Below, piece by piece: positions 1 through 64,000 of a stretch of DNA of 64,000 nt. Both the position numbers and the translations under genes were made by a program. The notes below the pieces were generated by a model, which saw only the letters and a program-made list of their open reading frames with translations, was not told the DNA's origin and ran no database searches. This DNA is from Planctomycetota bacterium. Lineage in GTDB: Bacteria > Planctomycetota > Phycisphaerae > UBA1845. The DNA lies in assembly GCA_016200265.1 (NCBI GenBank), contig JACQFE010000019.1, positions 1 through 64,000 on the forward strand, written 5' to 3'. How positions within the stretch are numbered: position 1 is the stretch's first letter; every line of letters starts with the position of its first letter.

Positions 1-83
1 AAATGCGGACACGCCGCTGCCTCCGGCGTTCTGGAGAAGCCGTTGGCAAGCGATGGCAGCGGCGTTTTGACGTTTCCAATCAC
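1..83 (-). CDS. possible start of a further phage-module gene (partial)
   Basis: A minus-strand frame opens with a GTG at 83 and stays open to the left window edge (VIGNVKTPLPSLANGF...). It would be the next gene of the right-to-left phage module. The only start signal is a weak GAG about 12 nt upstream, and only 27 codons are visible, so this is a guess from position and the lack of stops. Confidence 0.2.
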   Translation of the reverse strand, partial: MIGNVKTPLPSLANGFSRTPEAAACPH

Positions 84-118
84 GGCGTTCTGATTCTCGG
101 TTCTCGTCGGTCTTTGCA

Positions 119-165
119 GTTACAAGTTACAGATTACAAGTTGCGTAACTCGTAACTGGCAACTC
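119..165. repeat. low-complexity GTTAC/GTAAC intergenic repeat
   Basis: Direct and inverted copies of GTTAC-like words (ACAAGTTAC, AGATTAC, GTAACTCGTAAC) fill the gap after the 156-residue phage gene. It could fold weakly and act as a spacer or terminator. It is the same style of repeat as the one at 658-737. Confidence 0.45.
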
Positions 166-174
166 ATTTCTGCC

Positions 175-645
175 TTACTGCACTTCCGGATTCAACCCCA
201 CATGCCTTGCCCAGTGATTCGATCCCGTCGAATCCAGCGTCTGACCAGTGCGATTGACAATGGCGATTCCCCATTTCGGCCCCGGTCTCGAAATCAGAAA
301 CTCTCCATAAATCACATCGCCCCCCGCGGGTGAACTCTTGTTGCGAATGACTCCGAGAAGCGGTGCGTTCAGAATGGTGATTGCCGAATCGCTCGATCCG
401 GCGCCATCGGATGCGTGTTCGGTACCGCCATTGGCGTCGTCACGCAGAAGATAAACCTCAACCACGGAATTCGCCGTTGGCGCAGTGCCGGAGTTCTTGA
501 TCTTCAAATAGAGAAGAACGTCCTGGTATCGGTTCGTGCTGTTGTCCACCAATGTCGATTGTCGACCGCCGGCATCGGCAAGCGACGCGATGGTGATTGT
601 CAGCGCCGTGCTTGACGCGAATTTGTCCTTGATTTCGTTTGCCAT
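175..645 (-). CDS. phage-module hypothetical protein (156 aa)
   Basis: Unknown protein beginning MANEIKDKFASS. This start was chosen over a longer frame opening at 741 because AGGAAC lies just upstream and the 32 extra codons would be read out of the intergenic CAGTTGTCAG repeat. The sequence is soluble-looking, with no signal peptide or membrane segment. The middle has a beta-rich pattern (YQDVLLYLKIKNSGTAP, SVVEVYLLRDD), and the end (GPKWGIAIVNRTGQTL) resembles small phage structural or appendage proteins. It lies downstream of the capsid genes in the same direction, where tail or fibre genes would be expected. No family was recognised. Confidence 0.6.
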   Translation of the reverse strand: MANEIKDKFASSTALTITIASLADAGGRQSTLVDNSTNRYQDVLLYLKIKNSGTAPTANSVVEVYLLRDDANGGTEHASDGAGSSDSAITILNAPLLGVIRNKSSPAGGDVIYGEFLISRPGPKWGIAIVNRTGQTLDSTGSNHWARHVGLNPEVQ

Positions 646-657
646 TGTTGTTCCTAG

Positions 658-737
658 GTTGTCAGTTGTCAGTGTACTGTTGTCAGCGAGCAGCACTCCA
701 GGCCTTTGCTGAGAACTGACAACTGAGAACTGACAAC
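658..737. repeat. inverted CAGTTGTCAG / CTGACAAC repeat
   Basis: The left arm (658-672, GTTGTCAGTTGTCAG) is complementary with one mismatch to the right arm (723-737, CTGAGAACTGACAAC). Extra copies of the same heptad-like word lie between and beside them. It fills the gap between two phage-module genes. It resembles the short tandemly repeated sequences known from cyanobacteria and other bacteria. Function unknown. Confidence 0.6.
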
Positions 738-1121
738 TCAATCAATTGTGTATTCCACGCTGATCCAAAGCTTTGCCGGCGTACCGATCGTCGCGCTGGC
801 TGAGTAATGCAACCATTGATCCGCCGAGATAGCGGCGCTGTCGAACGTCGCCTGCTCGAGTCCTGTGCTGTTGGCCTGCTTGTCCGCGCTCCAGATGTTT
901 GTGCCCGCTGAGCCAGGGGAAAACTTGTTTCGTTTTTCGATGTTGAAGTCGACCGTGCCAGTATTGGTTACAGCTCGGACGGCGACAATCGTGGACGCGT
1001 CCGGCACATAACCAAGAGGTAGCTCGTCGGTCGACGTCGGATTCTCAATGTAAATGGACTTCGTCAGTGTCTTATTCTTGGCCGCGATTGCAATTCCGTC
1101 AGATGTATCTGTTAAAGGCAT
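738..1121 (-). CDS. phage-module hypothetical protein (127 aa)
   Basis: Small protein starting MPLTDTSDGIAIAAKNKTL, with no transmembrane segment or signal peptide. Short beta-strand-like stretches (STIVAVRAVTNTGTVDF, LWISVEYTID) and the central TGTVDFNIEKRNKFSPG suggest a compact beta fold. Its position between other small unknown genes downstream of the capsid genes suggests a virion accessory protein, such as a tail or fibre component. That is inference from context; no family was recognised. Confidence 0.55.
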   Translation of the reverse strand: MPLTDTSDGIAIAAKNKTLTKSIYIENPTSTDELPLGYVPDASTIVAVRAVTNTGTVDFNIEKRNKFSPGSAGTNIWSADKQANSTGLEQATFDSAAISADQWLHYSASATIGTPAKLWISVEYTID

Positions 1122-1154
1122 GGATTCAACCCAAATGTGTGTTGATTCATTGGC

Positions 1155-1595
1155 TTACGACGCCAATGTAAGCCCAACTTCCAATCCCCACGCTGTCCCG
1201 CCGGGATTTGCCCACTGGATTCGGAGTCGATCGCCGGCCTGAAATGTCCACGGCGAAGGATCTTCACTTTCATTGGCGGGTATGCGAAAGTTCACATCGT
1301 GAGCTGGGCCCGCCGTGAGAATTGTGAATAGCAGACAATCGTAACTGGCGCCGGAAACAGAATCGAGTGTGATCGTCATCGCGGCGGTGGATGATCCGCC
1401 GACAAAGTGACATCTCACGAACACCAGGCGAAAGCGCACATCCGGGCCAAAACTGGAATCGATATTACCGCTGCCGCCGGCAACCACATGCGTCACCGCG
1501 GAAAGTTGTCGCTCGCGAGCCAGAAACAACTCGGAATCCAGGGACGTCAATGCCGTCGCCGCCACTTCCCTGATCTTTGAATCTCCGCGCGGCAT
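1155..1595 (-). CDS. phage-module hypothetical protein (146 aa)
   Basis: Starts MPRGDSKIREVAATALTSL. The body (SFGPDVRFRLVFVRCHFVG, AMTITLDSVSGASYDC, FQAGDRLRIQWANPG) reads as a beta-sandwich like those of phage decoration or tail-tip proteins. There are no export signals. Its stop sits 2-3 bp downstream of the next gene's stop region, so translation of these genes is probably coupled. No family was recognised; the role is inferred only from its place in the head-tail module. Confidence 0.6.
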   Translation of the reverse strand: MPRGDSKIREVAATALTSLDSELFLARERQLSAVTHVVAGGSGNIDSSFGPDVRFRLVFVRCHFVGGSSTAAMTITLDSVSGASYDCLLFTILTAGPAHDVNFRIPANESEDPSPWTFQAGDRLRIQWANPGGTAWGLEVGLTLAS

Positions 1596-1597
1596 GA

Positions 1598-2038
1598 CTA
1601 TGACTCCACTGCGTCCGTAATGTGATCGGCAAGCGTTTCGCCGGATGGAATTTGAAGACGAAATGGGACGCCAATGAGTTCAGACAAGCCCTCATTCAGT
1701 CCGGGAACAGTGACTGTCGCGTCGCCGACGAATAAGACATTGAGCAATGTCCGCAGCCGCTTCTGTCCGTTGGCGCGATACCGAATGAGCAAATCGATTC
1801 CGTTTGAAATTGCAAATATAGTTTCGGCGACGGCGCCATTGTAAGAGAAGACAATGCCGCTTACGCGATGGCCGCCGCGCGTGAATGTGCCAAGTGCACC
1901 ACTCGAATCACCCGCGCCGGGAATCGCTTCGACGCCCGGTTTGTACACGATGCTGTGAGCGCCGGTGATCGCCGTTTCCGTGAACGGTGAGCTTCGCAAT
2001 TTCGTGGTCAGCCCTCGTGTCGCCAGCAGCCAGATCAT
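1598..2038 (-). CDS. phage-module hypothetical protein (146 aa)
   Basis: Starts MIWLLATRGLTTKLRSSPF. This internal ATG was chosen because a clear AGGAG precedes it, whereas an upstream extension to 2158 overlaps the preceding gene in another frame and is arginine-rich. The sequence has several beta-like segments (HRVSGIVFSYNGAVAETIF, VGDATVTVPGLNEGLSEL) and no membrane helix. It ends LADHITDAVES. It follows the probable tail-completion protein, so it may be a tail or baseplate-associated protein. No family was recognised. Confidence 0.6.
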   Translation of the reverse strand: MIWLLATRGLTTKLRSSPFTETAITGAHSIVYKPGVEAIPGAGDSSGALGTFTRGGHRVSGIVFSYNGAVAETIFAISNGIDLLIRYRANGQKRLRTLLNVLFVGDATVTVPGLNEGLSELIGVPFRLQIPSGETLADHITDAVES

Positions 2039-2049
2039 CTGCGATTCTC

Positions 2050-2526
2050 CTAGGCCGCGCGATTGCTGCCGCGCTTGACCTTGACGACAAATGTGAACGA
2101 CGCTTCGGCGGCGGCCACTCGCACTCCGGACGTCGTCTCGGAATATTCGAACCTCCACTCGCGATCGTCGAAGCCCTCACTGCCGTCGACGATGCCGACG
2201 TCGCGAATGGCATCGAGGGAATCATCCACGGCCCCGACCGCATCGAGCAGTGCCGCATGACCGTCAGACGTCGAAAGCTCAACCACCGCCCGCAAGACGG
2301 CGCGCACTTCCAACACCTTGTCGTCGTCGGTCGTTCCCAGCGGCGTGGCACTCAAGAGACGCAGGCAAAGAAATGGCCTCGACAAGTCGGTTACGTGACC
2401 GATGCCCACTTCCACGCGACGAAATGGATGTGCAGCATTGGGCGGCTCGGCAATGAGATCGCTTCGCAGCCGACTCAACAATTGGTCGGCGGCAATTCGA
2501 ATCGTGGTTCGATCGGCAGTGGGCAT
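2050..2526 (-). CDS. putative head-tail connector / tail terminator (gp37-like position)
   Basis: 158 residues starting MPTADRTTIRIAADQLLSRL. The N-terminal helix, the central DDDKVLEVRAVLRAVVEL strand region and the basic C-terminal strand (ASFTFVVKVKRGSNRAA) fit small neck or tail-terminator proteins. In phage Mu the gene after gp36 (DUF1320) is gp37, and this gene holds that place. Its end is 11 bp before the next start, consistent with an operon. The assignment rests on gene order rather than a visible motif. Confidence 0.5.
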   Translation of the reverse strand: MPTADRTTIRIAADQLLSRLRSDLIAEPPNAAHPFRRVEVGIGHVTDLSRPFLCLRLLSATPLGTTDDDKVLEVRAVLRAVVELSTSDGHAALLDAVGAVDDSLDAIRDVGIVDGSEGFDDREWRFEYSETTSGVRVAAAEASFTFVVKVKRGSNRAA

Positions 2527-2562
2527 AATGAATCTCTTGGCGTTTCTGGAATTGGTCAGTGA

Positions 2563-3006
2563 TCAAATGCCGGACAGCTCATTTCGCGTCAGGAGGCGTG
2601 CTTCTCCCGAAGTAGCGGCCAACATTCCAACGGATGTCGATCCCGGAAGCGCAGTGAGCGACGGCAATGCGATCGCGCCGGACGCCATGGCCTCAAGCCA
2701 TACGACTGTGCGTGCGAAACGCTGCTGTGTGTCCGTGGGAACCGGCGGTCGGCGAAGTCGCAATCGATATTCCACCACGTCCAGCGTCACCGATGCGAGC
2801 AGCCCGGCCAATTCCGAATTTGCGATGACGTCGATCGGCGTCTGGTAGCGGCGCGCCAGGTACGTGTTCACCTCGCCCTCCGCTCCGATTCTCGCCTCAT
2901 TCGCGACCGCCGAATCCGCAACACCGTCATTGTCGTCATCCGTCAACTGCAAATAGGTTGACGCGCCGAGTCGCGTGCTGATGTCCGTGTTCGTGATATA
3001 GGCCAT
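2563..3006 (-). CDS. Mu gp36-like DUF1320 head-completion protein
   Basis: 147 residues starting MAYITNTDISTRLG, with AGGTGATC upstream. A longer frame from 3114 is rejected because it overlaps the capsid gene. The order seen (ITNTDISTRLG..., an acidic DDDNDGVADSAV stretch, ANEARIGAEGEVNTYLARRY, then SVTLDVVEYRLRLRRPP) is typical of the DUF1320 / Mu gp36 family. These proteins sit at the head-tail junction of Mu-like phages. The gene directly follows the gpT capsid gene, as in Mu-like genomes. The acidic stretch resembles a Ca-binding loop. Confidence 0.8.
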   Translation of the reverse strand: MAYITNTDISTRLGASTYLQLTDDDNDGVADSAVANEARIGAEGEVNTYLARRYQTPIDVIANSELAGLLASVTLDVVEYRLRLRRPPVPTDTQQRFARTVVWLEAMASGAIALPSLTALPGSTSVGMLAATSGEARLLTRNELSGI

Positions 3007-3071
3007 GATGATCACCTGTGGAAAGTGCAACGCACCGTGCGCCGCGAATACAATCGGAAGAAAAGGAACCG

Positions 3072-3995
3072 TCAGATTGGAGAAACGAAGTTCGTGCGAA
3101 CGGCCAACTGCCAATATCCATACGCAATGCGATACCGGGCGCGAACGCCATACAGGAACTTCTCACGCCGGAATCCTTCGTCGCTGTCTTCCGTCAATGC
3201 AGTGAATTCGACGGCCTCGCGATCCTGGAAAATGAATGGTCGAATGATGCCATCGGTCTTCAAGAGGAACCATTCCGTCGCACTTGTCAGCCAGGGCGAC
3301 GCAATCACTCGCGCCGCACCCTGCAGAACATTCGATGTGTTGTTGACCATCGTGGCGCTGACGGCCTCGAGCGCCGTCAGATACAATGTCGTCGGCACAA
3401 CACAGACCAGACCGGTGGCGGATACGGCCAGCGGTTCACCCTGATCGTCTTTGAACGCCAGCATTTCCGCGATCGCGCCCTTCAATGCCGTCTTGAATTC
3501 ATCGGAGGTGGCGTTGTTGGGATCGGCCGCGGTGCTGGTGAGATTGTTGTCCTGCGATCCCGATGCGCCTGAAACATGCGCATCGTTGAAAAATGTCACG
3601 CCATCATAACTGTTATAGCCTGACGCGCCGCCGTTAATGAGCAGTTGCGAGATCAGGTAATCCTTGTGTGTCGCGGCTCGGACGGCGAGTTCGCCGATGC
3701 GGATTCGAATCTGCCCCGTCTTGTCATCCGAGACCTCGTCTCGATCAACCTCAATGGTCGATTCATATTTGAGGTTCTCCACGGAATAACTCTCGGTTCC
3801 CATCCCGCGCGCAAGACGCCCCGTCCCGAATTCCCTCATCCGCGGCAATGACCCCAGCCAGCGATACGTCTCACTGTCGCTGGTGGATTCAATGCGCGTC
3901 GCAAGGTCTTGAAAATGAGTGACGGCCGACTCGAAGCGATTGAAAAACTCGCTTCGCAGGCCCTTGGTAAGCAATCCGGTATTGATGATGGCCAC
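3072..3995 (-). CDS. Mu-like major capsid protein (gpT family)
   Basis: 307 residues read from a GTG start at 3995, with a strong AAAGGAGATACCT ribosome site. The N-terminus (LRSEFFNRFESAVTHFQ), YRWLGSLPRMREF, the SYSVENLKYESTIEVDRDE region, and a C-terminus ending in RYRIAYGYWQLAVRTN match the Mu-like major head subunit (gpT, HK97-fold capsid protein). Length is normal for the family. It forms the icosahedral head with the protease/scaffold and decoration proteins encoded just upstream. No truncation or frameshift is seen, so the head module appears intact at this gene. Confidence 0.88.
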   Translation of the reverse strand: MAIINTGLLTKGLRSEFFNRFESAVTHFQDLATRIESTSDSETYRWLGSLPRMREFGTGRLARGMGTESYSVENLKYESTIEVDRDEVSDDKTGQIRIRIGELAVRAATHKDYLISQLLINGGASGYNSYDGVTFFNDAHVSGASGSQDNNLTSTAADPNNATSDEFKTALKGAIAEMLAFKDDQGEPLAVSATGLVCVVPTTLYLTALEAVSATMVNNTSNVLQGAARVIASPWLTSATEWFLLKTDGIIRPFIFQDREAVEFTALTEDSDEGFRREKFLYGVRARYRIAYGYWQLAVRTNFVSPI

Positions 3996-4126
3996 AGGTA
4001 TCTCCTTTCACGTACAGATCGTGAATGTCACGTCTTGAACGAAATTGTTGACTTTGAATTTCGAAGCACCGACGCAGAGCGAATCGCTTATCTCAATTCG
4101 ATCTTAGCCATTCGCAATTCGCCTTC

Positions 4127-4891
4127 TCACACATAGTCCACTTCCACGAGGAACGGTCCGGGATTCGCGGTCGCGCCGTTCGTTACGGCCAATGTCATAA
4201 TGTAATTGGCGCGCACCTGGGCATTGCTGAGAGCGCCCATGTCGAAGCGAGCATTCGATGTAGGAAACGCGGTTGTGACATTGAATGTCGTGCTGACGAC
4301 AGTTCCCGCATCGGTGGCGATCGCCACAACGCAAGTATTGGAATTGTCAATCCCGGCGGCCGCCGTGGATTGATTCACAACCCGCGCCGCTACGAGCCAG
4401 CCCGCCGCGCCGAAATGGTGAATCGCGCGTGCCGCAATGTCCGCCCCCGCCGCGAGGTCTTCCACTACGTGAGTGACGGTCTTGATCTTGGCGCGAGGCG
4501 GATCAATTCGAAGGATGATTTCGTTGGTTGCGGGCACGTCCTGCACAGTCCCGACGTATGAATTTCCGGCGGCGGCAAAGGTCAACGTGTCATCCGCGGA
4601 CGCGAAGACAGGTCGGCCGAGCGAAGCGATCGCCGCTCCCGTCAGCGTGAGGTCAAAATCACCCAGAGTATAGACTCGAACCTTAATCGCTCCGGACGCG
4701 CCGGCGCTGTTGTCAGCTTCCTCATACGCAATCCCGACAAACGGATCGCCGGCCGTCAGCGGCTGCACATATCCGGATGAATTCAGCCCCAGAAACGCCC
4801 CCTTGTAGATGTGCTTGGCCGCCGCAACCTGAAACGTCCGCAATTCCTGATCAATGTAGTGATCCACGTCTCGATTTTTTGTCAGTGCCAT
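4127..4891 (-). CDS. capsid decoration-like protein (DUF2190-type N-terminus)
   Basis: 254 residues starting MALTKNRDVDHYIDQEL, with AAAGGTAATTAGGAC before the ATG. Residues 1-130 (IYKGAFLGLNSSGYVQPLTAGDPFVGIAYEEADN, and later a GDFDLTLTGAAIASLGRPVFASADD stretch) resemble DUF2190/gpD-like capsid stabilising proteins. Residues 130-254 form a second, extracellular-looking beta domain. The gene lies between the protease/scaffold and the major capsid gene, the usual place for a decoration protein. The two-part architecture is longer than the usual DUF2190 protein and may be a fusion. Confidence 0.65.
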   Translation of the reverse strand: MALTKNRDVDHYIDQELRTFQVAAAKHIYKGAFLGLNSSGYVQPLTAGDPFVGIAYEEADNSAGASGAIKVRVYTLGDFDLTLTGAAIASLGRPVFASADDTLTFAAAGNSYVGTVQDVPATNEIILRIDPPRAKIKTVTHVVEDLAAGADIAARAIHHFGAAGWLVAARVVNQSTAAAGIDNSNTCVVAIATDAGTVVSTTFNVTTAFPTSNARFDMGALSNAQVRANYIMTLAVTNGATANPGPFLVEVDYV

Positions 4892-4985
4892 GTCCTAATT
4901 ACCTTTCTCGCAATGTCTTTGAACGGCGAATGGAGTTTTCGAGCTATGGGAATGTGAGTTGGTTCTATGAGTGATCTGATCGGGT

Positions 4986-5999
4986 TTATCGACTGGTCAC
5001 GACCTCACGCAGAAAATCTGAGACGTAAGCGTCTTCGCTTGTGAGTCGCGACAAGAATGGGTCGCTGCGATATTCCGCCTTTGCTCTGGCCGCCAGTGAG
5101 GAATTACGCAATGGCGCGCGATCCGTGCCCTGGGGCGAGGCAAGCAAACCGGGCCGAACAATCACTGGCGCCGTTCGGAGCCATTCATCGAAAAGGCCTT
5201 CCTCTTTGGCGACCAGCGCCTCCGCCCATCCGCGCTGCGCCTCGACGAGTTTGCCGGAACGCATAGCCTCCTGAATTCGCTCGGCGACGCGATGTTCCTG
5301 CGCTTCCGCGCGCAGCGCATTGAGCTTCGCACTCGCTGCGAGCAACACTTCGTTCGCGTTCGCGCCAGGCATCAAATCGAGCGCCAATCGAAGTGCCATC
5401 ATAGGCTCGGCTTCCGCGTCACTCTCATCCTTCACCTCGATCCGATTGATGATCGGCGCCATCCCCACGATCGCCGGCTTGTTGGTCAAAGCCGCGGAAT
5501 GAATCGCGACGAGCTTGCGATCGCTCTTTCGCACGATCGCCACCGGCGAGAGGTATCGATATTCTCTCCCAGCCAGCATCGCCCGGGCCTCGTCAGTCCA
5601 TTCAATTTCCGCGAACAATCCGGCACCAGCCTCAACATCCAATCTCTTGATCCATCCGGCGGCCGGTGCTCGACCATCGGGCGAAGCGAACGCACCGCCA
5701 AGCGTTTGATGTTCATAATCAATGGGCAGGTCCGTGCGATGCTCTTCAAATGCCTGCACCGCGAGACGCCCCGATTCCTCGTCCACGACAAACGTGCCAT
5801 TGTCGCTCTCCACTTCGCCCCACGGCGCCAAGAGAATGCGCGACGGGACGATTGCCGATTCCGAGGCCGGCGCATTGGACGCCGCCAATACGGATGAAAG
5901 CGTGACATGCTGGGTTTCAGAGGGCATTGTCTCACGACTTTGGCGATCCAGGTGATTTCTGAGTTTTGACGAAGTGCGATGTCTTTGAATGGCGTTCAT
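4986..5999 (-). CDS. Mu gpI-like prohead protease / scaffold
   Basis: 337 residues from MNAIQRHRTSS, chosen for the GAGGACAACA upstream; MPSETQHVTLSS at 5927 is an alternative. The protease half has ILLAPWGEVESDNGTFVVDE, the LPIDYEHQT motif (Asp and His typical of the Mu gpI family), PAAGWIKRLDVEAGAGLFAEIEWT and YRYLSPVAIV. The C-terminal half is helical and charged (MRSGKLVEAQRGWAEAL) like a scaffold domain. In Mu-like phages this protein guides head assembly and cleaves itself. The gene lies between the portal and decoration genes. All expected protease motifs are present. Confidence 0.82.
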   Translation of the reverse strand: MNAIQRHRTSSKLRNHLDRQSRETMPSETQHVTLSSVLAASNAPASESAIVPSRILLAPWGEVESDNGTFVVDEESGRLAVQAFEEHRTDLPIDYEHQTLGGAFASPDGRAPAAGWIKRLDVEAGAGLFAEIEWTDEARAMLAGREYRYLSPVAIVRKSDRKLVAIHSAALTNKPAIVGMAPIINRIEVKDESDAEAEPMMALRLALDLMPGANANEVLLAASAKLNALRAEAQEHRVAERIQEAMRSGKLVEAQRGWAEALVAKEEGLFDEWLRTAPVIVRPGLLASPQGTDRAPLRNSSLAARAKAEYRSDPFLSRLTSEDAYVSDFLREVVTSR

Positions 6000-6081
6000 T
6001 GTTGTCCTCGCGTCGGATTGGAAATTGCTTTCACACACATCAATACATCGTCGGGGGCGCTCGCTGAAAAATTCAAATTCA

Positions 6082-7365
6082 TCAACCACCCGTGTTCCGC
6101 GCCGCGCCGGGCAGAAACGCAGACGCATCCGCGCTCGGCGGAAGTCCCAGCGCCGCATGCGCCCAGCCGGATGGAATCTTCGCTCCCAGTCGATTCACGG
6201 CCGTGTCCAGAATCCCAGCAAGATTTTGCGGGTCGAGGGTGTCCTTCACGCGCCGTCGAAAATAGGGAACGGGCGCATCCGGGCCGAATCGGAGCCGTGT
6301 CAATGGCGTGAGCAAATCACGGCGAATCGTCCGCGCCTCTTTGCGGATGTCATCCGCAAGAATGTCCTGCCGCACTTGCTCGTGAATCCGGCTGGCCGCG
6401 ATCGATCCGCTTTGCCCGGTGATGTCGGTCGTGAGCGTTTGCCCCAGCCAGGCCTTGCTCATCTCGCGATTGAGAAAATCCACGAGTGCTTCGTAGGGCG
6501 GACCGGAACTGCCGCGCCCCGCATCGACAATCTGCAACTCGACCGCTCGGCTGAAGATGCCGGCCGCATTGCTCCCCAATGACTCCAACATGTTCAGCAA
6601 TTCGCGCTTCTCCTCGGCGGTTGCAGTGGAGTCATAACGCGCGATACGCACGGGCATGCCGAAGACTTCCGCGAACACCATCCAGTCTTTCAGCGACAGA
6701 TTTTTCGCGAGATAGGCCATCGCGGTGACGCGAAGAAGCCCCCCGCGCTGCGGATGTCCGCTGACGCTGTGCGGTGCGTGAATGATGAACTTGTTTTCCG
6801 GAAGCTCAATTCCGTCGCGCGGCGACTCATCCGTGAGAATTCGCAGACGATTCAAGTCATCGAAAATCAAGCGACCAAAATCAACCGGAGTCAGTGCGAC
6901 GGGTCTGAATTCTCCACCGATCACTTCCCAAACGATCTCCGCCACCGCGACGTTTCGCCCGACGGCCAATGCAAGATGTTGCAAGGCTTCATCAAATGAC
7001 TCCATTTCCGCGAGCACCGTTCCGCAATACCGCGATGCCGCATCCGCAGTCGAAGAATTGGCTTGCTCCTTGACTTCCGACGCGCTGACGATTTGCCATT
7101 CCAACCCCGTGACCGCCAGACGCCGCGTATTCGCAACCGAGTACAGATGCGCATCCTTCTCTTCCATTTCCTCGAACAATTCCATCGCCGTGGAAAGCGA
7201 TCCGCTGTCGGCCTCACGCAGAATCGCAGCAAGTCGCGAAGGCGTCAGCCCCGCACTGGGATAACTACGAAGTGAATCCTGCGGGCGAACCGTTAATGTC
7301 TTCCCAATTGCAGGAATGTCCGAACGACGACGTAATGCATTGATCACTCTTCGAATTGCATTCAT
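6082..7365 (-). CDS. Mu-like portal protein (DUF935, gp29)
   Basis: 427 residues from MNAIRRVINALRRR; an extension to 7506 overlaps the terminase and is rejected. Motifs of the DUF935 portal family are visible: LTPSRLAAILREADSG near residue 45, MELFEEMEEKDAHLYSV, RRLAVTGLEWQI, VWEVIGGEFRP, the AYLAKNLSLKDWMVFAEVFG segment with GMPVRIARYDSTA, and LGQTLTTDITGQSGSIAAS. The portal forms the dodecameric DNA-entry ring. No MuF-type minor head gene (gp30) follows it, although Mu has one there. The stop lies about 80 bp before the protease start. Confidence 0.86.
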   Translation of the reverse strand: MNAIRRVINALRRRSDIPAIGKTLTVRPQDSLRSYPSAGLTPSRLAAILREADSGSLSTAMELFEEMEEKDAHLYSVANTRRLAVTGLEWQIVSASEVKEQANSSTADAASRYCGTVLAEMESFDEALQHLALAVGRNVAVAEIVWEVIGGEFRPVALTPVDFGRLIFDDLNRLRILTDESPRDGIELPENKFIIHAPHSVSGHPQRGGLLRVTAMAYLAKNLSLKDWMVFAEVFGMPVRIARYDSTATAEEKRELLNMLESLGSNAAGIFSRAVELQIVDAGRGSSGPPYEALVDFLNREMSKAWLGQTLTTDITGQSGSIAASRIHEQVRQDILADDIRKEARTIRRDLLTPLTRLRFGPDAPVPYFRRRVKDTLDPQNLAGILDTAVNRLGAKIPSGWAHAALGLPPSADASAFLPGAARNTGG

Positions 7366-7390
7366 GTTGTTTCTCGCATCTTCGTTGGAA

Positions 7391-8839
7391 TCACCAAGTT
7401 CCCCGTTGCGCGAAATTGAGCCGCCTGGCCGCAAAATGCTCCACAATTCCAGTCGCCGCGCCCGCTGCGTGAATTGCCAGCGCTGCGGCCCAGAACCGAT
7501 CCGCATGACTTCCGTCGCGTCGCGGCGCCGCCAACCGAAAATGACCGGCCTCTGTCACGGTCCGCTCCACGGAATGCCAGTCGCGACGAATGCGTTCATC
7601 CGCGGGGATCACAATTCGTCTGCGCTCGACAGCCACTCGAAGCGCTCCCGCCATTTGCGACTTCAATGCATTCGTGAACACAATGGTTTCGACGCGATGC
7701 GAGCCGAACTGTTCGACGGCCTGTTCCGCCAACTGCATTCCCAATCCGCCGGCGTCAATGCAACAGCGCCGCAATTGCGGAAGTCGCAGCAATTCGCACA
7801 ACAGTTCAAACTGAACGGTGAACGGCGCGTTGCACATTTCCACCAACGCCACAGTCCGCAATTGCTCGGACAGCGCGTGATCTCCCGCAGTCGTTGCATC
7901 TCCACTTGGGGCTCCACTTGCAAATACCCAGAACACGGTCAGATCGCGTCGCCGCCCGATATCCACGCCCGCGAACAATTCGCCTGACTCGGCCGCCAAT
8001 GCACTAATGTCACCATGTGGCACAAGGTTCGCATCCGTGCAGGCCGCAATTTGTTCATACGTCAGGAACGCCGTCGCCTCATCAATGAACTCACAAAGAA
8101 ACTCCTGCCGATAAATCGCGTCATCATCCATCGCCAGACGCATTTGCTCGGCATCGGCCTGCAATCCCTGAGAGATGGCCTCCGTCAACGTCAATGTGTG
8201 GGCCGAAAAGAGCTGGTTCTCGCGGAGTTGAAAGAATGTATTTCCTTTACCCTGCGGAGTTGAGGCCACATCCAGCTCGCCGTCGCCGCGAAGCAGGGTT
8301 GGAAACATGGCCGCCCAGATATCTCGATCATCCGCGTGCATGGCGAATTCGTCGAGGAAAACGTCGCCGGTGAATCCTCGCGCCGTCCGCGGGTTCGCGG
8401 GCAATCCGATGATGCGCACTCCGTTCGGCAATGTGATTTCCAGCGTTTTGCAACACATGCCGCGAAGACTTTGATCATCACGAAATTCCGTCGCAATTTG
8501 CAGGGCCTGGCAATGTGCTCGGGCTTTTTGCATCAACTCCCGGCTCTGCCGTTCGCCGGCGGATAGAAAAATCTGATTGCGCCGCCGCGCGATCCCTCGC
8601 AAGATTCGCCGCAAAGATTTGGTGAAACTCTTTCCTGTCTGCCTCGCCCAGCAATTCCATCGAAACCGTGCACTGCATTCCACGTCCTCGCGCTGGTATG
8701 GCAACAAGGGCACGATCGGCTCTACCGTCGCCGGCACTCTTGATTCGAGATCTTGCGAATCCAAACTTCCACCTCTGGAATTGTCACAACGCCCACCGCA
8801 GGCGAGTTCTATCCACACAACGTCATGGGCGCTCGACAA
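7391..8839 (-). CDS. phage terminase large subunit (Mu gp28-like)
   Basis: Up to 482 residues, from a TTG at 8839 with no strong ribosome site; another TTG about 25 codons in has a purine-rich AGAGGTGGAAG before it, so the exact start is uncertain. The N-terminal ATPase has LLPYQRED, a Walker-A-like ARQTGKS and a Walker-B-like DVFLDEFAM. The nuclease half has FAGVDIGRRRDLTVFWV, CCIDAGGLGMQLAEQ and a C-terminal SHADRFWAAALA. It packages DNA into the head. It is the first gene of the minus-strand phage module; beyond it lies a divergent, non-phage gene with no small terminase between. Confidence 0.85.
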   Translation of the reverse strand: MSSAHDVVWIELACGGRCDNSRGGSLDSQDLESRVPATVEPIVPLLPYQREDVECSARFRWNCWARQTGKSFTKSLRRILRGIARRRNQIFLSAGERQSRELMQKARAHCQALQIATEFRDDQSLRGMCCKTLEITLPNGVRIIGLPANPRTARGFTGDVFLDEFAMHADDRDIWAAMFPTLLRGDGELDVASTPQGKGNTFFQLRENQLFSAHTLTLTEAISQGLQADAEQMRLAMDDDAIYRQEFLCEFIDEATAFLTYEQIAACTDANLVPHGDISALAAESGELFAGVDIGRRRDLTVFWVFASGAPSGDATTAGDHALSEQLRTVALVEMCNAPFTVQFELLCELLRLPQLRRCCIDAGGLGMQLAEQAVEQFGSHRVETIVFTNALKSQMAGALRVAVERRRIVIPADERIRRDWHSVERTVTEAGHFRLAAPRRDGSHADRFWAAALAIHAAGAATGIVEHFAARRLNFAQRGTW

Positions 8840-8887
8840 ATGGCATTTTTTCGTGAATCAGGGGGTCAGGGGGGGTGGAAATTCGCA

Positions 8888-8916
8888 TTGTTTACGGCCG
8901 TCCGTTTTGGTATGCT
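8888..8916 (+). promoter_or_regulatory. sigma70-like promoter for the seven-gene array
   Basis: TTGTTT (8888-8893) and TATGCT (8911-8916) are separated by 17 bp and point toward the first array gene, whose ATG at 8969 follows an AAAGGAGAGAG site. It sits in the 130-bp divergent gap between the terminase and the array. Read by eye only. Confidence 0.45.
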
Positions 8917-8968
8917 GGGCTTGTTCCAGTCTTCGAGGTGCATCCGGTTCATTCAAAGGAGAGAGACC

Positions 8969-10726
8969 ATGCGGAGGGCATACCTGACATTTCGCGAACG
9001 AATTCTGAATCGTGGAATCGCTACCGGCGTGATGGCATTTGTATTTGTCATCTGGAGCGCCGTGCATGGTGTTCCGCCTGACAATTCGATTCGCGGCCGT
9101 GACCCAGACGCTTCGCGGGTTCAGAGACTTGCCACCGGCGACGCTGAGCGAATCGGAAATGTTGTGGCCGGAACCGGCGCGACGCTGAAATTCTATTTCA
9201 CGCCGCGTCCGCCACTGCCGGGAACCGATCCCTCGCTCCCGTACCCTTCGGGATACACAATCAGCGGCCAGAAGCTCACCGTTTCTCGCGGCGGATTCAC
9301 GTCCGCGTGGATTCTTCAGATTGAGGGTTGGGATCCGGATCAAAATGGCCAGCCGCTTCTTCGTACTTTTCAAGACAAGATTGATGCTGCTGGCTTCCTT
9401 GGCTCAAACGCAGTCCCGGCGAATTCCGGTTGCGACCTTGTGTATCCCGCGATCAACTCGTTCCCGTGCCAGAAGACTTGTGTCGGCGGCTCGAACAACG
9501 GCGGCAATTGTACAAACTCAAGCAATTGCCCGAAGACCTGCGCGGGAGGAACCAATAACGGACTGAGTTGCACGTCCAACGCGAACTGCCCGGGCGGCGT
9601 CTGTTCAGGTTCTTGTAGCGTGGATCCTTGCCCAGCCATGCTTGGCGAATCCGGCATAATCTGCGGAGGAGTCGCTTTTGGCGTCTGCGTATGGGGTTGG
9701 CAGGATTTCACCCGAAACGATTGGGTCTTCGCGACAATTACGTCGGTGAACTTCACCACCGGGAAGGGCCTTGTAAGCCCCTCGGGACCGGTTTTTGGCG
9801 GCACGACGGACCCGACTTATGAAATCTTCGACTCGGGCGGCAAGTTCTATACCGGATCGTTGATCCTGCCGGTCCCAGCTTGCTGCAAGGGCGTTTATAC
9901 GATGGGACATGTCGTGGCCGAGACCTTTGCCCAGGACCAGGCCCAGCCCGCGAACGATATCCCCATCGCCGCCTTGATCCCAGGTCAACTGGAGTGCAAT
10001 GTCGATCCGTGCACCTCGGTCACGTGTAACGCGCCGAATGATTGCACGACGCCGGAATACCTCGGTCCGGAGTGTCTGAAAAATCGATTCATCACGGTCA
10101 GTCCGACGGACAACGGGGGACAATCGGCGCTGCGAGTCACGCTGGACTCGCTGCAACATCCCCAGCCCTCGAATTTTGCACAGTTTCCACCGCCCGACTT
10201 TTCAGCGTTCGAGGGTCAAGCCCGATGGGTCGGCCCCGTCTTTGATTGTACTGAAACCGAAATGCCGCGGACCACGTTCAAGTGCGCGTTTCTGCAATGT
10301 ACACCGTTCTACACCAACTGGACGACGTTGCTGGCCGGCAACTGGCTGCACATCACCGGGGCGGAAATCATGCCCAGTTCCGATTACACGATTGACCAAC
10401 TGAATTCCAGTTGCCAGGGGAACGAACAAAACTGTACGGATATCGCCCGCACCGAGCAGGTGAAGACGTCCCGTTACGGAGACTGTATTCCCAATTATCA
10501 GAACCCCACAGCACCGTTTCCGCCGGTTCAGCCGAATGTCTCCGATCAAGCGGCCATTATTGATAAATTCAAATCTGTTTCCAGCGCCATCAGCCGCACA
10601 CGTGCGCAGTTGCAACCAAGTATCATCGGGATGAGTCAGCCGGTTACGATTTCCGACGTCGCTTCCGTAGTCGACGCATTTAGGGGACTCGCTTATGCGC
10701 AAATGGGCCCGCAGCAGTGCCCGTAG
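8969..10726 (+). CDS. secreted Cys-rich array protein 1 (dockerin-like C-terminus)
   Basis: 585 residues from MRRAYLTFRERILNRG, chosen for AAAGGAGAGAG upstream and a following signal peptide (hydrophobic GVMAFVFVIWSAVHG). The N-terminal module starts at [18 protein letters not shown] and includes [16 protein letters not shown] Cys-rich part has two CxGGxNNGxxC-type units. A C-terminal module runs from LGPECLKNRFITVSP through FEGQARWVGPVFDC, FKCAFLQCTPFYTNW and CQGNEQNC to ISDVASVVDAFRGLAY and a final QQCP. Function unknown; extracellular or surface location is inferred. It is the first of seven tandem paralogues and lacks the central CC-x-x-TQCID unit found in the second and third. Confidence 0.85.
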   Translation: MRRAYLTFRERILNRGIATGVMAFVFVIWSAVHGVPPDNSIRGRDPDASRVQRLATGDAERIGNVVAGTGATLKFYFTPRPPLPGTDPSLPYPSGYTISGQKLTVSRGGFTSAWILQIEGWDPDQNGQPLLRTFQDKIDAAGFLGSNAVPANSGCDLVYPAINSFPCQKTCVGGSNNGGNCTNSSNCPKTCAGGTNNGLSCTSNANCPGGVCSGSCSVDPCPAMLGESGIICGGVAFGVCVWGWQDFTRNDWVFATITSVNFTTGKGLVSPSGPVFGGTTDPTYEIFDSGGKFYTGSLILPVPACCKGVYTMGHVVAETFAQDQAQPANDIPIAALIPGQLECNVDPCTSVTCNAPNDCTTPEYLGPECLKNRFITVSPTDNGGQSALRVTLDSLQHPQPSNFAQFPPPDFSAFEGQARWVGPVFDCTETEMPRTTFKCAFLQCTPFYTNWTTLLAGNWLHITGAEIMPSSDYTIDQLNSSCQGNEQNCTDIARTEQVKTSRYGDCIPNYQNPTAPFPPVQPNVSDQAAIIDKFKSVSSAISRTRAQLQPSIIGMSQPVTISDVASVVDAFRGLAYAQMGPQQCP

Positions 10727-10832
10727 CGGATTTTGATTGGAACTCTATGTAAACTGGGAGCATCAACGCGCTTGATTCTAGTTCATGGCGTGTTATTGCC
10801 TGTTTAGACGAATTTGCGAAGGGGAGAATTCC

Positions 10833-12971
10833 ATGTCTCATCACAATCACGCCGTTCTAAGGCTTTCATTTCTACTCGCGGTCGCCGGATATTTTTGTTT
10901 GCCAGCACAGTGGTCCTTTGCGGCTGGACCGCCGACAAAACCGACTGCTGAACGGCTCGTCACCGGTGACGCCGAGCGAATTGGAAACGTTGTGGCCGGA
11001 ACTGGGGCGACACTCAAGTTCTATTTTACCCCGCGCCCGGCACTGCCGGGCACCGATCCGACGCTCGTGTATCCATCTGGCGCCACCATCGTAGGCCAGT
11101 TGCTCACTGTCTCCGGCGGCGGATTTACATCCGCGTGGATTTCGCAGATCGAAGGCTGGGACCCGGACGGTAACGGAGACGTGCTAGTTCGTGCATTTCA
11201 GGACAAAATCGACGGGCAGGGATTCCTGGGTGCAAACGCAGCTCCGTCGAATCCCGGCTGCGACCTCACCTATCCGGCCAGTTCGTCATTCCCTTGCCAA
11301 AAAACTTGCGCCGGCGGCATGAACAACGGCAATCCTTGCTTCACGAATAGCAATTGCCCCGGCGGCACATGCGCCGATCCGTGCCCGTCGATTCTTGGCG
11401 AAGCCGGACCAACATGTGGCGGGCTCGTATCAGGCGTCTGCGATTGGGCGTGGCAGGACATCAATCGTCCGGATTGGGTCGACCCGGGTGTTACTCCCCC
11501 GCCCATCATTTGCGTCGATTGCTATTGGCCTGGTCCCTCGGGCCCAGCCTTTGACTATGCAACGAATCCAGGGCAGGAAATTCATGACGGCGGCTCTCGC
11601 TACTATATTGGAAGCGTCGTTTTGCCCGTCCCTGCGTGCTGTAAAGGTGTTTACACGATCGGCCACAAGTTCGATGAGACCTTCGCCCAGGATCAAGCCC
11701 AGCCCGCGAACGATATCCCCGTCGCCGCCCTCGTGGCCGGTCAATTGAATTGCCAGGTCGGCTCGTGCTGCACCGCAACGCAGTGCATCGACAACCTGAC
11801 CGCAGCTGAATGCACATCGGCAGGAGGCAGTCCTTTCGTGGCGGGCGGCCACTGTCTTAACCCGCCTACGACGGACGGCTGCTGCGATTGCGTTGGGCCA
11901 GGCCCGGCAGGCGACGCCGAGTGTGAATATAATGGTCCGAATCACTGTCTGGTTGGGCACTGCGTCGGCTGCAATTGCGAGTTGCTGCCTAGGTTTGGTT
12001 GGAATCAGCAGACCCAATGTTGCGATGCCGGCACCGGCAACGTCACCACAAAAGCAGTCCCCGATGGTCCCTGCGTGCGCGGTTGCAGTCTGCCCGGCAG
12101 TTACGGCGTTCCGCAAGTCGTCTACACGCCGTCCGGAACCGCGTGCGACACCGGTGCTCAGTGCATCGACTACGAGCAGTGCAACGCCGTCGGCCAATGC
12201 CTGGGCACTCCAACAACCGCCGGCACGCCCTGTACGCTGGCGGGAGGCCCGGACCCGTGCATCAGTTCCGCGTCTTGCGACGGTCAGAGCCATTGCATTG
12301 CCGAGGAATATCTAGGCCCGGAATGTTTGAAGAATCGATACATCACGTTCTCACCACTCGACGTTGGGGGCATATCGGCGCTGCGCGTCACGCTGAACTC
12401 CTTGCAACACCCTCAGCCGCCGAATTTTCCGCAATTTCCGCCGCAGAATTTTTCCGCGTTTGAAGGCCAGGTCCGCTGGGTCGGACCTCCGCAGGATTGT
12501 GATGAGACCGAATCGCCCTCCACGACGTTCAAGTGCGCTTTCCTGCAATGCACGCCGGTTTACGCCGATTGGTCTTCGCTCTTGAATGGAAACTGGCTGC
12601 ACGTCACGGGTGCGGAAGTGATGCCGAGCTCCGCGTATACCTTCGACCAATTGAACGCGAGCTGCCAGGGAAATGAACAATCCTGCGCGGACATTGCCAA
12701 ATCCGCTCAAGTCACAACCGCGCGGTGGGGTGATTGTGTGTCGGCGTATCAGCTTGCCTCGCCACCACTAACCCAACCAAACATCACGGATATCACCGCG
12801 ATCATCAACAAGTTCAAAGGTGTTCCAGGGGCCATCAGTCGCACAAGAGCGCAGCTCGTCCCCAATTCCATCGCCGTAGTCCAGCATATTTCAATCGCTG
12901 ATGTCGCCGCGGGCGTCGATACGTTTATCGCCCTTGAATACGTGCAGCCCGGCCCGCAGCAATGCCCATAG
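10833..12971 (+). CDS. secreted Cys-rich array protein 2 (dockerin-like C-terminus)
   Basis: 712 residues from MSHHNHAVLRLSFLLAVAG, preceded by GGGGAGAATTCC; an in-frame start 16 codons earlier lacks a good site. Signal peptide ends near SFAAGPP. The shared N-terminal module ([18 protein letters not shown]) is nearly identical to that of protein 1. A central segment carries a planctomycete-style unit (CCTATQCIDNLTAAECTSAG), a CDCVGPGP stretch and the CVRGCSLPGSYGVPQVVYTP unit. The C-terminal module (ECLKNRYITFSPLDVGG to GPQQCP) is the degenerate dockerin-like type. Extracellular role inferred, substrate unknown. The gap to the previous gene is 106 bp. Confidence 0.85.
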   Translation: MSHHNHAVLRLSFLLAVAGYFCLPAQWSFAAGPPTKPTAERLVTGDAERIGNVVAGTGATLKFYFTPRPALPGTDPTLVYPSGATIVGQLLTVSGGGFTSAWISQIEGWDPDGNGDVLVRAFQDKIDGQGFLGANAAPSNPGCDLTYPASSSFPCQKTCAGGMNNGNPCFTNSNCPGGTCADPCPSILGEAGPTCGGLVSGVCDWAWQDINRPDWVDPGVTPPPIICVDCYWPGPSGPAFDYATNPGQEIHDGGSRYYIGSVVLPVPACCKGVYTIGHKFDETFAQDQAQPANDIPVAALVAGQLNCQVGSCCTATQCIDNLTAAECTSAGGSPFVAGGHCLNPPTTDGCCDCVGPGPAGDAECEYNGPNHCLVGHCVGCNCELLPRFGWNQQTQCCDAGTGNVTTKAVPDGPCVRGCSLPGSYGVPQVVYTPSGTACDTGAQCIDYEQCNAVGQCLGTPTTAGTPCTLAGGPDPCISSASCDGQSHCIAEEYLGPECLKNRYITFSPLDVGGISALRVTLNSLQHPQPPNFPQFPPQNFSAFEGQVRWVGPPQDCDETESPSTTFKCAFLQCTPVYADWSSLLNGNWLHVTGAEVMPSSAYTFDQLNASCQGNEQSCADIAKSAQVTTARWGDCVSAYQLASPPLTQPNITDITAIINKFKGVPGAISRTRAQLVPNSIAVVQHISIADVAAGVDTFIALEYVQPGPQQCP

Positions 12972-13025
12972 TGAGACGGATTGATGCGCTCGTTCTTATT
13001 GCGAGTTGCAGAAAGGAAGTCACTC
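12972..13025 (+). repeat. conserved array spacer (genes 2-3)
   Basis: This 54-bp spacer contains a block (GATGCGCTCGTTCTTATTGC, then GAGTTGCAGAAAGGAAG) that recurs at 15243-15298 and 20047-20102 immediately before the next start codon. It includes the Shine-Dalgarno sequence, so the duplication unit evidently carried its own spacer. Confidence 0.7.
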
Positions 13026-15242
13026 ATGTCTCGGAGACATTCCATAATGCATTTCGGATTCCTCATCCTGGTCACGAGTGAGGTTTATTTGTTCACAACT
13101 CGAACCGTCGTCGCCAAACCGCCGGCCAATTCCGGCGCCGAAAGGCTCGTCACCGGCGACGCTGCGCGGCTCGGCAGCGTCGCCAACACCGCGTCGGCCA
13201 CGCTTTTCTTTTGGTTCTCGCCCAGCCCCCCTTTGAACGGCAATCATCCTTCACTCGCCTATCCTCCGGGATTCACCTTCCTCGGCCCGCTCATTGTCTC
13301 CAGCGGTTATCCGTTCACTTCTGCATGGAGAGTGTACATGGGCAATTGGGATACCAGCGGTCAGGGCAATATTCGTCTCAGTGCATTTCAAGACCTGATC
13401 GATCAAAATGGTCTGCTGGGAGCGAATGCCTCACCACCCAGTCCCGGATGCGACCTGGTGTTTAACGGAAACGGTTGGGCGGCTTGCCACAAGACCTGCG
13501 CGGGGGGCGCACAAGACGGAATCCCCTGCGACACGGACGCAAAGTGCCAAGGCGGTGGCATCTGCACGGATCCGTGTCCCGCCATTCTTGGTGAGAACGG
13601 ACCCAAGTGCGGCACATGGACCGGGGGATTTTGTGATTCCTATTGGGTAAATGATCTCCAGCAAGATTGGGTCTTGGCGGGATTGCCTCCATCCGAGCGA
13701 GATAGCGGCCCAATGCCGCCGAACCTGGGCGCCCCTGGGTTCATGGGAACAGCAACTTTTGGCCACGAAGTCGTTGATCCGGGATCCTTGCGCTACGTGG
13801 GGACTGCGACAGTACAGGTGCCGGAATGCTGCCTTGGTACTTACACCATCGGCCACGTGGCTGCCGAGACATTCGCCCGAGACCAGGCCCAACCGGCGAA
13901 CAACATTCCCATTGCAGCCCTCACCGCCGGGCAAATAAGCTGCCGAAAAGGCAAATGTTGCACGCCGACACAGTGCATCGATGACCTGACGGCAAGCGGG
14001 TGCGCGGCCGCGGGAGGAGAAAACGGACCCCCCAGTTTCATAATAAGTCAAACTTGTACCAATCCTCCCACGACCGACGGTTGTTGCGAATGCTCGATTC
14101 CTTCAGACTGTAACGATAACGACCGTTGTACTGTGGATATATGCGGTTGCCAGTGCTCTCATGAGCGCAGATCAGGATGGAATTCCAACAGGTGTTGTAA
14201 TCCGGATACGGGAGCTGTTGCCACGAAGGCCATTGCTGACGGACCATGTGTCCGCGGATGCAGTTTGCCCGGTGATTATGGCGTTCCACAAATTGTGTAT
14301 TCGCCAGCCGGAACTCCCTGCCCCTCCGGCACCGGCAACCAATGCTTGGAGAATGAAGTTTGCGACGACACCGGCCATTGCACCGGAACGCCCAAACCAA
14401 TGGGCACACCCTGCATTCTTACTGACCTGTGCATATCCGACGTGTCGTGCGACGGTGCGGGACACTGTCTGGGTACCGCAAGCCCCCAAGGTACACCATG
14501 CACTCTTTCCGGAGCTCCGGATCCGTGCATCACCTCTTACGCCTGTGATGGCCAAAAACACTGCATCGCTCAACAAGACCTCGGTCCGCAATGCTTGAAG
14601 AATCGCTACATCACCTTTCTTCCGCAGGATACCGGAGGGCTTTCGGCGCTCCGTGTGACGTTGAATTCGCTTCAGCACCCGCAGCCGCCCAATGATCCGG
14701 CATTTCATCCGCAGAATTTCTCTGCATTTGAAGGTCAATTCCGCTGGGTGGGACCGTTGCAGGATTGCGAGGAATCGGAATTGCCTCCATCGTCATTTAA
14801 GTGCGCGATCTTGCAATGCACGCCGCTTTATGCCGACTGGGCTTCGCAATTGAGCGGCGAATGGTTGCAAGTCATGGGTGTGGAGGTGATGCCGAGTTCC
14901 ACATACACAATTGAGCAGTTGAATGCATCATGTCAGGGCAACGAGCAAGCCTGCTCCGATGTTGTGACTTCCGCGCTCTTAAGAACCGCCCGCTACGGCG
15001 ACTGTGTCCCTACATATCAGGATCCAAGCGCTTCCTCCTCCTCACAACCGAACGTCTCCGATGTCAGTCACATCGTCGACAAGTTCAAGGCAGTTCCCGG
15101 CGCCATCAGCCGCACGCGTGCTCAAATGCAGCCAGGCGTCATTGCCGTCGGACTACGCGTTACGATAGCCGACGTGGCCGTAACCCTCGACGCATTTAAG
15201 GGACTTGCGTATGCACAGCCTGGTCCGCAGAATTGCCCATGA
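13026..15242 (+). CDS. secreted Cys-rich array protein 3 (dockerin-like C-terminus)
   Basis: 738 residues from MSRRHSIMHFGFLILVTS with AAAGGAAG upstream; signal peptide through TRTVVAKPP. The N-terminal module is recognisable but diverged (AERLVTGDAARLGSVANTAS, FTSAWRVYMGNWDTS). The middle has CCTPTQCIDDLTASGC, CVRGCSLPGDYGVPQIVYSP and three TPC-type repeat units ending in CDG-x-x-HC. The C-terminal module (QCLKNRYITFLPQDTGG to GPQNCP) is the dockerin-like type. It is probably co-transcribed with its neighbours, with only 54-56 bp spacers on either side. Function unknown. Confidence 0.85.
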   Translation: MSRRHSIMHFGFLILVTSEVYLFTTRTVVAKPPANSGAERLVTGDAARLGSVANTASATLFFWFSPSPPLNGNHPSLAYPPGFTFLGPLIVSSGYPFTSAWRVYMGNWDTSGQGNIRLSAFQDLIDQNGLLGANASPPSPGCDLVFNGNGWAACHKTCAGGAQDGIPCDTDAKCQGGGICTDPCPAILGENGPKCGTWTGGFCDSYWVNDLQQDWVLAGLPPSERDSGPMPPNLGAPGFMGTATFGHEVVDPGSLRYVGTATVQVPECCLGTYTIGHVAAETFARDQAQPANNIPIAALTAGQISCRKGKCCTPTQCIDDLTASGCAAAGGENGPPSFIISQTCTNPPTTDGCCECSIPSDCNDNDRCTVDICGCQCSHERRSGWNSNRCCNPDTGAVATKAIADGPCVRGCSLPGDYGVPQIVYSPAGTPCPSGTGNQCLENEVCDDTGHCTGTPKPMGTPCILTDLCISDVSCDGAGHCLGTASPQGTPCTLSGAPDPCITSYACDGQKHCIAQQDLGPQCLKNRYITFLPQDTGGLSALRVTLNSLQHPQPPNDPAFHPQNFSAFEGQFRWVGPLQDCEESELPPSSFKCAILQCTPLYADWASQLSGEWLQVMGVEVMPSSTYTIEQLNASCQGNEQACSDVVTSALLRTARYGDCVPTYQDPSASSSSQPNVSDVSHIVDKFKAVPGAISRTRAQMQPGVIAVGLRVTIADVAVTLDAFKGLAYAQPGPQNCP

Positions 15243-15298
15243 TGAAAGACATTGGGATGCGATCATTCTTATTGCGAATTGCTGAAGGGAAATAAACA
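15243..15298 (+). repeat. conserved array spacer (genes 3-4)
   Basis: 56-bp spacer with GATGCGATCATTCTTATTGC followed by GAATTGCTGAAGGGAA, closely matching the spacers before genes 3 and 6. It carries the ribosome site of the fourth array gene. Confidence 0.7.
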
Positions 15299-17863
15299 AT
15301 GTCTCAGCGGCATTCCATGGCAAGATTCGGATTCCTTGTTGCGATCATCAGTGCAATTCATCTGTTTACAGTGCAAACCGTCGTCGCCAAACCACCCACT
15401 GCCTCGCAAACCGAACGCCTCGTCACCGGTGACGCCGCGCGCATCGGCGAGGTTGTAGCCGGCACCGGCGCCACACTCAAATTCTATTTCACGCCGCGCC
15501 CGCCGCTGCCGGGAAATGGGAGCAATTTTGACTACCCCACGGGATGGAGTATCAATGGTCAGGAGCTCACGGTTTACAATGGCGGTTTCGTGTCGGTTTG
15601 GATCACCCAGATTGAAGGTTGGGATCCGGATCAAGACCACCATCCGCTTCTCCAGTTTTTCCAGGATCAGATCAATGTGCCGGGCCAGAACATATCCCCG
15701 CCGAATAGTTGCGCCCTGTCTCTACTACCTAGTCTATTTTCATGCACAAAGACATGCTCAGGCGGCGCGCAGGATGGCAATACCTGCACAAGCGATGCGA
15801 AGTGCATAGGTGGGGTGTGCATGGACCCATGCCCGGAGTTACTCGGGGAGAACGGTCCGGAGTGCGGCGCGGATCACCACGCTGGCTACTGTCCTGGGAG
15901 CTGGCAGAATCCAACTCGGTCGGACTGGATTTTCGCCGGATTGACCTCCGATCATGAGCTTCACAGCTCGACGGTGCTCGACGACGCTTTTGGTGGACCC
16001 TTGTTCAATGGAACGACAGACGGAATTTCTCAACGATTCGACAGCGGTGGAAGATTTTACACCGGGACATTGCTTCTTTCCGTACCTCTATCGTGTTGCA
16101 AGGGGACTTACACAATATCGCACAAGGCGAGCAAGACGTATGCCATCGACGAGGCCGTGCCGTCGAATTCGATTCCAATTGCGGCATTGATCAGCGGTCA
16201 GCTTGAGTGTCAGATTGGCCGGTGTTGCACCAACATTGGCAGTTCGAATACATGCACCACAAATGTGAACTATTTCGAATGCAATTCCCTTCCCAGCAGC
16301 AACGGGCATGTCTTTTTGCCCGGCTCGACCTGCACGACGCCATGTTGTGCCCCAGCTGGTTCGCCCTGTCATTTCTCCATCCCGCATCCAGAATGCATCA
16401 CTGGCCAACACTGCGACTCCACGGGCATCTGCGTAAATGACCCCGCGCCGGAGAGTACACCGTGCAACCTCACTTCGAGCAATCCTTGCTTGTCGCCGGA
16501 GGTCTGCGATGGGCAGGGCGGTTGTTTCCAGCATGATCCCGTGCCGGAAGGCACATCGTGCAATCTCACTTCCAGTAACCAATGCTTGTCGCCGGCGGTC
16601 TGCGATGGGCAAGGCAATTGTCTCCAGAATGATCCCCTGCCGGAGGGCACATCGTGCAATCTCACTTCCAGTAACCAATGCTTGTCGCCGGCGGTCTGCG
16701 ATGGGCAAGGCCAATGTTTCCTGCCCCCCGCCCCAATGGGCACTGCATGTACGCTGCAGGGCGCTTCGAATGATCCTTGCTTGTTGCCGGCGATTTGCGA
16801 TGGTGCAGGCAATTGCTTCCAGCCTCCGGCAGAAATGGGAACGCCTTGCATTTTGCCGAACAGCGTGTGTACGACCGATCCTTCGTGCAACGGACAAGGT
16901 CAGTGTGTCAGACAGCCTGCTCCGGCCGGAACGCCTTGTAACCGTGTGTCCACCAGTCCGTGCCTGGTCAATCCCATTTGCGACGGGCAAAGCAATTGCG
17001 TATTTCAATTCGCGAAGGCTGGTACTCTTTGCACATTGACGAACAGTCCATGCCAGGCTAACCCTTCTTGCGACGGCCAAGGGAATTGTGTCGGACAGTC
17101 TGTTCCCGTCGGGACGCCATGTACAATTGCGAGCAATCCCTGCCTGGCGAATTCCACTTGTAATAGTGCCGGCAATTGTGTCGGCGGGGTGAACGATAAC
17201 GGCCCCGAATGCCTCAAAAATCGCTACGTCACAATCGCTCCTGAAGCTACCGGCGGCCTATCGGCACTTCGCGTCACACTGACATCTCTCATGCACCCGC
17301 AGCCGCCGAATCTTCTGCAATTTCCGCCGCCGAACTTTACCGCTCTTGAAGGCCAAATCCGTTGGGTGGGTCAGATCAATGATTGTGAAGAAACGGAATT
17401 GCCGCCAACAATTTTCAAGTGCGCGTATTTGCAATGCACACCTTTTTACGCCGATTGGTCGAGTCAACTGAATGGCCAATGGCTGCACCTCATGGGCAAA
17501 GAGATTGTCCCGAGCTCGCTTTACACGATCGATCAGTTCAATGCGAGCTGCCAGGGCAATGAATCAAACTGCGCCGACATTGCCATGACCGTCCAAGTTG
17601 AAACGGCCCGACATGGTGATGTCGCACCTGCTTTTCAGCTTACCGCTCCCGGTTCGCCTCTGACTCAGCCGAATATTTCCGATGTGAGCGCAATCGTTGA
17701 CAAATTCAAAGGCGTGCCGACCGCCGTCAGCCGCACGCGGGCTCAGCTTGTGCCCGGTGCCATCGGGATCAATCAACGCGTGTCGATCACCGACGTCGCC
17801 ACCGACGTAGATGCTTTTGTAGGTTTGTCTTACATACAACCCGGCCCGCAGCAGTGTCCGTGA
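15299..17863 (+). CDS. secreted Cys-rich array protein 4 with tandem CDG repeats
   Basis: 854 residues, the longest of the array, from MSQRHSMARFGFLVAI with GAAGGGAA upstream; signal peptide through QTVVAKPP. The N-terminal module (AERLVTGDAARIGEVVAG form, here TERLVTG) is followed by a CSGGAQDGNTC unit. Residues about 375-630 hold eight or nine roughly 30-residue repeats of the form GTxCNLTSSNxCLSPAVCDGQGxC, three almost identical even in DNA. The dockerin-like module (ECLKNRYVTIAPEATGG to GPQQCP) ends the protein. Six cysteines per two repeats suggests disulphide-locked extracellular rods; this is inferred. Substrate unknown. Confidence 0.85.
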   Translation: MSQRHSMARFGFLVAIISAIHLFTVQTVVAKPPTASQTERLVTGDAARIGEVVAGTGATLKFYFTPRPPLPGNGSNFDYPTGWSINGQELTVYNGGFVSVWITQIEGWDPDQDHHPLLQFFQDQINVPGQNISPPNSCALSLLPSLFSCTKTCSGGAQDGNTCTSDAKCIGGVCMDPCPELLGENGPECGADHHAGYCPGSWQNPTRSDWIFAGLTSDHELHSSTVLDDAFGGPLFNGTTDGISQRFDSGGRFYTGTLLLSVPLSCCKGTYTISHKASKTYAIDEAVPSNSIPIAALISGQLECQIGRCCTNIGSSNTCTTNVNYFECNSLPSSNGHVFLPGSTCTTPCCAPAGSPCHFSIPHPECITGQHCDSTGICVNDPAPESTPCNLTSSNPCLSPEVCDGQGGCFQHDPVPEGTSCNLTSSNQCLSPAVCDGQGNCLQNDPLPEGTSCNLTSSNQCLSPAVCDGQGQCFLPPAPMGTACTLQGASNDPCLLPAICDGAGNCFQPPAEMGTPCILPNSVCTTDPSCNGQGQCVRQPAPAGTPCNRVSTSPCLVNPICDGQSNCVFQFAKAGTLCTLTNSPCQANPSCDGQGNCVGQSVPVGTPCTIASNPCLANSTCNSAGNCVGGVNDNGPECLKNRYVTIAPEATGGLSALRVTLTSLMHPQPPNLLQFPPPNFTALEGQIRWVGQINDCEETELPPTIFKCAYLQCTPFYADWSSQLNGQWLHLMGKEIVPSSLYTIDQFNASCQGNESNCADIAMTVQVETARHGDVAPAFQLTAPGSPLTQPNISDVSAIVDKFKGVPTAVSRTRAQLVPGAIGINQRVSITDVATDVDAFVGLSYIQPGPQQCP
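16425..17195 (+). repeat. tandem ~90-bp coding repeats in array gene 4
   Basis: Repeated units encode GT-x-CNLTSSN-x-CLSPAVCDGQG. The units around 16530-16620, 16620-16710 and the one before them share long identical stretches (for example CAATCTCACTTCCAGTAACC). Later units have diverged. This suggests recent local expansion by unequal crossing-over or slippage, added to older copies. Confidence 0.75.
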
Positions 17864-17915
17864 AGTTTTCCCAATGAGTAAGATTGAGGCTCGACGGATG
17901 ATTGCAGTGTACTGA

Positions 17916-17957
17916 AAAGGGAAATCCAATGACAAGAAAGGGAAATCCAATGACAAG
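17916..17957 (+). repeat. 21-bp tandem duplication of ribosome site and start codon
   Basis: Two perfect copies (17916-17936 and 17937-17957) of a 21-bp unit, AAAGGGAAATCCAATGACAA plus G. Each copy has its own Shine-Dalgarno-like AAAGGGAAA and ATG (17929 and 17950). They are in frame, so the array-5 protein can begin at either ATG, seven codons apart. Confidence 0.9.
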
Positions 17958-20046
17958 ACAACGTCCTCAATCGAATCTCGCGCTGCTTGCTGCGGTCACG
18001 AGTGCGGTCTATTTGTTCGCGGCTCGAAATGTTCTCGCCAAGCCACCGGCCACCAGCGGTGCCGAAAGATTCGTCACCGGAGATGCCGAGCGGATTGGAA
18101 GCGTTGCTGCCATTGTTCCTGCGGGGGTTGTGGTATCCCTTGTGCCGATCGCTGACACGGGAAACTATCCGGACGGCTATTCGATTTCAGGAAACCATCT
18201 TCTGGTTTCCGGAGGCGGCTTCACTTCGGTCTGGCTCACAAAAATGGAGGGTTGGGAGAATGCGCCCGGTCATCCGCAACTTCGTGCCTTCCAGGACCAA
18301 ATCGACGTCAACGGTTTTCGAGGCGCGACTGCGACTCCACCGTATCCCGGGTGCGATTTGCCTTATCCGCCGGATGTTTCTTGTACAAAGACATGCGCGT
18401 CGGGGTCGCTTTATGGTCATCCCTGTTCATCCGACCTCGATTGTCAGGGAAGCCTGTGCAAGGACTCGTGTAAATCGACTCTTATTTACGAAGGCTCTCA
18501 TTGTGGCACTCTTGCTCCCGGAGTTTGTGACTGGGCATATGAGAATCCGTTCGATACTGGCGGCATTTTCCAGGGAATTCCGCAAAATCAGTACGTGATT
18601 TCAGTGGACGTGACGAATCCGGCCGGACCGATCTTCTCCGGTTCCACGCAACCGGGCTTCGAGGTGGCATCTTCGACTGAGCACCATAATGTCGGGACGC
18701 TGTTGATCTCCGTGCCGCTCTGTTGTCGGGGCACTTACACAATCGGGCATGTTGCGAGCGCGACGTTTGCGAAGGATCAGGCACAGCCTTCGAACTCCAT
18801 ACCGATTATCCAATTCTCATCCGGACAACTGGAATGCCAGACCGGGGCGTGCTGTACAACGGGATCCAACGTTCCCTGTGGAGCGATATGCACGGAGGGC
18901 ATTTCCAAAGCGGAGTGTGACGCAATGCCATCCCGCGACGATCGGCATAACTTCAGGGTCAATGTCCTTTGCTCGGATTGTGTCGGCTGTTGCGACGATT
19001 GCGACGCATGCACGGTAGAAGGTTGTGGCGTCCCTTGCATTCACACGCCGAAACCGGGATGGGCGCCGGGCGGGTCGACGTGCTGCGATTCGATCACCGG
19101 GGAGCTCACGCACCTCATTTTGGGGAATTCAGGCTGCTTGATACCGAATTGCAGTGAGCCGAATTCGCATGGAACGGTCGTCATGACGCCGGCGCCGGCA
19201 GGTACACCCTGTTCGAGCGGGTCTTCTTGCATCCTGAACGAACAATGTGATAACAGCGGAAATTGTGTTGGAACCCACCTTCCTCAAGGAGCGGATTGTG
19301 CGTATCCGACGCTTGGCAGTGATCCATGCATTGGATCGGCCGCTTGTGACGCCCAAAGCCGTTGCATTCCCGCCGAATATCTCGGCCCGGAATGTTTGAA
19401 GAATCGTTACATCACATTCTCGCCAATTGATGTTGGAGGAGTATCTGCGCTGCGCGTCACGTTGGACTCATTGCAACATCCCCAGCCGCCGAATCTCCCC
19501 CAGGTTCCGCCCCCGAACTTCTCCGCATTTGAAGGGCAGATACGCTGGGTCGGGCAGGTGAACGACTGCGAGGAAACGGAATCGCCGCCGACCTCTTTCA
19601 AATGCGCGTATTTGCAATGCACGCCGGTGTATGCGAATTGGACCGCGCTGCTCAACGGACAATGGCTGCACTTGATGGGGCCGGAGATCATGCCCAGCTC
19701 GCTCTACACCATCGATCAACTGAATGTGAGCTGTCAGGGAAACGAGCAAAACTGTTCGGATGTTGCCGCCACGACACAGGTTGAGACTGCACGAAACGGC
19801 GACTGCTTTCCGCCTTATCAGGACCGAACTACTGGTGCCCCTCTTACTCAGCCGAACATTTCGGACGTGTCCGCCATCGTCGACAAATTTAAGGGTGTTC
19901 CGACCGCCATCAGCCGCACGCGGGCACAACTTGTCCCCAGCACGATCGGCATCAATCAGCGAGTGTCGATCACAGACGTCGCCACCGATATCGATGCGTT
20001 CATCAACCTCCCTTACTACCAGGCAGGCCCCCGGAATTGCCCATAA
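17929..20046 (+). CDS. secreted Cys-rich array protein 5 (dockerin-like C-terminus)
   Basis: 705 residues from the first of two duplicated starts (MTRKGNPMTRQRP; the second ATG at 17950 is equally possible). Signal peptide through RNVLAKPP. The N-terminal module is the most diverged of the array ([20 protein letters not shown], lacking the [11 protein letters not shown] part). The centre has CCDDCDACTVEGCGVPC and CSSGSSCILNEQCDNSGNC units. The C-terminal module (ECLKNRYITFSPIDVGG to GPRNCP) is strongly conserved. Its upstream spacer differs from those of genes 3, 4 and 6. Extracellular; function unknown. Confidence 0.85.
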   Translation: MTRKGNPMTRQRPQSNLALLAAVTSAVYLFAARNVLAKPPATSGAERFVTGDAERIGSVAAIVPAGVVVSLVPIADTGNYPDGYSISGNHLLVSGGGFTSVWLTKMEGWENAPGHPQLRAFQDQIDVNGFRGATATPPYPGCDLPYPPDVSCTKTCASGSLYGHPCSSDLDCQGSLCKDSCKSTLIYEGSHCGTLAPGVCDWAYENPFDTGGIFQGIPQNQYVISVDVTNPAGPIFSGSTQPGFEVASSTEHHNVGTLLISVPLCCRGTYTIGHVASATFAKDQAQPSNSIPIIQFSSGQLECQTGACCTTGSNVPCGAICTEGISKAECDAMPSRDDRHNFRVNVLCSDCVGCCDDCDACTVEGCGVPCIHTPKPGWAPGGSTCCDSITGELTHLILGNSGCLIPNCSEPNSHGTVVMTPAPAGTPCSSGSSCILNEQCDNSGNCVGTHLPQGADCAYPTLGSDPCIGSAACDAQSRCIPAEYLGPECLKNRYITFSPIDVGGVSALRVTLDSLQHPQPPNLPQVPPPNFSAFEGQIRWVGQVNDCEETESPPTSFKCAYLQCTPVYANWTALLNGQWLHLMGPEIMPSSLYTIDQLNVSCQGNEQNCSDVAATTQVETARNGDCFPPYQDRTTGAPLTQPNISDVSAIVDKFKGVPTAISRTRAQLVPSTIGINQRVSITDVATDIDAFINLPYYQAGPRNCP

Positions 20047-20102
20047 TGAGACACATTGACATGCGATCGCTCTGCTTGCGAATTGCCGAAAGGAAGCAAC
20101 CC
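20047..20102 (+). repeat. conserved array spacer (genes 5-6)
   Basis: 56-bp spacer (ACATGCGATCGCTCTGCTTG, then CGAATTGCCGAAAGGAAG) that matches the spacers before genes 3 and 4, although the gene that follows belongs to the other C-terminal class. Confidence 0.7.
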
Positions 20103-21632
20103 GTGTTTCGACAGATGACTATAAAGAATCTCGGATTTCTCGTTGCGGTCGCGAGTGCGATTTGTGTGTTCACAAATCAGTCTGTTGTCGCCAAGCCGCC
20201 TGCCGCTTCCGGGGCCGAACGCCTCGTCACCGGCGACGCCGCACGAATCGGACATGTTGTGACCGGCACCGGCGCCACGCTGAAATTCTATTTCACTCCG
20301 CGACCGCCGCTTCCCGGCGCTCTTTTTTCGTTGGCGTATCCGCAGGGCTACAACATTACGGGTCAAAAGCTCGTTGTCTCCCGCGGTGGGTTCTACTCCG
20401 CATGGATCACACAGATTGAAGGCTGGGACCCAATGGGCACAGGGAATCCGTTGCTCCGCTCGTTCCAGGACAAGATCGATGCGAACAGCTTTAAGGGCGA
20501 AAACGCATCACCGCCCAACCCCGGCTGCAACCTGGTTTACCCCGCAGTCGTCATTGCGTGTCAAAAGGTTTGCGCGGTTGGCGTCAATCATGGCAGCCCC
20601 TGTACTACGAATGGTAATTGTCCCGGCAGTACCTGTGTGGACCAATGTCCCAACCTGCTGGGAGAGCCCGGGCCGAAGTGTGGTGGCACCATCGCTGGAG
20701 TTTGTGACTGGGGTTGGCAAAACACCTTTCGCGCAGATTGGGTGTTGGTCGCAAATGCCCCGAGCGATCAAATCGCTGTTGCGCAGATTGTTTCACCGAC
20801 GGGCCCGGTTATCGCCGGCGTGACGTATCCCGGTGTTGAGATTTTCGACACGGGCGTTCGATATTATACGGGCACTCTTGTGCTTCCGGTTCCGGCTTGC
20901 TCCAAGGGCGTTTACACAATCGGTCACAAGATCGACGAGACGTTCGCCCAGGATCAGGCCCAGCCGGCGAATGACATCCCTGTTGCCGCGTTTGTGGCCG
21001 GGCAGCTTTCGATTCCGACCGGTTCATGCTGCACGGACTTCACCACGCCGTCGCAGGCGACATGCACGCCTTCGTTATTCCTTGCCGGGTGCGACGCACT
21101 CACCAGCACCAACCTGCACGTCTTTCGCCCGGACACCGACTGCAACATTCCTTGCGCCGTGGAATGCGTGGCCGACGCCGATTGCGACGACCTTGCTGAA
21201 TGCACGGATGACACATGTGCTCCCGATCAAACATGCCTTCACACGCGCAACGAGGCAAGATGTAACGACGGCCTCGATTGCACGGACGACGTTTGCACCT
21301 CGGAGGGAGCCTGTGTTCACACACTCAGCCCTGCTTGCAACGACGGCGTGGATTGCACGATTGACGCCTGCGCCCCCAATGGCGCATGCGTTCACACCCT
21401 CGACGATGCCATTTGCGACGATGGCCTGTTCTGCAACGGAGCGGAAACCTGTACCGCGGCCGGTTGCCAATCCGGCGAGCCTCCATGTGCCATTGGCGAA
21501 ACCTGCGACGAGAACGCCGATACCTGCACATTCATTCCCATCCCGACCGTATCGCAATGGGGCCTTGCGGTGATGGCGCTCATGCTTCTAATTGCGGCGA
21601 AGATCGGCTTTCGCAGACGCGCGATGAATTGA
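20103..21632 (+). CDS. secreted Cys-rich array protein 6 with IPTL-CTERM sorting signal
   Basis: 509 residues from a GTG (fMet-FRQMTIKNLGFLVAVAS), chosen because GAAAGGAAG precedes it and the spacer aligns with those of genes 3 and 4. Signal peptide through QSVVAKPP. The N-terminal module (AERLVTGDAARIGHVVTGTG) is the standard one. In place of the dockerin-like module it has CDDLAECTDDTCAPDQTC-type repeats, about four of them, and a C-terminal [20 protein letters not shown] segment followed by RRR. That matches the IPTL-CTERM sorting tail (motif, membrane helix, basic end), which is thought to be processed by exosortase H. Likely surface-attached. Confidence 0.86.
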   Translation: MFRQMTIKNLGFLVAVASAICVFTNQSVVAKPPAASGAERLVTGDAARIGHVVTGTGATLKFYFTPRPPLPGALFSLAYPQGYNITGQKLVVSRGGFYSAWITQIEGWDPMGTGNPLLRSFQDKIDANSFKGENASPPNPGCNLVYPAVVIACQKVCAVGVNHGSPCTTNGNCPGSTCVDQCPNLLGEPGPKCGGTIAGVCDWGWQNTFRADWVLVANAPSDQIAVAQIVSPTGPVIAGVTYPGVEIFDTGVRYYTGTLVLPVPACSKGVYTIGHKIDETFAQDQAQPANDIPVAAFVAGQLSIPTGSCCTDFTTPSQATCTPSLFLAGCDALTSTNLHVFRPDTDCNIPCAVECVADADCDDLAECTDDTCAPDQTCLHTRNEARCNDGLDCTDDVCTSEGACVHTLSPACNDGVDCTIDACAPNGACVHTLDDAICDDGLFCNGAETCTAAGCQSGEPPCAIGETCDENADTCTFIPIPTVSQWGLAVMALMLLIAAKIGFRRRAMN

Positions 21633-21643
21633 GGGAGAGAACG

Positions 21644-23155
21644 ATGAATAATGCACGACAACCAAGATGTCCAGCATCCTACATGCGCCTTTTTATGGCG
21701 ATCTTTGTATGCGCTGCTATCGGCTTGATGACTTTGGTTGGTGTTAATGCCGCGCAGCCGACCAGTCGTGGACGCGGCGAGGTAACTGAGTACCAGGCGT
21801 CTCATATTCAACGATTGGTTACCGGCGACGCCGAGCGAATCGGAAACGTTGTGGCCGGTACAGGTGCGACGCTGAAATTCTATTTCACACCGCGCCCTCC
21901 GCTGCTGGGAACAGAGCCATCGTTGGCCTATCCGACGGGGTGGAACATTTCGGGTCAGAAGCTCACCGTCTCCGGCGGCGGATTTGCGTCGGCATGGATT
22001 ACGCAGATCGAAGGCTGGGATCCGGATGGTAATGGCGACGTGCTCTTGCGCTCCTTTTCCGATGTGATTGATGTCTATTCTCTCTTTGGCGACAGCGCTT
22101 CACCCCCCAATACCGGCTGCGATGTTATCTACTCGCCTGTCGGATGGATTCCGTGCCAGAAAACCTGCGCCGGCGGCACCAACAACGGAAGCCCCTGCAA
22201 TGGGAATAGCAACTGCCCGGGCGGCGCATGTTCCAATCCGTGTCCGACGATTCTCGGGGAAAACGGCCCGCGATGTGGTTATTGGGCTTCGGGTATCTGC
22301 GACTCTATTTGGCAGAACACGGATCGGGCAGATTGGGTCTTGGGCAGCTATCCACCGCAACCGGAAGGAATTTTTGACGGACTCCCATGCTTTCATGGCC
22401 CGTGTTTCGGTGGAACGACGCCATTGGGGGTTGCGGTATCCGACGCCGGATTGCGTTATTACACAGGCACAGTCACGCTGCAGGTTCCTGCATGTTGCAA
22501 AGGCACGTACAAAATGACACACTTCGCTGAATTGACATTTGCCAACGATCAGGCCCAGCCCGCGAACAATATCCCCATCGCCGCCCTCATTAGCGGACAA
22601 TTGGAATGCATCGCCGGATCCTGTTGCACTGATTTCACTTCGACATCTCAGGCATCGTGTACGTCCAACATACTTCTCTCCGAGTGTAACGCGCTAAGCA
22701 GTTCGAATCTGCACATTTTTCGAGATGGTATCGACTGCACGACGCCCTGCGGGGTTGAATGCGTGACGGCGGCCGACTGCGACGACCACAAGTTGTGTAC
22801 GGCAGATTCATGCACATCCGACGGTCACTGTGTGCATACGCACACCGACGCCATTTGTGACGACGGCGTGATCTGCACGATTGACACCTGCGCCGCAAAC
22901 GGCACCTGCGTTAACACGCCCGATGATTCACGTTGCGACGATGGTCTTTTCTGCAATGGCGTCGAATACTGCACCGCAGCCGGCTGCGCTTACGGCGATC
23001 CGCCCTGCGGGTTTGGCGAAACCTGCGACGAAACGACCGATTCCTGCGAACTCGTTCCGATCCCGACAGTTTCCCAATGGGGGCTGACGATACTGGCTCT
23101 ACTCGTTCTCATCGCCGCGAAAATCCGCTTTCGCATCCAGCCCGATTTGCGGTAA
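21644..23155 (+). CDS. secreted Cys-rich array protein 7 with IPTL-CTERM sorting signal
   Basis: 503 residues from [17 protein letters not shown], with GAGGGAGAG upstream and only 11 bp after the previous stop. Signal peptide helix [18 protein letters not shown]. The shared N-terminal module runs from [19 protein letters not shown]. Cys-rich repeats ([54 protein letters not shown]) lead to [20 protein letters not shown] and a basic end. Its last third is a close copy of gene 6. It is probably anchored or sorted by exosortase H; that enzyme is not in this window. It closes the array. Confidence 0.86.
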
Positions 23156-23410
23156 TAACCGTCGTTATCTGCCCTGATGCCGGGTCCGATCTTTCGATCC
23201 GCAGGCCTTGCTTGACGAGACAATTCAATCGCCTCTACGATTCGACCGTGGCAGAGGATGCGATCACCGCTAACGCCCGCCCAGCCGTGCCTTGCTCTTG
23301 CGGCGAATAAGGTTGGATCGCGTTGGCAGCCGTTTGCCGCGGCGAAAGGCGAAACCTCGATTAGGAGCTTGCCAGGGGCGGGTAGCGTGAATTTGAATGA
23401 AGCCCTGACG

Positions 23411-23435
23411 CGGAATTCCTCCATTCCACTATAAT
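23411..23435 (+). promoter_or_regulatory. possible promoter for the FG-GAP lipoprotein gene
   Basis: A perfect TATAAT (23430-23435) lies 100 bp before the lipoprotein start; the best -35 match (CTGACG ending at 23410) is 19 bp away, longer than ideal. The rest of the 379-bp gap (23156-23534) shows no convincing gene. Confidence 0.3.
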
Positions 23436-23534
23436 GGCCGCAGGTACGTTGCGTGGAACGGTTCGAAGCCTGAAAAAACGTTGTTGCGGCCTCGACAGCC
23501 GTCATCGAAATCGACAAGAAAGAGGAGTGATTTC

Positions 23535-26500
23535 ATGTTCCAGGTGGACCGCTTGGCTCGTAAGGGCGTCCGAATTCCGGCCATTCTTGCTGCGATCGGC
23601 GGACTCGGGTGCATCGGTCTGATTTTGGTTTCCTGCACGACGGCCCCGACGGCGTTTTTGGTAAACGGTCCGTCGCAAACCGGCAACACACCTCCGACGA
23701 TGACCATCACCGAGCCGATCGCGGACATCACCCGCGGACAGGGCGATCCATTCCTGATCAAATGGATCGACGCCGACCCCGATGACAATGCCAAGATCAG
23801 CTTTTCTCTAGTCGATAGCACCACGAACGCCACGGTTGCGCTGGTCCAGGGAATTTCCGAGGACGATCAGATCGGCCCCGATTCATTTCCTGTCCCGACG
23901 CAACTGATTCCCATCGGCACCTACAACATTCTTGGCACGATTGACGATACCCACAATCCAGCCGTGCAGGTTTTTGCAATGACTTCCAGCACGAGCGCAA
24001 CGCGCGTTGTCGTTCGAATCGTCGGCCAGGGCGAAGGCCAGCAAACACAGCCGCCAGTTGTGGTGGTGACCGCCCCCACATTCGACCTGAGCGTCACGCA
24101 GGATGACATTTTGACCATCCAGGTTCAGCCGGTCGCCGTACAACCGCCGGCGCCCTCACCGCCAGTACCCTTCGATCGTGACAGCGATACCCTTCTCTAT
24201 GTCCTCTTGGATACTGACGAAGATCCGACCAACGACGATCCGGCCAATCCGGATCCTGCGAAAATCGTTGTCTTGCAGACTCAGACGATCACCAAGGGTG
24301 CGACATCGATCCCGGCCTTTCAGATTCCAATTGATCTGAACCTCGTCCCGCCGCTTTCCAACGGCGCACCGTATTTCATCCGTGCCACGATTACCGATGC
24401 CACAAACACGGCGGTGAGCAGCTATGCACCTGGAACGATCAGCGTTGTCCAATTGGCGGCCGGAACCGTCGATTTGTCCGCGGTCGGACGCAGCACTTCG
24501 GGTGCGACTCTTCTCGGCTTCAATCCTTCGGCGAACTTGGGTTCGAGCATTGCCGGCGTACGCGATTTCGATCTCGATGGCACCGATGATTTTCTTTTCG
24601 CCGCCCAGCATGGAAATCCGCGGAATGCAGGCTTGGTGGGCGAGGCGTATCTAATCTACGGGCAAAATGGCATTCGGCTCGGAGGAGTCATCAATGTGAA
24701 CTCTGTTGGGGCAACCGTCCCCGGCGTCATCTTTGAGGCCCCGCCGGTTCGAACGTTTCCTCAATTCGGCGGCGGATGCCGAATTACGGGCCGAGGCACG
24801 AGCGATGGCATCACGGACGTGAGTTTCGTTCCGGACCTTACTGGCGATGGTCGTCCGGAGCTTCTCTTCGGGTTGGCACACGTTGAGGGCGCCTGGGATT
24901 CCACGGATTTCGACCCCAGCGATGAAGATACGACCAGCTCGAGCGGTGGGCAAAAGATTGAGGTTGTGTTCCGCCAGGGACAGGTAACCGTAAAACAGGG
25001 TGATAATGGAACGCCCGTGGTGATTTCGACGACCTATAGCAGTATGTTGGATACAGCGCTGGATAGCGCCCTGCCGGGATCATCATTCGGCAATGTTCAG
25101 GCCCTCTCATGGAAAGACGGTGGCGTGAACCATCGCCAATGGGCTCTGTTGAAATTTGGAAATATTCTCGAACTCCTGCCGGATCCGCCCCAGGCGATCG
25201 ACTTTACGACCTTGCAGGCAAAGCTTCGCGTGCGTGTGTTCAATACGGGTGGGAATGGCAGCGTCCATACTCTTTTGACGGATTTCAGCGAGCAAACGAC
25301 CTTCAGTGATTTTGCCGTGAATGGCGGTGAGCCGCAGGGCGGCGTGGACTACATCGGAGACGCCAATGGCGGACAGGCCCTGGGGGCCATCGACGCCACC
25401 AATGCGGCCTCAATCGATGTGGACGTTTCAGGTTACATCGCCCAGCTCATCGATGGCCAACTTGATGGTTTCAATAACGAGATGCGATTCATCGTGCTTC
25501 CTGGAACCGGTCTGACAGACGACGCCGCAGTTCGGTCCAGCGAGTATAGTATTGGAAGCGATCGCCCTCAGCTTGTCATTGATTACACCCGCATCAATCT
25601 TTTTGGTGGTGTGGGTTGCTTCCCGGATAGTCTGGTCAACAATTTGACGGATTCGACCACCTCGGACCAGTATGACGTCCAATGGTATGGGGGAGGAATG
25701 GCAGCCATCGTTAACAGCCAGAACCGAGACAACAGTGGTGGTGTCGCTTCCGCAACACGTCTTGAGAAAACGGCCGTTGCGCTGGAATTGGTGGGTCAGC
25801 GAGTTCCATTCCCGTTGGGTGTAAGCGACGTAGATAAAGCGGGTGGAAACATCTTTGTTCGGGCCGACAACAACAGTGCAGATGTATTGGGCAATGACAC
25901 AGCGGAGCCTGGCCGAATTGCGGGAGCGCGGATGATCGGTGGACCGTATGATTGCGTCGATGCCCGACAGCTGAGCCAGCCCGCACGGGAGGATTCATTT
26001 GCGCAAAACGTCACCGGTTTGGGAGATGTCAATAACGATGGCCTGCCCGAAATCATGATTTCTTCTCCGACCAATGAAAAATATCTCAAGGACTTGTCTG
26101 ACACCTACGGTTTGCAAAGTACACAAGAGGCCTCAACAAGATTTCGCGGCAGCATCACCGTAATCCCCGGAACGAACTATAACAATACGTTTTGGCGGGA
26201 TATTGCCGACTCGAATACCGGAACAAGTACAATTCCTTTCCTTGATCAACACGTATATCCCCCGTTTGGCCAATGCAACCCCCCGGCGGTTGCACGACAC
26301 AATTTCGCGCCAGCCGATACATTCGAAGTGTTTGCTGAAAATATCAACGATCGCCTCGGAGGGGCGCGCTCCGCCGGGGATTTCAACCTTGACGGCATTG
26401 ACGATATCATTTGCGGTGCACCGCTGAACGACCGAAGCGGCGCACCCGATGCCGGTGCGGTGTATGTACTCTATTGCCGTACGGTACTCTCCGACTTCGA

Positions 26501-27524
26501 CCTCAAGAATGCCGACAGCCCCACGTTGCGAACTCCGATGCTGCGGATTCGAGGCGAAAAGCCCGGCGATCAGATCGGCTGGCGACAGGCATCCGGTCTC
26601 GACGTCAACGGGGATCGCATTGACGACGTCTTCTTCTCGTCGCCGCGCACCGACTTCGGCGGCATTTCCCGATCGACTTGCGCCAAGGATTTCAACGGTG
26701 ACGGCAGCGTGGATACCAATGACTTGAGCCTCGCGAACTTTAATTCCTGCGTTCAGAATTTTGGCACGGAAGTTTTCACGGACGATCCCTGCAAAGCGTT
26801 CGATTATGACAACGACGGCGATATCGATGACGACGATCGCTGCGTGTTCTGTTGCCTGTCCGGAAGTTGCAACGTCGAACAAACCTGTGTGAACGGGCAC
26901 AATAAGGCCGATTGTTGCGAGAATCTCGTTGACAACGGCTTCGCCGCAGTCGTTTTCGGCGGACGAACCATCGACGGCGATCGAGATATCAGCCAGATCG
27001 CCACGTCGGAACTGCCCGGAGTGATCTTCTTTGGCGGTCGTGCGGGCGACCGGGCCGGCATCGACGTGAGCTCTGCGGGTGACTTCAATCAGGATGGTTT
27101 CGGAGATATCTTGATTGCCGTGCCCGGTGAAGTGCGGATCGATGACGCTGGACGGCAGCGCCTGGGCGTCGTCTATCTGATTTTCGGTGGAACCCACCTG
27201 AACAACACGCGCTGGAATTTGTCCGATAAGAACCGCGGCGTCGGCTCGGCTGACCTCCCCGGCATCGTTTTCCTAAGCCCGTTTGTCATGGGTCGCCCCA
27301 ACGAGGCGGCCCCGAGTACCGTCGGTTTCCTTGGCGACATCAACAACGACGGATTCGGCGACATCGCCATTGGCAATCCCAAGGCTGATTTCATCGATCT
27401 GACGTACCCGCAGGGCCCCGATGCTCCCGGATCCGATGCATCCGCCGGACGGCGTTCCGATGCAGGAAACATCTACATCGTCTACGGCAACAACTTCGGA
27501 TCGAATCGGGCGATTCGGCCCTGA
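23535..27524 (+). CDS. large FG-GAP repeat lipoprotein with DNRLRE and dockerin-type domains
   Basis: 1,329 residues from MFQVDRLARKGVRIP, with AGGAG upstream. A lipobox (ILVSC, cysteine near residue 34) indicates a lipoprotein. Residues 50-310 are Ig-like (TPPTMTITEPIADITRGQGD). FG-GAP (integrin-alpha-like) repeats with Ca-binding loops follow: DFDLDGTDDFL, DLTGDGRPELLFG, DVNNDGLPEIMI, DFNLDGIDDIICG, DFNQDGFGDILIA, DINNDGFGDIAIG. Residues about 525-690 form a DNRLRE-type domain (WALLKFGNI to QLVIDYT). A dockerin-type pair (DFNGDGSVDTNDL, DYDNDGDIDDDD) lies near 1,050-1,110. Probably a surface-exposed Ca-dependent adhesion or assembly protein; ligand unknown. It stands alone between two operons. 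Confidence 0.85.
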   Translation: MFQVDRLARKGVRIPAILAAIGGLGCIGLILVSCTTAPTAFLVNGPSQTGNTPPTMTITEPIADITRGQGDPFLIKWIDADPDDNAKISFSLVDSTTNATVALVQGISEDDQIGPDSFPVPTQLIPIGTYNILGTIDDTHNPAVQVFAMTSSTSATRVVVRIVGQGEGQQTQPPVVVVTAPTFDLSVTQDDILTIQVQPVAVQPPAPSPPVPFDRDSDTLLYVLLDTDEDPTNDDPANPDPAKIVVLQTQTITKGATSIPAFQIPIDLNLVPPLSNGAPYFIRATITDATNTAVSSYAPGTISVVQLAAGTVDLSAVGRSTSGATLLGFNPSANLGSSIAGVRDFDLDGTDDFLFAAQHGNPRNAGLVGEAYLIYGQNGIRLGGVINVNSVGATVPGVIFEAPPVRTFPQFGGGCRITGRGTSDGITDVSFVPDLTGDGRPELLFGLAHVEGAWDSTDFDPSDEDTTSSSGGQKIEVVFRQGQVTVKQGDNGTPVVISTTYSSMLDTALDSALPGSSFGNVQALSWKDGGVNHRQWALLKFGNILELLPDPPQAIDFTTLQAKLRVRVFNTGGNGSVHTLLTDFSEQTTFSDFAVNGGEPQGGVDYIGDANGGQALGAIDATNAASIDVDVSGYIAQLIDGQLDGFNNEMRFIVLPGTGLTDDAAVRSSEYSIGSDRPQLVIDYTRINLFGGVGCFPDSLVNNLTDSTTSDQYDVQWYGGGMAAIVNSQNRDNSGGVASATRLEKTAVALELVGQRVPFPLGVSDVDKAGGNIFVRADNNSADVLGNDTAEPGRIAGARMIGGPYDCVDARQLSQPAREDSFAQNVTGLGDVNNDGLPEIMISSPTNEKYLKDLSDTYGLQSTQEASTRFRGSITVIPGTNYNNTFWRDIADSNTGTSTIPFLDQHVYPPFGQCNPPAVARHNFAPADTFEVFAENINDRLGGARSAGDFNLDGIDDIICGAPLNDRSGAPDAGAVYVLYCRTVLSDFDLKNADSPTLRTPMLRIRGEKPGDQIGWRQASGLDVNGDRIDDVFFSSPRTDFGGISRSTCAKDFNGDGSVDTNDLSLANFNSCVQNFGTEVFTDDPCKAFDYDNDGDIDDDDRCVFCCLSGSCNVEQTCVNGHNKADCCENLVDNGFAAVVFGGRTIDGDRDISQIATSELPGVIFFGGRAGDRAGIDVSSAGDFNQDGFGDILIAVPGEVRIDDAGRQRLGVVYLIFGGTHLNNTRWNLSDKNRGVGSADLPGIVFLSPFVMGRPNEAAPSTVGFLGDINNDGFGDIAIGNPKADFIDLTYPQGPDAPGSDASAGRRSDAGNIYIVYGNNFGSNRAIRP

Positions 27525-27645
27525 TCACCAAATTTCCGATACGTCATTCCTGCAAGTGGTGTACAATTCCCTTCGCGGTCGCGCGATTGGGCGCGCCGCT
27601 TGACGATCCAATGGTGGTTGGGCCGCTGACAGGAAATACGTCCAC

Positions 27646-28815
27646 GTGGTTCAGAGCAGCTTCCAATATAATTTCGTGAATCATTGCTCGAATTCGGCAA
27701 TCACGCCCCTTGTGTACATCGGGCTGACGCATCAATGTGCGCCTCTTGCGGTTCGTGAAAAAGGAATTCCCGATCGCGAATTGCAGGCAATGATCTTCGC
27801 CCGGTCTGCAACGATGGCTCACGGACGAATGATTCTGAGCACCTGCGAACGATTTGAGTGTTATGCGTCCGGAACCGGCGCCGACCCGGAACAGTGGATA
27901 GATTGCCTCGCGGATTGGTTGGGCATTCCGCGGGCGTTGTTCTCCCACTATGCAAGCGTGCTTTGCGATGATGCAGCCGCGGCCCATCTGGTGCGCGTCG
28001 CCGCCGGTCTCGAATCGCGCATTCTTGGCGAGAATCAAATCCTGGGGCAGGTCCGTGAGGCCTTCCTCCTGGCGGAAGGGCAGGGAGCGCTCGATGCAAC
28101 CATGTCGGCGCTGGCTCGAGCGGCGATTCGCGCCGGCAAGCGCGTCCGCGCCGAAACATCATTGAACGCCGGGGCGCGATCCATCGCCACCATCGCACTG
28201 GATTGGCTCACGGGCCTGGGGATCAGCTTTCCGTCCTCGAGCGTCCTGATTCTAGGCAGCGGAGGACTGGCCGGCGTCGTGGCTGCTGAAATCGCCCGAC
28301 ATCGACCCGGGGAGTTGAAAATCGCGGGGAGGAACATTGTACGATGCCACGAATTGGCACAAAAGCATCACGCGACGGCATCCCATTTGAGTGAGCTTGA
28401 CTCCCAGTTGGCTCGCACGAATGTGGTCCTCGCCTGCGCTGCGACCAACGGATATCTCGTCGGGCCATCGACCCTCGCCTTGCGAGAAACTTCATCCGCT
28501 CCGATGTACGTTGTGGACCTTGCCGTTCCGCGCAGCGTCGATCCGGCCGTTCGCAAGTCGGGCGATACTATTTGCCTTGTTCATCTGGATGACCTGTTAG
28601 AGGGTGAATCCGGCCACAGGGAAAACATCAACGAAGCGGAACTGATCGTCCGCCATGAATTGCAGCGTTTTATGAAATGGCGGCGTGAACGTGCCGCGAC
28701 AGAACGAATCCGCGATCTTCTGGGAAGTTGCAGGACTCCGCAGTCACGAGGCGCCGCCGGCCGCCGCGAACTCCACCGACGCATCGAACGGATCAAGGCC
28801 GAGGTCGCCGCATGA
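27646..28815 (+). CDS. hemA: glutamyl-tRNA reductase
   Basis: 389 residues from GTG (fMet-VQSSFQYNF), with AGGAAAT upstream; a second GTG at 27676 is possible. It reduces glutamyl-tRNA to glutamate-1-semialdehyde, the first step of C5 tetrapyrrole synthesis. Seen: VYIGLTHQCAPLAVRE, the catalytic-cysteine motif LSTCERFECYA (Glu where many family members have Asn), SRILGENQILGQVREAF, the NADPH-binding LILGSGGLAGVVAAEIA and VVDLAVPRSVDPAV. It is somewhat shorter than many homologues, but all core motifs are present. First gene of the hemA-chelatase-cobA/hemD-hemB operon, 16 bp from the next start. Confidence 0.93.
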   Translation: MVQSSFQYNFVNHCSNSAITPLVYIGLTHQCAPLAVREKGIPDRELQAMIFARSATMAHGRMILSTCERFECYASGTGADPEQWIDCLADWLGIPRALFSHYASVLCDDAAAAHLVRVAAGLESRILGENQILGQVREAFLLAEGQGALDATMSALARAAIRAGKRVRAETSLNAGARSIATIALDWLTGLGISFPSSSVLILGSGGLAGVVAAEIARHRPGELKIAGRNIVRCHELAQKHHATASHLSELDSQLARTNVVLACAATNGYLVGPSTLALRETSSAPMYVVDLAVPRSVDPAVRKSGDTICLVHLDDLLEGESGHRENINEAELIVRHELQRFMKWRRERAATERIRDLLGSCRTPQSRGAAGRRELHRRIERIKAEVAA

Positions 28816-28831
28816 CACGCCGTGCTTCCCC

Positions 28832-29662
28832 ATGAACGATGCCGCTCTCATATTGGCCGCCCACGGTTCGCGTGTTGATGCTTCCTCCAATCCAGCGCTC
28901 TGGCAATTGGCCGAAACAGTTCGCGAGCAGAGTACATTTGCTGAGGTGACATGCGCCTTCCACCACGGCGCGCCCGGATTTGCGGATGTACTCGGAACGA
29001 TTCGATCCCGTTGTGCCGTGGTCGTGCCCATCATGACCAGCGAGGGCTACTACAGTCGCGTAGCCTTGCCGCGTGCGTTGACCGCCCATCCGGATTTTGC
29101 GCGACATGCCGTGCAAATCACCCGACCCATCGGCGTTCACCCTGAGGTTCCGAATGTGATGCGGATGCGTCTCAATGAGCTGCTCGAACGATTCAATCTG
29201 TCCGCGAGTGAAACATCGGTCGCGGTCATCGGTCATGGCACTCCCCGGAATGCGAATAGCAAGATTGCGACGAACGATCTTGCCGCGGCGCTTCATCGCA
29301 TGGGTCCGTGCGGCGACGTGTTTCCTGCATTTCTCGATGAAGAACCGTTTGTGGAGACTGTCCCCGATCGCGCCGAACATGCCACAATTGTGGCACTCTT
29401 GTTTCTGATCGCCGCCGGCCCGCACGCACTGGAAGATGTCCCAAGACGACTTGGATTGCTGAATGCAGCCTTGTCACCGCCGTACCGTGAAATGGTCAAT
29501 GACCGGATCTTTTTCATTGATGAGGCATTCGGCAATGACCCGGCGATCATTCCACTCATCATTGATCTCGCTAATTTCGCGGCGCGAGAAGTCTTTAAAG
29601 GAGAATCGCACGCCGATCCGCATGCATCGCCTGGATTTCCCTCATTTTCGGTGCGCCGATGA
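28832..29662 (+). CDS. CbiX/SirB-type sirohydrochlorin chelatase
   Basis: 276 residues from MNDAALILAAHGSRVD; a longer frame from 28685 overlaps hemA and is rejected. Two CbiX-like halves are visible, one opening LILAAHGSR and the other VAVIGHGTPRN, each with the histidine expected to hold the metal. These enzymes insert Fe2+ or Co2+ into sirohydrochlorin. With the fused cobA-hemD next door, siroheme synthesis (ferrochelation) is the likely role; cobalt insertion cannot be excluded. The stop overlaps the start of the next gene by 4 nt, so translation is probably coupled. No clear Shine-Dalgarno sequence. Confidence 0.78.
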   Translation: MNDAALILAAHGSRVDASSNPALWQLAETVREQSTFAEVTCAFHHGAPGFADVLGTIRSRCAVVVPIMTSEGYYSRVALPRALTAHPDFARHAVQITRPIGVHPEVPNVMRMRLNELLERFNLSASETSVAVIGHGTPRNANSKIATNDLAAALHRMGPCGDVFPAFLDEEPFVETVPDRAEHATIVALLFLIAAGPHALEDVPRRLGLLNAALSPPYREMVNDRIFFIDEAFGNDPAIIPLIIDLANFAAREVFKGESHADPHASPGFPSFSVRR

Positions 29663-31206
29663 ATTCACCATCGGGCATCGTATATCTCGTCGGAGCGGGT
29701 CCGGGAGATCCCGGCCTGATCACCGTGCGCGGCCGCGAATTGCTTCGAGCCGCCGATGTCATCGTGCATGATCGACTGGTTTCGCGTGAGCTGGTTGCAC
29801 TTTCTCGGCGAGACGCGGAAATCATCGACGTCGGGAAATCGCCCGGAAATCCGCAAGATTCACAGGAGCGGATTCATCAGATTCTCTGCGACCGCGCCAA
29901 AACCGGGAAAATGGTCGTGCGTCTGAAGGGCGGCGATCCATTCGTTTTCGGACGCGGATTCGAGGAGTTGCAATCGTGTCGTCAAGCAGGAGTGCCATGC
30001 ATTGTCATTCCGGGAGTCAGCAGCGCGATCGCGGCGCCTGAAATCGTCGGGATCCCACTCACCGGCCGGGGCATCAGCCATTCGCTTGCAATCATCACCG
30101 CCGAAGGAGCTGGCGGTGTCCCGCCCGAATACAACTATGAGGCGCTTGCGGCCATCGACACATTGGTCATTCTGATGGGGCGGGCGGGTCTGCCGCGAAT
30201 CGTGGATTCCCTGCGGCAGGCGGGCAGATCGCCTTCGACTCCGGCCGCCTGCATTGAGCGAGCCACAACGCCTATGCAGCGGGTAACCGTCTCCACTCTT
30301 GGTGAACTGGTTGCGGCCGTGGAGAGAGACGGCCTGAAAGCCCCGATGGTGACAGTCATCGGAGACGCCGCAGCGTACCCTCGCACCGACGAAATTGGTG
30401 AAATGCTCCCACTGCTCGGCAAGCGGATCGTCGTCACGAGGCCGCGATCCACGGCGCAAGAATTGCTTCACGCCCTGACGGCTCGCGGCGCGGAAGTCAT
30501 CACCTGCCCGCTAATCAAGATTCAATATCAACCCAACTCGCAAGTTCGATCGACGGCAAACGCATCGACATTGCCCTTGTCTGCAAAGGCATTGGAAACA
30601 TACGATTGGATCGTGTTCACTTCTCAGCATGCAGTGCGCGGGCTTTTCCAGCAATCCCCGATAGATGGTCTTGACGCGAGAGCCGTAGGCTCGCCGAAAA
30701 TCGCGGCCATCGGCGCGGCGACCTCCCGCGCGCTAGGGAGATTTCATTTCGGGCCCGATCTAATTCCCAGGACTCAGACGGCAATGGGTTTGGCTGACGC
30801 GATCAGACGCATCGGCGAAAACATTGAGGGAATGCGAATTCTGTTTCCTTGCGGTGACCAGGCTCGAACCGAGCTGGTCGATGAACTTCGGCGGTGCGGG
30901 GCGACGGTGGATGCGCGAATCGTGTATTCGACCGTCGCCTCCGTGCCGTCTCAGGACGCGCGACGTTTGATCGAAGAGGGCGTTGATGCGATCATCTTTT
31001 GCAGTCCGTCGGCCGTACGGCAATTCGTTGCGACCGGTCTTAGAGCGGGCTCGGTATTGATCGCCTGCCTTGGACGGACGACCGCCGCGGAAGCGGTTTC
31101 GTGCGGAATGCGGGCGGATGTAGTGCCGCAGTCGCCGGACGTTCACGAGTTGGTCACGGCATTGGAGTCGGCGTTCAGCATGAATCCATCGGGAGTTGCA
31201 AAATGA
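29659..31206 (+). CDS. cobA-hemD: fused uroporphyrinogen-III C-methyltransferase / uroporphyrinogen-III synthase
   Basis: 515 residues. Residues about 7-250 are the SUMT (CobA) domain: YLVGAGPGDPGLITVRG, VVRLKGGDPFVFGRGFEEL, IPGVSSAIAAPEIVGIPLT, DTLVILMG. Residues about 255-500 are the HemD domain: GKRIVVTRPRSTAQELLHAL, DWIVFTSQHAVRGLF, ILFPCGDQARTELVDELR, IIFCSPSAVRQF. HemD closes hydroxymethylbilane to uroporphyrinogen III; CobA methylates it to precorrin-2 for siroheme or B12. The start overlaps the chelatase stop and the end overlaps the hemB start. Such fusions are common in Gram-positive and deep-branching bacteria. hemC is not in the cluster. Confidence 0.93.
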   Translation: MNSPSGIVYLVGAGPGDPGLITVRGRELLRAADVIVHDRLVSRELVALSRRDAEIIDVGKSPGNPQDSQERIHQILCDRAKTGKMVVRLKGGDPFVFGRGFEELQSCRQAGVPCIVIPGVSSAIAAPEIVGIPLTGRGISHSLAIITAEGAGGVPPEYNYEALAAIDTLVILMGRAGLPRIVDSLRQAGRSPSTPAACIERATTPMQRVTVSTLGELVAAVERDGLKAPMVTVIGDAAAYPRTDEIGEMLPLLGKRIVVTRPRSTAQELLHALTARGAEVITCPLIKIQYQPNSQVRSTANASTLPLSAKALETYDWIVFTSQHAVRGLFQQSPIDGLDARAVGSPKIAAIGAATSRALGRFHFGPDLIPRTQTAMGLADAIRRIGENIEGMRILFPCGDQARTELVDELRRCGATVDARIVYSTVASVPSQDARRLIEEGVDAIIFCSPSAVRQFVATGLRAGSVLIACLGRTTAAEAVSCGMRADVVPQSPDVHELVTALESAFSMNPSGVAK

Positions 31207-32186
31207 GCTTTCCAAAACATCGAGGCCGGCGACTTCGCTCCACGCCGGCGGTCCGCGCACTTGCCGGCGAGACGCGCCTATGCGCCGCGGACTTCATTCA
31301 TCCGATTTTTGTGGTCGAAGAGGCGTCTGCGGCCGGACCCATCGCATCGATGCCTGGAGTCTCGCGATTGACGCTCCAGCAACTGGATGCCGAGATTGAG
31401 CGCATTCTCAATCTGGGAATTCGGTCCGTGCTGCTGTTCGGAATCCCCGTCCTCAAGGACGCCACTGCTTCTTCCGCGCTGAGCGATCGATCCATCGTCG
31501 CGGCCGCCATCGAGCGAATCAGAAAAGCCACAGACCGCCTCGCCATCATCACCGACGTCTGCCTGTGCAGTTACACCGACCACGGACATTGCGGCGTCAT
31601 CAAGAAGGAAAAGGTGGATAACGACGCGACAATCGAGTTGCTCGCGAAAGTGGCGCTCGTACATGCTCAGGCCGGTGCTCACGTCGTCGCTCCGAGTGCG
31701 ATGATGGACGGCCAGGTCGCCGCCATCCGCGAACGCCTCGATCACGCCGGATTCATCGACACGTGCATCCTCTCGTACGCCGTGAAATATGCGTCGTCGT
31801 TCTACGGCCCGTTTCGTGAAGCCGCCGATTCGAAACCATCATTCGGCGATCGCCGTGGCTATCAAATGGCCCCGACCAACGCTGGCGAGGCATTGAATGA
31901 AGCCCGGACCGATCTCGAGGAAGGCGCGGACATAATCATGGTGAAGCCGGCGTTGCCGTATCTCGACGTGATACGCCGCGTTCGCGACACATTTCCGGGC
32001 GCACCTCTGGTCGCGTATCAAGTCAGCGGTGAATACAGCATGATCAAAGCGGCTGCGGAAAGGGGCTGGCTCGATGAACGCCTGATCGCAATGGAAGCAT
32101 TGACCGCGATCAAACGTGCCGGGGCCGATCGCATCATCACCTACTTCGCTCCCGCCGCATCGAAATGGCTCGCAGAAATGCCGTGA
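31203..32186 (+). CDS. hemB: delta-aminolevulinic acid dehydratase (porphobilinogen synthase)
   Basis: 327 residues from MSFPKHRGRRLRSTPAVR; the ATG overlaps the previous stop (ATGA), and an upstream extension is rejected. HemB condenses two aminolevulinate molecules to porphobilinogen. The zinc-type cysteine motif DVCLCSYTDHGHCG is present, as are the two Schiff-base lysines (SYAVKYASSFYGPFREA and IIMVKPALPYLD) and VSGEYSMIKAAAERGWLDE. Length is normal. Last gene of the operon; it converges on argS. Confidence 0.95.
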   Translation: MSFPKHRGRRLRSTPAVRALAGETRLCAADFIHPIFVVEEASAAGPIASMPGVSRLTLQQLDAEIERILNLGIRSVLLFGIPVLKDATASSALSDRSIVAAAIERIRKATDRLAIITDVCLCSYTDHGHCGVIKKEKVDNDATIELLAKVALVHAQAGAHVVAPSAMMDGQVAAIRERLDHAGFIDTCILSYAVKYASSFYGPFREAADSKPSFGDRRGYQMAPTNAGEALNEARTDLEEGADIIMVKPALPYLDVIRRVRDTFPGAPLVAYQVSGEYSMIKAAAERGWLDERLIAMEALTAIKRAGADRIITYFAPAASKWLAEMP

Positions 32187-32195
32187 CGCAAGTGC

Positions 32196-32267
32196 TGTCA
32201 TTCTGAGCCGGCTGAAGGCGAGCCAAGAATCTCGTAATTGAGATGCTTCGCTTCGCTCAGCATGACG
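32196..32267. repeat. dispersed palindromic element between hemB and argS
   Basis: TGTCATTCTGAGC (from 32196) and GCTCAGCATGAC (ending 32266) form an imperfect inverted repeat, with AAGAATCTC and GAGATGCTTCG inside. The same 'GTCATTCTGAGC...AAGAATCTC' wording occurs in intergenic repeats of many bacteria. It lies between two convergent genes and could act as a bidirectional terminator. Confidence 0.55.
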
Positions 32268-32299
32268 TTGGCAGGCATGAATGGCAGCACAGATCACCG

Positions 32300-34099
32300 T
32301 CACATCTGCTCGATCGTCTCAATGCCCAGCAGGTGCAGCCCCAGCTTGAGCACGCGGGCGGTGAGGTCGCACAATCGAAGCCGCGACGAACGAATCGACT
32401 CCGGCGTGGCATCAATCACCCGCACGCCGATCTTCTTGTCGTAAAATCGGCTGAATGCTTTGGCCAACTCGAATAGGTAATCGGTGAGCACATTGGGTCG
32501 TAGATCGCGAGAAACCGTTTGAAGAACATCAGCGAACTGAAGGATTTTCTTCGCCAGGGCGATTTCGGTGGGATGTTCGAGCGCAATTGCCGCTTCCGTC
32601 AACCGTGCATCCGGGCTGGCACCCGCCTTTCTCGCGATCGAACGAATCCGCGCGTACGCGTACAGCATGTACGGTGCGGTGTTCCCCTCCAGCGACAGCA
32701 TGATTTCGAGATCAAACGTGTAGTCGCTCATCAGCGAATGCGACAAGTCGAAATACTTGATGGCCCCAAGCCCCACCGCTTCCGCGATCGAATCCTTCTC
32801 CGACAACGCAAGATCAGTCGGGCGCTTGGAATCATCAGTCGGCGGCTGATCGATCACGCGCCGCGCCCGATCAACGGCCTCATTCAACAAATCCTTCAGC
32901 TTGATCGTGCCGCCCTCACGCGTCTTGAAGGGTCGCCCGCCCGGCGCCAGCACATTTCCAAATCCCACGTGTTCCATCGCAATGTTCGCGCCGGCGATTC
33001 CAACTTTATGAGCGGCCGCGAACAGCATCTCGAAATGCTGCTTCTGCGACATGCCCACCACATAGATGATTCGATTCGCATGAAGTCGCTCGACGCGATC
33101 CACGATGGTCGCAAGGTCGGACGTGGCGTAGTTGTAGCCGCCGTCGGTTTTGCGGACGATCATCGGCAGCGGCTGTCCTTCGCGAGTCGTGAATCCATCG
33201 AGAAAGATGCACAGTGCACCTTCGCTTTCCCGCACCGCGCCGCCCGGATTCTCTCGCTGGAGCCGTTCCAGCCGCCGAATCACGTCGTCCATCAAATCGT
33301 TATAGAAACTCTCGCCGCGATCAACGAGCCGAACATTGAGCTGGCGATAAATCTCATGACAATGGCGAAGTGATTCATTGCAGAATGCCTGCCAGATCTT
33401 TCGGATTAGCGGATCGCCGCGCTGCAACGCCACCACCGTCTCGCGGGCCTCGGTCTTGAATTCGTCATCCGCGTCGAATCGCGCCTTGGCCTCAATGTAA
33501 AACGTCTCAAGGTCTTTGATCACCAGCGAGGCGGGATTGTCCGCCACATCGGGCTTGATCCGCCGCAGATGGGCGACCAGCATTCCAAACTGCGTGCCCC
33601 AGTCGCCGACGTGATTCTCGCGAATCACATTGTGGCCTTCGAACTCCAGCACGCGGGCGATGCAGTCACCGATCACCGTGCTTCGCAGATGCCCGACATG
33701 CATTTCCTTGGCCAAGTTTGGACTCGATAGGTCGATCACAATCGTCTCTTGCGTTACTGCGAGCGGCAGCCCAAGTCGATCATTATCCTCGACTGCCTGC
33801 GCAGGCACATCCATCAGTGTTTTCGCGAGAAAACCCGGCTTGAGTCTGAGGTTAATGAACCCCGGCCCGGCGATCTCCGGCAGCTCGCACATGTCGTCAA
33901 TTCTCAATTGCTCAACGATTGACTGCGCAACATCACGTGGCTTTTTGCCTTGCTTTTTTGCAATCGCCATGGCCGCGTTGCATTGATAGTCGCCGAATTT
34001 TTCGTCCTGCGCCGGCGCAATCTGCACGTCGCCTTCCGCCCCAATGGCTCGTAGGGCGTCCGCAATTCGGTTGCTCAGAAGTTCACGAAGTGCAATCAC
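32300..34099 (-). CDS. argS: arginyl-tRNA synthetase
   Basis: 599 residues from GTG (fMet-IALRELLSNRIADAL), with GGAATG upstream; a frame to 34129 needs a TTG and is less likely. It charges tRNA-Arg. Seen: DYQCNAAMAIAKKQGKKPRD in the N-terminal Add1-like domain, the class-I signature SSPNLAKEMHVGHLRST, ENHVGDWGTQFGML, YVVGMSQKQHFEMLF, KTREGGTIKLKDLL at the KMSKS position, DFDLSHS-type YFDLSHSLMSDYTFDLE, and the C-terminal tail LGIETIEQM. The gene lies just after ftsI on the same strand. Confidence 0.95.
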   Translation of the reverse strand: MIALRELLSNRIADALRAIGAEGDVQIAPAQDEKFGDYQCNAAMAIAKKQGKKPRDVAQSIVEQLRIDDMCELPEIAGPGFINLRLKPGFLAKTLMDVPAQAVEDNDRLGLPLAVTQETIVIDLSSPNLAKEMHVGHLRSTVIGDCIARVLEFEGHNVIRENHVGDWGTQFGMLVAHLRRIKPDVADNPASLVIKDLETFYIEAKARFDADDEFKTEARETVVALQRGDPLIRKIWQAFCNESLRHCHEIYRQLNVRLVDRGESFYNDLMDDVIRRLERLQRENPGGAVRESEGALCIFLDGFTTREGQPLPMIVRKTDGGYNYATSDLATIVDRVERLHANRIIYVVGMSQKQHFEMLFAAAHKVGIAGANIAMEHVGFGNVLAPGGRPFKTREGGTIKLKDLLNEAVDRARRVIDQPPTDDSKRPTDLALSEKDSIAEAVGLGAIKYFDLSHSLMSDYTFDLEIMLSLEGNTAPYMLYAYARIRSIARKAGASPDARLTEAAIALEHPTEIALAKKILQFADVLQTVSRDLRPNVLTDYLFELAKAFSRFYDKKIGVRVIDATPESIRSSRLRLCDLTARVLKLGLHLLGIETIEQM

Positions 34100-34244
34100 G
34101 CGAGGACATTCCACAAAGAGAAAACACAAGTCATGAATTCAGTGTCGCGAGGAATGCGATGCGAGTCAAAGGTTGAATGGTTCAAGAGCAGTGGGGGACG
34201 TGGCACAATGTATCAATTGCAAAGAAGTGATTCCCTCCGTGCAG

Positions 34245-36041
34245 TCATTCGTCATCTTCTTCTCTCGGAGACGCGGAAGCATGAATGTCGCCATCTTCCA
34301 GGAACTCGTCAGTCGGAATCGTCCCATCAGGCGTGACGCCAAGATATGAAAGCGTTTGATCGAGGATTTCGCCCACTGCCGGCGCCGCGACGGAACCACC
34401 ATAGTACGCCAGCTTTGCGTTCGGCTTACGAATCATCACCATCGCCACCACCACCGGATCATCGGCAGGCGCGGCGCCCACGAAAGTCCCCATATACGCG
34501 CCGGAGACATATCCTTTATGTCCCGGAGTCGTCAGCTTCGTCGTGCCAGTTTTGCCGGCCACTCGCCAACGATCCAGCTTGGCCGGCTTGCCGGTTCCAT
34601 TTTCCACGACGGAAACCATTACTTCGCGCGACAAGTATCGAGCGATTTCAATCGGCGCGGATTGTCGTACAACCGTCGGTTGCTCAAAGCTTCTCTGTTC
34701 CTCGCCGTCCGGTCCGAGCAGCTTGTCAACGATCGTCGGCTTCAATAACACCCCGTCATTGAAGATCGCCGCGAAGGCGGTGATGAGCTGCAACGGCGTC
34801 ACCCCAACTTCATACCCCATCGCCACCGATTGCGTCGATTGCTTGCCCCATTTCTTAAGACCTCGGACCATGCCGGCGTTCTCACCCGGCAACTCGATCC
34901 CCGTCTTGTCTCCAAGTCCAAAGTTACGAACGGTCTCGTGGAGTGCTCGATTTCCCATTCGCTCGGCAATCTCGCCCATGCCCACGTTGCTGCTTTTCGT
35001 GACAACACCCTTCAAATCCATCATGCCGTACGGATGCACATCGGTCACTACGCGGCCATGAAACTCGTGCGAACCCATGTGGCAGTTGAATTGTTCCGTC
35101 GTGTTGATGTGCCGACCTTCGAGCGCACCACAGGCGATGATGGGCTTGAATGTGCTGCCCGGCTCGACCGTGTCAGTCACCACGCGATTGCGGCGGACCG
35201 TGGCCGGAAACGAATTGACATCATTCGGGTCAAAGGTCGGATAGCACGCCATGGCCAGGATTTTACCATCGTGCGGTGAGATGATGATGCTTACGCCATT
35301 CTCGGCCTCGACCTGCGTGACGTATTTAGCCAGAGAGGCCTCGGCGATTCGTTGAATTTCGGCATCGATTGTGAGCACGACATGCCCGCCATCGATCGGC
35401 GAAATCGGCTCATCGTCGCCGGGCTTGATCGCCCTCCTGCGAGCGTCGCGAATCGTTTCTCGCGCCCCATCCTTGCCGCGGAGAAATCTGTCGAAGGAAA
35501 GCTCGATTCCTTCAAGGCCCCGCCCGTCTCGCCCAACCCAGCCAAGCACATGGGCAAGCGACGTGCCCAGGGGATACGTTCGCGCGGGATGGTCGGCCAA
35601 ACCCACTGCTGGGTTCTTCATCGCTCGAATCGCATCGGCCGTAATCTCGTCGGCATCGCGCAAAATGACCGCATAGCGTGAGCCCGCCCGGGCCATCAAA
35701 TGTCGCAAAATTTCCGCTTGAGGGAGATTCAGTCGTGGACTGAGCTCGGCCGCGAATGCAGCCAGATCGCGCACCCGTCCGACGTCAACGAATACGTCCG
35801 GGCGGTGCTCACTGGCGGCGACGACCCGTCCGCGAGAATCAAGGATCATGCCTCGTCGCGCCGGAACGACGGAATGACTCTCTTTTTGCTGCGTCGCCTT
35901 TGCCAGCAGCGGCCCGCGCATGTGGAGTTGAATGTAAAAAAGCCTGCCGCCAAGTGACACCAGGCCGGCCATGCAGACAATCAAGAGTGCCGCGCCGATT
36001 CGCTTTTGGATGAGATCAAAACGAGAGGATTCGACCGACAT
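34245..36041 (-). CDS. ftsI: division-type penicillin-binding protein 3 (FtsI)
   Basis: 598 residues. One N-terminal membrane helix (IGAALLIVCMAGLVSLGG), the dimerisation region VPARRGMILDSRGRVVAAS, then the transpeptidase: SxxK as PGSTFKPI, SxN as KSSNVGM, and KTG as AGKTGTT. It cross-links septal peptidoglycan. GGGAAG precedes the ATG. It sits 90 bp after ftsL in the mraZ-rsmH-LysM-ftsL-ftsI order. The tail is acidic (SPREEDDE). Intact transpeptidase motifs imply the host makes peptidoglycan, which is notable because many planctomycetes have lost much of the division cluster. Confidence 0.94.
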   Translation of the reverse strand: MSVESSRFDLIQKRIGAALLIVCMAGLVSLGGRLFYIQLHMRGPLLAKATQQKESHSVVPARRGMILDSRGRVVAASEHRPDVFVDVGRVRDLAAFAAELSPRLNLPQAEILRHLMARAGSRYAVILRDADEITADAIRAMKNPAVGLADHPARTYPLGTSLAHVLGWVGRDGRGLEGIELSFDRFLRGKDGARETIRDARRRAIKPGDDEPISPIDGGHVVLTIDAEIQRIAEASLAKYVTQVEAENGVSIIISPHDGKILAMACYPTFDPNDVNSFPATVRRNRVVTDTVEPGSTFKPIIACGALEGRHINTTEQFNCHMGSHEFHGRVVTDVHPYGMMDLKGVVTKSSNVGMGEIAERMGNRALHETVRNFGLGDKTGIELPGENAGMVRGLKKWGKQSTQSVAMGYEVGVTPLQLITAFAAIFNDGVLLKPTIVDKLLGPDGEEQRSFEQPTVVRQSAPIEIARYLSREVMVSVVENGTGKPAKLDRWRVAGKTGTTKLTTPGHKGYVSGAYMGTFVGAAPADDPVVVAMVMIRKPNAKLAYYGGSVAAPAVGEILDQTLSYLGVTPDGTIPTDEFLEDGDIHASASPREEDDE

Positions 36042-36130
36042 GACCGCTTCCCGCCGAGCACAGGATCATCGAACAAGTTGAAGCGTCACCTCGTGGGTGA
36101 CGACGATTTCACGCGTATCAAAGATCGGGG

Positions 36131-36418
36131 CTACTTTCGAACCGAAACGATCCGCTCTGGCTTCGGTGGCGTTGCGCGGAACCCTGGCGGAATCAGACCC
36201 GTTTGAAACGACGCCACGCGATCGCGAACCCTCTCGGGTGTCCGCAGCCGGGCCGTGCGGCTTTGCAAACTCCAAAGTTCCCGACGCAGCGTTACTTGCC
36301 GCGCTTCAAGCGACAAAATCCTCGCCGCACATCGCGTTTCTTCGCCACGCAAGTGAACAACGGCCAGGGCGATCCCCGAAAAAATCGCCAACATGATGGC
36401 CCCACGTGCGACGGTCAA
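36131..36418 (-). CDS. ftsL: FtsL-like septum protein
   Basis: 95 residues starting MTVARGAIMLAIFSGIA. One membrane helix (residues about 7-23) is followed by a coiled-coil stretch (RILSLEARQVTLRRELWSLQ) and a conserved-looking RVRDRVASFQTGLIPP end, the layout of FtsL. The ATG overlaps the stop of the upstream LysM gene (ATGA). Sequence identity in FtsL is always low, so the call depends on topology, size and its place just before ftsI. Confidence 0.75.
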   Translation of the reverse strand: MTVARGAIMLAIFSGIALAVVHLRGEETRCAARILSLEARQVTLRRELWSLQSRTARLRTPERVRDRVASFQTGLIPPGFRATPPKPERIVSVRK

Positions 36419-37599
36419 TGTGTGGCCTCCAAAGACGCACCTGCCGCTGCCGGCAACTTGATGCGCACGCCTTCGCGAATCTGCTGCGGGTCCGCGAATT
36501 TATCTTTGTTCAACTCGTAAATTTCATGCCAGCGCTCACCATTTCCAAGCTGATCCCGCGCGATGCTGACATAGCGATCGTTTTTCTTGACCTGATACCA
36601 GCGAAATTTGTCCGTCGATGTGCTTTCGACTGACTTACGAGAATCCGGCTTGCCGCGTCCTTGAGCCGGTGGGGGAACAACATCACTGAGCTTATCGTGT
36701 TCCGCCGTCCCGTGCTTTTCAGGAGCCGACGATCCGGGCTTTCCATTTGGAGCAGGTGCAACCGCATCGGTCGCCGCGCCTTTCGGTGCTTTCGATTGCG
36801 ATATTTCCCGCGACGAGGTCTGAACACCCGGCGTGTTTCCTTGCGCCGCCGCCAAGGGTCCCAATCGTGGAATCACCAGGGTCATCCCCGCACGGACCGC
36901 ATCCGGACTGGACAGTGCATTTCGGTTGGCGTCGAAAATCGCCTGAATCGCCGCCTTCGATTTCGCTCCGTATTGTTTTATTGCGATCTTGCTGAGCGTG
37001 TCGCCGGATTCCACTGTATAATCCGAGAGCTTCGCCTGAATGGCCGAAACCTGGCCGATGTTCGAAGGTTCCGGCTTGGGGACCGGCGCGAAGGCCGGTT
37101 GATTGTTCGCCGCTCGTGCATCCATTGCCGTACCACGATTTGGCACTTCGAGCCCGACATCCGCAGGCCGCCGCGTTGCATTCGCGTCAGCTCTGTCGGC
37201 AGGGATTTGCATTGAACCCGTCGTGGGTCGAGTGTTGGAATTGAATGGAAGGGTCAGGCTCGATCCGCCGTGTTGCGTGTCGAATACAAGTTCGGCCCCA
37301 TTGGAGGGGGCCAAAGCCTCGCCAGTCACGAGATTCGGATTGCGAGCCGGCGCTGAATTTCGAGGCGGTGCTTTTGCATTCCGTGGGTCGGACCCCGCAC
37401 GACGCGAACTCTCATTCACGTGGGCAGGGTTGGAATTTCTGGCCGCATTTCTCTGAATCGATGAAGGCACATCCACGGCCGAGTAGTTCGACATCGTCCC
37501 ATGGGCCGTGTTCTCACCTCCGCGATTGGCCAGAATCACTGCGAAGCAAATCACGAACGCCAATCCCGCAAGCAGTCCGACCTTTGTTTCCCTCGCCAT
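36415..37599 (-). CDS. membrane-anchored two-LysM protein in the division cluster
   Basis: 394 residues from MARETKVGLLAGLAFVICF, chosen for AAGGAGG upstream (an ATG 11 codons earlier lacks one). One N-terminal membrane helix, a long Asn/Pro/Ala-rich linker (residues 30-200), a LysM near 205-255 (DYTVESGDTLSKIAIKQYG to GMTLVIPRLG), a second linker, and a C-terminal LysM (RWYQVKKNDRYVSIARDQLG to REGVRIKLP). LysM binds peptidoglycan or other GlcNAc polymers. The gene sits between rsmH and ftsL and overlaps ftsL by 4 nt, so a role in septal wall assembly is likely. No catalytic domain is seen. Confidence 0.85.
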   Translation of the reverse strand: MARETKVGLLAGLAFVICFAVILANRGGENTAHGTMSNYSAVDVPSSIQRNAARNSNPAHVNESSRRAGSDPRNAKAPPRNSAPARNPNLVTGEALAPSNGAELVFDTQHGGSSLTLPFNSNTRPTTGSMQIPADRADANATRRPADVGLEVPNRGTAMDARAANNQPAFAPVPKPEPSNIGQVSAIQAKLSDYTVESGDTLSKIAIKQYGAKSKAAIQAIFDANRNALSSPDAVRAGMTLVIPRLGPLAAAQGNTPGVQTSSREISQSKAPKGAATDAVAPAPNGKPGSSAPEKHGTAEHDKLSDVVPPPAQGRGKPDSRKSVESTSTDKFRWYQVKKNDRYVSIARDQLGNGERWHEIYELNKDKFADPQQIREGVRIKLPAAAGASLEATH

Positions 37600-37652
37600 C
37601 CCTTGCCTGCCTCCTTGCGGCTCTGATGACATCGATCTTGCTCCGCACCAAA

Positions 37653-37681
37653 TCCGAACCCGGAGCGCGAGCGACGGACCC
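37653..37681. repeat. dispersed CCGAA/CCGGAGCGC(A/G)AGCGACGG element
   Basis: The stretch TCCGAACCCGGAGCGCGAGC followed by GACGGACCC lies between rsmH and the LysM gene. A close relative is at 45035-45090, and shorter relatives are at 49738 and 50386. Confidence 0.55.
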
Positions 37682-37686
37682 GTGAT

Positions 37687-38622
37687 CTATTCCGTGTCGT
37701 CGCCAGTGGCTCGAATCGCCACTCGCAACTTCGCACTTCGCGACCGCGGATTCGAGTCCCTTTCCATGTCGCTCGCGACAATAGGTTTCTTCGTCACGAT
37801 CTTGTACAAACCTTCATTCGCTCGCTTGCGAAAATCCAATTTCACGACTTTATCTTCCACACTGTGAAACGAGATCACGCCGATTCGCCCACCGGGCTGA
37901 AGAAATTTCGGCGCCGCATCGAGAAACCGCTCCAAACTCGCCACTTCCTGATTGACCGCCATTCGCAATGCCAGAAACGTCCGTGTGGCTGGATGGATCT
38001 TCGATCGCCGCGAATCTGGGTTAACGTGAAGGGCGCGGCAAACCACTTCGGCAAGTCTTGCCGTTGTGGTAATTCGGCCCGATCGCCGATGCTCGTAGAT
38101 CGCGGAAGCAATTCGACGGGCGTCGTGCTCCTGGGCGTTGTAATAAAGCACATTGCCGAGTTCTTTTTCGGAAAGTCGATTGACCAGATCAGAGGCCGTC
38201 ACCCGAAGCCGCGGGTCCATCCGCATATCCAGCGGCGCATCGAAGCGGAACGAGAATCCACGCTCTCCGGCATCAAGCTGCATCGAGCTGACGCCGAGGT
38301 CTGCGAGCACGACCGCGACGCCCGGAATTCCCAGCGTCGATAATGCTTCCTCAACCTCGGAAAAATTTGCGTGAATGAGATCGACTTTCGGCGCGATGTC
38401 CGCGAGCGCCGCACGCGCAATTTCCAATGCTGTCGGGTCGGCATCCAGCCCGATCAACCGGCCAGCCGCGCCGATTCGTTCCGCGAACGCTCGTGAATGC
38501 CCGCCCGCACCGACCGTCGCATCGAGCACCACGTCGCCGGGCCTGGGATCGAGCCGGTCCAGAACTTCGTCAAGAAGAACTGGAGTATGACCGAGTGACC
38601 CGCCCTGAGAATTTTCATCCAT
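37687..38622 (-). CDS. rsmH: 16S rRNA (cytosine(1402)-N(4))-methyltransferase
   Basis: 311 residues from MDENSQGGSLGHTPVLL; extensions upstream are rejected because the family begins near GHTPVLLDEV. RsmH (MraW) methylates N4 of C1402 in 16S rRNA with S-adenosylmethionine. Seen: VVLDATVGAGGHSRAFAERI (SAM site), LADLGVSSMQLD, RGFSFRFDAPLDMRMDP, KIHPATRTFLALRMAVNQE and IGVISFHSVEDKVVK. Length is normal. It is the second recognised gene of the mraZ-led cluster, separated from mraZ by about 540 bp that hold repeats and one possible small gene. Confidence 0.95.
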   Translation of the reverse strand: MDENSQGGSLGHTPVLLDEVLDRLDPRPGDVVLDATVGAGGHSRAFAERIGAAGRLIGLDADPTALEIARAALADIAPKVDLIHANFSEVEEALSTLGIPGVAVVLADLGVSSMQLDAGERGFSFRFDAPLDMRMDPRLRVTASDLVNRLSEKELGNVLYYNAQEHDARRIASAIYEHRRSGRITTTARLAEVVCRALHVNPDSRRSKIHPATRTFLALRMAVNQEVASLERFLDAAPKFLQPGGRIGVISFHSVEDKVVKLDFRKRANEGLYKIVTKKPIVASDMERDSNPRSRSAKLRVAIRATGDDTE

Positions 38623-38698
38623 CACTCGGCCAATATACCAGCGGGAGCGGGCCGCGAAATTTAGTTCGCGCGGATATTCGCCCGATGGACACCACACT

Positions 38699-39013
38699 TT
38701 ACCGTACGATTCCAGAAGGGAGTTGTTGCCCTCCGGTGGCGACGACTTGACCCCCGACGCAAGCCGAAGAGTGCCCGCCGCCCGCAGCGACATAGTCAGA
38801 AACCCGCACGTTCATGCAGCTTTCAGTGGCCGATCGAAGCCTCTTCACCCGCTCCTCAAGCTCTGCAACCTCATAAGGGGCAGCAGCTTGTTCCGATCCG
38901 GACCAACTCGCCGAAAGCCGCCGCTGAATCCGTTCCACCAGCCGATTCTGCACTACATCCATGCCCGTCACCGCGTGTCTTAAACCAATGTGCGTCCGGC
39001 AAGGCGACTCCAT
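38699..39013 (-). CDS. possible small coiled-coil protein between mraZ and rsmH
   Basis: 104 residues at most; MDVVQNRLVERIQRRL at 38962 is a better start than the first ATG. The central YEVAELEERVKRLRSATESC looks like a short coiled coil. There is no signal peptide, no recognised family and no strong ribosome site. The opposite strand here reads worse. It could be a real accessory gene of the division cluster or a chance frame in a long gap. Confidence 0.35.
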   Translation of the reverse strand: MESPCRTHIGLRHAVTGMDVVQNRLVERIQRRLSASWSGSEQAAAPYEVAELEERVKRLRSATESCMNVRVSDYVAAGGGHSSACVGGQVVATGGQQLPSGIVR

Positions 39014-39040
39014 TCACCTCATGCGCCGAACGCCTAATTG

Positions 39041-39161
39041 GTGCAAGAGTCCTTTCTTGCACCTGATTCATGCGGGAAATCCTTCCCGCCGGCTACTTCT
39101 CAGTTGGTGCGAGAATCCCTTTTCGCAACTGCCTCTGCCTTCTGCGGGAATCCCTTCCCGC
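39041..39161. repeat. cluster of four short hairpins
   Basis: Four stem-loops in 121 bp: GTGCAAGAGTCCTTTCTTGC(AC) at 39041-39062; GCGGGAAATCCTTCCCGC at 39072-39089; GTGCGAGAATCCCTTTTCGC(AA) at 39107-39128; GCGGGAATCCCTTCCCGC at 39144-39161. Two stem types alternate around a shared AATCCCTT loop. Relatives occur at 49844-49867 and 52412-52435. They sit just downstream of mraZ. Confidence 0.8.
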
Positions 39162-39165
39162 CTCG

Positions 39166-39642
39166 CTACTTGCCGTCTCCGGCTTCAGGTCTACGCCGCA
39201 TGAACCCTTGCCAGTTGGGCCAATCCTCGCCTTCCCAATCGATGCCCATCGACCGCTCGAGATCGGTCCGGTTCCAAATGTCGATACGGTTCTTCTGGCC
39301 GACCAGATAGATCTCCGGCTTGAGCTTGGCCTTTTTCATCAAGAGGTCCGGAAGGACGAAGCGTCCCTGCTTGTCCACGTCCACACGCGACGCGAGAGCG
39401 AAAAACTGCAACTCGAACCGCAGTGCGTCCGGACCGGTCTGGAATTCCGTCTCCATCCTTGAAGACAGCTCTTCGAAGGCTCGCTCAGTGAAGATCGAAA
39501 GCGTCCCACGGTGCTCGCCCAGCGTGACATAAACTCCTGCGCCATCACGCTTTTCGTCGATACTACCGCGGAGCTGAGAGGGCAGTTGGATACGGTTTTT
39601 TGAGTCGATAACACGATCGTATTGACCTGTGAAAAACCGCAT
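39166..39642 (-). CDS. mraZ: MraZ transcriptional regulator / division cluster protein
   Basis: 158 residues with the MraZ double-repeat fold: FFTGQYDRVIDSKNRIQLPS in the first half, VDVDKQGRFVLPDLLM in the second. The conserved D-x-K/Q-GR positions of both repeats are visible. MraZ binds DNA and represses its own dcw operon in E. coli. The ATG follows AGGCGGAAC. Its first-in-cluster position before rsmH is typical. The tail (RRRPEAGDGK) is short and basic. Confidence 0.94.
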   Translation of the reverse strand: MRFFTGQYDRVIDSKNRIQLPSQLRGSIDEKRDGAGVYVTLGEHRGTLSIFTERAFEELSSRMETEFQTGPDALRFELQFFALASRVDVDKQGRFVLPDLLMKKAKLKPEIYLVGQKNRIDIWNRTDLERSMGIDWEGEDWPNWQGFMRRRPEAGDGK

Positions 39643-39684
39643 CGTTCCGCCTATTTCACTCCATTTTGTGGGACTAACGGCGTA

Positions 39685-39713
39685 TATCTACCACTTTGCA
39701 CCACAGCCTTCAA
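39685..39713 (-). promoter_or_regulatory. possible mraZ promoter
   Basis: On the minus strand TTGAAG (39713-39708) and TAGATA (39690-39685) are 17 bp apart, about 43 bp before the mraZ ATG. The -10 match is weak. Canonical TGGG-type MraZ boxes were not clearly found. The rest of 39714-39986 is AT-rich and shows no convincing gene. Confidence 0.3.
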
Positions 39714-39986
39714 GAGAAAAATGCGCTCGATTTCAATTTAATAAATCAATCGACATGCTTAACCTAAGATGATCGCGGAGGTTGTGGCGAAATGAAATTG
39801 CAAAGAATTTTTTGCGCAGTCCTCGGCGCATTTTCTGCGCCAGTGGAAAATCCATCCACGACGAAATCCAAGTGGGAGTTTCAGTGCGTCATTATGCAGG
39901 TCGGCAAACGCCTTTTCCGATCCGCAACTGTGAAGGAGCGGTTTGCCTACAACTCCCTGAATTGATGAATCAAGGCAGCTTTTCGC

Positions 39987-42590
39987 CTACGGACACGCGG
40001 CCGGTCCGGGAAACGGATACGCAAGGCTCTTGAACGCATCCACAATGTTAGCTACGTCGGCGATATCCACTCGGCCATTGGGAACCGCTGGATTCACGTC
40101 CGCGAGAGCGACGACGATGGCGGTTGGAACGGCCTTGAACTTGTCCACGCAAGCGGCCACATCAGCAATATTCGGCTGCGTCAGCGACGCGGGTGACGGC
40201 GCTTGAAACGGAGCGACCATATCTCCCCAACGCTGCGTACGCACCTTCAGCGGATCGGAGATTGCGGTGCAAGTTGCTTCGTTGCCTTGGCAGGAGACTT
40301 CAAGCTGTCGAATCTCGTACGTCGAACTTGGCACGACCCCTTGGCCGAAAACGTTCAATGTCTGCCCACCTAATGCCGCGTCCCAATCCAGGTAAACCGG
40401 CGCACATTGCAGGGTCGCGCACATGAACGTCGTCGATGGTGACTGTGTCTCCTGACATTCGCCAGGGATCCCGACATATCGATGCGCGTTCTCCTGCAAG
40501 TGAAAATCCGGCGCCGGAAACTGCATTGGATTCGCCGGATCAGGGTGCATCAAGCTGATCATCTTGACCTGGATCGCCGTTTCGCTCGCGGTAACCGCCG
40601 GCGATGGAATCGAGAAGGAAATATATCGAGCGGGGACAGCCGCGCCAGGTGCAGCGACTACCCTAAGACCCAGACTGCTTTCCGCTCCTGCGGCGACGGC
40701 CGTGAAGCCCATGTTGGGGGCGGGGACATCGCATTGGCCGTAATTGAATGGACTTCCGCACCCCCACGACACGATGGATCCGTCGGCCTTGAGCCCAAGA
40801 CTGTGGTATTCGCCCGCAGCGACCGCGACGAAGCCCGTATTAGGAGAAGGAACGTCGCATTGCCCGCCATCGTTGTTTGGATCACCACATCCCCAAGCCA
40901 CAATGGAACCGTCAGCCTTGAGACCCACACTATGACGCCAGCTTGCTGCAACAGCAATGAAATTGGCATTGGGTGCGGGGACATCGCATTGACCAGTGTC
41001 GTAAGGAATTCCGCACCCCCACGCCGCGATGGACCCGTCGGACTTGAGGCCCAAGCTATGAAAGTAGCCCGCGGCAACTGCGACAAAGCCCATGTTGAAC
41101 GCGGGGATGTTCGTTTGATACTCTACGTTGCGTCCCCACGCGACGATGGATCCGTCGGCCTTGAGGGCCAAACTGTGTTCCAAGCCTGCGGCGACTTTTA
41201 CGAACCCACCGTTGGGGGCGGGGACGTTGGTCTGACCATAGTTGTTGAATCCCCAAGCCAAAATGGATCCGTCGGCCTTGAGTCCCAGACTATGACCTTC
41301 GCCCGTCGCGACGCCGATGAAATTCGCATTGGGAGCAGGGACATGGGTCTGGCCATAAACGTTGTCTCCCCACCCCACGATTGAGCCGTCGCCCTTGAGG
41401 CCCAGGCTGTGAAACGATTTCGCGGCGACAGTGGTGAAACCCACGTTGAGAGAAGGGACGTTGGTCTGACCGTCACTGTTGAATCCCCATGCAACGATGG
41501 ATCCGTCGGCCTTAAGACCCAGACCGTGAAACGAATTCGAGGCGACGGTGATGAAACCGGTGTTGGGTGCGGGGACGTTGGTCTGACCAACGTAGTTGTT
41601 CCCCCATGCCACGATGGATCCGTCGGCCCTGACGGCCAGACTGTTTTCCCATGCTGCGACGATGGCGACGAAGCCGGTGTTCGGAGCGGGGACGTCAGTC
41701 TGTCCGTAGCTGTTGTCCCCCCACGCCACAATCGACCCGTCGGCCTTGAGGCCCAAACTGTGACCCGTGCTCGCGGCGATGGCGATGAAATCGGTGTTGG
41801 GAGCGGGGACGTCGCATTGACCGTAGTTATAGTTACTACAGCCCCACGCCACGATGGATCCGTCGGCCTTGAGACCAAGACTATGCACATCGCCTGCGGC
41901 GATGGCAACGAAGCCGGTATTCGGCGCGGGGACGTCACATTGACCATAGTCGTAATGGAAGGGGCCGCCACAACCCCACGCCACAACGGATCCGTCGGCC
42001 TTGAGGCCCATGCTGTGATACAAGCCTGCGGAGATGCCGACGAAATCGGCATTGGTCCCGGGGACGTCAATCTGACCGTATTCGTTGCTCCCCCACGCCA
42101 CGATGGATCCGTCGGCCTTCAGTCCCAGACTGGAGTCAAAATTCGCAGCGACTGCGACGAAGCCCGTGTTGGGAGCTGGTACGCTGGTCCTACCGTAGCC
42201 GTTGCTACCCCACCCCACGATTGATCCGTCAGCTTTGAGGCCCAGACTGTGAAAGCTGCCCGCGGCGACCGCCGTGAAGCCACTGGAAAGGTCGACACCG
42301 ACGACCTGATTTCCCCAACCGACGACCGCACCCTCTGCCTGTGCCTGATTCGCGACCGCGATTCCCACTTCGGTCGCCGCCGCGCCACCCTTGTACAATG
42401 GCGTGGCCGGGCGAAGGTCGTACTTCGTCCACGCCGCCAATTGAGAAACGGGTACCGACCCGATCCGCACCGCGGGTTTGCCGAGCGTGGGAACGTCACC
42501 CCGCTTCGAAGGGCCCTCAGCCCGTGCTGGAACTGAAAGGAGAACAAGAATCGCCACAAAGATTCGAGCAAACTTGAATGCTGTGTACAT
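39987..42590 (-). CDS. secreted RCC1-repeat protein with array-type C-terminal module
   Basis: 867 residues from MYTAFKFARIFVAILVLL, with GGAG upstream; signal peptide ends near ARAEG. About 14 RCC1-like repeats of roughly 40 residues follow (GFVAVAAGxxHSLGLKADGS, then IVAWGxNxYGQTDVPAPN), predicting one or two beta-propellers. The last 210 residues (RYISFSIPSPAV, FMCATLQCAPVYLDW, CQGNEATC, DVNPAVPNGRVDIADVANIV and a GPAACP end) match the C-terminal module of the array proteins. Here the Ca-loop-like D-x-N ... D positions are better kept. Extracellular; binding partner unknown. Confidence 0.85.
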   Translation of the reverse strand: MYTAFKFARIFVAILVLLSVPARAEGPSKRGDVPTLGKPAVRIGSVPVSQLAAWTKYDLRPATPLYKGGAAATEVGIAVANQAQAEGAVVGWGNQVVGVDLSSGFTAVAAGSFHSLGLKADGSIVGWGSNGYGRTSVPAPNTGFVAVAANFDSSLGLKADGSIVAWGSNEYGQIDVPGTNADFVGISAGLYHSMGLKADGSVVAWGCGGPFHYDYGQCDVPAPNTGFVAIAAGDVHSLGLKADGSIVAWGCSNYNYGQCDVPAPNTDFIAIAASTGHSLGLKADGSIVAWGDNSYGQTDVPAPNTGFVAIVAAWENSLAVRADGSIVAWGNNYVGQTNVPAPNTGFITVASNSFHGLGLKADGSIVAWGFNSDGQTNVPSLNVGFTTVAAKSFHSLGLKGDGSIVGWGDNVYGQTHVPAPNANFIGVATGEGHSLGLKADGSILAWGFNNYGQTNVPAPNGGFVKVAAGLEHSLALKADGSIVAWGRNVEYQTNIPAFNMGFVAVAAGYFHSLGLKSDGSIAAWGCGIPYDTGQCDVPAPNANFIAVAASWRHSVGLKADGSIVAWGCGDPNNDGGQCDVPSPNTGFVAVAAGEYHSLGLKADGSIVSWGCGSPFNYGQCDVPAPNMGFTAVAAGAESSLGLRVVAAPGAAVPARYISFSIPSPAVTASETAIQVKMISLMHPDPANPMQFPAPDFHLQENAHRYVGIPGECQETQSPSTTFMCATLQCAPVYLDWDAALGGQTLNVFGQGVVPSSTYEIRQLEVSCQGNEATCTAISDPLKVRTQRWGDMVAPFQAPSPASLTQPNIADVAACVDKFKAVPTAIVVALADVNPAVPNGRVDIADVANIVDAFKSLAYPFPGPAACP

Positions 42591-42945
42591 GGTGCGGTCT
42601 CCGTCGAAAGACGCTTCGCGCACCTAAATCAAGAGGATCCTCAAGATTCCGGTGAGCGATCGCTGCTTAATCTGTAAGGGAGGTAACAGTGTAATGCCAA
42701 GAAACCGCTGGGTCAACAGGATATTGGGCAATGGCGCGGATTTACCCTAAGTCAGGCGTACCAAACGGATTGCCCACGATCCGAGCGACGATTGCGGTAC
42801 GATCCCCGAGTCAACGTCCGGCGCACCAAAAGCGCGTTTCATCGCAACGGATGAAACTCGAGATACAACCGAGGAATCATCACCAAGTGAAGGTTCTCCC
42901 CCTGCTGAGGCGTCGCTGCGCGTTGGGCGAAACCGACGACTTCGA

Positions 42946-42973
42946 TTGTCCAAGCCTAATCGCGTGCTAATAT
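42946..42973 (+). promoter_or_regulatory. sigma70-like promoter before the FEPFSI protein gene
   Basis: TTGTCC (42946-42951) and TAATAT (42968-42973) are separated by 16 bp, 50 bp before the ATG at 43023. The remaining 42591-42945 gap shows no gene; the divergent RCC1 promoter must lie there too. Confidence 0.4.
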
Positions 42974-43022
42974 ATCCTGCATGGTTCTTGGCCGATGAGT
43001 CGGCGAACAAGGGGCAACACTT

Positions 43023-43265
43023 ATGATCCGAGACGAAATTCGCGAACTCCTGCTCAAGCATCCTTTTGAACCGTTTTCCATCCTCGCCACCGGTGGCGAG
43101 ACTTATGAGGTCCGAGACAGCACTTTGGTTGCCGTTCTGAAGAGCGCGATTTTCATTGCCTTTCCCAATTCCGATCGGCGAGTGCTCATTCCCTTTTTGC
43201 ACGTGTCATCCGTTGAAATTCTCAACGGCCGCCATCGCCCCGCGTCCGGCAAGCGGCGACGATAA
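43023..43265 (+). CDS. small conserved hypothetical protein (HPFEPFSI type)
   Basis: 80 residues: MIRDEIRELLLKHPFEPFSI, then GGETYEVRDSTLVAVLKS and FIAFPNSDRRVLIPFLHVSSVE. Short proteins with the 'L...PFEPF.I...G..YEVR' layout are common and uncharacterised in planctomycetes. It looks like a compact SH3-like beta barrel with an N-terminal helix. No membrane segment; basic tail. Its start is divergent from the RCC1 gene, and it stands alone. Function unknown. Confidence 0.7.
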   Translation: MIRDEIRELLLKHPFEPFSILATGGETYEVRDSTLVAVLKSAIFIAFPNSDRRVLIPFLHVSSVEILNGRHRPASGKRRR

Positions 43266-43348
43266 GAACCTCTTCGACTCCTGCGGCGGGGCGTTTTTCG
43301 CGTTCGAGCATTCGCACGAACTGAAGTTCGAGGCTCGCCATGGTTACA

Positions 43349-43693
43349 CTACGCTAGAGGGTTCTTCCCGTGTTCCACCGTAATCACGCTATGAATCCCC
43401 CCGCGGACCGTCCAGTGCGAGACGACCTGCATCCACTTCGGCCCGCAGGCGGCCACGAGGTCGTTCAGGATCACGTTGGTCACGTCTTCGTAGAAGATGC
43501 CTTTGTTGCGGTAGCCTTGGAGATAGAGCTTGAGGCTTTTTAGCTCGACGCACTTGGCCGCCGCGACGTAACGAATGCTGATCGTCGCAAAATCCGGCTG
43601 GCCGGTGATCGGGCACATGCTGGTGAACTCATGCACCTCGTGCTCAATCAAATAATCCCGCTGCGGATGTGGATTGGGAAACGTTTCGAGCAT
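43349..43693 (-). CDS. queF: NADPH-dependent 7-cyano-7-deazaguanine reductase
   Basis: 114 residues, the short single-domain (type I) form. QueF reduces preQ0 to preQ1 in queuosine synthesis. The catalytic segment FTSMCPITGQPDFATISI carries the active cysteine and aspartate, and the CVELKSLKLYLQGYRNKGIF stretch followed by YEDVTN carries the substrate glutamate. Homologous to GTP cyclohydrolase I. It stands alone, with the cytochrome operon ending 112 bp away on the same strand; no other queuosine gene is in the window. Confidence 0.93.
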   Translation of the reverse strand: MLETFPNPHPQRDYLIEHEVHEFTSMCPITGQPDFATISIRYVAAAKCVELKSLKLYLQGYRNKGIFYEDVTNVILNDLVAACGPKWMQVVSHWTVRGGIHSVITVEHGKNPLA

Positions 43694-43703
43694 CGCTGGA
43701 TAC

Positions 43704-43790
43704 TACCACGAAATACCTCTGTGTACTCCGTGCTCTCTGTGGTCCAATCGTGTTTTCTTACCACGGAGGACACGGAGGGCACGAAGTAGG
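43704..43790. repeat. inverted ACCACGGAGGACACGGAG element
   Basis: TACCTCTGTGTACTCCGTGC (left arm) and ACCACGGAGGACACGGAGGG (right arm) are imperfect complements about 40 bp apart, between queF and the cytochrome b stop. Similar 'CACGGAGgACACGGAG' words are frequent in planctomycete intergenic DNA. Confidence 0.5.
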
Positions 43791-43804
43791 CACGGATTGC
43801 TTGT

Positions 43805-45022
43805 TTAGTGGGAAGGCTTTGCATCACCGCTTGGTGCGTGTGCGGAATCGGCGCCCGGCACGGTTTCCGATTGAACACCACCTTCGAGCCGATGCGGGCG
43901 ACCATAGTGGTCGATGTGGTACCGCTGCCCGAAGAAGGTCTGGTTCGTCTCCGAGAAGTGTCCAAGCGTGCCGAGAATGAGAGCACCGACCAAGCCGATG
44001 AGGCCGACGCTGACGGCCACCGGTCGCTGGCGCGGGTGGCGATACTTGCTTCGATCAAGGAATGGCCAGAACAGCAGCAGCGCGAACGGCACGGAACAGG
44101 CGATGATGCCCATGAAGGCCCCGTAAGGCCCCTCGAAGTATTTGAGCAACTGGTAGCTGGGCAGGAAATACCATTCCGGCTTGATGTGCTCGGGCGTGAG
44201 AAGCGGATTGGCCGGCTCACCGATCTCCCAAGGAGACACAACCGCGAGCGTCACCAGAACCGCAATCATCAGCATCACCACGACGGATTCCTTGCAGACG
44301 TGCACCGGAAAAAATGGAATGCCGTACTTCGGTTCGAGCGGTTTCTCCTCATCGACAGGTTCAAGCGTGGCCAGGTTTGTGGCTCTCATGAGGAAGAGGT
44401 GAACGACGAGGAGTCCCGTCAGTAACCACGGCAGGATGATGACGTGAACGACGAAGAAGCGGGACAGTGTCTCGCCGGTGACCACATCCCCGCCGCGAAT
44501 GAAATAACGCAGCCAGCCCCCGATGTACGGAACCTTGTTCGCGGATTCCGTGCCGACCGTCGTCGCCCAGAAAGAAATCTGATTCCACGGCAGCAGGTAG
44601 CCGGTGAAGCCGAAGGTGATCGTCACAATGAAAATGAAAACGCCGGTCACCCACGTCAGCTCGCGAGGCTTCTTGTAGGCCCCGCAGAAATACGTGCGGA
44701 TCATGTGCAGGACCACCATGAGGATCATCAACGACGCGCCCCAGGCGTGGACCTGTCGATAGAGCCATCCGAAGTGGACCTCGGCCGTGATGAACTGAAT
44801 CGACTTGTGGGCTTCGTCCGGCGTCGGGCGGTAATACATCAGCAGCAGGATGCCGGTGATCGTCTGGCTGATGAACAGAAACAGCGAAAGACTTCCGAAA
44901 ACGTGCAGCCAGCCCGTGTGTGGCGGCAGGCGCTTGCCGAGCTGCTTCTTCAGGAAGCCCCCGGCGGTCTCCATGTCGTAGCGCGAGTCGAGGAAATTCG
45001 TGATGCCGTTCTTCAGACTCAT
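43805..45022 (-). CDS. cytochrome b subunit of a bc-type complex
   Basis: 405 residues starting MSLKNGITNFLDSRYD with AGGAACC upstream. Cytochrome b of a quinol oxidoreductase: about eight membrane helices. The paired heme histidines are in VHAWGASLMILMVVLHMIRT and FFVVHVIILPWLLTGLLVVH. The Qo-site PEWY is seen in PEWYFLPSYQLLKYFEG. The N-terminal (b6-like) and C-terminal (subunit-IV-like) parts are fused in one chain, followed by a soluble tail of about 60 residues. Third gene after the nonaheme cytochrome and Rieske genes. Confidence 0.93.
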   Translation of the reverse strand: MSLKNGITNFLDSRYDMETAGGFLKKQLGKRLPPHTGWLHVFGSLSLFLFISQTITGILLLMYYRPTPDEAHKSIQFITAEVHFGWLYRQVHAWGASLMILMVVLHMIRTYFCGAYKKPRELTWVTGVFIFIVTITFGFTGYLLPWNQISFWATTVGTESANKVPYIGGWLRYFIRGGDVVTGETLSRFFVVHVIILPWLLTGLLVVHLFLMRATNLATLEPVDEEKPLEPKYGIPFFPVHVCKESVVVMLMIAVLVTLAVVSPWEIGEPANPLLTPEHIKPEWYFLPSYQLLKYFEGPYGAFMGIIACSVPFALLLFWPFLDRSKYRHPRQRPVAVSVGLIGLVGALILGTLGHFSETNQTFFGQRYHIDHYGRPHRLEGGVQSETVPGADSAHAPSGDAKPSH

Positions 45023-45034
45023 TGGTTCCTAGCT

Positions 45035-45090
45035 GATCCGAATCCGGAGCGCAAGCGACGGGCCCTGCGCTCGTGCTTGGGGTTCGGATC
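45035..45090. repeat. stem-loop element inside the cytochrome operon
   Basis: GATCCGAATCC at the left and GGGTTCGGATC at the right form a stem with 8 perfect outer pairs, enclosing GGAGCGCAAGCGACGGGCCC. It fills most of the 84-bp gap between the Rieske and cytochrome b genes and could tune expression of the last gene. Related to the element at 37653. Confidence 0.6.
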
Positions 45091-45106
45091 GATCGCAAAC
45101 ATCCAA

Positions 45107-45547
45107 TTACGTTGAAACGTACACTTTTCCGCCAACATCTTTGACTTTGTATTCCGGTAAGGGAGCCGGCGCCGGCCCAGAAACAACTTGTCCTCTTGCA
45201 TTAAACACGGCCGCATGGCACGGACAAAGAAACTGCTCCTTGCCAGCGTCCCATTTCACGAGGCACCCAAGGTGCGTGCAGACGGCGGAATAGGCCGCCA
45301 GTCCACCAGGATCCCGCCTCACGATCACCGCCTTACCGCGCACCTGCACAGTGGAATGTTCACCTGGCTTAAGGTTTTCCCCTCCCTTGACCTCCACATC
45401 TTCCGCCTTGCCGCCCTTTGCTGCAGGCCAGAGATAAAGCAGGCCCGGCACGACCATAGCTGCGGCCGTGATCGCCGAACACGCGGCGATGATCCATTCC
45501 AGAAAGCCGCGACGGTTGAACGATTTGGGCGCATCTTCACGCGACAT
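45107..45547 (-). CDS. Rieske iron-sulphur protein
   Basis: 146 residues. A twin-arginine-like NRRGFLEW and one N-terminal membrane helix are followed by a Rieske domain whose 2Fe-2S ligands are in CTHLGC and CPCHAAVF. It passes electrons from quinol to the c-type heme partner. The C-terminus (LPEYKVKDVGGKVYVST) is normal for the family. Its start directly abuts the upstream nonaheme cytochrome stop, so the two are translated together. Small size fits Rieske proteins of b6f/menaquinol-type complexes. Confidence 0.93.
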   Translation of the reverse strand: MSREDAPKSFNRRGFLEWIIAACSAITAAAMVVPGLLYLWPAAKGGKAEDVEVKGGENLKPGEHSTVQVRGKAVIVRRDPGGLAAYSAVCTHLGCLVKWDAGKEQFLCPCHAAVFNARGQVVSGPAPAPLPEYKVKDVGGKVYVST

Positions 45548-46924
45548 TCAATGTTCCTTTCCGGGCGCTGTGGCGACGTATTCTTTTCGCAGGCGCTTGT
45601 ACTTCGTGTAGAGCAGCGCGACAAAAATAAGAACGAACGCCCAGATCGGCGCCAACGCCTGAGTTCGCAGTTGCAGGCCCTTTTCAAGTTGGACAAGGTC
45701 GCCGTCCACCTCGTCGCACACTGCGTTCATTTCGCCGAGTTTCTTGGTCAGAGCCTCTTGGTCGAGCGTGTGCTGCAAAGGAGCAAGGGCGATCAGATGC
45801 GTGGTGGCCTCCTCCAAACGAAAACGCTGGCTGTCCACGAGCAGGATTCCGCGACCCACGCGGTTGAGGTGCTCCGCGGTGCCCACGTACTTCCGTTCGC
45901 CGTCCGTGATCGTGTCGAGCAAGTGAAAGAACTTCTGTAGGCTTTCGTCCTTTTCCAGCGAGTCGTGACACTCCGAACAGCCTGGGAGCGCCCGCTGGAC
46001 GATTTGCTTTGGGGTCGCATGGAGCCGCGCTGCGACCTCGGAAGGCGAAGGAGGATAGCGTTGATCGGTTACAAGTCTCGCATAATCTTGAACGAGCTCC
46101 GCGGCCGGCTCGGTGATCTTTTCGATCTTGTGGAAATGGGCGTCGGGTCCTCCTCCGTGGCATTGCACGCATCCGTGAAAGCCTTCGCGATCGGCGTGAA
46201 TGCTCTTGGCGAAGTTCGTCGCGGCGTGCTGGTGGCACTGTCCGCAGACCGACCCGACGTTCGCAAATCCCGGCGGTGTCGCAGCATGATTCCCGTGACA
46301 GGTCGCACAGGTTGGCGCCCCGCGATCGTGCTTTTGGAGCAGCAACTCCCCGTGCACGCTCTGTCGATATTCCGCGACGATCTCAGAGGGGATTTTGAAT
46401 TCGGACATCAGCTTGGCGTCCGCGTGGCAATGTCCACAGGTGTCGGGGACGTTTAATGGATTGGTCTTGCTCGTCGGTTCGCTCGGCCGCTGAATCGCAT
46501 GATCGCCATGGCAATCAGTGCACACCGCAACGCGCGTCTCGCCCTTTTCCTTAAGGGCCTTTCCGTGGGCGCTCGTCCAGTACGCGGCGAGCTGGTCGGT
46601 CCGCAGGCCATAGGGGTTCATCCGCGCCACGTCAGTGTGGCATTCTCCACAGAGCTGTGGAATATCACGCCGTTCAACATGGCCCTTAAAGGACGAACCG
46701 TGATCGAATTTGGCCCCGCCGTCCGATTTGGGCAATTCGCCTTCGACCACGTAACTGTCCGAACCGCCATGGCATTCCTGGCAGTGCAACGTCGAATGGA
46801 CGGATCCTGCGAGTTCTTTGTGCCGATCAGCGTGGCATGCGGCGCAATCAACCGGCTTGGCGGTGACAGCACCGACGGGAATGAGGGTGGAAACAGCAAC
46901 AATGCCCCACAAGGGAAATTTCAT
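45548..46924 (-). CDS. nonaheme c-type cytochrome with C-terminal membrane anchor
   Basis: 458 residues; signal peptide MKFPLWGIVAVSTLIPVGA. Nine CxxCH sites are seen: CAACH, CQECH, CGECH, CTDCH, CGHCH, CATCH, CGQCH, CVQCH and CSECH. A C-terminal helix (APIWAFVLIFVALLYTKY) anchors it, facing the periplasm. The arrangement resembles NapC/NrfH-unlike multiheme proteins encoded with bc complexes in Geobacter-type and anammox bacteria. It occupies the place of cytochrome c1 in this operon, ahead of Rieske and cytochrome b. Probable role: electron exit from the bc complex. Residues 300-420 lack heme sites and look helical. Confidence 0.88.
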   Translation of the reverse strand: MKFPLWGIVAVSTLIPVGAVTAKPVDCAACHADRHKELAGSVHSTLHCQECHGGSDSYVVEGELPKSDGGAKFDHGSSFKGHVERRDIPQLCGECHTDVARMNPYGLRTDQLAAYWTSAHGKALKEKGETRVAVCTDCHGDHAIQRPSEPTSKTNPLNVPDTCGHCHADAKLMSEFKIPSEIVAEYRQSVHGELLLQKHDRGAPTCATCHGNHAATPPGFANVGSVCGQCHQHAATNFAKSIHADREGFHGCVQCHGGGPDAHFHKIEKITEPAAELVQDYARLVTDQRYPPSPSEVAARLHATPKQIVQRALPGCSECHDSLEKDESLQKFFHLLDTITDGERKYVGTAEHLNRVGRGILLVDSQRFRLEEATTHLIALAPLQHTLDQEALTKKLGEMNAVCDEVDGDLVQLEKGLQLRTQALAPIWAFVLIFVALLYTKYKRLRKEYVATAPGKEH

Positions 46925-46983
46925 GTTTCGAAACTATCTCCCAGGACGACGCCGGAGGAAAATGGCCTCGACGGTCACACGAT

Positions 46984-47006
46984 TGCTGGCACGTTGCGTG
47001 CCAGCA
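46984..47006. promoter_or_regulatory. perfect inverted repeat in the divergent cytochrome promoter region
   Basis: TGCTGGCACG and CGTGCCAGCA form a perfect 10-bp stem with a TTG loop. It lies 60 bp upstream of the nonaheme operon, in the 450-bp divergent gap toward the tetraheme cytochrome gene. No T-run follows, so an operator is more likely than a terminator. No gene is seen in the gap. Confidence 0.5.
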
Positions 47007-47376
47007 GAATGGCCAACAGCGATCAAAATCACCGAATTCGATCGGCAATGTGGAATTCCTTCCCAGTATCGGCTTTGTTGTCAAGTCTCGATTCGCGCAT
47101 TCGCCCCGGCGAATTCGTGGGCGACCGAAAATTCGCGCTTGGCGCATGCCTGCCGGCGGGTAGCATGAAGTGCATTGGTCCAATTCCGCGCAGTGAAACG
47201 CCGAAGCGCAAAAAGCTCCATCGAATAGCCGACAGACGTGGGAGCGGCGGCAACCGCTGTGACGGTTCACATTCGGATCGGGGTCGAATTGGTACAGGGT
47301 GTCTCTTATTACAGATGAATCATGCAGCCACGTGTAGCTGCTGAGCGGGTGAATTTTTTTGAATGGAGTGAATGGA

Positions 47377-48057
47377 ATGAGATATCGAAACACATTCGTA
47401 GTGGGAGCGTTGTTGGCGGCAGGGGGCGTGGTAATTTGGCAGGGCGGCCGAGCCTCCACGGTGTCGGCGAATCCGGGCGACCTCACCGTCGTTGCGACGA
47501 CCGCGGCGGCTTCCGCGGCACTGGGGCCAGCCGGAGACGCCGAATATGTCGGATCGAGCAAGTGCAAAAAATGCCACCTGGCCGAACACAAGACCTGGGA
47601 GAAAACTCCCCACGCAAAGGCCATGGAAACACTGAAGCCGGGCGGCGCCAAAGAAGCCAAGGAGAAGGCCAAACTCGATCCGCAAAAGGACTACACCAAA
47701 GATGCGACCTGCGTTGCCTGCCACACCGTGGGGTTCGGAAAACCGGGCGGTTATCAGATGCCTGCGGATGCCGAGGCCGCCAAGAAGATGGAAGCAATGG
47801 AGAACGTGGGCTGTGAGATGTGCCACGGTCCCGGCAGCAAGTACATCGTGATTCATGAGGACATCATGAAGTCGAAGCGGAAGTACAAGGATGACGAACT
47901 CGTTGCCGCCGGGCAGAACACCAAGCCGGACAAGGCGGTTTGTGTGACGTGTCACAACGAGAAGAGTCCGAGCTTCGACAAGTCAGTTGCGTTCGATTTC
48001 GACAAGATGAAGGCAAAGGGCGTTCACGACGTGCAGCCGCTCAAGCAGCGCGAATAG
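47377..48057 (+). CDS. tetraheme cytochrome c554-like protein
   Basis: 226 residues from MRYRNTFVVGALLAAGG with GGAGTGAATGGA upstream; an ATG six codons earlier lacks spacing. Signal peptide, then YVGSSKCKKCHLAEHKTW, CVACH, VGCEMCHGPGSKY and CVTCH: four CxxCH heme sites in the cytochrome c554 family pattern. A lysine-rich loop separates the first two hemes. It is transcribed away from the nonaheme-Rieske-cytochrome b operon, so it may be the soluble electron acceptor or donor of that complex. Actual redox partner unknown. Confidence 0.88.
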   Translation: MRYRNTFVVGALLAAGGVVIWQGGRASTVSANPGDLTVVATTAAASAALGPAGDAEYVGSSKCKKCHLAEHKTWEKTPHAKAMETLKPGGAKEAKEKAKLDPQKDYTKDATCVACHTVGFGKPGGYQMPADAEAAKKMEAMENVGCEMCHGPGSKYIVIHEDIMKSKRKYKDDELVAAGQNTKPDKAVCVTCHNEKSPSFDKSVAFDFDKMKAKGVHDVQPLKQRE

Positions 48058-48340
48058 CCCTGCTTCCGCGCTCACAATGGGGCGCCGATTTTGAATCGTG
48101 GACGAGCCGCGCTGGTCACGCTATTTTGGGAAGCGTCATTTGACACCCGAAACAGCTGACTGGCGCGGCTCGACTCTTATGGTCGCACAGCCGAGGGATT
48201 CGTCCGACCATAATCGTCTGCCGGCCCGCTCGACAAGCCACCGCAATAATCGATCCCCTTCGCCGAGTTACGTTTTGTGTCGCATGCCTCGCTCGCAAGG
48301 TACAATATCTTCGCCACGCTATTGAACGGAGGGTGATTTC

Positions 48341-49651
48341 ATGACAACCAAGAAGGATGGCCCAAACGATCGAGAGAAAAAGTATCACCTGCGCACGCGG
48401 CTCATTCATGGACTGAGCCACAGCAAGCGCTGGGACTATGATCACCACGTCGTCCCGCCGATGACGGTAAGTGCCACGTTCAGGCTGGATTCGGCCAAGC
48501 GCGGGGCTCAAGGGTTCGCCGAATTCGCGGGCGCTGATGAACTCACCCCATCGCACCACCCCATCTACATCTACGACCGCCTGGGCGAGCCGACCGGTGG
48601 CATGCTGGAAGATAACCTGGCCACCGCAGAAGGCGGCGAGATGGCGCTGTGCTTCGCTTCCGGAATGGCTGCGATTTCCGCGGCGATTTGTTCTCTGGCG
48701 AAATCGGAGCAACACATCGTCGCTCACAAGGTGCTTTATGGCTGCACGTTTTCTTTGATCGAAAACTGGCTGCCGCGAATTCGCATCGAATCGAGCCTCG
48801 TGGATTTAACCGACGCGAACGCCCTGCGAAGCGCGATCAAGCCCAATACCCGCGTGGTGTATTTCGAAACGCCGGTCAACCCCGACATGGTGCTCATTGA
48901 CATCGCCGAAGTCCGCCGCATCGTCGATCAGATCAACGCCCGGCGCGATCCCAAGGACCGCGTCTGGATCGTCGTCGATAACACCTTCGCGACGCCCTAC
49001 TGTCAGCGACCGCTCGAACTCGGCGCCGATCTCGTCTGCCAGTCGCTCACCAAAGCCATCGGCGGATTCGGCACCGACATCGGCGGCGCACTCATCGGCC
49101 CCAAATCGCTCTATCATGACCTCATTCTCTATCGCAAAGATTTCGGCGGAATTCTGTCCCCGAAAAACGCCTGGAACACGCTGGTCTACGGCCTGCCCAC
49201 GCTCGCCGCGCGAATGGTGAATTATCAGAAGTCGGCCATGCGAGTCGCGGAGTTTCTCCAGCAGCATCCCAAAGTCAAAGAGGTCCACTATCCGGGCTTG
49301 AAATCGTTCCCGCAGTACGAATTGGCCCAGCGGCAGATGTGCGACTATCGCGGGCACTTCGCCCCCGGCTCGATGATCTACTTCGTCATCAAGGATACCA
49401 AAGGCGACGGCGACGCGGCAGAGCACTTCATCGACTGGGCCGCAACGAATGCGTACACGCTCACGCTCGCCGTATCGCTGGGCCAGATCAAAACGCTCAT
49501 CGAAGCGCCGTACAGCATGACGCATTCTTCGATGTGCGATGCGGATAAGCGCGCCCGCGGCATCGTCCCCGGCGGCATCCGCCTTTCCATCGGCCTGGAA
49601 GACTGGCACGACATCATCGCCGACCTCGACGCGGCCCTTGAGCACGCATGA
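48341..49651 (+). CDS. Cys/Met-metabolism PLP-dependent lyase or synthase
   Basis: 436 residues with GGAGGGTGATTTC upstream. Fold-type I PLP enzyme of the cystathionine gamma-synthase / methionine gamma-lyase family: LRTRLIHG near the start, YDRLGEPTGGMLEDNLATAE, EMALCFASGMAAISAA, VVDNTFATPYCQRPLELGAD, and the Schiff-base lysine in QSLTKAIGGFGTDIGGAL (family norm: S-x-TKY-x-GG-H). The C-terminal IVPGGIRLSIGLED is typical. It is longer than usual (about 390), through an N-terminal extension and an extended pre-barrel loop. Exact reaction (synthase, gamma-lyase or sulfhydrylase) cannot be told. It stands alone. Confidence 0.85.
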   Translation: MTTKKDGPNDREKKYHLRTRLIHGLSHSKRWDYDHHVVPPMTVSATFRLDSAKRGAQGFAEFAGADELTPSHHPIYIYDRLGEPTGGMLEDNLATAEGGEMALCFASGMAAISAAICSLAKSEQHIVAHKVLYGCTFSLIENWLPRIRIESSLVDLTDANALRSAIKPNTRVVYFETPVNPDMVLIDIAEVRRIVDQINARRDPKDRVWIVVDNTFATPYCQRPLELGADLVCQSLTKAIGGFGTDIGGALIGPKSLYHDLILYRKDFGGILSPKNAWNTLVYGLPTLAARMVNYQKSAMRVAEFLQQHPKVKEVHYPGLKSFPQYELAQRQMCDYRGHFAPGSMIYFVIKDTKGDGDAAEHFIDWAATNAYTLTLAVSLGQIKTLIEAPYSMTHSSMCDADKRARGIVPGGIRLSIGLEDWHDIIADLDAALEHA

Positions 49652-50686
49652 CGTCCGTGGATTTTCGGGTTCTGCGCGCGTTTCCGAGCCGCGCCCGTAA
49701 GGAAGCGGTCCCCTCCGATCCGCGTCCGTCGTAATTATCCGAACCCCAAGTGCCAGTCCGGGGCGCTTTTCCGAGCCGCGCCCGTGAGGAGGCGGAACGA
49801 CGAAACCGCAGATTCCGCAGATTCCGCAGATTTTTTGATTGCCGGTGCGTGAATCCCTTCTCGCACCGACGGTTGGCCAATCCGTCGCCCACCTTCGCTC
49901 CGCGAAGATGGGACACCCCGCAGTTCAGTGATACTTTCAAATGGCTTCGTTTGGAAAGTATTTTTTTCACTAGTGTCACAGCGCGGCACTGCCGAGAAGA
50001 CTGAAGATTGAAGATTAAGGACTGAAAAACAAGGGCAATTGGCAATGCCGAGAGGCAAGAAGGCAACGAGGGAGCGAGACAAATAAGCAGCGAGGCAGAG
50101 GCGTCGGGGTGGATGCGGAATGCGACCAAGTTGTGCGAAATGGGGGAAGGTACGAAAAGTGCGAATGAACCTATTGAGGGGACGGGCGAAGGGCGGATGG
50201 TGCTCGACAAATGACGCGGCGGTGGATGCATAATTCCTCCACGTGTATATCTTCGCAAGCGCTCGATGGAATTCAGGCATTCGGCGAACGCGCCGCTGGC
50301 ACGGGCTCCGCCCGCCGTCTTGTTGCAAGTCCGCATGGGTGCCACTGGCAGCTCCCCCGCCAGTGGCTGCGAACACATGTGCTGTATCCGAACCCCATGC
50401 ACCAGCGCGGGGCATTGATCAGAGCCGGAAGTGCCAGCGACCTGTCGAGTGTCCCATCTTTTTGGGAGCGAAAGAAATGTGGGGGTGCATCTTAATGCAC
50501 CCTCCATCAAATCGCGCCGGAAATGGTACATCAAGATGCACCCTAATTGGCTAGGTTCCGTAGCGGCGACCTGAAGCTGTCGGCGGATCGCGGCGGCGGT
50601 ATACTCCCCTCGCGGTCGAGTGTCGCGCGTGCGCTGTTGCGGCCGCTTAACGGCCTGACGCTAGCCCGGAAGACATCAAGGACAGA
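49652..50686. repeat. repeat-mosaic intergenic region before the R-M genes
   Basis: Roughly 1 kb without a convincing gene. It contains two copies of GAGCCGCGCCCGTRAGGARG (49686 and 49772 areas), two CCGAACCCC elements (49738-49766, 50386-50413), three tandem ATTCCGCAG units (about 49806-49829), a GTGCG(T/A)GAATCCCTTCTCGC hairpin (49844-49867), a GCCACTGGC/GCCAGTGGC hairpin (50341-50367) and GGGTGCAT-CTTA-ATGCACCC (50483-50502) with a second partial copy at 50528. Long minus-strand frames here are low in quality and were not called. Confidence 0.7.
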
Positions 50687-51262
50687 ATGACCCAAGACGC
50701 ACGATCACTCGATAACACACTCGAGGACGTGCTGCGGGCGTGCCGCGATTCGTTTGCCATCAAGACTTACAGCGAGGAGAACGACGATTCGGATCCGCTA
50801 ATGGATGTTTTTGGCATTACCCCCGACCGAAAGCGGGAGAACCGACAATATTGGGGACGCGAGTTGGGTATGTGTTGGCAACTTTTGGTAACAAATGTGT
50901 TCTCCTATCACGCTCAAAACTACGCCCCTGCGATTAAAATTGGCTCAGATGAGCCATGTGACTGCTGCGTGGGTCAGGACGCTGTGGATACAAAGTACAG
51001 GATTGGTTCGGGCGACTCCGGAACGCTCAAAAAGTTCAAGAGTTATGGGAAGCTCCTCATTGACAAGAAATTTCGTCCGTTTCTTTTGATTGTTCGGCAG
51101 GATAATCTCGGTGCTGCGATTACCGCGTGCAAGAGTGGTGGATGGAACGTGCTTCAAGCCGCAGATTCCTTCAATTACATCCGAGAGAAAAGTCAATTTG
51201 ACCTCAAAGGTTGGTTGGAGAAATGTAAGACGCAGGAGGAGTTCTTCATCAAAAAGGCATAG
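50687..51262 (+). CDS. Type II restriction endonuclease (possibly ApaLI-like)
   Basis: 191 residues starting MTQDARSLDNTLEDVL. A PD-(D/E)xK-like core is suggested by GQDAVDTKYRIGSGDSGTLK, followed by KKFRPFLLIVRQDNLGAAIT and a CKSGGWNVLQAAD segment. The GSGDSGTLKKF pattern recalls the ApaLI-type family (memory-based, tentative). It lies 3 bp ahead of a DNA methyltransferase, the classic restriction-modification pairing. Codon use is visibly more AT-rich than in the neighbours, suggesting acquisition by transfer. Recognition site unknown. Confidence 0.72.
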   Translation: MTQDARSLDNTLEDVLRACRDSFAIKTYSEENDDSDPLMDVFGITPDRKRENRQYWGRELGMCWQLLVTNVFSYHAQNYAPAIKIGSDEPCDCCVGQDAVDTKYRIGSGDSGTLKKFKSYGKLLIDKKFRPFLLIVRQDNLGAAITACKSGGWNVLQAADSFNYIREKSQFDLKGWLEKCKTQEEFFIKKA

Positions 51263-51265
51263 GAA

Positions 51266-52207
51266 ATGGGAAGAGCACCAACAAGTCAGTTGATCCACGG
51301 CGACTGCCGAGAAGTACTTTCAAAGCTGCCCGAGGGATCTGTCTCATGCTGTATCACGGACCCCCCCTACAATTACGAATTCATCGGGAGAGAATGGGAT
51401 CATACAGAAATTACACGTCGGCTCGATCGCATCCAGAACAGCACGACGCTAGTTAAGAACATTCCGTATGGCAGCGGTTTGGCGGGTGGCATACGTAACG
51501 AGCGCTGGTACGAACGTAATCGGGAGAACATCCTGGAATACCGTCGATGGTGCGGAGAGTGGGGTCGAGGTCTTCTTCGGGTGTGTAAGCCCGGTGCTGT
51601 AGTCGCGGTCTTCAACAGCACTAGAACCTCCGCTCATGTTCAAGTGGCTTTAGAAGATGCAGGATTCTACGCGCGCGATTGTCTGGTCTATAGGCGACAC
51701 GCTGGCATTCCAAAGGGGCTTAACCTCGAAAAAAAGCTGAGCAAAATGGGCGATAAGCAAGCTACAAAGTGGCGCGGTTGGCACACGTGCTTTAGAAATG
51801 AGTGGGAGGCAATCGTCGTCCTTCAGAAGCCACTAATTAATAATTACATGCAGACGGTTGAACAAACAGGACTTGGTCCGTTCAAGACCATTCGTGCTGA
51901 TGGCTCATTTCAATCAAACATACTCGAAGGATACTCGAAGGGAGATGACGAGGAGTTTGACGAGCATTGTACGATCAAGCCACTTGTTCTCATGAAGAAA
52001 CTGATTGAGTTCTTTGTTCCACCTGGCGCGCAACACACCGTCCTCGATCCATTCGCTGGCTCTGGGAGCACTCTCGTTGCGGCTGAGGAATTGGGGTACC
52101 CTTCCATAGGCATCGAGATTGAAGGCCGATATGTGGAACTCGCGCGACGGCGTCTCGCGCAGGTTGGCCGGCGCCGAAGCGAAAGCTTGTTTGCCGATGT
52201 GGGCTAA
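51266..52207 (+). CDS. beta-class DNA (N4-cytosine or N6-adenine) methyltransferase
   Basis: 313 residues. The catalytic motif IV, TDPPY (in CCITDPPYNYEFIGREWD), precedes the SAM motif I, LDPFAGSGSTLVAAEELG near residue 265, an order that marks the beta class. A target-recognition region lies between them (residues 130-230). IGIEIEGRYVELARRRL closes the SAM fold. It protects host DNA from the endonuclease encoded 3 bp upstream; both are probably translated from one mRNA. Base composition is lower in G+C than flanking genes, pointing to a transferred cassette. Confidence 0.9.
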   Translation: MGRAPTSQLIHGDCREVLSKLPEGSVSCCITDPPYNYEFIGREWDHTEITRRLDRIQNSTTLVKNIPYGSGLAGGIRNERWYERNRENILEYRRWCGEWGRGLLRVCKPGAVVAVFNSTRTSAHVQVALEDAGFYARDCLVYRRHAGIPKGLNLEKKLSKMGDKQATKWRGWHTCFRNEWEAIVVLQKPLINNYMQTVEQTGLGPFKTIRADGSFQSNILEGYSKGDDEEFDEHCTIKPLVLMKKLIEFFVPPGAQHTVLDPFAGSGSTLVAAEELGYPSIGIEIEGRYVELARRRLAQVGRRRSESLFADVG

Positions 52208-52334
52208 TTACCCGTTGCAGTCGACTGGCCGGTCGTGAGGGTCCTTCGCGAGTTGGATTGGGCGGGCATCAGAGATCCGATGGTACCAAGTGCTAACTAG
52301 CGGTACTCAAGTGACGGGCGGGGCGAAAGCAGCC

Positions 52335-52442
52335 ATGAAGAAAGCGACAACAACCACGAAGAAAACAACCACAAAGAAGAGGAAGAGCGACGTCGAGGAA
52401 GGAACTTCGCTGGTGCGAGAATCCTTTCTCGCACCCACTTAA
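52335..52442 (+). CDS. possible 35-residue basic peptide
   Basis: MKKATTTTKKTTTKKRKSDV followed by EEGTSLVRESFLAPT. Its Lys/Thr-rich head resembles the tails of histone-like DNA-binding proteins, but the last codons are read out of a hairpin repeat (52412-52435). No clear ribosome site. It may be a gene remnant or a chance frame in the gap 52208-52619. Confidence 0.25.
   Translation: MKKATTTTKKTTTKKRKSDVEEGTSLVRESFLAPT
52412..52435. repeat. perfect hairpin GGTGCGAGA...TCTCGCACC
   Basis: A 9-bp perfect stem (GGTGCGAGA / TCTCGCACC) closes an ATCCTT loop. It is the same family as the hairpins at 39041-39161 and 49844-49867. A further related hairpin (TGTGAGAT / ATCTCGCA type) lies at 52493-52514, just before the hydrolase gene. 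Confidence 0.8.
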
Positions 52443-52619
52443 GCGAAAATCCGCTCCCGCATTCATGCAGGGCAGGAAGCCCGCGTTTCTACGTGTGAGA
52501 TGGGAATCTCGCACAAGCAGGCAAATCAAGTTGCATGCGCCGATATTTGTCCGCCCTGCATTTCGACGGTTATCATCAAGCCCGTTCGTTGGCGCCGCAC
52601 CGTTTTCGGAGATGTTTTC

Positions 52620-53672
52620 ATGCAGCTTGGAAAAAACTGGATCGCTATCGCCGCGGCCGGAGCGGTCATCGCTCTCACTCGCTTCGCGATGGGTCAGGCC
52701 GTCGAGATGCACGACATTTCATTCAAAGGCGTCGGCGGGTTGGAGCTTCATGGCACGCTCATGACGCCGGAGTGCAAGGACGCGGCGGGCTGTCCGGCGA
52801 TTCTTCTGATCCCCGGAAGCGGACCGACCGATCGCGACGGAAATCAAAAGCCCTACGTGGTCACGGACTTGCTCAAGCAGACGGCCGAGCGGATGAGCAC
52901 CGACGGCTTCGCCACGCTGCGCTTCGATAAACGCGCCTTCGCCGAATACAAGGAGAAATGGCCCAAAGATCCGGCGAAATTCGAGGAGTTCTTCAGTTGG
53001 GACAGTTTCGTCGGCGACGCCGAGGCCGCATTTCGCATTCTTTCGACTCAAAAGGGTATCGATCCGAAGCGCGTAGGAATCTTCGGCCACAGCGAAGGTG
53101 CGATCATCGCCGTTGCGGCCGCCACCGCGAAAGCGGAAAGCGTCGCGCCAAACGTCTTGATTCTCGCGGGAATGCCGGGCCGCAAGCTCGCGGATTGTGT
53201 TGAAGAGCAGCTTCGCGATCACTTGCCGCTAATGGGTAAGACGGACAAAGAAATCGCCGAACTCGTCGCTGCGAATGCGGATATTATGAAACTCGCTATC
53301 GAACAGGGTAAAATTCGAGATGAAGTGCCAAATGACCTAAAGGGACTTTATCCCAAGGGTTTTGGAACGTACTTGCAGAAGTATCTCGCCCTCAATCCAT
53401 CAGAGTTGGTCGCACAATACGCGGGCCCGGTGCTTCTCATTCAGGGCGAGAAAGACGCACAGACGAACCCCAAACTCGACCTTCCGCTGCTCGAAGCGGC
53501 TTCCAAGGCGCGCAAATCAGGCAGCGTGGAGACTTTTATCGTCAAAGACGGCAGCCACAACTTAAAGCGCACCTCCGGTCCGCTGGATCCCGGCTTCACC
53601 GGCCCGGTCGATGCCGACATGCTCAACAAAACGGTGAACTGGCTGCGGACGAATCTCGCTGAGAGGAAATAG
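52620..53672 (+). CDS. secreted alpha/beta hydrolase
   Basis: 350 residues from MQLGKNWIAIAAAGAVIAL with GGAGATG upstream; an upstream in-frame start is rejected. Signal peptide of about 25 residues. Alpha/beta-hydrolase fold: oxyanion-region ILLIPGSGPTDRDGN, nucleophile elbow GIFGHSEGAIIAVAAAT (Ser), acid in LLIQGEKDAQTNPK, and catalytic His in DGSHNLKRTSGP. The layout matches the dienelactone-hydrolase / YqiA-like 'prolyl oligopeptidase family' peptidase group. Substrate unknown. It stands alone between the R-M cassette and a decayed Cys-rich gene. Confidence 0.87.
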   Translation: MQLGKNWIAIAAAGAVIALTRFAMGQAVEMHDISFKGVGGLELHGTLMTPECKDAAGCPAILLIPGSGPTDRDGNQKPYVVTDLLKQTAERMSTDGFATLRFDKRAFAEYKEKWPKDPAKFEEFFSWDSFVGDAEAAFRILSTQKGIDPKRVGIFGHSEGAIIAVAAATAKAESVAPNVLILAGMPGRKLADCVEEQLRDHLPLMGKTDKEIAELVAANADIMKLAIEQGKIRDEVPNDLKGLYPKGFGTYLQKYLALNPSELVAQYAGPVLLIQGEKDAQTNPKLDLPLLEAASKARKSGSVETFIVKDGSHNLKRTSGPLDPGFTGPVDADMLNKTVNWLRTNLAERK

Positions 53673-53713
53673 AGGCCGTGCGGTGGACTTCCGTACATTC
53701 TTGGACAATTGCT

Positions 53714-54330
53714 TCACGGATCCCCACCGCCTTGCTGAAGTCCGTAAATCTGACAATCAATAAACGGGCACGCTGATCCCAACCAGACGGGCTGCCAGGA
53801 GTATCCCCCGTGTGCGTAACGGTTGCACTCTGTGATGCGAGGCGTGCACTCGCCGCCATCGTAGCCTCAACATGCGCTGAGCGCATAGACTGCAACCGGC
53901 CCAGCAGGGATGACTGCAAACGCCGTTGAAGCACCAGTCATCGCTGCAGGCGTTCCCATCATCCGGGCACGAGCCGTCGCGATTGGTGTACGTGCACGAG
54001 TAATACGGCGGCCCGCTGATCTGCGAGCATTGGGAATTCCTGCAAGGCCCGCCATGACACGGCGAGTCTGTCACGCACTGGCCCTCAAGGCACGAAACAA
54101 TCTTGCACGGACGCTGCCCGGCGGGCACTTCGGCGTGTGCACGCAGCCCCCGGCCGCAAGGCTGCACGAATCGTTCGTGCAATCGTCGCCGTCGTTGTGT
54201 ACGGACAACACGTCACGCAGTCGGCGCAGCAATGCTCACCCCCGGACATCGCTGCGTCAGCCCCAGTGCAGCAAGGATCCTCATCCGCCGTGTGTCGGCG
54301 GAGCAGCGTTTCGGGCAGCGGTCTGTTCAT
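53714..54330 (-). pseudogene. multiply frameshifted remnant of a Cys-rich secreted protein
   Basis: Reading the minus strand with frame changes gives a continuous Cys-rich protein: DEDPCCTGADAAMSGGEHCC and ADCVTCCP, then (frame shift) HNDGDDCTNDSCSLAAGGC with VHTPKCP, then (shift) CKIVSCLEGQCVTDSPC to CFNGVCSHPCWAG, then (shift, with a TGA) GYDGGECTPRITECNRY and SACPFIDCQIYGLQQGGG. The first part closely resembles the CCADGVTCCP region of the 836-residue protein just upstream. At least three shifts mean it cannot be translated as one chain. Probably a decayed duplicate. Confidence 0.65.
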
Positions 54331-55315
54331 GGAGCGATTTCAGGATTCCCGCGGCCTGCTCACGCATGGTTACATCTGGGTCGCTCTGGGCGCGACCTGT
54401 CAGAATCGTCTCTACCTCTGGTCTAATTTGCCAGTGGCCCTGCGCCTCGAACACCAAGTCCTTACCATGGACGGCCATAGCCGCCTGCAGGGCCGCTTTA
54501 CGCAGTTCAACGTCCGGATCGCTCAAGCCCTTTGACACGTAGCTTCTCAGGATTTGCTGCGTCGCCGGGGTGAGTTGAGACGCGCCCTCCGTTTCCATGC
54601 CATACTGCGTGATCGCTGAGAGTGCGGCGCTTCGCCCTTGCAAGTCCACAACTTTCTCAGCGATGGGGAGGAACTCGTCTGTGCCAACGATTTCAAGCAA
54701 TGCGGTCGCTGCGAAAATTCGAAGGCTTGCGTCGCCGGGTGCGGCCGTTAAGATTTCCTGAACGCGCGGCACGACCAGCCTGATGTTTTCGGGGTAGCGC
54801 GGGGCGGACGGGTTTCCCAATAGGGGCCCTCCAGGATAACGCGGCAAGTGAGTGATTGTCTGGAGTGCCGCAGATATGACCTCGCTCGCCCTGCCCCGAT
54901 CCTCCAACAATTCCGCGAGTGCCTTGACGACATTGGCATGTTGCTCCCCCGGTGCCAGCACAAGAGCGGTTGCTGAATCCCGTTGGATCGCGACGTCCGA
55001 ATCCTTCAACCCCGCCAAGAGTTGATCCATTCCAGTCGGGAAGCGTGCGGCGCCCTTGTGAAGTAGAATATAATAAGTCATTGCCCTGATCCCATCCTTA
55101 CGATACGCGGGATCATCACGAAGCGCTTTCGCCAGTAGAGGCACAACTTCCGAATCGCTGAGTTGCATGAGACAATTGTAAGCCTTCGCTGACGAGTATT
55201 CTGCGGCGAAATCGCGAACGCAATCGTCGGCGTTCGCCGGTACACCTCCCGCCGAGCGTAACACGCAGAGTGCCAGCGAAGAACACAAACCAAAAAGCGT
55301 CCCGAGCTTCTTCAT
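54281..55315 (-). CDS. secreted HEAT-repeat protein
   Basis: 344 residues with GAGGAGATC before the ATG; signal peptide MKKLGTLFGLCSSLALCVLR. About seven HEAT-like helical pairs follow (DSEVVPLLAKALRDDPAYR, GLKDSDVAIQRDSATALVLA, GLSDPDVELRKAALQAAMAV, AQSDPDVTMREQAAGILKSL), a typical protein-protein scaffold. It lies 10 bp after the 836-residue Cys-rich protein stop, so the pair is likely co-transcribed and may act together outside the cytoplasm. Its last codons overlap the decayed remnant at 53714-54330. Confidence 0.82.
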   Translation of the reverse strand: MKKLGTLFGLCSSLALCVLRSAGGVPANADDCVRDFAAEYSSAKAYNCLMQLSDSEVVPLLAKALRDDPAYRKDGIRAMTYYILLHKGAARFPTGMDQLLAGLKDSDVAIQRDSATALVLAPGEQHANVVKALAELLEDRGRASEVISAALQTITHLPRYPGGPLLGNPSAPRYPENIRLVVPRVQEILTAAPGDASLRIFAATALLEIVGTDEFLPIAEKVVDLQGRSAALSAITQYGMETEGASQLTPATQQILRSYVSKGLSDPDVELRKAALQAAMAVHGKDLVFEAQGHWQIRPEVETILTGRAQSDPDVTMREQAAGILKSLHEQTAARNAAPPTHGG

Positions 55316-55325
55316 TTTGATCTCC

Positions 55326-57836
55326 TCACGGAATCAGGACCGGCTGCCAAGAAATACTGACGTTTAGGTCGTTGTCAGGAGGCAACAACCAGTAGCCGTT
55401 ACTCATGATCTGACATGGGTCAACTATTGGATAAACTCCTCCGTTGACAATCAATTCGTGCCATGGAAAACCATCCATGAAACCATCGAACCGCATCTCG
55501 AGTGGACCCAATGTATTGCCTTCGCATTCTTGCTTGAGGTAAACAGTCAGGTCCGAGTCAATCGAAGGCGTTCCTGGACCGCTGCAGCCTGCAGTCGCGA
55601 ACAGATGGAATCGAACCTTCACATTATTATTGTCAATTCGCTCCGGTAGGGTTTCCCATCCGGAACTGCCGGGTCCGCTGCAATTCGGCTGCTGGTTCGG
55701 ACCTGCGTAGAAACGACACAGAATAGAACACCAGTCCGCGTAAGGCGGCGGGGTTTCAAGAAGTGAGATGTAGCCATTCGATATTCCCGAGGATTGTACG
55801 GGAGGGCCGACTTCGCCGACTGAGTAGATCGGATCAAGCTTCATCACAATGCTTTGCTGCGTGCGGCTTGTTCCCGGAGCATTGAATACACGCCCATCAC
55901 CCGAAAAGAAGGGCCACACAGGACTCGGATAACCTGTTTGAATGTAACCGCAGCTAATGAATGTCTTGTACTCTAGCGTAACCGGTGTGTAGGTTCGATT
56001 GATCGTCAGGGTACCGGAGGCGCCACATGACTGCCCGTTGGCACTTCCTGAAACATCAATGATGACATCACTGGGTGGTGCGTCGCCGTGAATGTAAACG
56101 CTGACAGTCCGCGTTTGATTACCGTCGGCGCAGTTGATCGGCTCAGGGATGGAAATATCGAGCCAAGGCTGCATAATGAGACTATACGGCGTGGGGTAAC
56201 GCGCGTGGACATCGAATGTCATGCTATTGCACCCCGGCCGGCAACTCCCCGTCAGAGTCAATTCTATCGTCTGACAAGGCGCGCCGCTCGCCGAACTCAG
56301 CGAAACAGAGCATCCTGGCTGTACGCATTCTTCGTTGCAGCAAATGTATCCATCGGCACAGCACGCGTGTCCGCAACAAGAATCCGCGCCCGAGGCCGTT
56401 GCGCTCGTCGGACAGCAAGTCACCCCATCTGCACAACAATGTTGGCCCGACGGACAACAGCCCGTTTCGCCGCAGCACTCCTGGCCGTCCGGGCAGCATA
56501 CGGCCGTTCCGGGGCAACATTGCTCACCGTCGCACTTCGGTTCGTGCCAACAGGACCCCGCGCTGCACCCGTCGATCGTGCAGACGTCTCCATCGTCGCA
56601 ATTCATACACAAACATCGATTGCAGATACATGGGTCGCATAGGCACGGATTCCCGCACAACGGATCGCATGGGTTGCTGTTCCCGCAGCATGGATTGTCC
56701 GGATTGCAGCATGGGTCGGGATCGCCGCAGCAGATATCACTCGAATTGCAGCACGGGTCCGTGCTCCCGCAACATGGATTGTCCGAATTGCAGCAACGAT
56801 TCGGATCCCCGCAGCATCGGTCGTTCGAATCGCAGCACGGATCTGAATTCCCGCAGCACGGTTCGCCCCGGCAACACCGATTCCCACAGCACGGGTCATC
56901 GCAGCAGGGGTCCGTGCTTCCACAGCAGGGGTCCGTACCGCTGCAACACGGATTCCCGCAGCATGGATCACCCGATCCGCAGCAGGGGTCCGGATCACCG
57001 CAGCATGGATTGGTGCTGCCGCAGCAGGGATCGGGGTTCCCGCAACAAGGCGTGCCGCAGCAGCCCGTGCAACCGCCTCCACCACCGCATTTCCCCGTGC
57101 CCGTGGAAACCACGGCAGTGATGATCATCTCGCGAGGCGACCGTATTCCGACTTGCCGCAGCGGCGCCCACAATTCCGCCGCACCCAATACCTCGATCCG
57201 AGGTGCGTGATCTTCCGCCGACGCAACCGGAATCGGACAACCTCCCGGTCCGGTGGACACGCCGGAGACGTTCACATCCGTGGCAAGCTCCGGACCTAGA
57301 GCCGACGCATCAAAACCCATGATCCTGAGGATCGTGTCCCGCATGGCCGGCACCCAGTGATCGCCGCGACCGGTGAATCCTTCGATCTTCGCCACCTTCT
57401 TACCGAGATCGGGAAAATTGGCCATCAGTTTGACCGCGTCATCGCTAAATTGCTTGCCAAGTCTGTGCATCGCAAGTACGGCATCGTCTTCGTCAATAAT
57501 CAAACGATCATAAACCCAAACCTGACCGATATCATCGCGCCACCAGCCGAGATACCCTGTGGAATCGCGATTGTCGTCCAACGGAATCATTGAAGGGAAA
57601 ATGACGATCGTGCCTTTATTTGAGAGCGCCCGCAGCGTAAGTTCCGCTGTATCGCGAATGAACCCTGAATCTCGCCCACCAGCGGTAGGCGATCGAGGCC
57701 CATCGAAGGTGCGCTCCGCGTCTTGCGCATTCACGACGCTTCGATCGATAATGCTGAATTGCAAGACGGACACCCATAGCGCGGCCAATGTGCATGACCG
57801 CCGAGTACTGTAAAAGCGACTTGTATGCGACGACAT
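55326..57836 (-). CDS. secreted protein with a vicinal-dicysteine (CCG-x-x-DPCCG) repeat domain
   Basis: 836 residues with AAGGGGAAGG upstream; signal peptide (LAALWVSVLQFSIIDRSVVNA). Residues 40-260 form an uncharacterised domain (GTIVIFPSMIPLDDNRDSTG, YLGWWRDDIGQVWVYDRLI, VSTGPGGCPIP). Residues about 265-410 are a repeat domain with some 25 CC pairs in units such as PCCGNPDPCCGSTNP and DPCCGSGDPCCGNP. Residues 410-520 are Cys-rich (CDDGDVCTIDGCSAGSC, CCPSGQHCCADGVTCCP, CCADGYICCNEECVQPG). Residues 520-836 hold Ig-like and beta domains (CQTIELTLTGSCRPGC). A disulphide-cross-linked or metal-binding surface protein is plausible. No known family was recognised. Confidence 0.85.
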   Translation of the reverse strand: MSSHTSRFYSTRRSCTLAALWVSVLQFSIIDRSVVNAQDAERTFDGPRSPTAGGRDSGFIRDTAELTLRALSNKGTIVIFPSMIPLDDNRDSTGYLGWWRDDIGQVWVYDRLIIDEDDAVLAMHRLGKQFSDDAVKLMANFPDLGKKVAKIEGFTGRGDHWVPAMRDTILRIMGFDASALGPELATDVNVSGVSTGPGGCPIPVASAEDHAPRIEVLGAAELWAPLRQVGIRSPREMIITAVVSTGTGKCGGGGGCTGCCGTPCCGNPDPCCGSTNPCCGDPDPCCGSGDPCCGNPCCSGTDPCCGSTDPCCDDPCCGNRCCRGEPCCGNSDPCCDSNDRCCGDPNRCCNSDNPCCGSTDPCCNSSDICCGDPDPCCNPDNPCCGNSNPCDPLCGNPCLCDPCICNRCLCMNCDDGDVCTIDGCSAGSCWHEPKCDGEQCCPGTAVCCPDGQECCGETGCCPSGQHCCADGVTCCPTSATASGADSCCGHACCADGYICCNEECVQPGCSVSLSSASGAPCQTIELTLTGSCRPGCNSMTFDVHARYPTPYSLIMQPWLDISIPEPINCADGNQTRTVSVYIHGDAPPSDVIIDVSGSANGQSCGASGTLTINRTYTPVTLEYKTFISCGYIQTGYPSPVWPFFSGDGRVFNAPGTSRTQQSIVMKLDPIYSVGEVGPPVQSSGISNGYISLLETPPPYADWCSILCRFYAGPNQQPNCSGPGSSGWETLPERIDNNNVKVRFHLFATAGCSGPGTPSIDSDLTVYLKQECEGNTLGPLEMRFDGFMDGFPWHELIVNGGVYPIVDPCQIMSNGYWLLPPDNDLNVSISWQPVLIP
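56600..57090 (-). repeat. coding repeats for CCG-x-x-DPCCG units
   Basis: Tandem 18- to 24-bp units encode the dicysteine domain; on the plus strand they read as GCAGCA-type pairs (for example CCGCAGCAGGGGTCCGGATC). Units differ at many third positions, suggesting an old repeat kept by selection on the protein rather than a fresh expansion. Confidence 0.75.
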
Positions 57837-57992
57837 ATGCGCCTTCCCCTTCTCAAAAAAGAAGCGCCGATCGCTGGAATCAAGTGATATGGAAAAGCGG
57901 GCTAATCGAGATTAACGGACCCGTCAAGAATAATTTCAATCTGACTGCAAGCACGGCTTCAAGGGAAGTTCTCTGAATTCAGGCAGCGTGCT

Positions 57993-59390
57993 TCAGATCG
58001 TCTTGACGCCGAAGCGTTTCATCGCCTCGGCCACGAGGTAGAACGAGCCGGTGATGCAGATGAGGTCTTCGCGACTTATGGCGCGCATGGCGATCTCCAT
58101 CGCTTCGTTGAGATTGCGGGCGACCTGGGCCATTTTGCCGCAGTGCTCGATATACTGGGCGGCGAGTTCGGCGGGTTCGGCCGTACGCCGCGAGCCAGTG
58201 CTGGTGAAGATGACTTTGTCAGCGCCGACCTGAATGCGCCGGATCATTCCAGGGATGTCCTTGTCGCGCTGGCACGCGAAGATGACCACCATGGAATCAT
58301 ACGTGATGTTCTGCCCGATCGCACGCATCAAGGCGTCGACGCTGGCCGCATTGTGAGCGCCGTCGACAAGCACGCGCGGATTCTCGCTGATGATCTGCAT
58401 CCGCCCCGGCAGATTCACATTTGCCAGACCCGCGACCGCGGCCGAATCATCGAATTCCAAGCCGCGCGACTTCAGGATGTCGAGCATGCCCAGGGCGATA
58501 CTGCAATTGACGGCCTGATGTTCGCCGGGCAGCGGAACCTGAACGTGCTCATACTTGCTCGTCGGCGTGGTCAGGCAGATGCGCGCGTGACGACCGGCCA
58601 CTCGCGAATGCTCGAAGCGATAGCTGAATTCGACGTTCTCATCCGCGAAACGCAGTGGGGCGTTTACCGAGTCAGCCACTTCACGAAGGACTTTGCGGAC
58701 GCTCTCCGGCTGGGTCGCGCTGATGACCGGCACACCTTTTTTGAAAATGCCGGCCTTCTCGCGAGCGATTGACTCCAACGTGCTGCCGAGCTGAGCGACG
58801 TGGTCGTAGCTGATGTTGGTGATGCCGACGACTTCCGGCGTGACCACATTCGTCGCATCGAGCCGTCCGCCAAGACCGGTTTCCAGCACGGCGAGGTCGG
58901 CGTCCTTGTCGGCAAAATAGACAAACGCCGCCGCGGTCAGAACCTCAAAATACGTCGGATCAGCGACTTTGGCCCTCTTCGCAGCATTGGCGACGGCGGC
59001 AACCGACTTGGCAAACGCCCCCTCGGAAATGGCGTGACCGTCGATCCTAATTCGCTCGCGAACGTCGAGCAAGTGCGGGGACGTGTAGAGGCCGACCTTG
59101 AACCCCGCAGCACGCAACATCTCATAAAGCATGGACGATGTGCTGCCCTTACCTTTGGTCCCTGCGATATGGGCTGTCTTAAACTGCTTGTGTGGATTAC
59201 CCAGTTCACTCAGTATCTTTGAGATTCTGGATAATCCGAAAGTCTTGTTTGAGTATTGAGGCCCGATAATCCGCTCGTTATTCGCAAGGGTATCTAAGAA
59301 CGATACTGCTTTTCCCAGCGTAGAAATCGAACCGGCAGCGTGTTTCGTTTGTGGCTTATGATTTGTCTTTTTTATTGCAACTTTAGGCAT
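57993..59390 (-). CDS. folC: folylpolyglutamate synthase / dihydrofolate synthase
   Basis: 465 residues. A Mur-ligase-like ATP-dependent enzyme adding glutamate to (dihydro)folate or pteroate. Seen: FGLSRISKILSELGNP, the P-loop HIAGTKGKGSTSSML, YTSPHLLDVRERIRIDG, AVLETGLGGRLDATNVV, ITNISYDHVAQLGSTLESIA with REKAGIFKKGVPVI, LVDGAHNAASVDAL and ITGSFYLVAEAMK. The first 20 residues are a basic extension (IKKTNHKPQTKHAAG). Length is normal. It stands alone; the 230-bp region upstream (59391-59618) shows nothing recognised. Confidence 0.94.
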   Translation of the reverse strand: MPKVAIKKTNHKPQTKHAAGSISTLGKAVSFLDTLANNERIIGPQYSNKTFGLSRISKILSELGNPHKQFKTAHIAGTKGKGSTSSMLYEMLRAAGFKVGLYTSPHLLDVRERIRIDGHAISEGAFAKSVAAVANAAKRAKVADPTYFEVLTAAAFVYFADKDADLAVLETGLGGRLDATNVVTPEVVGITNISYDHVAQLGSTLESIAREKAGIFKKGVPVISATQPESVRKVLREVADSVNAPLRFADENVEFSYRFEHSRVAGRHARICLTTPTSKYEHVQVPLPGEHQAVNCSIALGMLDILKSRGLEFDDSAAVAGLANVNLPGRMQIISENPRVLVDGAHNAASVDALMRAIGQNITYDSMVVIFACQRDKDIPGMIRRIQVGADKVIFTSTGSRRTAEPAELAAQYIEHCGKMAQVARNLNEAMEIAMRAISREDLICITGSFYLVAEAMKRFGVKTI

Positions 59391-59618
59391 TGTGCGGATT
59401 CTACCTGAAAATTAAGGATTCGTCAAATCTCGGACCTTGCGTTTCTCTTCAATCTGGACTCTACAGGGTGTATATCAGTTCTCCCAAGCCACATGTTCTT
59501 ACGTATTTGAAACGAAGAGTGGGGGACGTAGCGAAAAGGCTCAAATTGGCCACAATTTGGGTTACTTATTGGCCCTGATTGGGGCCGTATGTCCCGCTCC
59601 GGACTGAATTTCGGGATT

Positions 59619-60035
59619 TCATGGATTGGGAACTACGTTTCGGATGATGCCAAAATCATCCCGGAAGCCGTCATCCTGGCTAGGAAGTTGGGTCTTAATC
59701 GCGATGATGCGATCGCGCTGGTAGGTGGCGAAGCTGCCCAGTTCGGCGCCCTCGCCAACGAGCGGCGGAGTGTTGTCGCGCTGACGCTGTTTGAGATTGT
59801 CGAAAATCTGCGTATGGCTGGCGCTGTCGTTGAAGAAATCGAGCCCGATGACGTTGATCGCGCCGCCGCACATGGTGCCAAAGTCGTCGTCGTGGCGGAT
59901 GATCTGCCCGCCGCCGGAGTGAATCCGCGGTCGACCGTTGGCCCCGTCTTCAAGCGAAAGCTGGAACTTGAATTCCGCTTGCAGGCAGGTTTCCCAGGGC
60001 TTGCACTCCGTCGCGTCGATGCTGTGCGTTGCCAT
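59619..60035 (-). CDS. possible hypothetical protein or remnant (minus strand)
   Basis: A frame of 138 residues from MATHSIDATECKPWETC (an upstream extension to 60218 runs into the remnant on the other strand). Codon usage and composition (FKFQLSLEDGANGRPR, HDDDFGTMCGGAINVIGL) look like coding sequence and better than the opposite strand. There is no ribosome site and no known family. It could be the decayed part of a secreted protein gene. Confidence 0.35.
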   Translation of the reverse strand: MATHSIDATECKPWETCLQAEFKFQLSLEDGANGRPRIHSGGGQIIRHDDDFGTMCGGAINVIGLDFFNDSASHTQIFDNLKQRQRDNTPPLVGEGAELGSFATYQRDRIIAIKTQLPSQDDGFRDDFGIIRNVVPNP

Positions 60036-60084
60036 TTCCGTATCCAGGTCGCCGAACGAGCAGGCCGGAAGTGAAGCTAAAGTG

Positions 60085-60720
60085 CGTTCGCCACACTGGA
60101 CACCGATCTTACTCTGAATGCCGGTTACAATGGACCTTCGGCAGGACAACGTCGGGCCGCTCACCACGAAGGCCAAGTTTGATATCTGGAACATTAACGA
60201 AACGCGCCTTTCGGGCACGGAGCGTTGCGTAACCTGCTGGGATCAGACGCTGCTCAGCAAGTACGCCGATCCCAATAACTTCATCATTGACAACTTGCAG
60301 ACCGACGTCGGCAAGGCCCGCATCGACGGGATCGCCAGCTCGCGTTGTGATAATCCCGACTTGAATTGCAATGATCGCGTGAACAGCAGCCAAATCGCGG
60401 ATGGCACGGTTCCGTCGCTTGGTTGCAGCTTGAATCTCCCCATCCTCGGCGTGGCCAGCAAGCTCTTAGCGATCAGCGGTACGACGTGTGGCGACGCCGC
60501 TGCAACCGGATCAGCACATATCGGTCTCGGCACGGAACCCGCCGCAATGCTTTATGATATTGTTCGCGACGACCAGGACGCTCGCTCCGGCGCCGTGGGT
60601 GACAGCGCTTCGGCGCCCCGCCGGTGGGAAAGCCGGAATTTCCGGCACACCTTGATCACCCGGATCGCTAGGACGGTCGCAACGCCGGAAAATCAAGAAC
60701 TGCCTGCGGCATCATCCTGA
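60085..60720 (+). pseudogene. frameshifted fragment of a planctomycete-type secreted protein
   Basis: The frame from 60118 gives NVGPLTTKAKFDIWNINE, RLSGTERCVTCWDQTLLSKY and LQTDVGKARIDGIASSRC, the type of sequence seen in large uncharacterised planctomycete secreted proteins, but it has no signal peptide or upstream part. Just upstream the reading continues in a different frame (FATLDTDLTLNAGYNGPSAG) past stops. Near the end a third frame (FGAPPVGKPEFPAHLDHP, then a stop) reads better than the long one. Probably a decayed gene fragment; the family memory is tentative. Confidence 0.5.
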
Positions 60721-60884
60721 AGCGGACAGTTTTTCGCGTTATTTAATTCTTCGACGAATGCGGCCATATCCTCCTGGGCCTCAAAAATTTCGTCCAACGT
60801 CAACTTGGCCCAGTATTCAAGCAGATTGCGCCGGCTGCCTTCCCACGTTGTAAGACTCCAGTCGATGTTGTCTTCACGATTCAT
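60693..60884 (-). CDS. small partner protein of a nucleotidyltransferase (DNIDWSLTTWEG type)
   Basis: 63 residues from MNREDNIDWSLTTWEGSRRN; a longer frame from 60929 is rejected. Small proteins with 'DWSLTTW(E/K)G.RR..L..W..L' are commonly encoded beside nucleotidyltransferase or toxin-type genes. The start overlaps the end of the upstream nucleotidyltransferase gene by 11 nt, implying translational coupling. The C-terminal half (FEAQEDMAAFVEELNNAK) is helical. Role, such as antitoxin or chaperone, is inferred from context. Confidence 0.65.
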   Translation of the reverse strand: MNREDNIDWSLTTWEGSRRNLLEYWAKLTLDEIFEAQEDMAAFVEELNNAKNCPLQDDAAGSS

Positions 60885-61386
60885 TGGGGCGATTTTTCTT
60901 GACCTGTTTGAGTTCTTCCACGTCCGCAAGATCTCGCGGACGCGCGGCTTCCGTTTTCATGCGAATAAGCGTATCCAAAGATACGAACCTCACGACGGCT
61001 CCGTTGCTCATTCCCTTTTGGATCGCGTTTTGATACTCCTCGTCAAACGGAAACGGCTCCTCAATAAATACGTCAACCGCGACTGACTGGTGCTTGTCGC
61101 TTCGAAATTGAAGTACGCGCATTCCTTTGTCGCGAATCCAACCCTTGCGCGTCTCGGCGTCCGCAAAACCGTCCACGGTAACAGGTACAATGGGCAGATA
61201 TCCAAGCGAAGCGAGCGATCGAAACGCCTTTTGCACGTTGTCCGCGACCAATCGGATTACGATGTCCACGTCGGCGGTGAACCGGAGCAAGCCGTGCGCA
61301 TTGACTGCCAGACCGCCTACGACAAGAAAGCGAACTCCTCCATCGTGCAGGACCTTCATGATATGTTGAAGGCTTTCTTTCTTCAC
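60874..61386 (-). CDS. nucleotidyltransferase-fold protein (MNT/AbiEii-like)
   Basis: 170 residues. The N-terminal VRFLVVGGLAVNAHGLLR followed by FTADVDIVI matches the nucleotidyltransferase core (GG...H...R.T.DVDI), with the metal-binding Asp pair. The rest includes IEEPFPFDEEYQ, DTLIRMKTEAARPRDLADVE, typical of the AbiEii/DUF6036-like group. Such genes with a small partner often act as toxin-antitoxin or phage-defence modules. It overlaps the downstream small gene by 11 nt. Intact catalytic motifs suggest it is active. Confidence 0.78.
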   Translation of the reverse strand: MKKESLQHIMKVLHDGGVRFLVVGGLAVNAHGLLRFTADVDIVIRLVADNVQKAFRSLASLGYLPIVPVTVDGFADAETRKGWIRDKGMRVLQFRSDKHQSVAVDVFIEEPFPFDEEYQNAIQKGMSNGAVVRFVSLDTLIRMKTEAARPRDLADVEELKQVKKNRPNES

Positions 61387-61464
61387 AATTCGGCTCGCTG
61401 TGAATTCGCGTCATGATCGACGGGCATTTCAGTCGCTTTCATGATCGAACTCGAACTTGGAAAA

Positions 61465-62970
61465 CTACGGATAAAACTTCCCCATCATCCTCGGATACGG
61501 AATTGTCTCGCGGATGTGTTTCACGCCGCAGATCCACGCCACGGTGCGCTCCACGCCCAGGCCGAACCCGCCGTGCGGGACGCTGCCGAAGCGGCGCAGG
61601 TCGAGATACCATTCATAGTCCGCCTGTGGTAGATGCTCGTGCTCAATTCGCGCCAGCAACCGATCGTAATCTTCCTCGCGAGCCGAGCCGCCGATGATCT
61701 CGCCGACGCCCTGAGGCGCGAGCAGATCGAAATTCTCCACGACGCGCGCGTCGTCGCGGCATTCGCGCATGTAAAATGCCTTTACGCCCTTGGGATAATG
61801 CGTGCAGAAAACGGGTCGATCGTGCAGCCGCGAGATAATCGTCTCATCCGATCCCCCCAGATCGCCGCCCCATTCGAAATTCTTCGCCAGCTCGATGTGA
61901 TGCGGAATGTTGCCCATCTGCTCCTGAAGCTCGACCCTATCTTCGCGAAGCTCGATCACCTCGCCGGCGGCCTTGTCCTTCTTCCACTGCGCCGCATCAC
62001 TCTTGACCAATGTATCAAGCTCATCGATCTTCGCCCCCAGTTCGGAAATTCGCGCCTGCTTCGCGACCAGATCGTTCTCCAGGAGTTCGCGAGCCTTTGA
62101 ACTGTGCAACAGTTCGACGCATTGGTCATATCTCAGTCGGTAGAACGGTTTCTTGATCGCTTCAAGTTCGGAAAGATCGCGTCCCAGCGCCGTCAATTCG
62201 TCGCTATGATCGCGAAGCACACGCTCGACCAGTGAGCACACAAAGTCCTCGGCCACTGCGATCACATCATCGAGTGAAGCGAACGCGATCTCCGGCTCGA
62301 CCATCCAGAATTCGGTCAAGTGACGCCGCGTCTTGCTCTTCTCGGCGCGAAACGTCGGTCCGAAGCAATAGACCTTGCGATGGGCCATGCACGCGGCTTC
62401 AAGATAAAGCTGCCCTGTCTGCGCGAGATACACCGGATCGCCGAAGTAATCGACTTTGAAAAGCGTCTGCGCGCCTTCCCCCGCGGCCGGGGCGAATATC
62501 GGCGTATCAATCAAAACGTAGCCGTTGTCATTGAAAAATCGCCGAATCTGATCGACGACCGTGGCTCGAATGCGAAGCACGTTCCACGGCCGCTGCGAGC
62601 GAAACCACAGGTGCCGGTGCCGCATCAGAAAGTCAATGCCGTGCGATTTGGGAGTGATCGGATAATCTCGCGCTGCGTGAATCACGTTGGCGTGAGTGAC
62701 TCGGACTTCAAACCCGCCCGTAGCGCGTTCGTCGGCATGAACCGTCCCTGTGACCTCCAGAGAAGATTCCTGCGACAGCCGCTTGATGTCGTCATAGAAA
62801 GAAGCCGTCTGCTCGTTCTTCTCGACAACAAGCTGACAGAAACCCGTGCCGTCGCGGAGGACAATAAAGCATATTTTGCCACCCGGCCTGCTATGATGAA
62901 TCCAGCCGGACAGTGTGACTTCCCGCCCTACGTGGTTTTTCAATTCGCTGATGCTTGTCGGTTGCTTCAT
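61465..62970 (-). CDS. asnS: asparaginyl-tRNA synthetase with an internal insertion
   Basis: 501 residues. Anticodon-binding OB fold (EVTLSGWIHHSRPGGKICFI), class-II motifs FRAEKSKTRRHLTEFWMVEPE (motif 2), ending FGLGVERTVAWICG (motif 3) and IPYPRMMGKFYP. It charges tRNA-Asn. Residues about 285-365 form a charged, coiled-coil-like insert (ISELGAKIDELDTLVKSD and AAGEVIELREDRVELQEQMG) not present in ordinary AsnRS of about 460 residues. The insert is in frame and flanked by conserved sequence, so it is a real part of the protein. It is transcribed away from the flagellar operon. Confidence 0.94.
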   Translation of the reverse strand: MKQPTSISELKNHVGREVTLSGWIHHSRPGGKICFIVLRDGTGFCQLVVEKNEQTASFYDDIKRLSQESSLEVTGTVHADERATGGFEVRVTHANVIHAARDYPITPKSHGIDFLMRHRHLWFRSQRPWNVLRIRATVVDQIRRFFNDNGYVLIDTPIFAPAAGEGAQTLFKVDYFGDPVYLAQTGQLYLEAACMAHRKVYCFGPTFRAEKSKTRRHLTEFWMVEPEIAFASLDDVIAVAEDFVCSLVERVLRDHSDELTALGRDLSELEAIKKPFYRLRYDQCVELLHSSKARELLENDLVAKQARISELGAKIDELDTLVKSDAAQWKKDKAAGEVIELREDRVELQEQMGNIPHHIELAKNFEWGGDLGGSDETIISRLHDRPVFCTHYPKGVKAFYMRECRDDARVVENFDLLAPQGVGEIIGGSAREEDYDRLLARIEHEHLPQADYEWYLDLRRFGSVPHGGFGLGVERTVAWICGVKHIRETIPYPRMMGKFYP

Positions 62971-63134
62971 GCACCGAGTCTAAGGGGATTTTATCGCCAC
63001 GCAATCGAGCGCGCGATCGTGTCTGTGTACATTCAATGCCGGTAAATCTTGCCGACTCTCGCGCCGAGCATGCGCGATCTGTTCCCGAATCCAATTGGCT
63101 TGATTTGTCCTCACAAGACGATTCGATAAATCGT

Positions 63135-63157
63135 AAACTATTGCCAAATAATAGTTT
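63135..63157. promoter_or_regulatory. inverted repeat upstream of the flagellar rod operon
   Basis: AAACTATT (63135-63142) and AATAGTTT (63150-63157) are perfect complements 7 bp apart, about 50 bp before the first gene of the flagellar operon. The GCCAAATA within it resembles the FliA (sigma28) -10 GCCGATAA, and TAAA lies upstream, but the spacing is shorter than usual. An operator or a flagellar sigma site is possible. Confidence 0.4.
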
Positions 63158-63204
63158 GCATATGCACCGTTGTGATTTCTGATTTGGTCAGAAGGGATTC
63201 TGGC

Positions 63205-63522
63205 ATGCCGAATGTCATGGAAGCGGCGAACGCGAATTGGAATCGCGCTGCGGCGAGATCGCCGCAATCGTCGAGTGTCAAGCGGATGGCATCGGAAGCG
63301 GACGCAATGCGAAATCGAATCGAGCTGCTGGGCATGAGCGCGGAGGCGATCGGCCGGTTGGTGCGGGTCACCACTCTGCAGGCGGTCGCGAAGGACTTTG
63401 CGGAGCAAGCGATTCGCAAGCGCGTTGGGAAATTGAGAAGGACGAGCGGCCATTGCGATCCCACACCCGAATTTAAAATCATCGAGGACGGGAAAGCCAC
63501 GTGGGCGAAGGACGTGTTGTAA
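63205..63522 (+). CDS. small hypothetical protein, first gene of flagellar operon
   Basis: 105 residues from MPNVMEAANANWNRAAA, with AAGGGATT upstream; an ATG 11 codons earlier is less likely. Mostly helical and basic (ASEADAMRNRIELLGMSAEA, VAKDFAEQAIRKRVGKL), with no signal peptide or membrane segment. It ends 4 bp before the rod protein gene, so the two are co-transcribed. It may be an uncharacterised flagellar accessory or regulatory protein; no family was recognised. Confidence 0.6.
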   Translation: MPNVMEAANANWNRAAARSPQSSSVKRMASEADAMRNRIELLGMSAEAIGRLVRVTTLQAVAKDFAEQAIRKRVGKLRRTSGHCDPTPEFKIIEDGKATWAKDVL

Positions 63523-63526
63523 GACC

Positions 63527-64000
63527 ATGAGCAGTTACGGGCTATGGCTGTCGGCGGCGGGGATGATGGTGAATGATCACCAGCAGACGCTCCTCACCAA
63601 CAACATGGCCAACATGCAGACGCCCGGCTTCAAGCACGATCTCGCGGTCGTGACCCAGCGTCGCGTCGAATCCCAGGTCGCGCCCGGTGGAATGATGGCG
63701 GCGAGCCCGGTGATGGACTCAATGACCGGCGGCGTCAATGTCCGTCCGGCATTTTGGAGTCACCAGCAGGGGCCCATCGAAACGACCGGACGGCCGCTCG
63801 ATGTCGCCATCGACGGCGATGGATTTTTCGCGGTGCATGATGGAAAGGACACACGCTTCACTCGAAACGGCGCCTTGACCGTCAATTCCGGCGGCGAGCT
63901 GGCGCTCTCCACGGAATCCGGCCGGTGGAAGATCGTGGACGGAAATTCAGGCGGGCCGATCGTGATTGATCCGGCCAATCCCATCATCGAAGTGTCATCC
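63527..64000 (+). CDS. flagellar basal-body rod protein (FlgF/FlgG type, partial)
   Basis: The start MSSYGLWLSAAGMMVNDHQQ followed by TLLTNNMANMQTPGFKHD is the N-terminal rod-protein signature (hydrophobic helix with N-N-x-A-N ... T-P-G-F). Later GPIETTGRPLDVAIDGDGFF and FTRNGALTVNSGGELAL match the FlgF/FlgG core. These proteins build the rod of the flagellar basal body in the periplasm. The gene runs off the right edge at residue 158, so FlgF and FlgG cannot be told apart; first position in the operon slightly favours FlgF. Confidence 0.9.
   Translation, partial: MSSYGLWLSAAGMMVNDHQQTLLTNNMANMQTPGFKHDLAVVTQRRVESQVAPGGMMAASPVMDSMTGGVNVRPAFWSHQQGPIETTGRPLDVAIDGDGFFAVHDGKDTRFTRNGALTVNSGGELALSTESGRWKIVDGNSGGPIVIDPANPIIEVSS

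Follow-up and report, generated by a model that had tools for sequence, protein, structure and literature searches.

We describe a tandem array of seven paralogous genes in a planctomycete contig, which we interpret, with a probability of roughly one half, as a modular surface-display locus combining members that would be anchored by an exosortase with members that would be docked by a dockerin with degraded calcium loops. Five of the seven proteins close with a C-terminal domain (CTD) that, as judged by profile comparison, ends in a dockerin descendant and serves in the same genome as a general tag on otherwise unrelated secreted proteins.

Planctomycete genomes encode many dockerins, for which we know of no established partners or purpose. 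The analysis reported here suggests that in one planctomycete family a dockerin has become a C-terminal tag specific to the lineage and carried by dozens of secreted proteins, and relatives display intermediate steps of calcium-loop loss. If the CTD still docks, protein engineering could profit from a cohesin/dockerin-type interaction that depends less on calcium, and the CTD would give access to the way in which these uncultured bacteria build their cell surface. That dozens of other secreted proteins share the tail suggests that the cell surface is decorated by a plug-and-socket system of the bacterium's own making.

Array organization and gene products

The window, that is, the whole 64,000-nucleotide stretch of DNA that was analyzed, carries the array at positions 8969-23155 on the forward strand. 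Re-derived open reading frames reproduced exactly the coordinates, lengths and gaps given for these seven tandem paralogues in an earlier note on this DNA. Each protein begins with a hydrophobic, signal-like N-terminal segment, predicted to be a signal peptide, which is followed by a shared N-terminal module (N-module), a stalk and a C-terminal element. Gene 1 (8969-10726, 585 residues) comprises an N-module (9119-10006) with an additional Cys-rich insert, a 22-residue stalk and a CTD (10079-10723). Gene 2 (10833-12971, 712 residues) combines an N-module (10947-11762) with a Cys-rich stalk and a CTD (12330-12968), and gene 3 (13026-15242, 738 residues) an N-module (13137-13952) with a 213-residue stalk containing 29 Cys and a CTD (14598-15239). 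Gene 4 (15299-17863, 854 residues) has its N-module at 15410-16219, a 330-residue stalk (43 Cys) that includes 2.9 copies of a 96-bp tandem unit with 88% matches (16436-16711), and its CTD at 17216-17860. In gene 5 (17929-20046, 705 residues), the N-module (18061-18846) is joined to its CTD (19399-20043) by a 182-residue stalk with 25 Cys. Genes 6 (20103-21632, 509 residues, GTG start) and 7 (21644-23155, 503 residues) encode N-modules at 20214-21023 and 21806-22618, respectively, followed by a stalk and an IPTL-CTERM segment (~21540-21620 and ~23060-23119). Stalk length thus ranges from 22 to 330 residues across the array, with ~14-15% Cys in the six genes other than gene 2.

Intergenic gaps of 106, 54, 56, 65, 56 and 11 bp, in array order, are consistent with the array being probably one transcription unit, and a purine-rich ribosome-binding site precedes all seven starts. 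The start region of gene 5 (17916-17958) consists of a perfect 21-bp duplication spanning the ribosome-binding site and the start codon, so that 17929 and 17950 can serve equivalently as its start. The promoter that had been proposed at 8888-8916 was rejected, since sigma-70-like sites are no commoner between 8600 and 23700 than in shuffled sequence (four, against a mean of 7.3) and none falls at that position.

A Pfam scan of genes 1-5 returned nothing except one chance-level match, and in genes 6 and 7 it returned IPTL-CTERM and weak Cys-rich repeats; the NCBIfam scan agreed in both cases. Together with the signal-like starts, these results support the previous description of the products as secreted, Cys-rich, surface-type proteins devoid of a recognized enzymatic domain. 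That description passed over the C-termini, where the CTD of genes 1-5 and the IPTL-CTERM of genes 6 and 7 are located.

On its left side the array is adjoined by Mu-like phage genes (3072-8839, reverse strand) that point away from it and were identified with Pfam as terminase, Mu portal, Mu-like protease and major head gpT. Shortly after gene 7 comes a gene (23535-27521, forward strand) for a protein of FG-GAP repeats whose start is lipoprotein-like and in which a dockerin-like internal stretch not reported by Pfam can be seen by eye (FNGDGSVDTNDL ... DYDNDGDIDDDD).

The C-terminal domain as a general tag

The CTD spans ~213 residues and ends in Gly-Pro-x-x-Cys-Pro or near variants of this motif; array copies share 62-68% identity with the gene 1 copy, and searches of Pfam, the PDB and NCBIfam gave no family that explains the domain. 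A CTD profile yielded 77 matches in the array's own genome, corresponding to 67 open frames in the fetched stretches and 50 full-length domains. Of these domains, 46 lie no more than 12 residues from the stop codon, and Cys-Pro closes 41 of the 46 frames concerned. Signal-peptide-like starts were detected in 39 of 47 CTD frames, with three frames cut by contig ends and five lacking such a start, against a background of 99/200. According to Pfam, the 43 carriers outside the array contain mutually unrelated domains, including beta-helix, FG-GAP, MauG (cytochrome peroxidase), Kelch, RCC1 and M12B reprolysin, none of which occurs in more than four of the 43; peptidase domains on CTD carriers comprise M12B, trypsin-like, subtilase with P-domain (S8) and M1. 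Since these domains are unrelated, the CTD is, on the evidence of domain content, a general tag on secreted proteins that are otherwise unrelated. The window contains one such carrier that is unlinked to the array: an RCC1-repeat propeller encoded by an 878-residue open frame on the reverse strand (39990-42623), with its CTD at 39990-40634.

The CTD alignment comprised 47 rows, with six of 53 candidates left out as fragmentary or internal. Among 49 CTDs, those of the array group together in one clade (support 100/100), from which we infer that tandem duplication followed the gain of a CTD by one N-module gene. Two proteins encoded elsewhere in the genome (L036 and L044, on contigs C41 and C75) present the order CTD, N-module, CTD within one polypeptide. 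A scan of viral contigs for the CTD gave 128 pattern matches, of which none was confirmed.

The CTD is lineage-restricted, being frequent within a single planctomycete family. At an E-value of 1e-6 it was found in 23 of 60 genomes, the array's own included, and the 15 genomes with at least ten copies all belong to the array's own family; in a phylum-wide sample of 294 genomes only the array's own genome matched. A Phycisphaerae metagenome-assembled genome (L087) encodes a CTD relative with 37% identity. Ordinary dockerins are fewer in CTD-rich than in CTD-poor genomes of the family (15 vs 21 genomes), with medians of 27 vs 56 (P 0.002, phylogeny ignored), where per-genome counts are those among the matches listed (at most 50 for the CTD and 88 for dockerin).

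Dockerin ancestry of the CTD tail

The final ~65 residues of the CTD contain two repeats, each with an Ile-x-Asp-Val motif and then a helix. As a dockerin reference we used 20 PF00404 matches from the same order, and the tail alignment left out four of the 47 own-genome tails, which lack the start motif. Compared directly with these dockerins, the own-genome tails gave a P of about 1.4e-4, a score that none of 300 column shuffles reached. Twelve intermediate tails from relatives were matched by hhalign to the dockerins with a probability of 96.8 (P 2e-10, 51.5 bits, shuffles at most 26.1) and to the own-genome CTD tails with a probability of 98.3 (P 2e-14, 73.2 bits, shuffles at most 16.2); neither score was approached in 100 column shuffles. 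In some such intermediates, loop 1 (WGDVNNDGSVDIFD) is a canonical calcium loop and loop 2 bears a three-residue insertion. Since the intermediates match both dockerins and CTD tails, the last ~65 residues of the CTD are, by the measure of these profile comparisons, a dockerin descendant.

Divergence from dockerin is nonetheless extensive, with the Pfam Dockerin_1 model matching none of the 47 own-genome CTDs at E-values up to 1. Loop 1 is enlarged, and in loop 2 an Asp at position 1 occurs in none of the five array CTDs vs 34 of the 42 other own-genome CTDs, while Asp or Asn at position 9 occurs in none of the five vs 37 of 42. The array CTDs do not carry calcium ligands in both loops, and their residues place them as the furthest case of loop-2 decay among the CTDs of the genome. 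The missing ligands could also mean that docking itself has been lost.

Alternatively, the CTD may be a secretion or sorting signal for dedicated export machinery, like the type IX CTD and MYXO-CTERM, instead of a docking module, and its dockerin ancestry would then be no more than history. Such a signal would fit a lineage-restricted domain that sits, with an almost fixed Cys-Pro end, at the extreme C-terminus of dozens of mutually unrelated secreted proteins in each genome, as well as the missing calcium ligands of the array CTDs. We nevertheless regard this reading as rather unlikely, because four of the 50 full-length CTDs are internal, two of them in the CTD/N-module/CTD proteins, one further full-length CTD is followed by additional residues, and the domain has neither the transmembrane segment nor the basic end typical of CTERM signals. 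The type IX component SprA_N matched none of 36 genomes, and the control genomes likewise gave no match.

The N-terminal module and its relation to cohesins

The N-module covers ~270 residues (262-296 as cut, with the gene 2 copy recut by hand to 272), and the other six copies share 45-68% identity with the gene 2 copy. An N-module profile scored 470-562 bits in six array genes, and in gene 1, where the insertion interrupts the match, the two parts scored 251 and 263 bits; sharing across the seven genes is far beyond chance.

The Pfam Cohesin model (PF00963) did not match the seven array proteins at E-values up to 1, and direct identity of the N-module with cohesin was rejected, as 13 of 150 shuffles scored as high as the comparison between the two profiles. 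A bridging set of 12 simpler domains from relatives, which lack the Cys-rich insert, matched the N-modules (P 7e-9) and the cohesins (P 9e-5, 59% probability), with none of 150 shuffles as high in either case. The latter step gave a P of 5.5e-5 with the 11 cohesins of relatives alone, was lost when only the five cohesins of the own genome were used (P 0.029), and produced no match with reversed or unrelated profiles as controls. The N-module is thus likely to be kin to cohesins, transitively and via intermediates only. By the terms of the earlier note, its reading would fall if the shared module proved to be a known enzyme or binding domain; because the tail is of dockerin descent and the head is moderately and transitively linked to cohesins, that reading is in part undone.

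A search of 60 genomes, among them the array's own, found the N-module in 16, with some of the matches in this survey resting only on Cys-rich columns of the alignment used. The arrangement is not tandem everywhere: outside the array's own genome, at most two neighbouring frames were seen among the matches listed. Within the fetched stretches of the own genome, the N-module family comprises 17 frames, ten of which end in a CTD or dockerin, six in an IPTL-like anchor, as assigned with our own pattern instead of a curated model, and one in neither; the profile behind this count also runs into the Cys-rich stalk, making its coordinates too wide. In a tree, the N-module of gene 6 groups not with the array but with dispersed N-modules, several of them with IPTL-type tails. 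Several proteins of relatives consist of an N-module family domain, a cohesin and a terminal dockerin, in that order. In the relative G032, an N-module protein (L187:1518-3443) terminates in a Peptidase_S74 chaperone-of-endosialidase domain (E 1.2e-10), a phage-tail-type autocleavage domain found here on a bacterial surface protein. None of 257 pattern matches was confirmed in an N-module scan of genome contigs. Among family genomes, the N-module occurs in 15 of 15 CTD-rich vs one of 21 CTD-poor genomes (Fisher P 3e-9, phylogeny ignored), but this co-occurrence is not independent evidence of interaction because both modules are often on one protein.

Sequence searches of the PDB with profiles of the two domains gave best E-values of 0.29 and 0.74. 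AlphaFold2 models, built from window sequences only (six rows for the CTD, seven for the N-module), were poor, with pLDDT values of 45 for the CTD and 40 for the N-module that are below fold-search quality.

Anchors and candidate sockets

Genes 6 and 7 score 26.1 and 21.4 bits against the IPTL-CTERM model (TIGR04174), both above its cut-off of 20.5, and their genome contains 21 matches above this cut-off. Two exosortases are encoded in the genome, with XrtH (TIGR04177) as their best family at 76.8 and 83.5 bits, under the cut-off of 86. The candidate sockets are fewer than the tails, with only five PF00963 matches in the own genome vs about 60 tails. One of the proteins concerned (L181:659-2074, on contig C15) has 472 residues, matches cohesin twice and finishes with a hydrophobic segment that by eye is much like the IPTL-CTERM of genes 6 and 7, although the curated model does not reach it; its domain content makes it a candidate surface scaffold. 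Another (L035) combines a CTD with a cohesin scoring 23.8 bits vs a cut-off of 24.1. Across the family, at least two cohesin matches were found in 15 of 15 CTD-rich vs eight of 21 CTD-poor genomes (Fisher P 9e-5, phylogeny ignored).

Proposed working and alternatives

In the modular surface-display locus that we favour, each array protein would consist of a distantly cohesin-related N-module, a stalk rich in disulfides and, for attachment, a C-terminal device that can be exchanged. Following export via the predicted signal peptide, an XrtH-like exosortase would process the products of genes 6 and 7 at IPTL-CTERM and fix them in the envelope. The products of genes 1-5, which share their dockerin-descended tail with dozens of other secreted proteins, would plug their CTD into surface cohesin-type sockets, such as those of the two-cohesin protein on C15, or into the N-modules themselves. 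As the array CTDs lack loop-2 calcium ligands, docking is predicted to depend little on calcium. By extension, the array proteins could form a self-assembling surface fibre, in which gene 1-5 products would be socket-and-plug monomers joined head to tail, gene 6 and 7 products exosortase-fixed, socket-only bases, and the CTD/N-module/CTD proteins of C41 and C75 branch points; we consider this extension unlikely. For the array proteins, surface location, docking and polymer formation are all inferred.

Alternatively, the array may encode a set of adhesins in which a substrate or glycan would be recognized by the N-module, the stalk would act as a spacer and the beta part of the CTD would attach the protein to surface polysaccharide, with no protein socket. 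Disulfide-rich stalks of very different lengths would suit such proteins, as would the beta-rich fold suggested by the weak structural models, but the dockerin descent of the CTD tail and the link with cohesin counts would be left unexplained, and we deem this alternative improbable. Least probable is a strict surface-protein diversification locus with recombination or phase switching among copies, the reading of the earlier note: a tandem set of seven divergent paralogues does exist and the gene 4 stalk repeats could alter length, but every copy is complete, silent cassettes are absent, no inverted repeats of at least 20 bp occur in 8500-23800, and the claim of near-identical DNA proved overstated, with N-module DNA diverged to 51-68% pairwise identity and a best local match between copies of 83% over 101 bp, so that a switching or cassette mechanism was rejected.

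Comparison with known systems

In type IX secretion, dozens of secreted proteins per genome that are otherwise unrelated bear one C-terminal tag. The same has been described for MYXO-CTERM (PMC11980579). The CTD shares with both the use of a single C-terminal tag across dozens of unrelated secreted proteins and differs in being a ~213-residue, folded-looking and dockerin-descended domain devoid of a transmembrane segment. The IPTL-CTERM/XrtH system (TIGR04174, TIGR04177) is represented by genes 6 and 7, which exceed the IPTL-CTERM cut-off, whereas the two XrtH-like enzymes of the genome fall just under that of XrtH. GC-type dockerin domain-anchored proteins (NF041540) likewise rely on a dockerin-type C-terminal anchor, but their model leaves 46 of 47 CTDs unmatched and produces no score at cut-off, its weak matches being to one CTD (E 0.077) and to the relative L150 (E 0.016), and the CTD adds a ~145-residue N-terminal part.

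With type I dockerins (PF00404) and the adaptor scaffoldins of cellulosomes, the CTD shares a two-repeat helical C-terminal tail present on many unrelated secreted proteins, relatives that retain near-canonical loops, and cohesins in the same genomes. It differs in its enlarged loop 1 and loop 2 insertion and goes unrecognized by Pfam, and its carriers' domains show no cellulase theme.

The open-access literature consulted on planctomycete dockerins, exosortases, the planctosome and IPTL-CTERM yielded no description of the CTD tail, and the parts of the planctosome account that we consulted name no tail resembling it (PMC6461901). The planctosome has been hypothesized for freshwater Nemodlikiaceae as a peptidase complex of the cohesin/dockerin type (PMC6461901). 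Its anchor is a lamin-tail domain (PMC6461901) where the array has IPTL-CTERM, and the plug of the array has degraded calcium loops, is fused to a beta domain and serves a wider cargo. Both systems are planctomycete and non-cellulosomal, and they have in common candidate adaptor proteins with cohesin and dockerin, M12B reprolysin-like peptidase cargo (two of the 43 CTD carriers here) and P-domain cargo (PMC6461901). In the literature consulted, the planctosome is the nearest known idea to the array system, which would be a variant of the cohesin/dockerin kind.

What the first reader, a model, noticed from the sequence alone, without database searches (positions are those of the whole stretch)
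55326..57836. Secreted protein with about 25 vicinal cysteine pairs
The domain made of CCG-x-x-DPCCG units is extraordinary in cysteine density. Vicinal pairs are known from metallothionein-like and keratin-associated proteins, but a secreted bacterial repeat of this type is unusual. Planctomycete walls were reported to be cystine-rich, so a disulphide-cross-linked structural role is reasonable. It could also bind soft metals.
Basis: partly seen in the sequence, partly recalled or inferred. Interest (0 to 1): 0.72.

Follow-up and report, generated by a model that had tools for sequence, protein, structure and literature searches.

The report
Cysteine-paired heptad stalk protein
An uncultured planctomycete-type bacterium encodes a secreted protein whose middle is a repeat of paired cysteines every seven residues; relatives swap this stretch for quite different repeats, so it is most likely a disulphide-stiffened spacer between working domains.

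Summary
ORF 55326-57836 (-) encodes 836 aa with a signal-peptide-like N-terminus, 89 Cys and 29 CC pairs: 20 in a heptad array (consensus CC[G/N]xx[D/N][P/R], aa 259-389) and 9 in a shorter granulin-like stretch (aa 440-500). No Pfam or NCBIfam family claims it. Relatives occur almost only in one uncultured Phycisphaerae family; stray, unverified cases lie in single contigs labelled as other phyla. Across ten arrays the heptads have a 28-residue super-period, and Cys is kept while its codons change, so the Cys frame is selected. The main new result is cassette swapping: the same N-terminal domain is joined to CC heptads, acidic DxDGxPN repeats, 24-residue Cys repeats or CTDC-type repeats, and within one genome 80-84% identical N-domains carry different linkers. 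The C-terminal domain is followed 10-40 bp downstream by a HEAT-repeat gene in all 5 genomes with a full-length match, again with different middles. Best reading: an oxidised, acidic, interchangeable spacer or stalk. A specific cell-wall role or soft-metal binding is not supported. Fold and disulphide connectivity remain unknown because AlphaFold was not confident there. New variant of a known kind, interest about 0.5.

The parts
57726..57836 (-). Probable signal peptide (aa 1-37, VNA|QDAE)
   Evidence: Hydropathy peak at aa 15-30 and small-residue cleavage site, by inspection; no SignalP
57096..57725 (-). N-terminal domain (aa 38-247), kept in relatives in front of different linkers
   Evidence: Matches in 8 of 51 genomes of the family; alignment A7; AlphaFold pLDDT about 60-80 for the better part; no PDB match
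56670..57062 (-). CC-heptad array, 20 vicinal Cys pairs (aa 259-389), net charge about -16
56598..56669 (-). Transition with single Cys and CxC (aa 390-413, CDPLCGNPCLCDPCICNRCLCMNC)
   Evidence: Sequence; also in L029, L034, L037 (and alignments)
56532..56597 (-). One CTDC-like unit (aa 414-435, DDGDVCTIDGCSAGSCWHEPKC)
   Evidence: Sequence; below Pfam detection here, but PF00526 well above cut-off in relatives L048 and L049
56325..56519 (-). Granulin-like block with 9 CC pairs (aa 440-504)
   Evidence: phmmer to Granulin A 2jye E=0.0065; Pfam granulin model not reached
55992..56312 (-). Beta-rich, possibly Ig-like domain (aa 509-615)
   Evidence: AlphaFold strands at pLDDT about 60; only generic, non-significant beta-sandwich hits; relatives in L015, L027, L041, L034
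55329..55991 (-). C-terminal domain (aa 616-836) with the motif GFPWHEL..NG
   Evidence: Alignment A5; 5 full-length matches in 397 genomes of the class
54281..55315 (-). Downstream gene: HEAT-repeat protein with signal-peptide-like start, 10 bp after the stop codon
   Evidence: PF13646 33.0 against 27.7 bits and PF13513 31.8 against 27.0 bits; homologue follows the C-domain gene in L010, L016, L039, L096

Best explanation
The gene encodes a secreted, modular surface or extracellular protein in which the CC-heptad array is a spacer: an extended or rod-like, acidic segment held together by many disulphides, which keeps the N-terminal domain apart from the C-terminal, functional domain. Shown by computation: the array exists, the Cys are under selection, the units have a 7/28-residue hierarchy, the array is interchangeable with other repeat types while flanking domains are kept, and the C-terminal domain is genetically coupled to a HEAT-repeat protein. 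Inferred: export by the signal peptide, oxidation of the Cys pairs to disulphides (VKOR-DsbA fusion available), rod-like shape, stalk function, and binding of the HEAT protein to the C-terminal domain. The disulphide pattern is unknown; a granulin-like ladder, in which the two Cys of a pair bond to different neighbouring units, is one possibility.
For: Linker swapping: the N-domain is joined to CC heptads, DxDGxPNGED repeats (L054), 24-residue Cys repeats (L058), CNGxExC repeats (L056) and CTDC repeats (L055); in one genome the N-domains of L037, L054 and L058 are 80-84% identical although the linkers differ. The C-domain occurs with CC heptads, a poly-D/N linker (L010) and 24-residue Cys repeats (L096), each followed by the HEAT gene at 10-40 bp. 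28-residue super-period, 0 of 2000 shuffles. Cys kept in 64 of 71 columns with 30 codon changes. VKOR-DsbA fusion in the genome.
Against: No structure: AlphaFold is mostly below pLDDT 50 in the array, so a rod is not shown. Redox state is not measured. Why Cys pairs would be needed if a poly-D/N linker can replace them is unexplained, so the array could have an added function.
Confidence: 0.55

Rival explanations
1. The array is an intermolecular cross-linking domain: the protein is a building block of a disulphide-hardened cell wall, sheath or matrix, working like keratin-associated proteins or the Cys-rich wall proteins of other planctomycetes.
For: Very high Cys density and export; Cys-rich YTV proteins are found in wall preparations of Planctomycetales (PMC8567305); the array resembles in composition structural Cys-rich proteins (MSSP model).
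Against: Patchy: 13 of 397 genomes of the class, all in one family, so not a general wall component; relatives replace the array with Cys-free acidic linkers; in most genomes only one to four array loci.
Confidence: 0.2
2. The array binds soft metals (Cu, Zn, Cd), as a secreted metallothionein-like domain.
For: 41 Cys in 134 residues with no aromatic residue or His and an acidic make-up.
Against: Exported to an oxidising compartment with VKOR-DsbA available; no metallothionein family match; no metal-related gene among the direct neighbours (HEAT protein, folate synthase-type Mur ligase); the natural replacements are acidic repeats that would at most bind calcium.
Confidence: 0.12
3. The Cys-rich frame is a shadow or neutral low-complexity expansion of a 21-bp DNA repeat.
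For: A 288-aa QHG-rich antisense frame overlaps the array (56344-57210 +); short tandem DNA repeats are detectable.
Against: Cys are kept while Cys codons change (30 of 64); N-domain dS 0.256 against dN 0.050 between L030 and L032; 28-residue super-period across many species.
Confidence: 0.03

Closest known systems
Granulin (PF00396)
   Same: Successive CC pairs with 4-6 residue loops; in granulins they form a ladder of disulphides and stacked hairpins (PMC11035057). The second CC block (aa 440-500) aligns with Granulin A at E=0.0065.
   Different: Profile not reached; the main array is a strict heptad with D/N-P before each pair and up to 20 or more pairs, not a 12-Cys module.
Keratin-associated proteins (high-sulphur, CCxPx pentads; from own knowledge)
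   Same: Tandem vicinal Cys with Pro, structural, disulphide-rich
   Different: Pentads rather than acidic heptads; intracellular animal hair proteins; no Pfam match
Drosophila male-specific sperm proteins (MSSP, PF03940)
   Same: C/G/P-rich repeats; a relative's array (L045) scores 22.6 bits against a 21.2 cut-off
   Different: The window array scores 10.9 bits; shared composition is the likely cause
Planctomycete YTV cell-wall proteins
   Same: Cys-rich exported proteins of the same phylum (PMC8567305)
   Different: Reported only in Planctomycetales; no Pfam match here
Dicty_CTDC repeat (PF00526)
   Same: Often adjacent to the CC array in relatives (L048, L049); one similar unit in the window protein
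   Different: A different Cys unit of about 24 residues; below detection in the window protein
Thrombospondin type 3-like acidic DxDGxPN repeats
   Same: Natural replacement of the CC array in paralogue L054
   Different: Calcium-type acidic repeats without Cys pairs; not part of the window protein

Membership tests
Granulin (PF00396) | Match to the granulin profile above the curated cut-off | tested here: not met
   No Pfam hit for the whole protein or the block alone; own-genome search did not find this place at E up to 1
Granulin (PF00396) | Sequence similarity to solved granulins | tested here: inconclusive
   aa 434-490 to Granulin A, E=0.0065 with the block alone and 0.12 with the whole protein
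Granulin (PF00396) | Ladder of stacked hairpins with cross-disulphides | not testable with these tools
   AlphaFold confidence too low in this part; disulphide patterns need chemistry
Metallothionein | Match to a metallothionein family | tested here: not met
   No Pfam or NCBIfam family
Metallothionein | Metal-thiolate clusters with reduced Cys | not testable with these tools
   Needs purified protein; export and VKOR-DsbA argue for oxidation
Planctomycete YTV wall proteins | YTV-type domain match | tested here: not met
   Pfam scan returned no family at E up to 10
Planctomycete YTV wall proteins | Present in insoluble wall fraction | not testable with these tools
   No proteome of this lineage
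MSSP (PF03940) | Profile score above 21.2 bits | tested here: not met
   Window array 10.9 bits; only L045 passes
Keratin-associated proteins | Match to a keratin-associated Pfam family | tested here: not met
   None among Pfam hits of the 15 arrays
Dicty_CTDC (PF00526) | Profile match in the window protein | tested here: not met
   No hit, though relatives L048 and L049 pass
HEAT-repeat protein (downstream partner gene) | HEAT profile above the curated cut-off | tested here: met
   PF13646 33.0 against 27.7 bits; PF13513 31.8 against 27.0 bits

The most novel reading that the evidence does not exclude
The CC-heptad array is a new open-ended 'cystine solenoid': a regular rod in which each vicinal pair bonds to neighbouring turns, with four heptads (28 residues) as the structural period, recruited by bacteria as an interchangeable rigid stalk.
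Probability: 0.3. Interest if true: 0.75.

Novelty: new variant of a known kind. Interest (0 to 1): 0.5.

Why it matters
It defines an apparently undescribed bacterial repeat and gives a natural experiment, in which flanking domains are kept while linker types are swapped, that makes the role of such Cys-rich arrays testable. If the array folds as a regular disulphide ladder it would be a new kind of rigid protein rod, of interest to structural biology and materials design. It also shows that a Phycisphaerae lineage, outside the order with the known Cys-rich wall proteins, has its own set of Cys-rich exported proteins.

Tried and rejected
AlphaFold of the mature protein and of the array alone: low confidence in the array, so no fold or connectivity is claimed. 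Foldseek against PDB: nothing below E 0.08, only generic beta-sandwich hits. Viral contigs: no relative. PDB profile searches of the N-domain, C-domain and array: nothing convincing. A transglutaminase-like C-terminal domain in some relatives was suspected from the motif GECHDQVHLMNLALQ but not confirmed by Pfam or PDB profiles; another relative, L049, gives Transglut_core just below its cut-off. Literature search for the motif strings: 0 papers. Rejected: shadow ORF or neutral repeat; cystine wall role as the leading idea (PMC8567305, PMC3072084).

Full report
Observation. The minus-strand ORF at 55326-57836 encodes 836 aa with 89 Cys and 29 vicinal pairs. Twenty pairs form an array at aa 259-389 and nine lie at aa 440-500. 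Fifteen of the 20 array units are exactly seven residues; four are five and one is six. Shuffling the residues of the Cys-rich stretch reached 20 pairs once in 20,000 trials. A probable signal peptide (aa 1-37) is read by inspection and hydropathy. The start codon follows a GGGGAAGG stretch.

Architecture. After the signal peptide come an N-terminal domain (aa 38-247), the CC array, a transition with single Cys, one CTDC-like unit, a granulin-like block, a beta-rich domain (aa 509-615) and a C-terminal domain (aa 616-836). Pfam gives no family at E up to 10, and NCBIfam only a chance hit. The granulin-like block aligns with Granulin A at E=0.0065, but the granulin profile is not reached.

Distribution. 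Of 60 genomes near the window's own, 13 have a match to the protein, its own genome included. The array alone was found in 13 of 397 genomes of the class, all in the same family and again with the own genome counted. A pattern scan of 84,980 named species genomes gave 22 loci, mostly records titled Phycisphaerae or Planctomycetota. Single contigs are labelled Acidobacteria (L038), Nitrospiria (L045, in front of RHS repeats), Micrarchaeota (L044), Polyangiaceae (L046), Nannocystaceae (L047), Proteobacteria (L042) and Alphaproteobacteria (L050, with a pilin-like N-terminus). These labels rest on single contigs of metagenome-assembled genomes and were not verified. Viral contigs gave nothing.

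Regularity and selection. Over 152 seven-residue units from ten arrays, position 3 is mostly G or N, position 6 is D or N in 148 and position 7 is P or R in 141 (positions 1-2 are Cys by definition of the unit). Units four apart agree at 0.62 of positions 3-7, against 0.39 in shuffles (0 of 2000 reach it); units eight apart agree at 0.55. The period is therefore 28 residues, most clearly in L031 and L035; the window's array is less regular. Between L034 and L037, 64 of 71 Cys columns are kept, 30 of them with a changed Cys codon, while only 86 of 175 non-Cys residues are identical. The L030/L032 N-domain has dS 0.256 and dN 0.050. This speaks against a shadow ORF and against neutral drift. These are crude pairwise estimates on relatives, not on the window gene itself.

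Linker swapping. The N-domain occurs with CC heptads (window, L030-L034, L037), acidic DxDGxPNGED repeats (L054), 24-residue CCGVxCxxCxSC repeats (L058), CNGxExC repeats (L056) and CTDC repeats (L055). L054 and L058 lie in genome G067, and the 864-aa frame of L037 is G067:C77. Their N-domains are 80-84% identical where they could be aligned; with L054 the similarity stops where the linker begins, and between L037 and L058 it runs on through a short shared stretch before the linkers differ. The C-domain occurs with CC heptads (window, L039), a poly-D/N linker (L010) and 24-residue Cys repeats (L096). The array is therefore exchangeable with repeats that do not share its Cys content.

Partner gene. 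The next gene (54281-55315), 10 bp downstream on the same strand, encodes a HEAT-repeat protein. A homologue follows the C-domain gene at 38, 25, 25 and 40 bp in L010, L016, L039 and L096. Of seven genomes with a C-domain match in the class search, the five with a full-length match all have the pair; two weak partial matches (L097, L098) do not show it. I infer that the HEAT protein binds the C-terminal domain.

Mechanism. The genome encodes a VKOR-DsbA fusion (the DsbA part is read from its CPMC motif), so exported Cys pairs are likely oxidised. The simplest account is a disulphide-stiffened acidic stalk. Some N-domain relatives have lipobox-like motifs, which would put the stalk on a membrane anchor; the window protein has none that I can see. 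AlphaFold stayed mostly below pLDDT 50 over the array, and AlphaFold gave a wrong disulphide pattern for a mini-granulin peptide (PMC11035057), so connectivity is open.

Wall role. Cys-rich YTV wall proteins are reported solely from Planctomycetales (PMC8567305), and the Isosphaera wall is described as lacking cysteine (PMC3072084). The patchy distribution of the array argues against a general wall component.

Novelty. No paper of the library holds the motif strings (open-access papers only). One relative's array (L045) passes the Pfam cut-off of MSSP, a fly sperm-protein family, but the window array does not; I read this as shared composition. I rate the finding a new variant of a known kind: disulphide-rich repeat spacers.

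Noticed in passing
window 8825-23155 (+): Tandem family of seven Cys-rich (4.4-7.3% Cys) exported-type proteins; most share an N-part ([12 protein letters not shown]...) and several a C-part (QPNISDVSAIVDKFKGVP...QPGPQQCP), with different Cys-rich middles, e.g. many 24-residue units in 15299-17863; the last two end in IPTL-CTERM. The same swapping theme as the main finding.
   Followed up: partly
window 39987-42590 (-): Protein of RCC1-like KADGSIVAWG repeats ending in the same C-part as the Cys-rich tandem family at 8825-20046.
   Followed up: no
window about 53780-54290 (-): Frame-broken relic of a granulin-like plus CTDC-like Cys-rich gene directly after the HEAT gene (pieces in three frames).
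   Followed up: partly
window 56344-57210 (+): Antisense QHG-rich open frame of 288 aa over the CC array, a by-product of the Cys codons.
   Followed up: yes
window 7391-8533 (-): Frame that reads like a terminase large-subunit fragment (VFLDEFAMHADDRDIW...STPQGKGNTFF), possibly a prophage relic; by eye only.
   Followed up: no
L038:5692-9120: Contig labelled Acidobacteria: 47 CC pairs, largely CCGDP pentads mixed with CCGSSDP heptads, then a putative Ig domain.
   Followed up: no
L045:201-4274: Contig labelled Nitrospiria: a CCGSTDP array in front of RHS repeats.
   Followed up: no
L050:1999-3639: Contig labelled Alphaproteobacteria: pilin-like N-methylation motif followed by many CC units (N_methyl just under its cut-off).
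   Followed up: no
L033:8756-9742: Second, truncated copy next to an intact one in the same genome; here single Cys of the array are being lost (RCGQ, DPYCGN).
   Followed up: partly
L027: Relative with granulin-like CC blocks that ends in a zinc-protease-like motif HEIGHTLGLPHSS.
   Followed up: no
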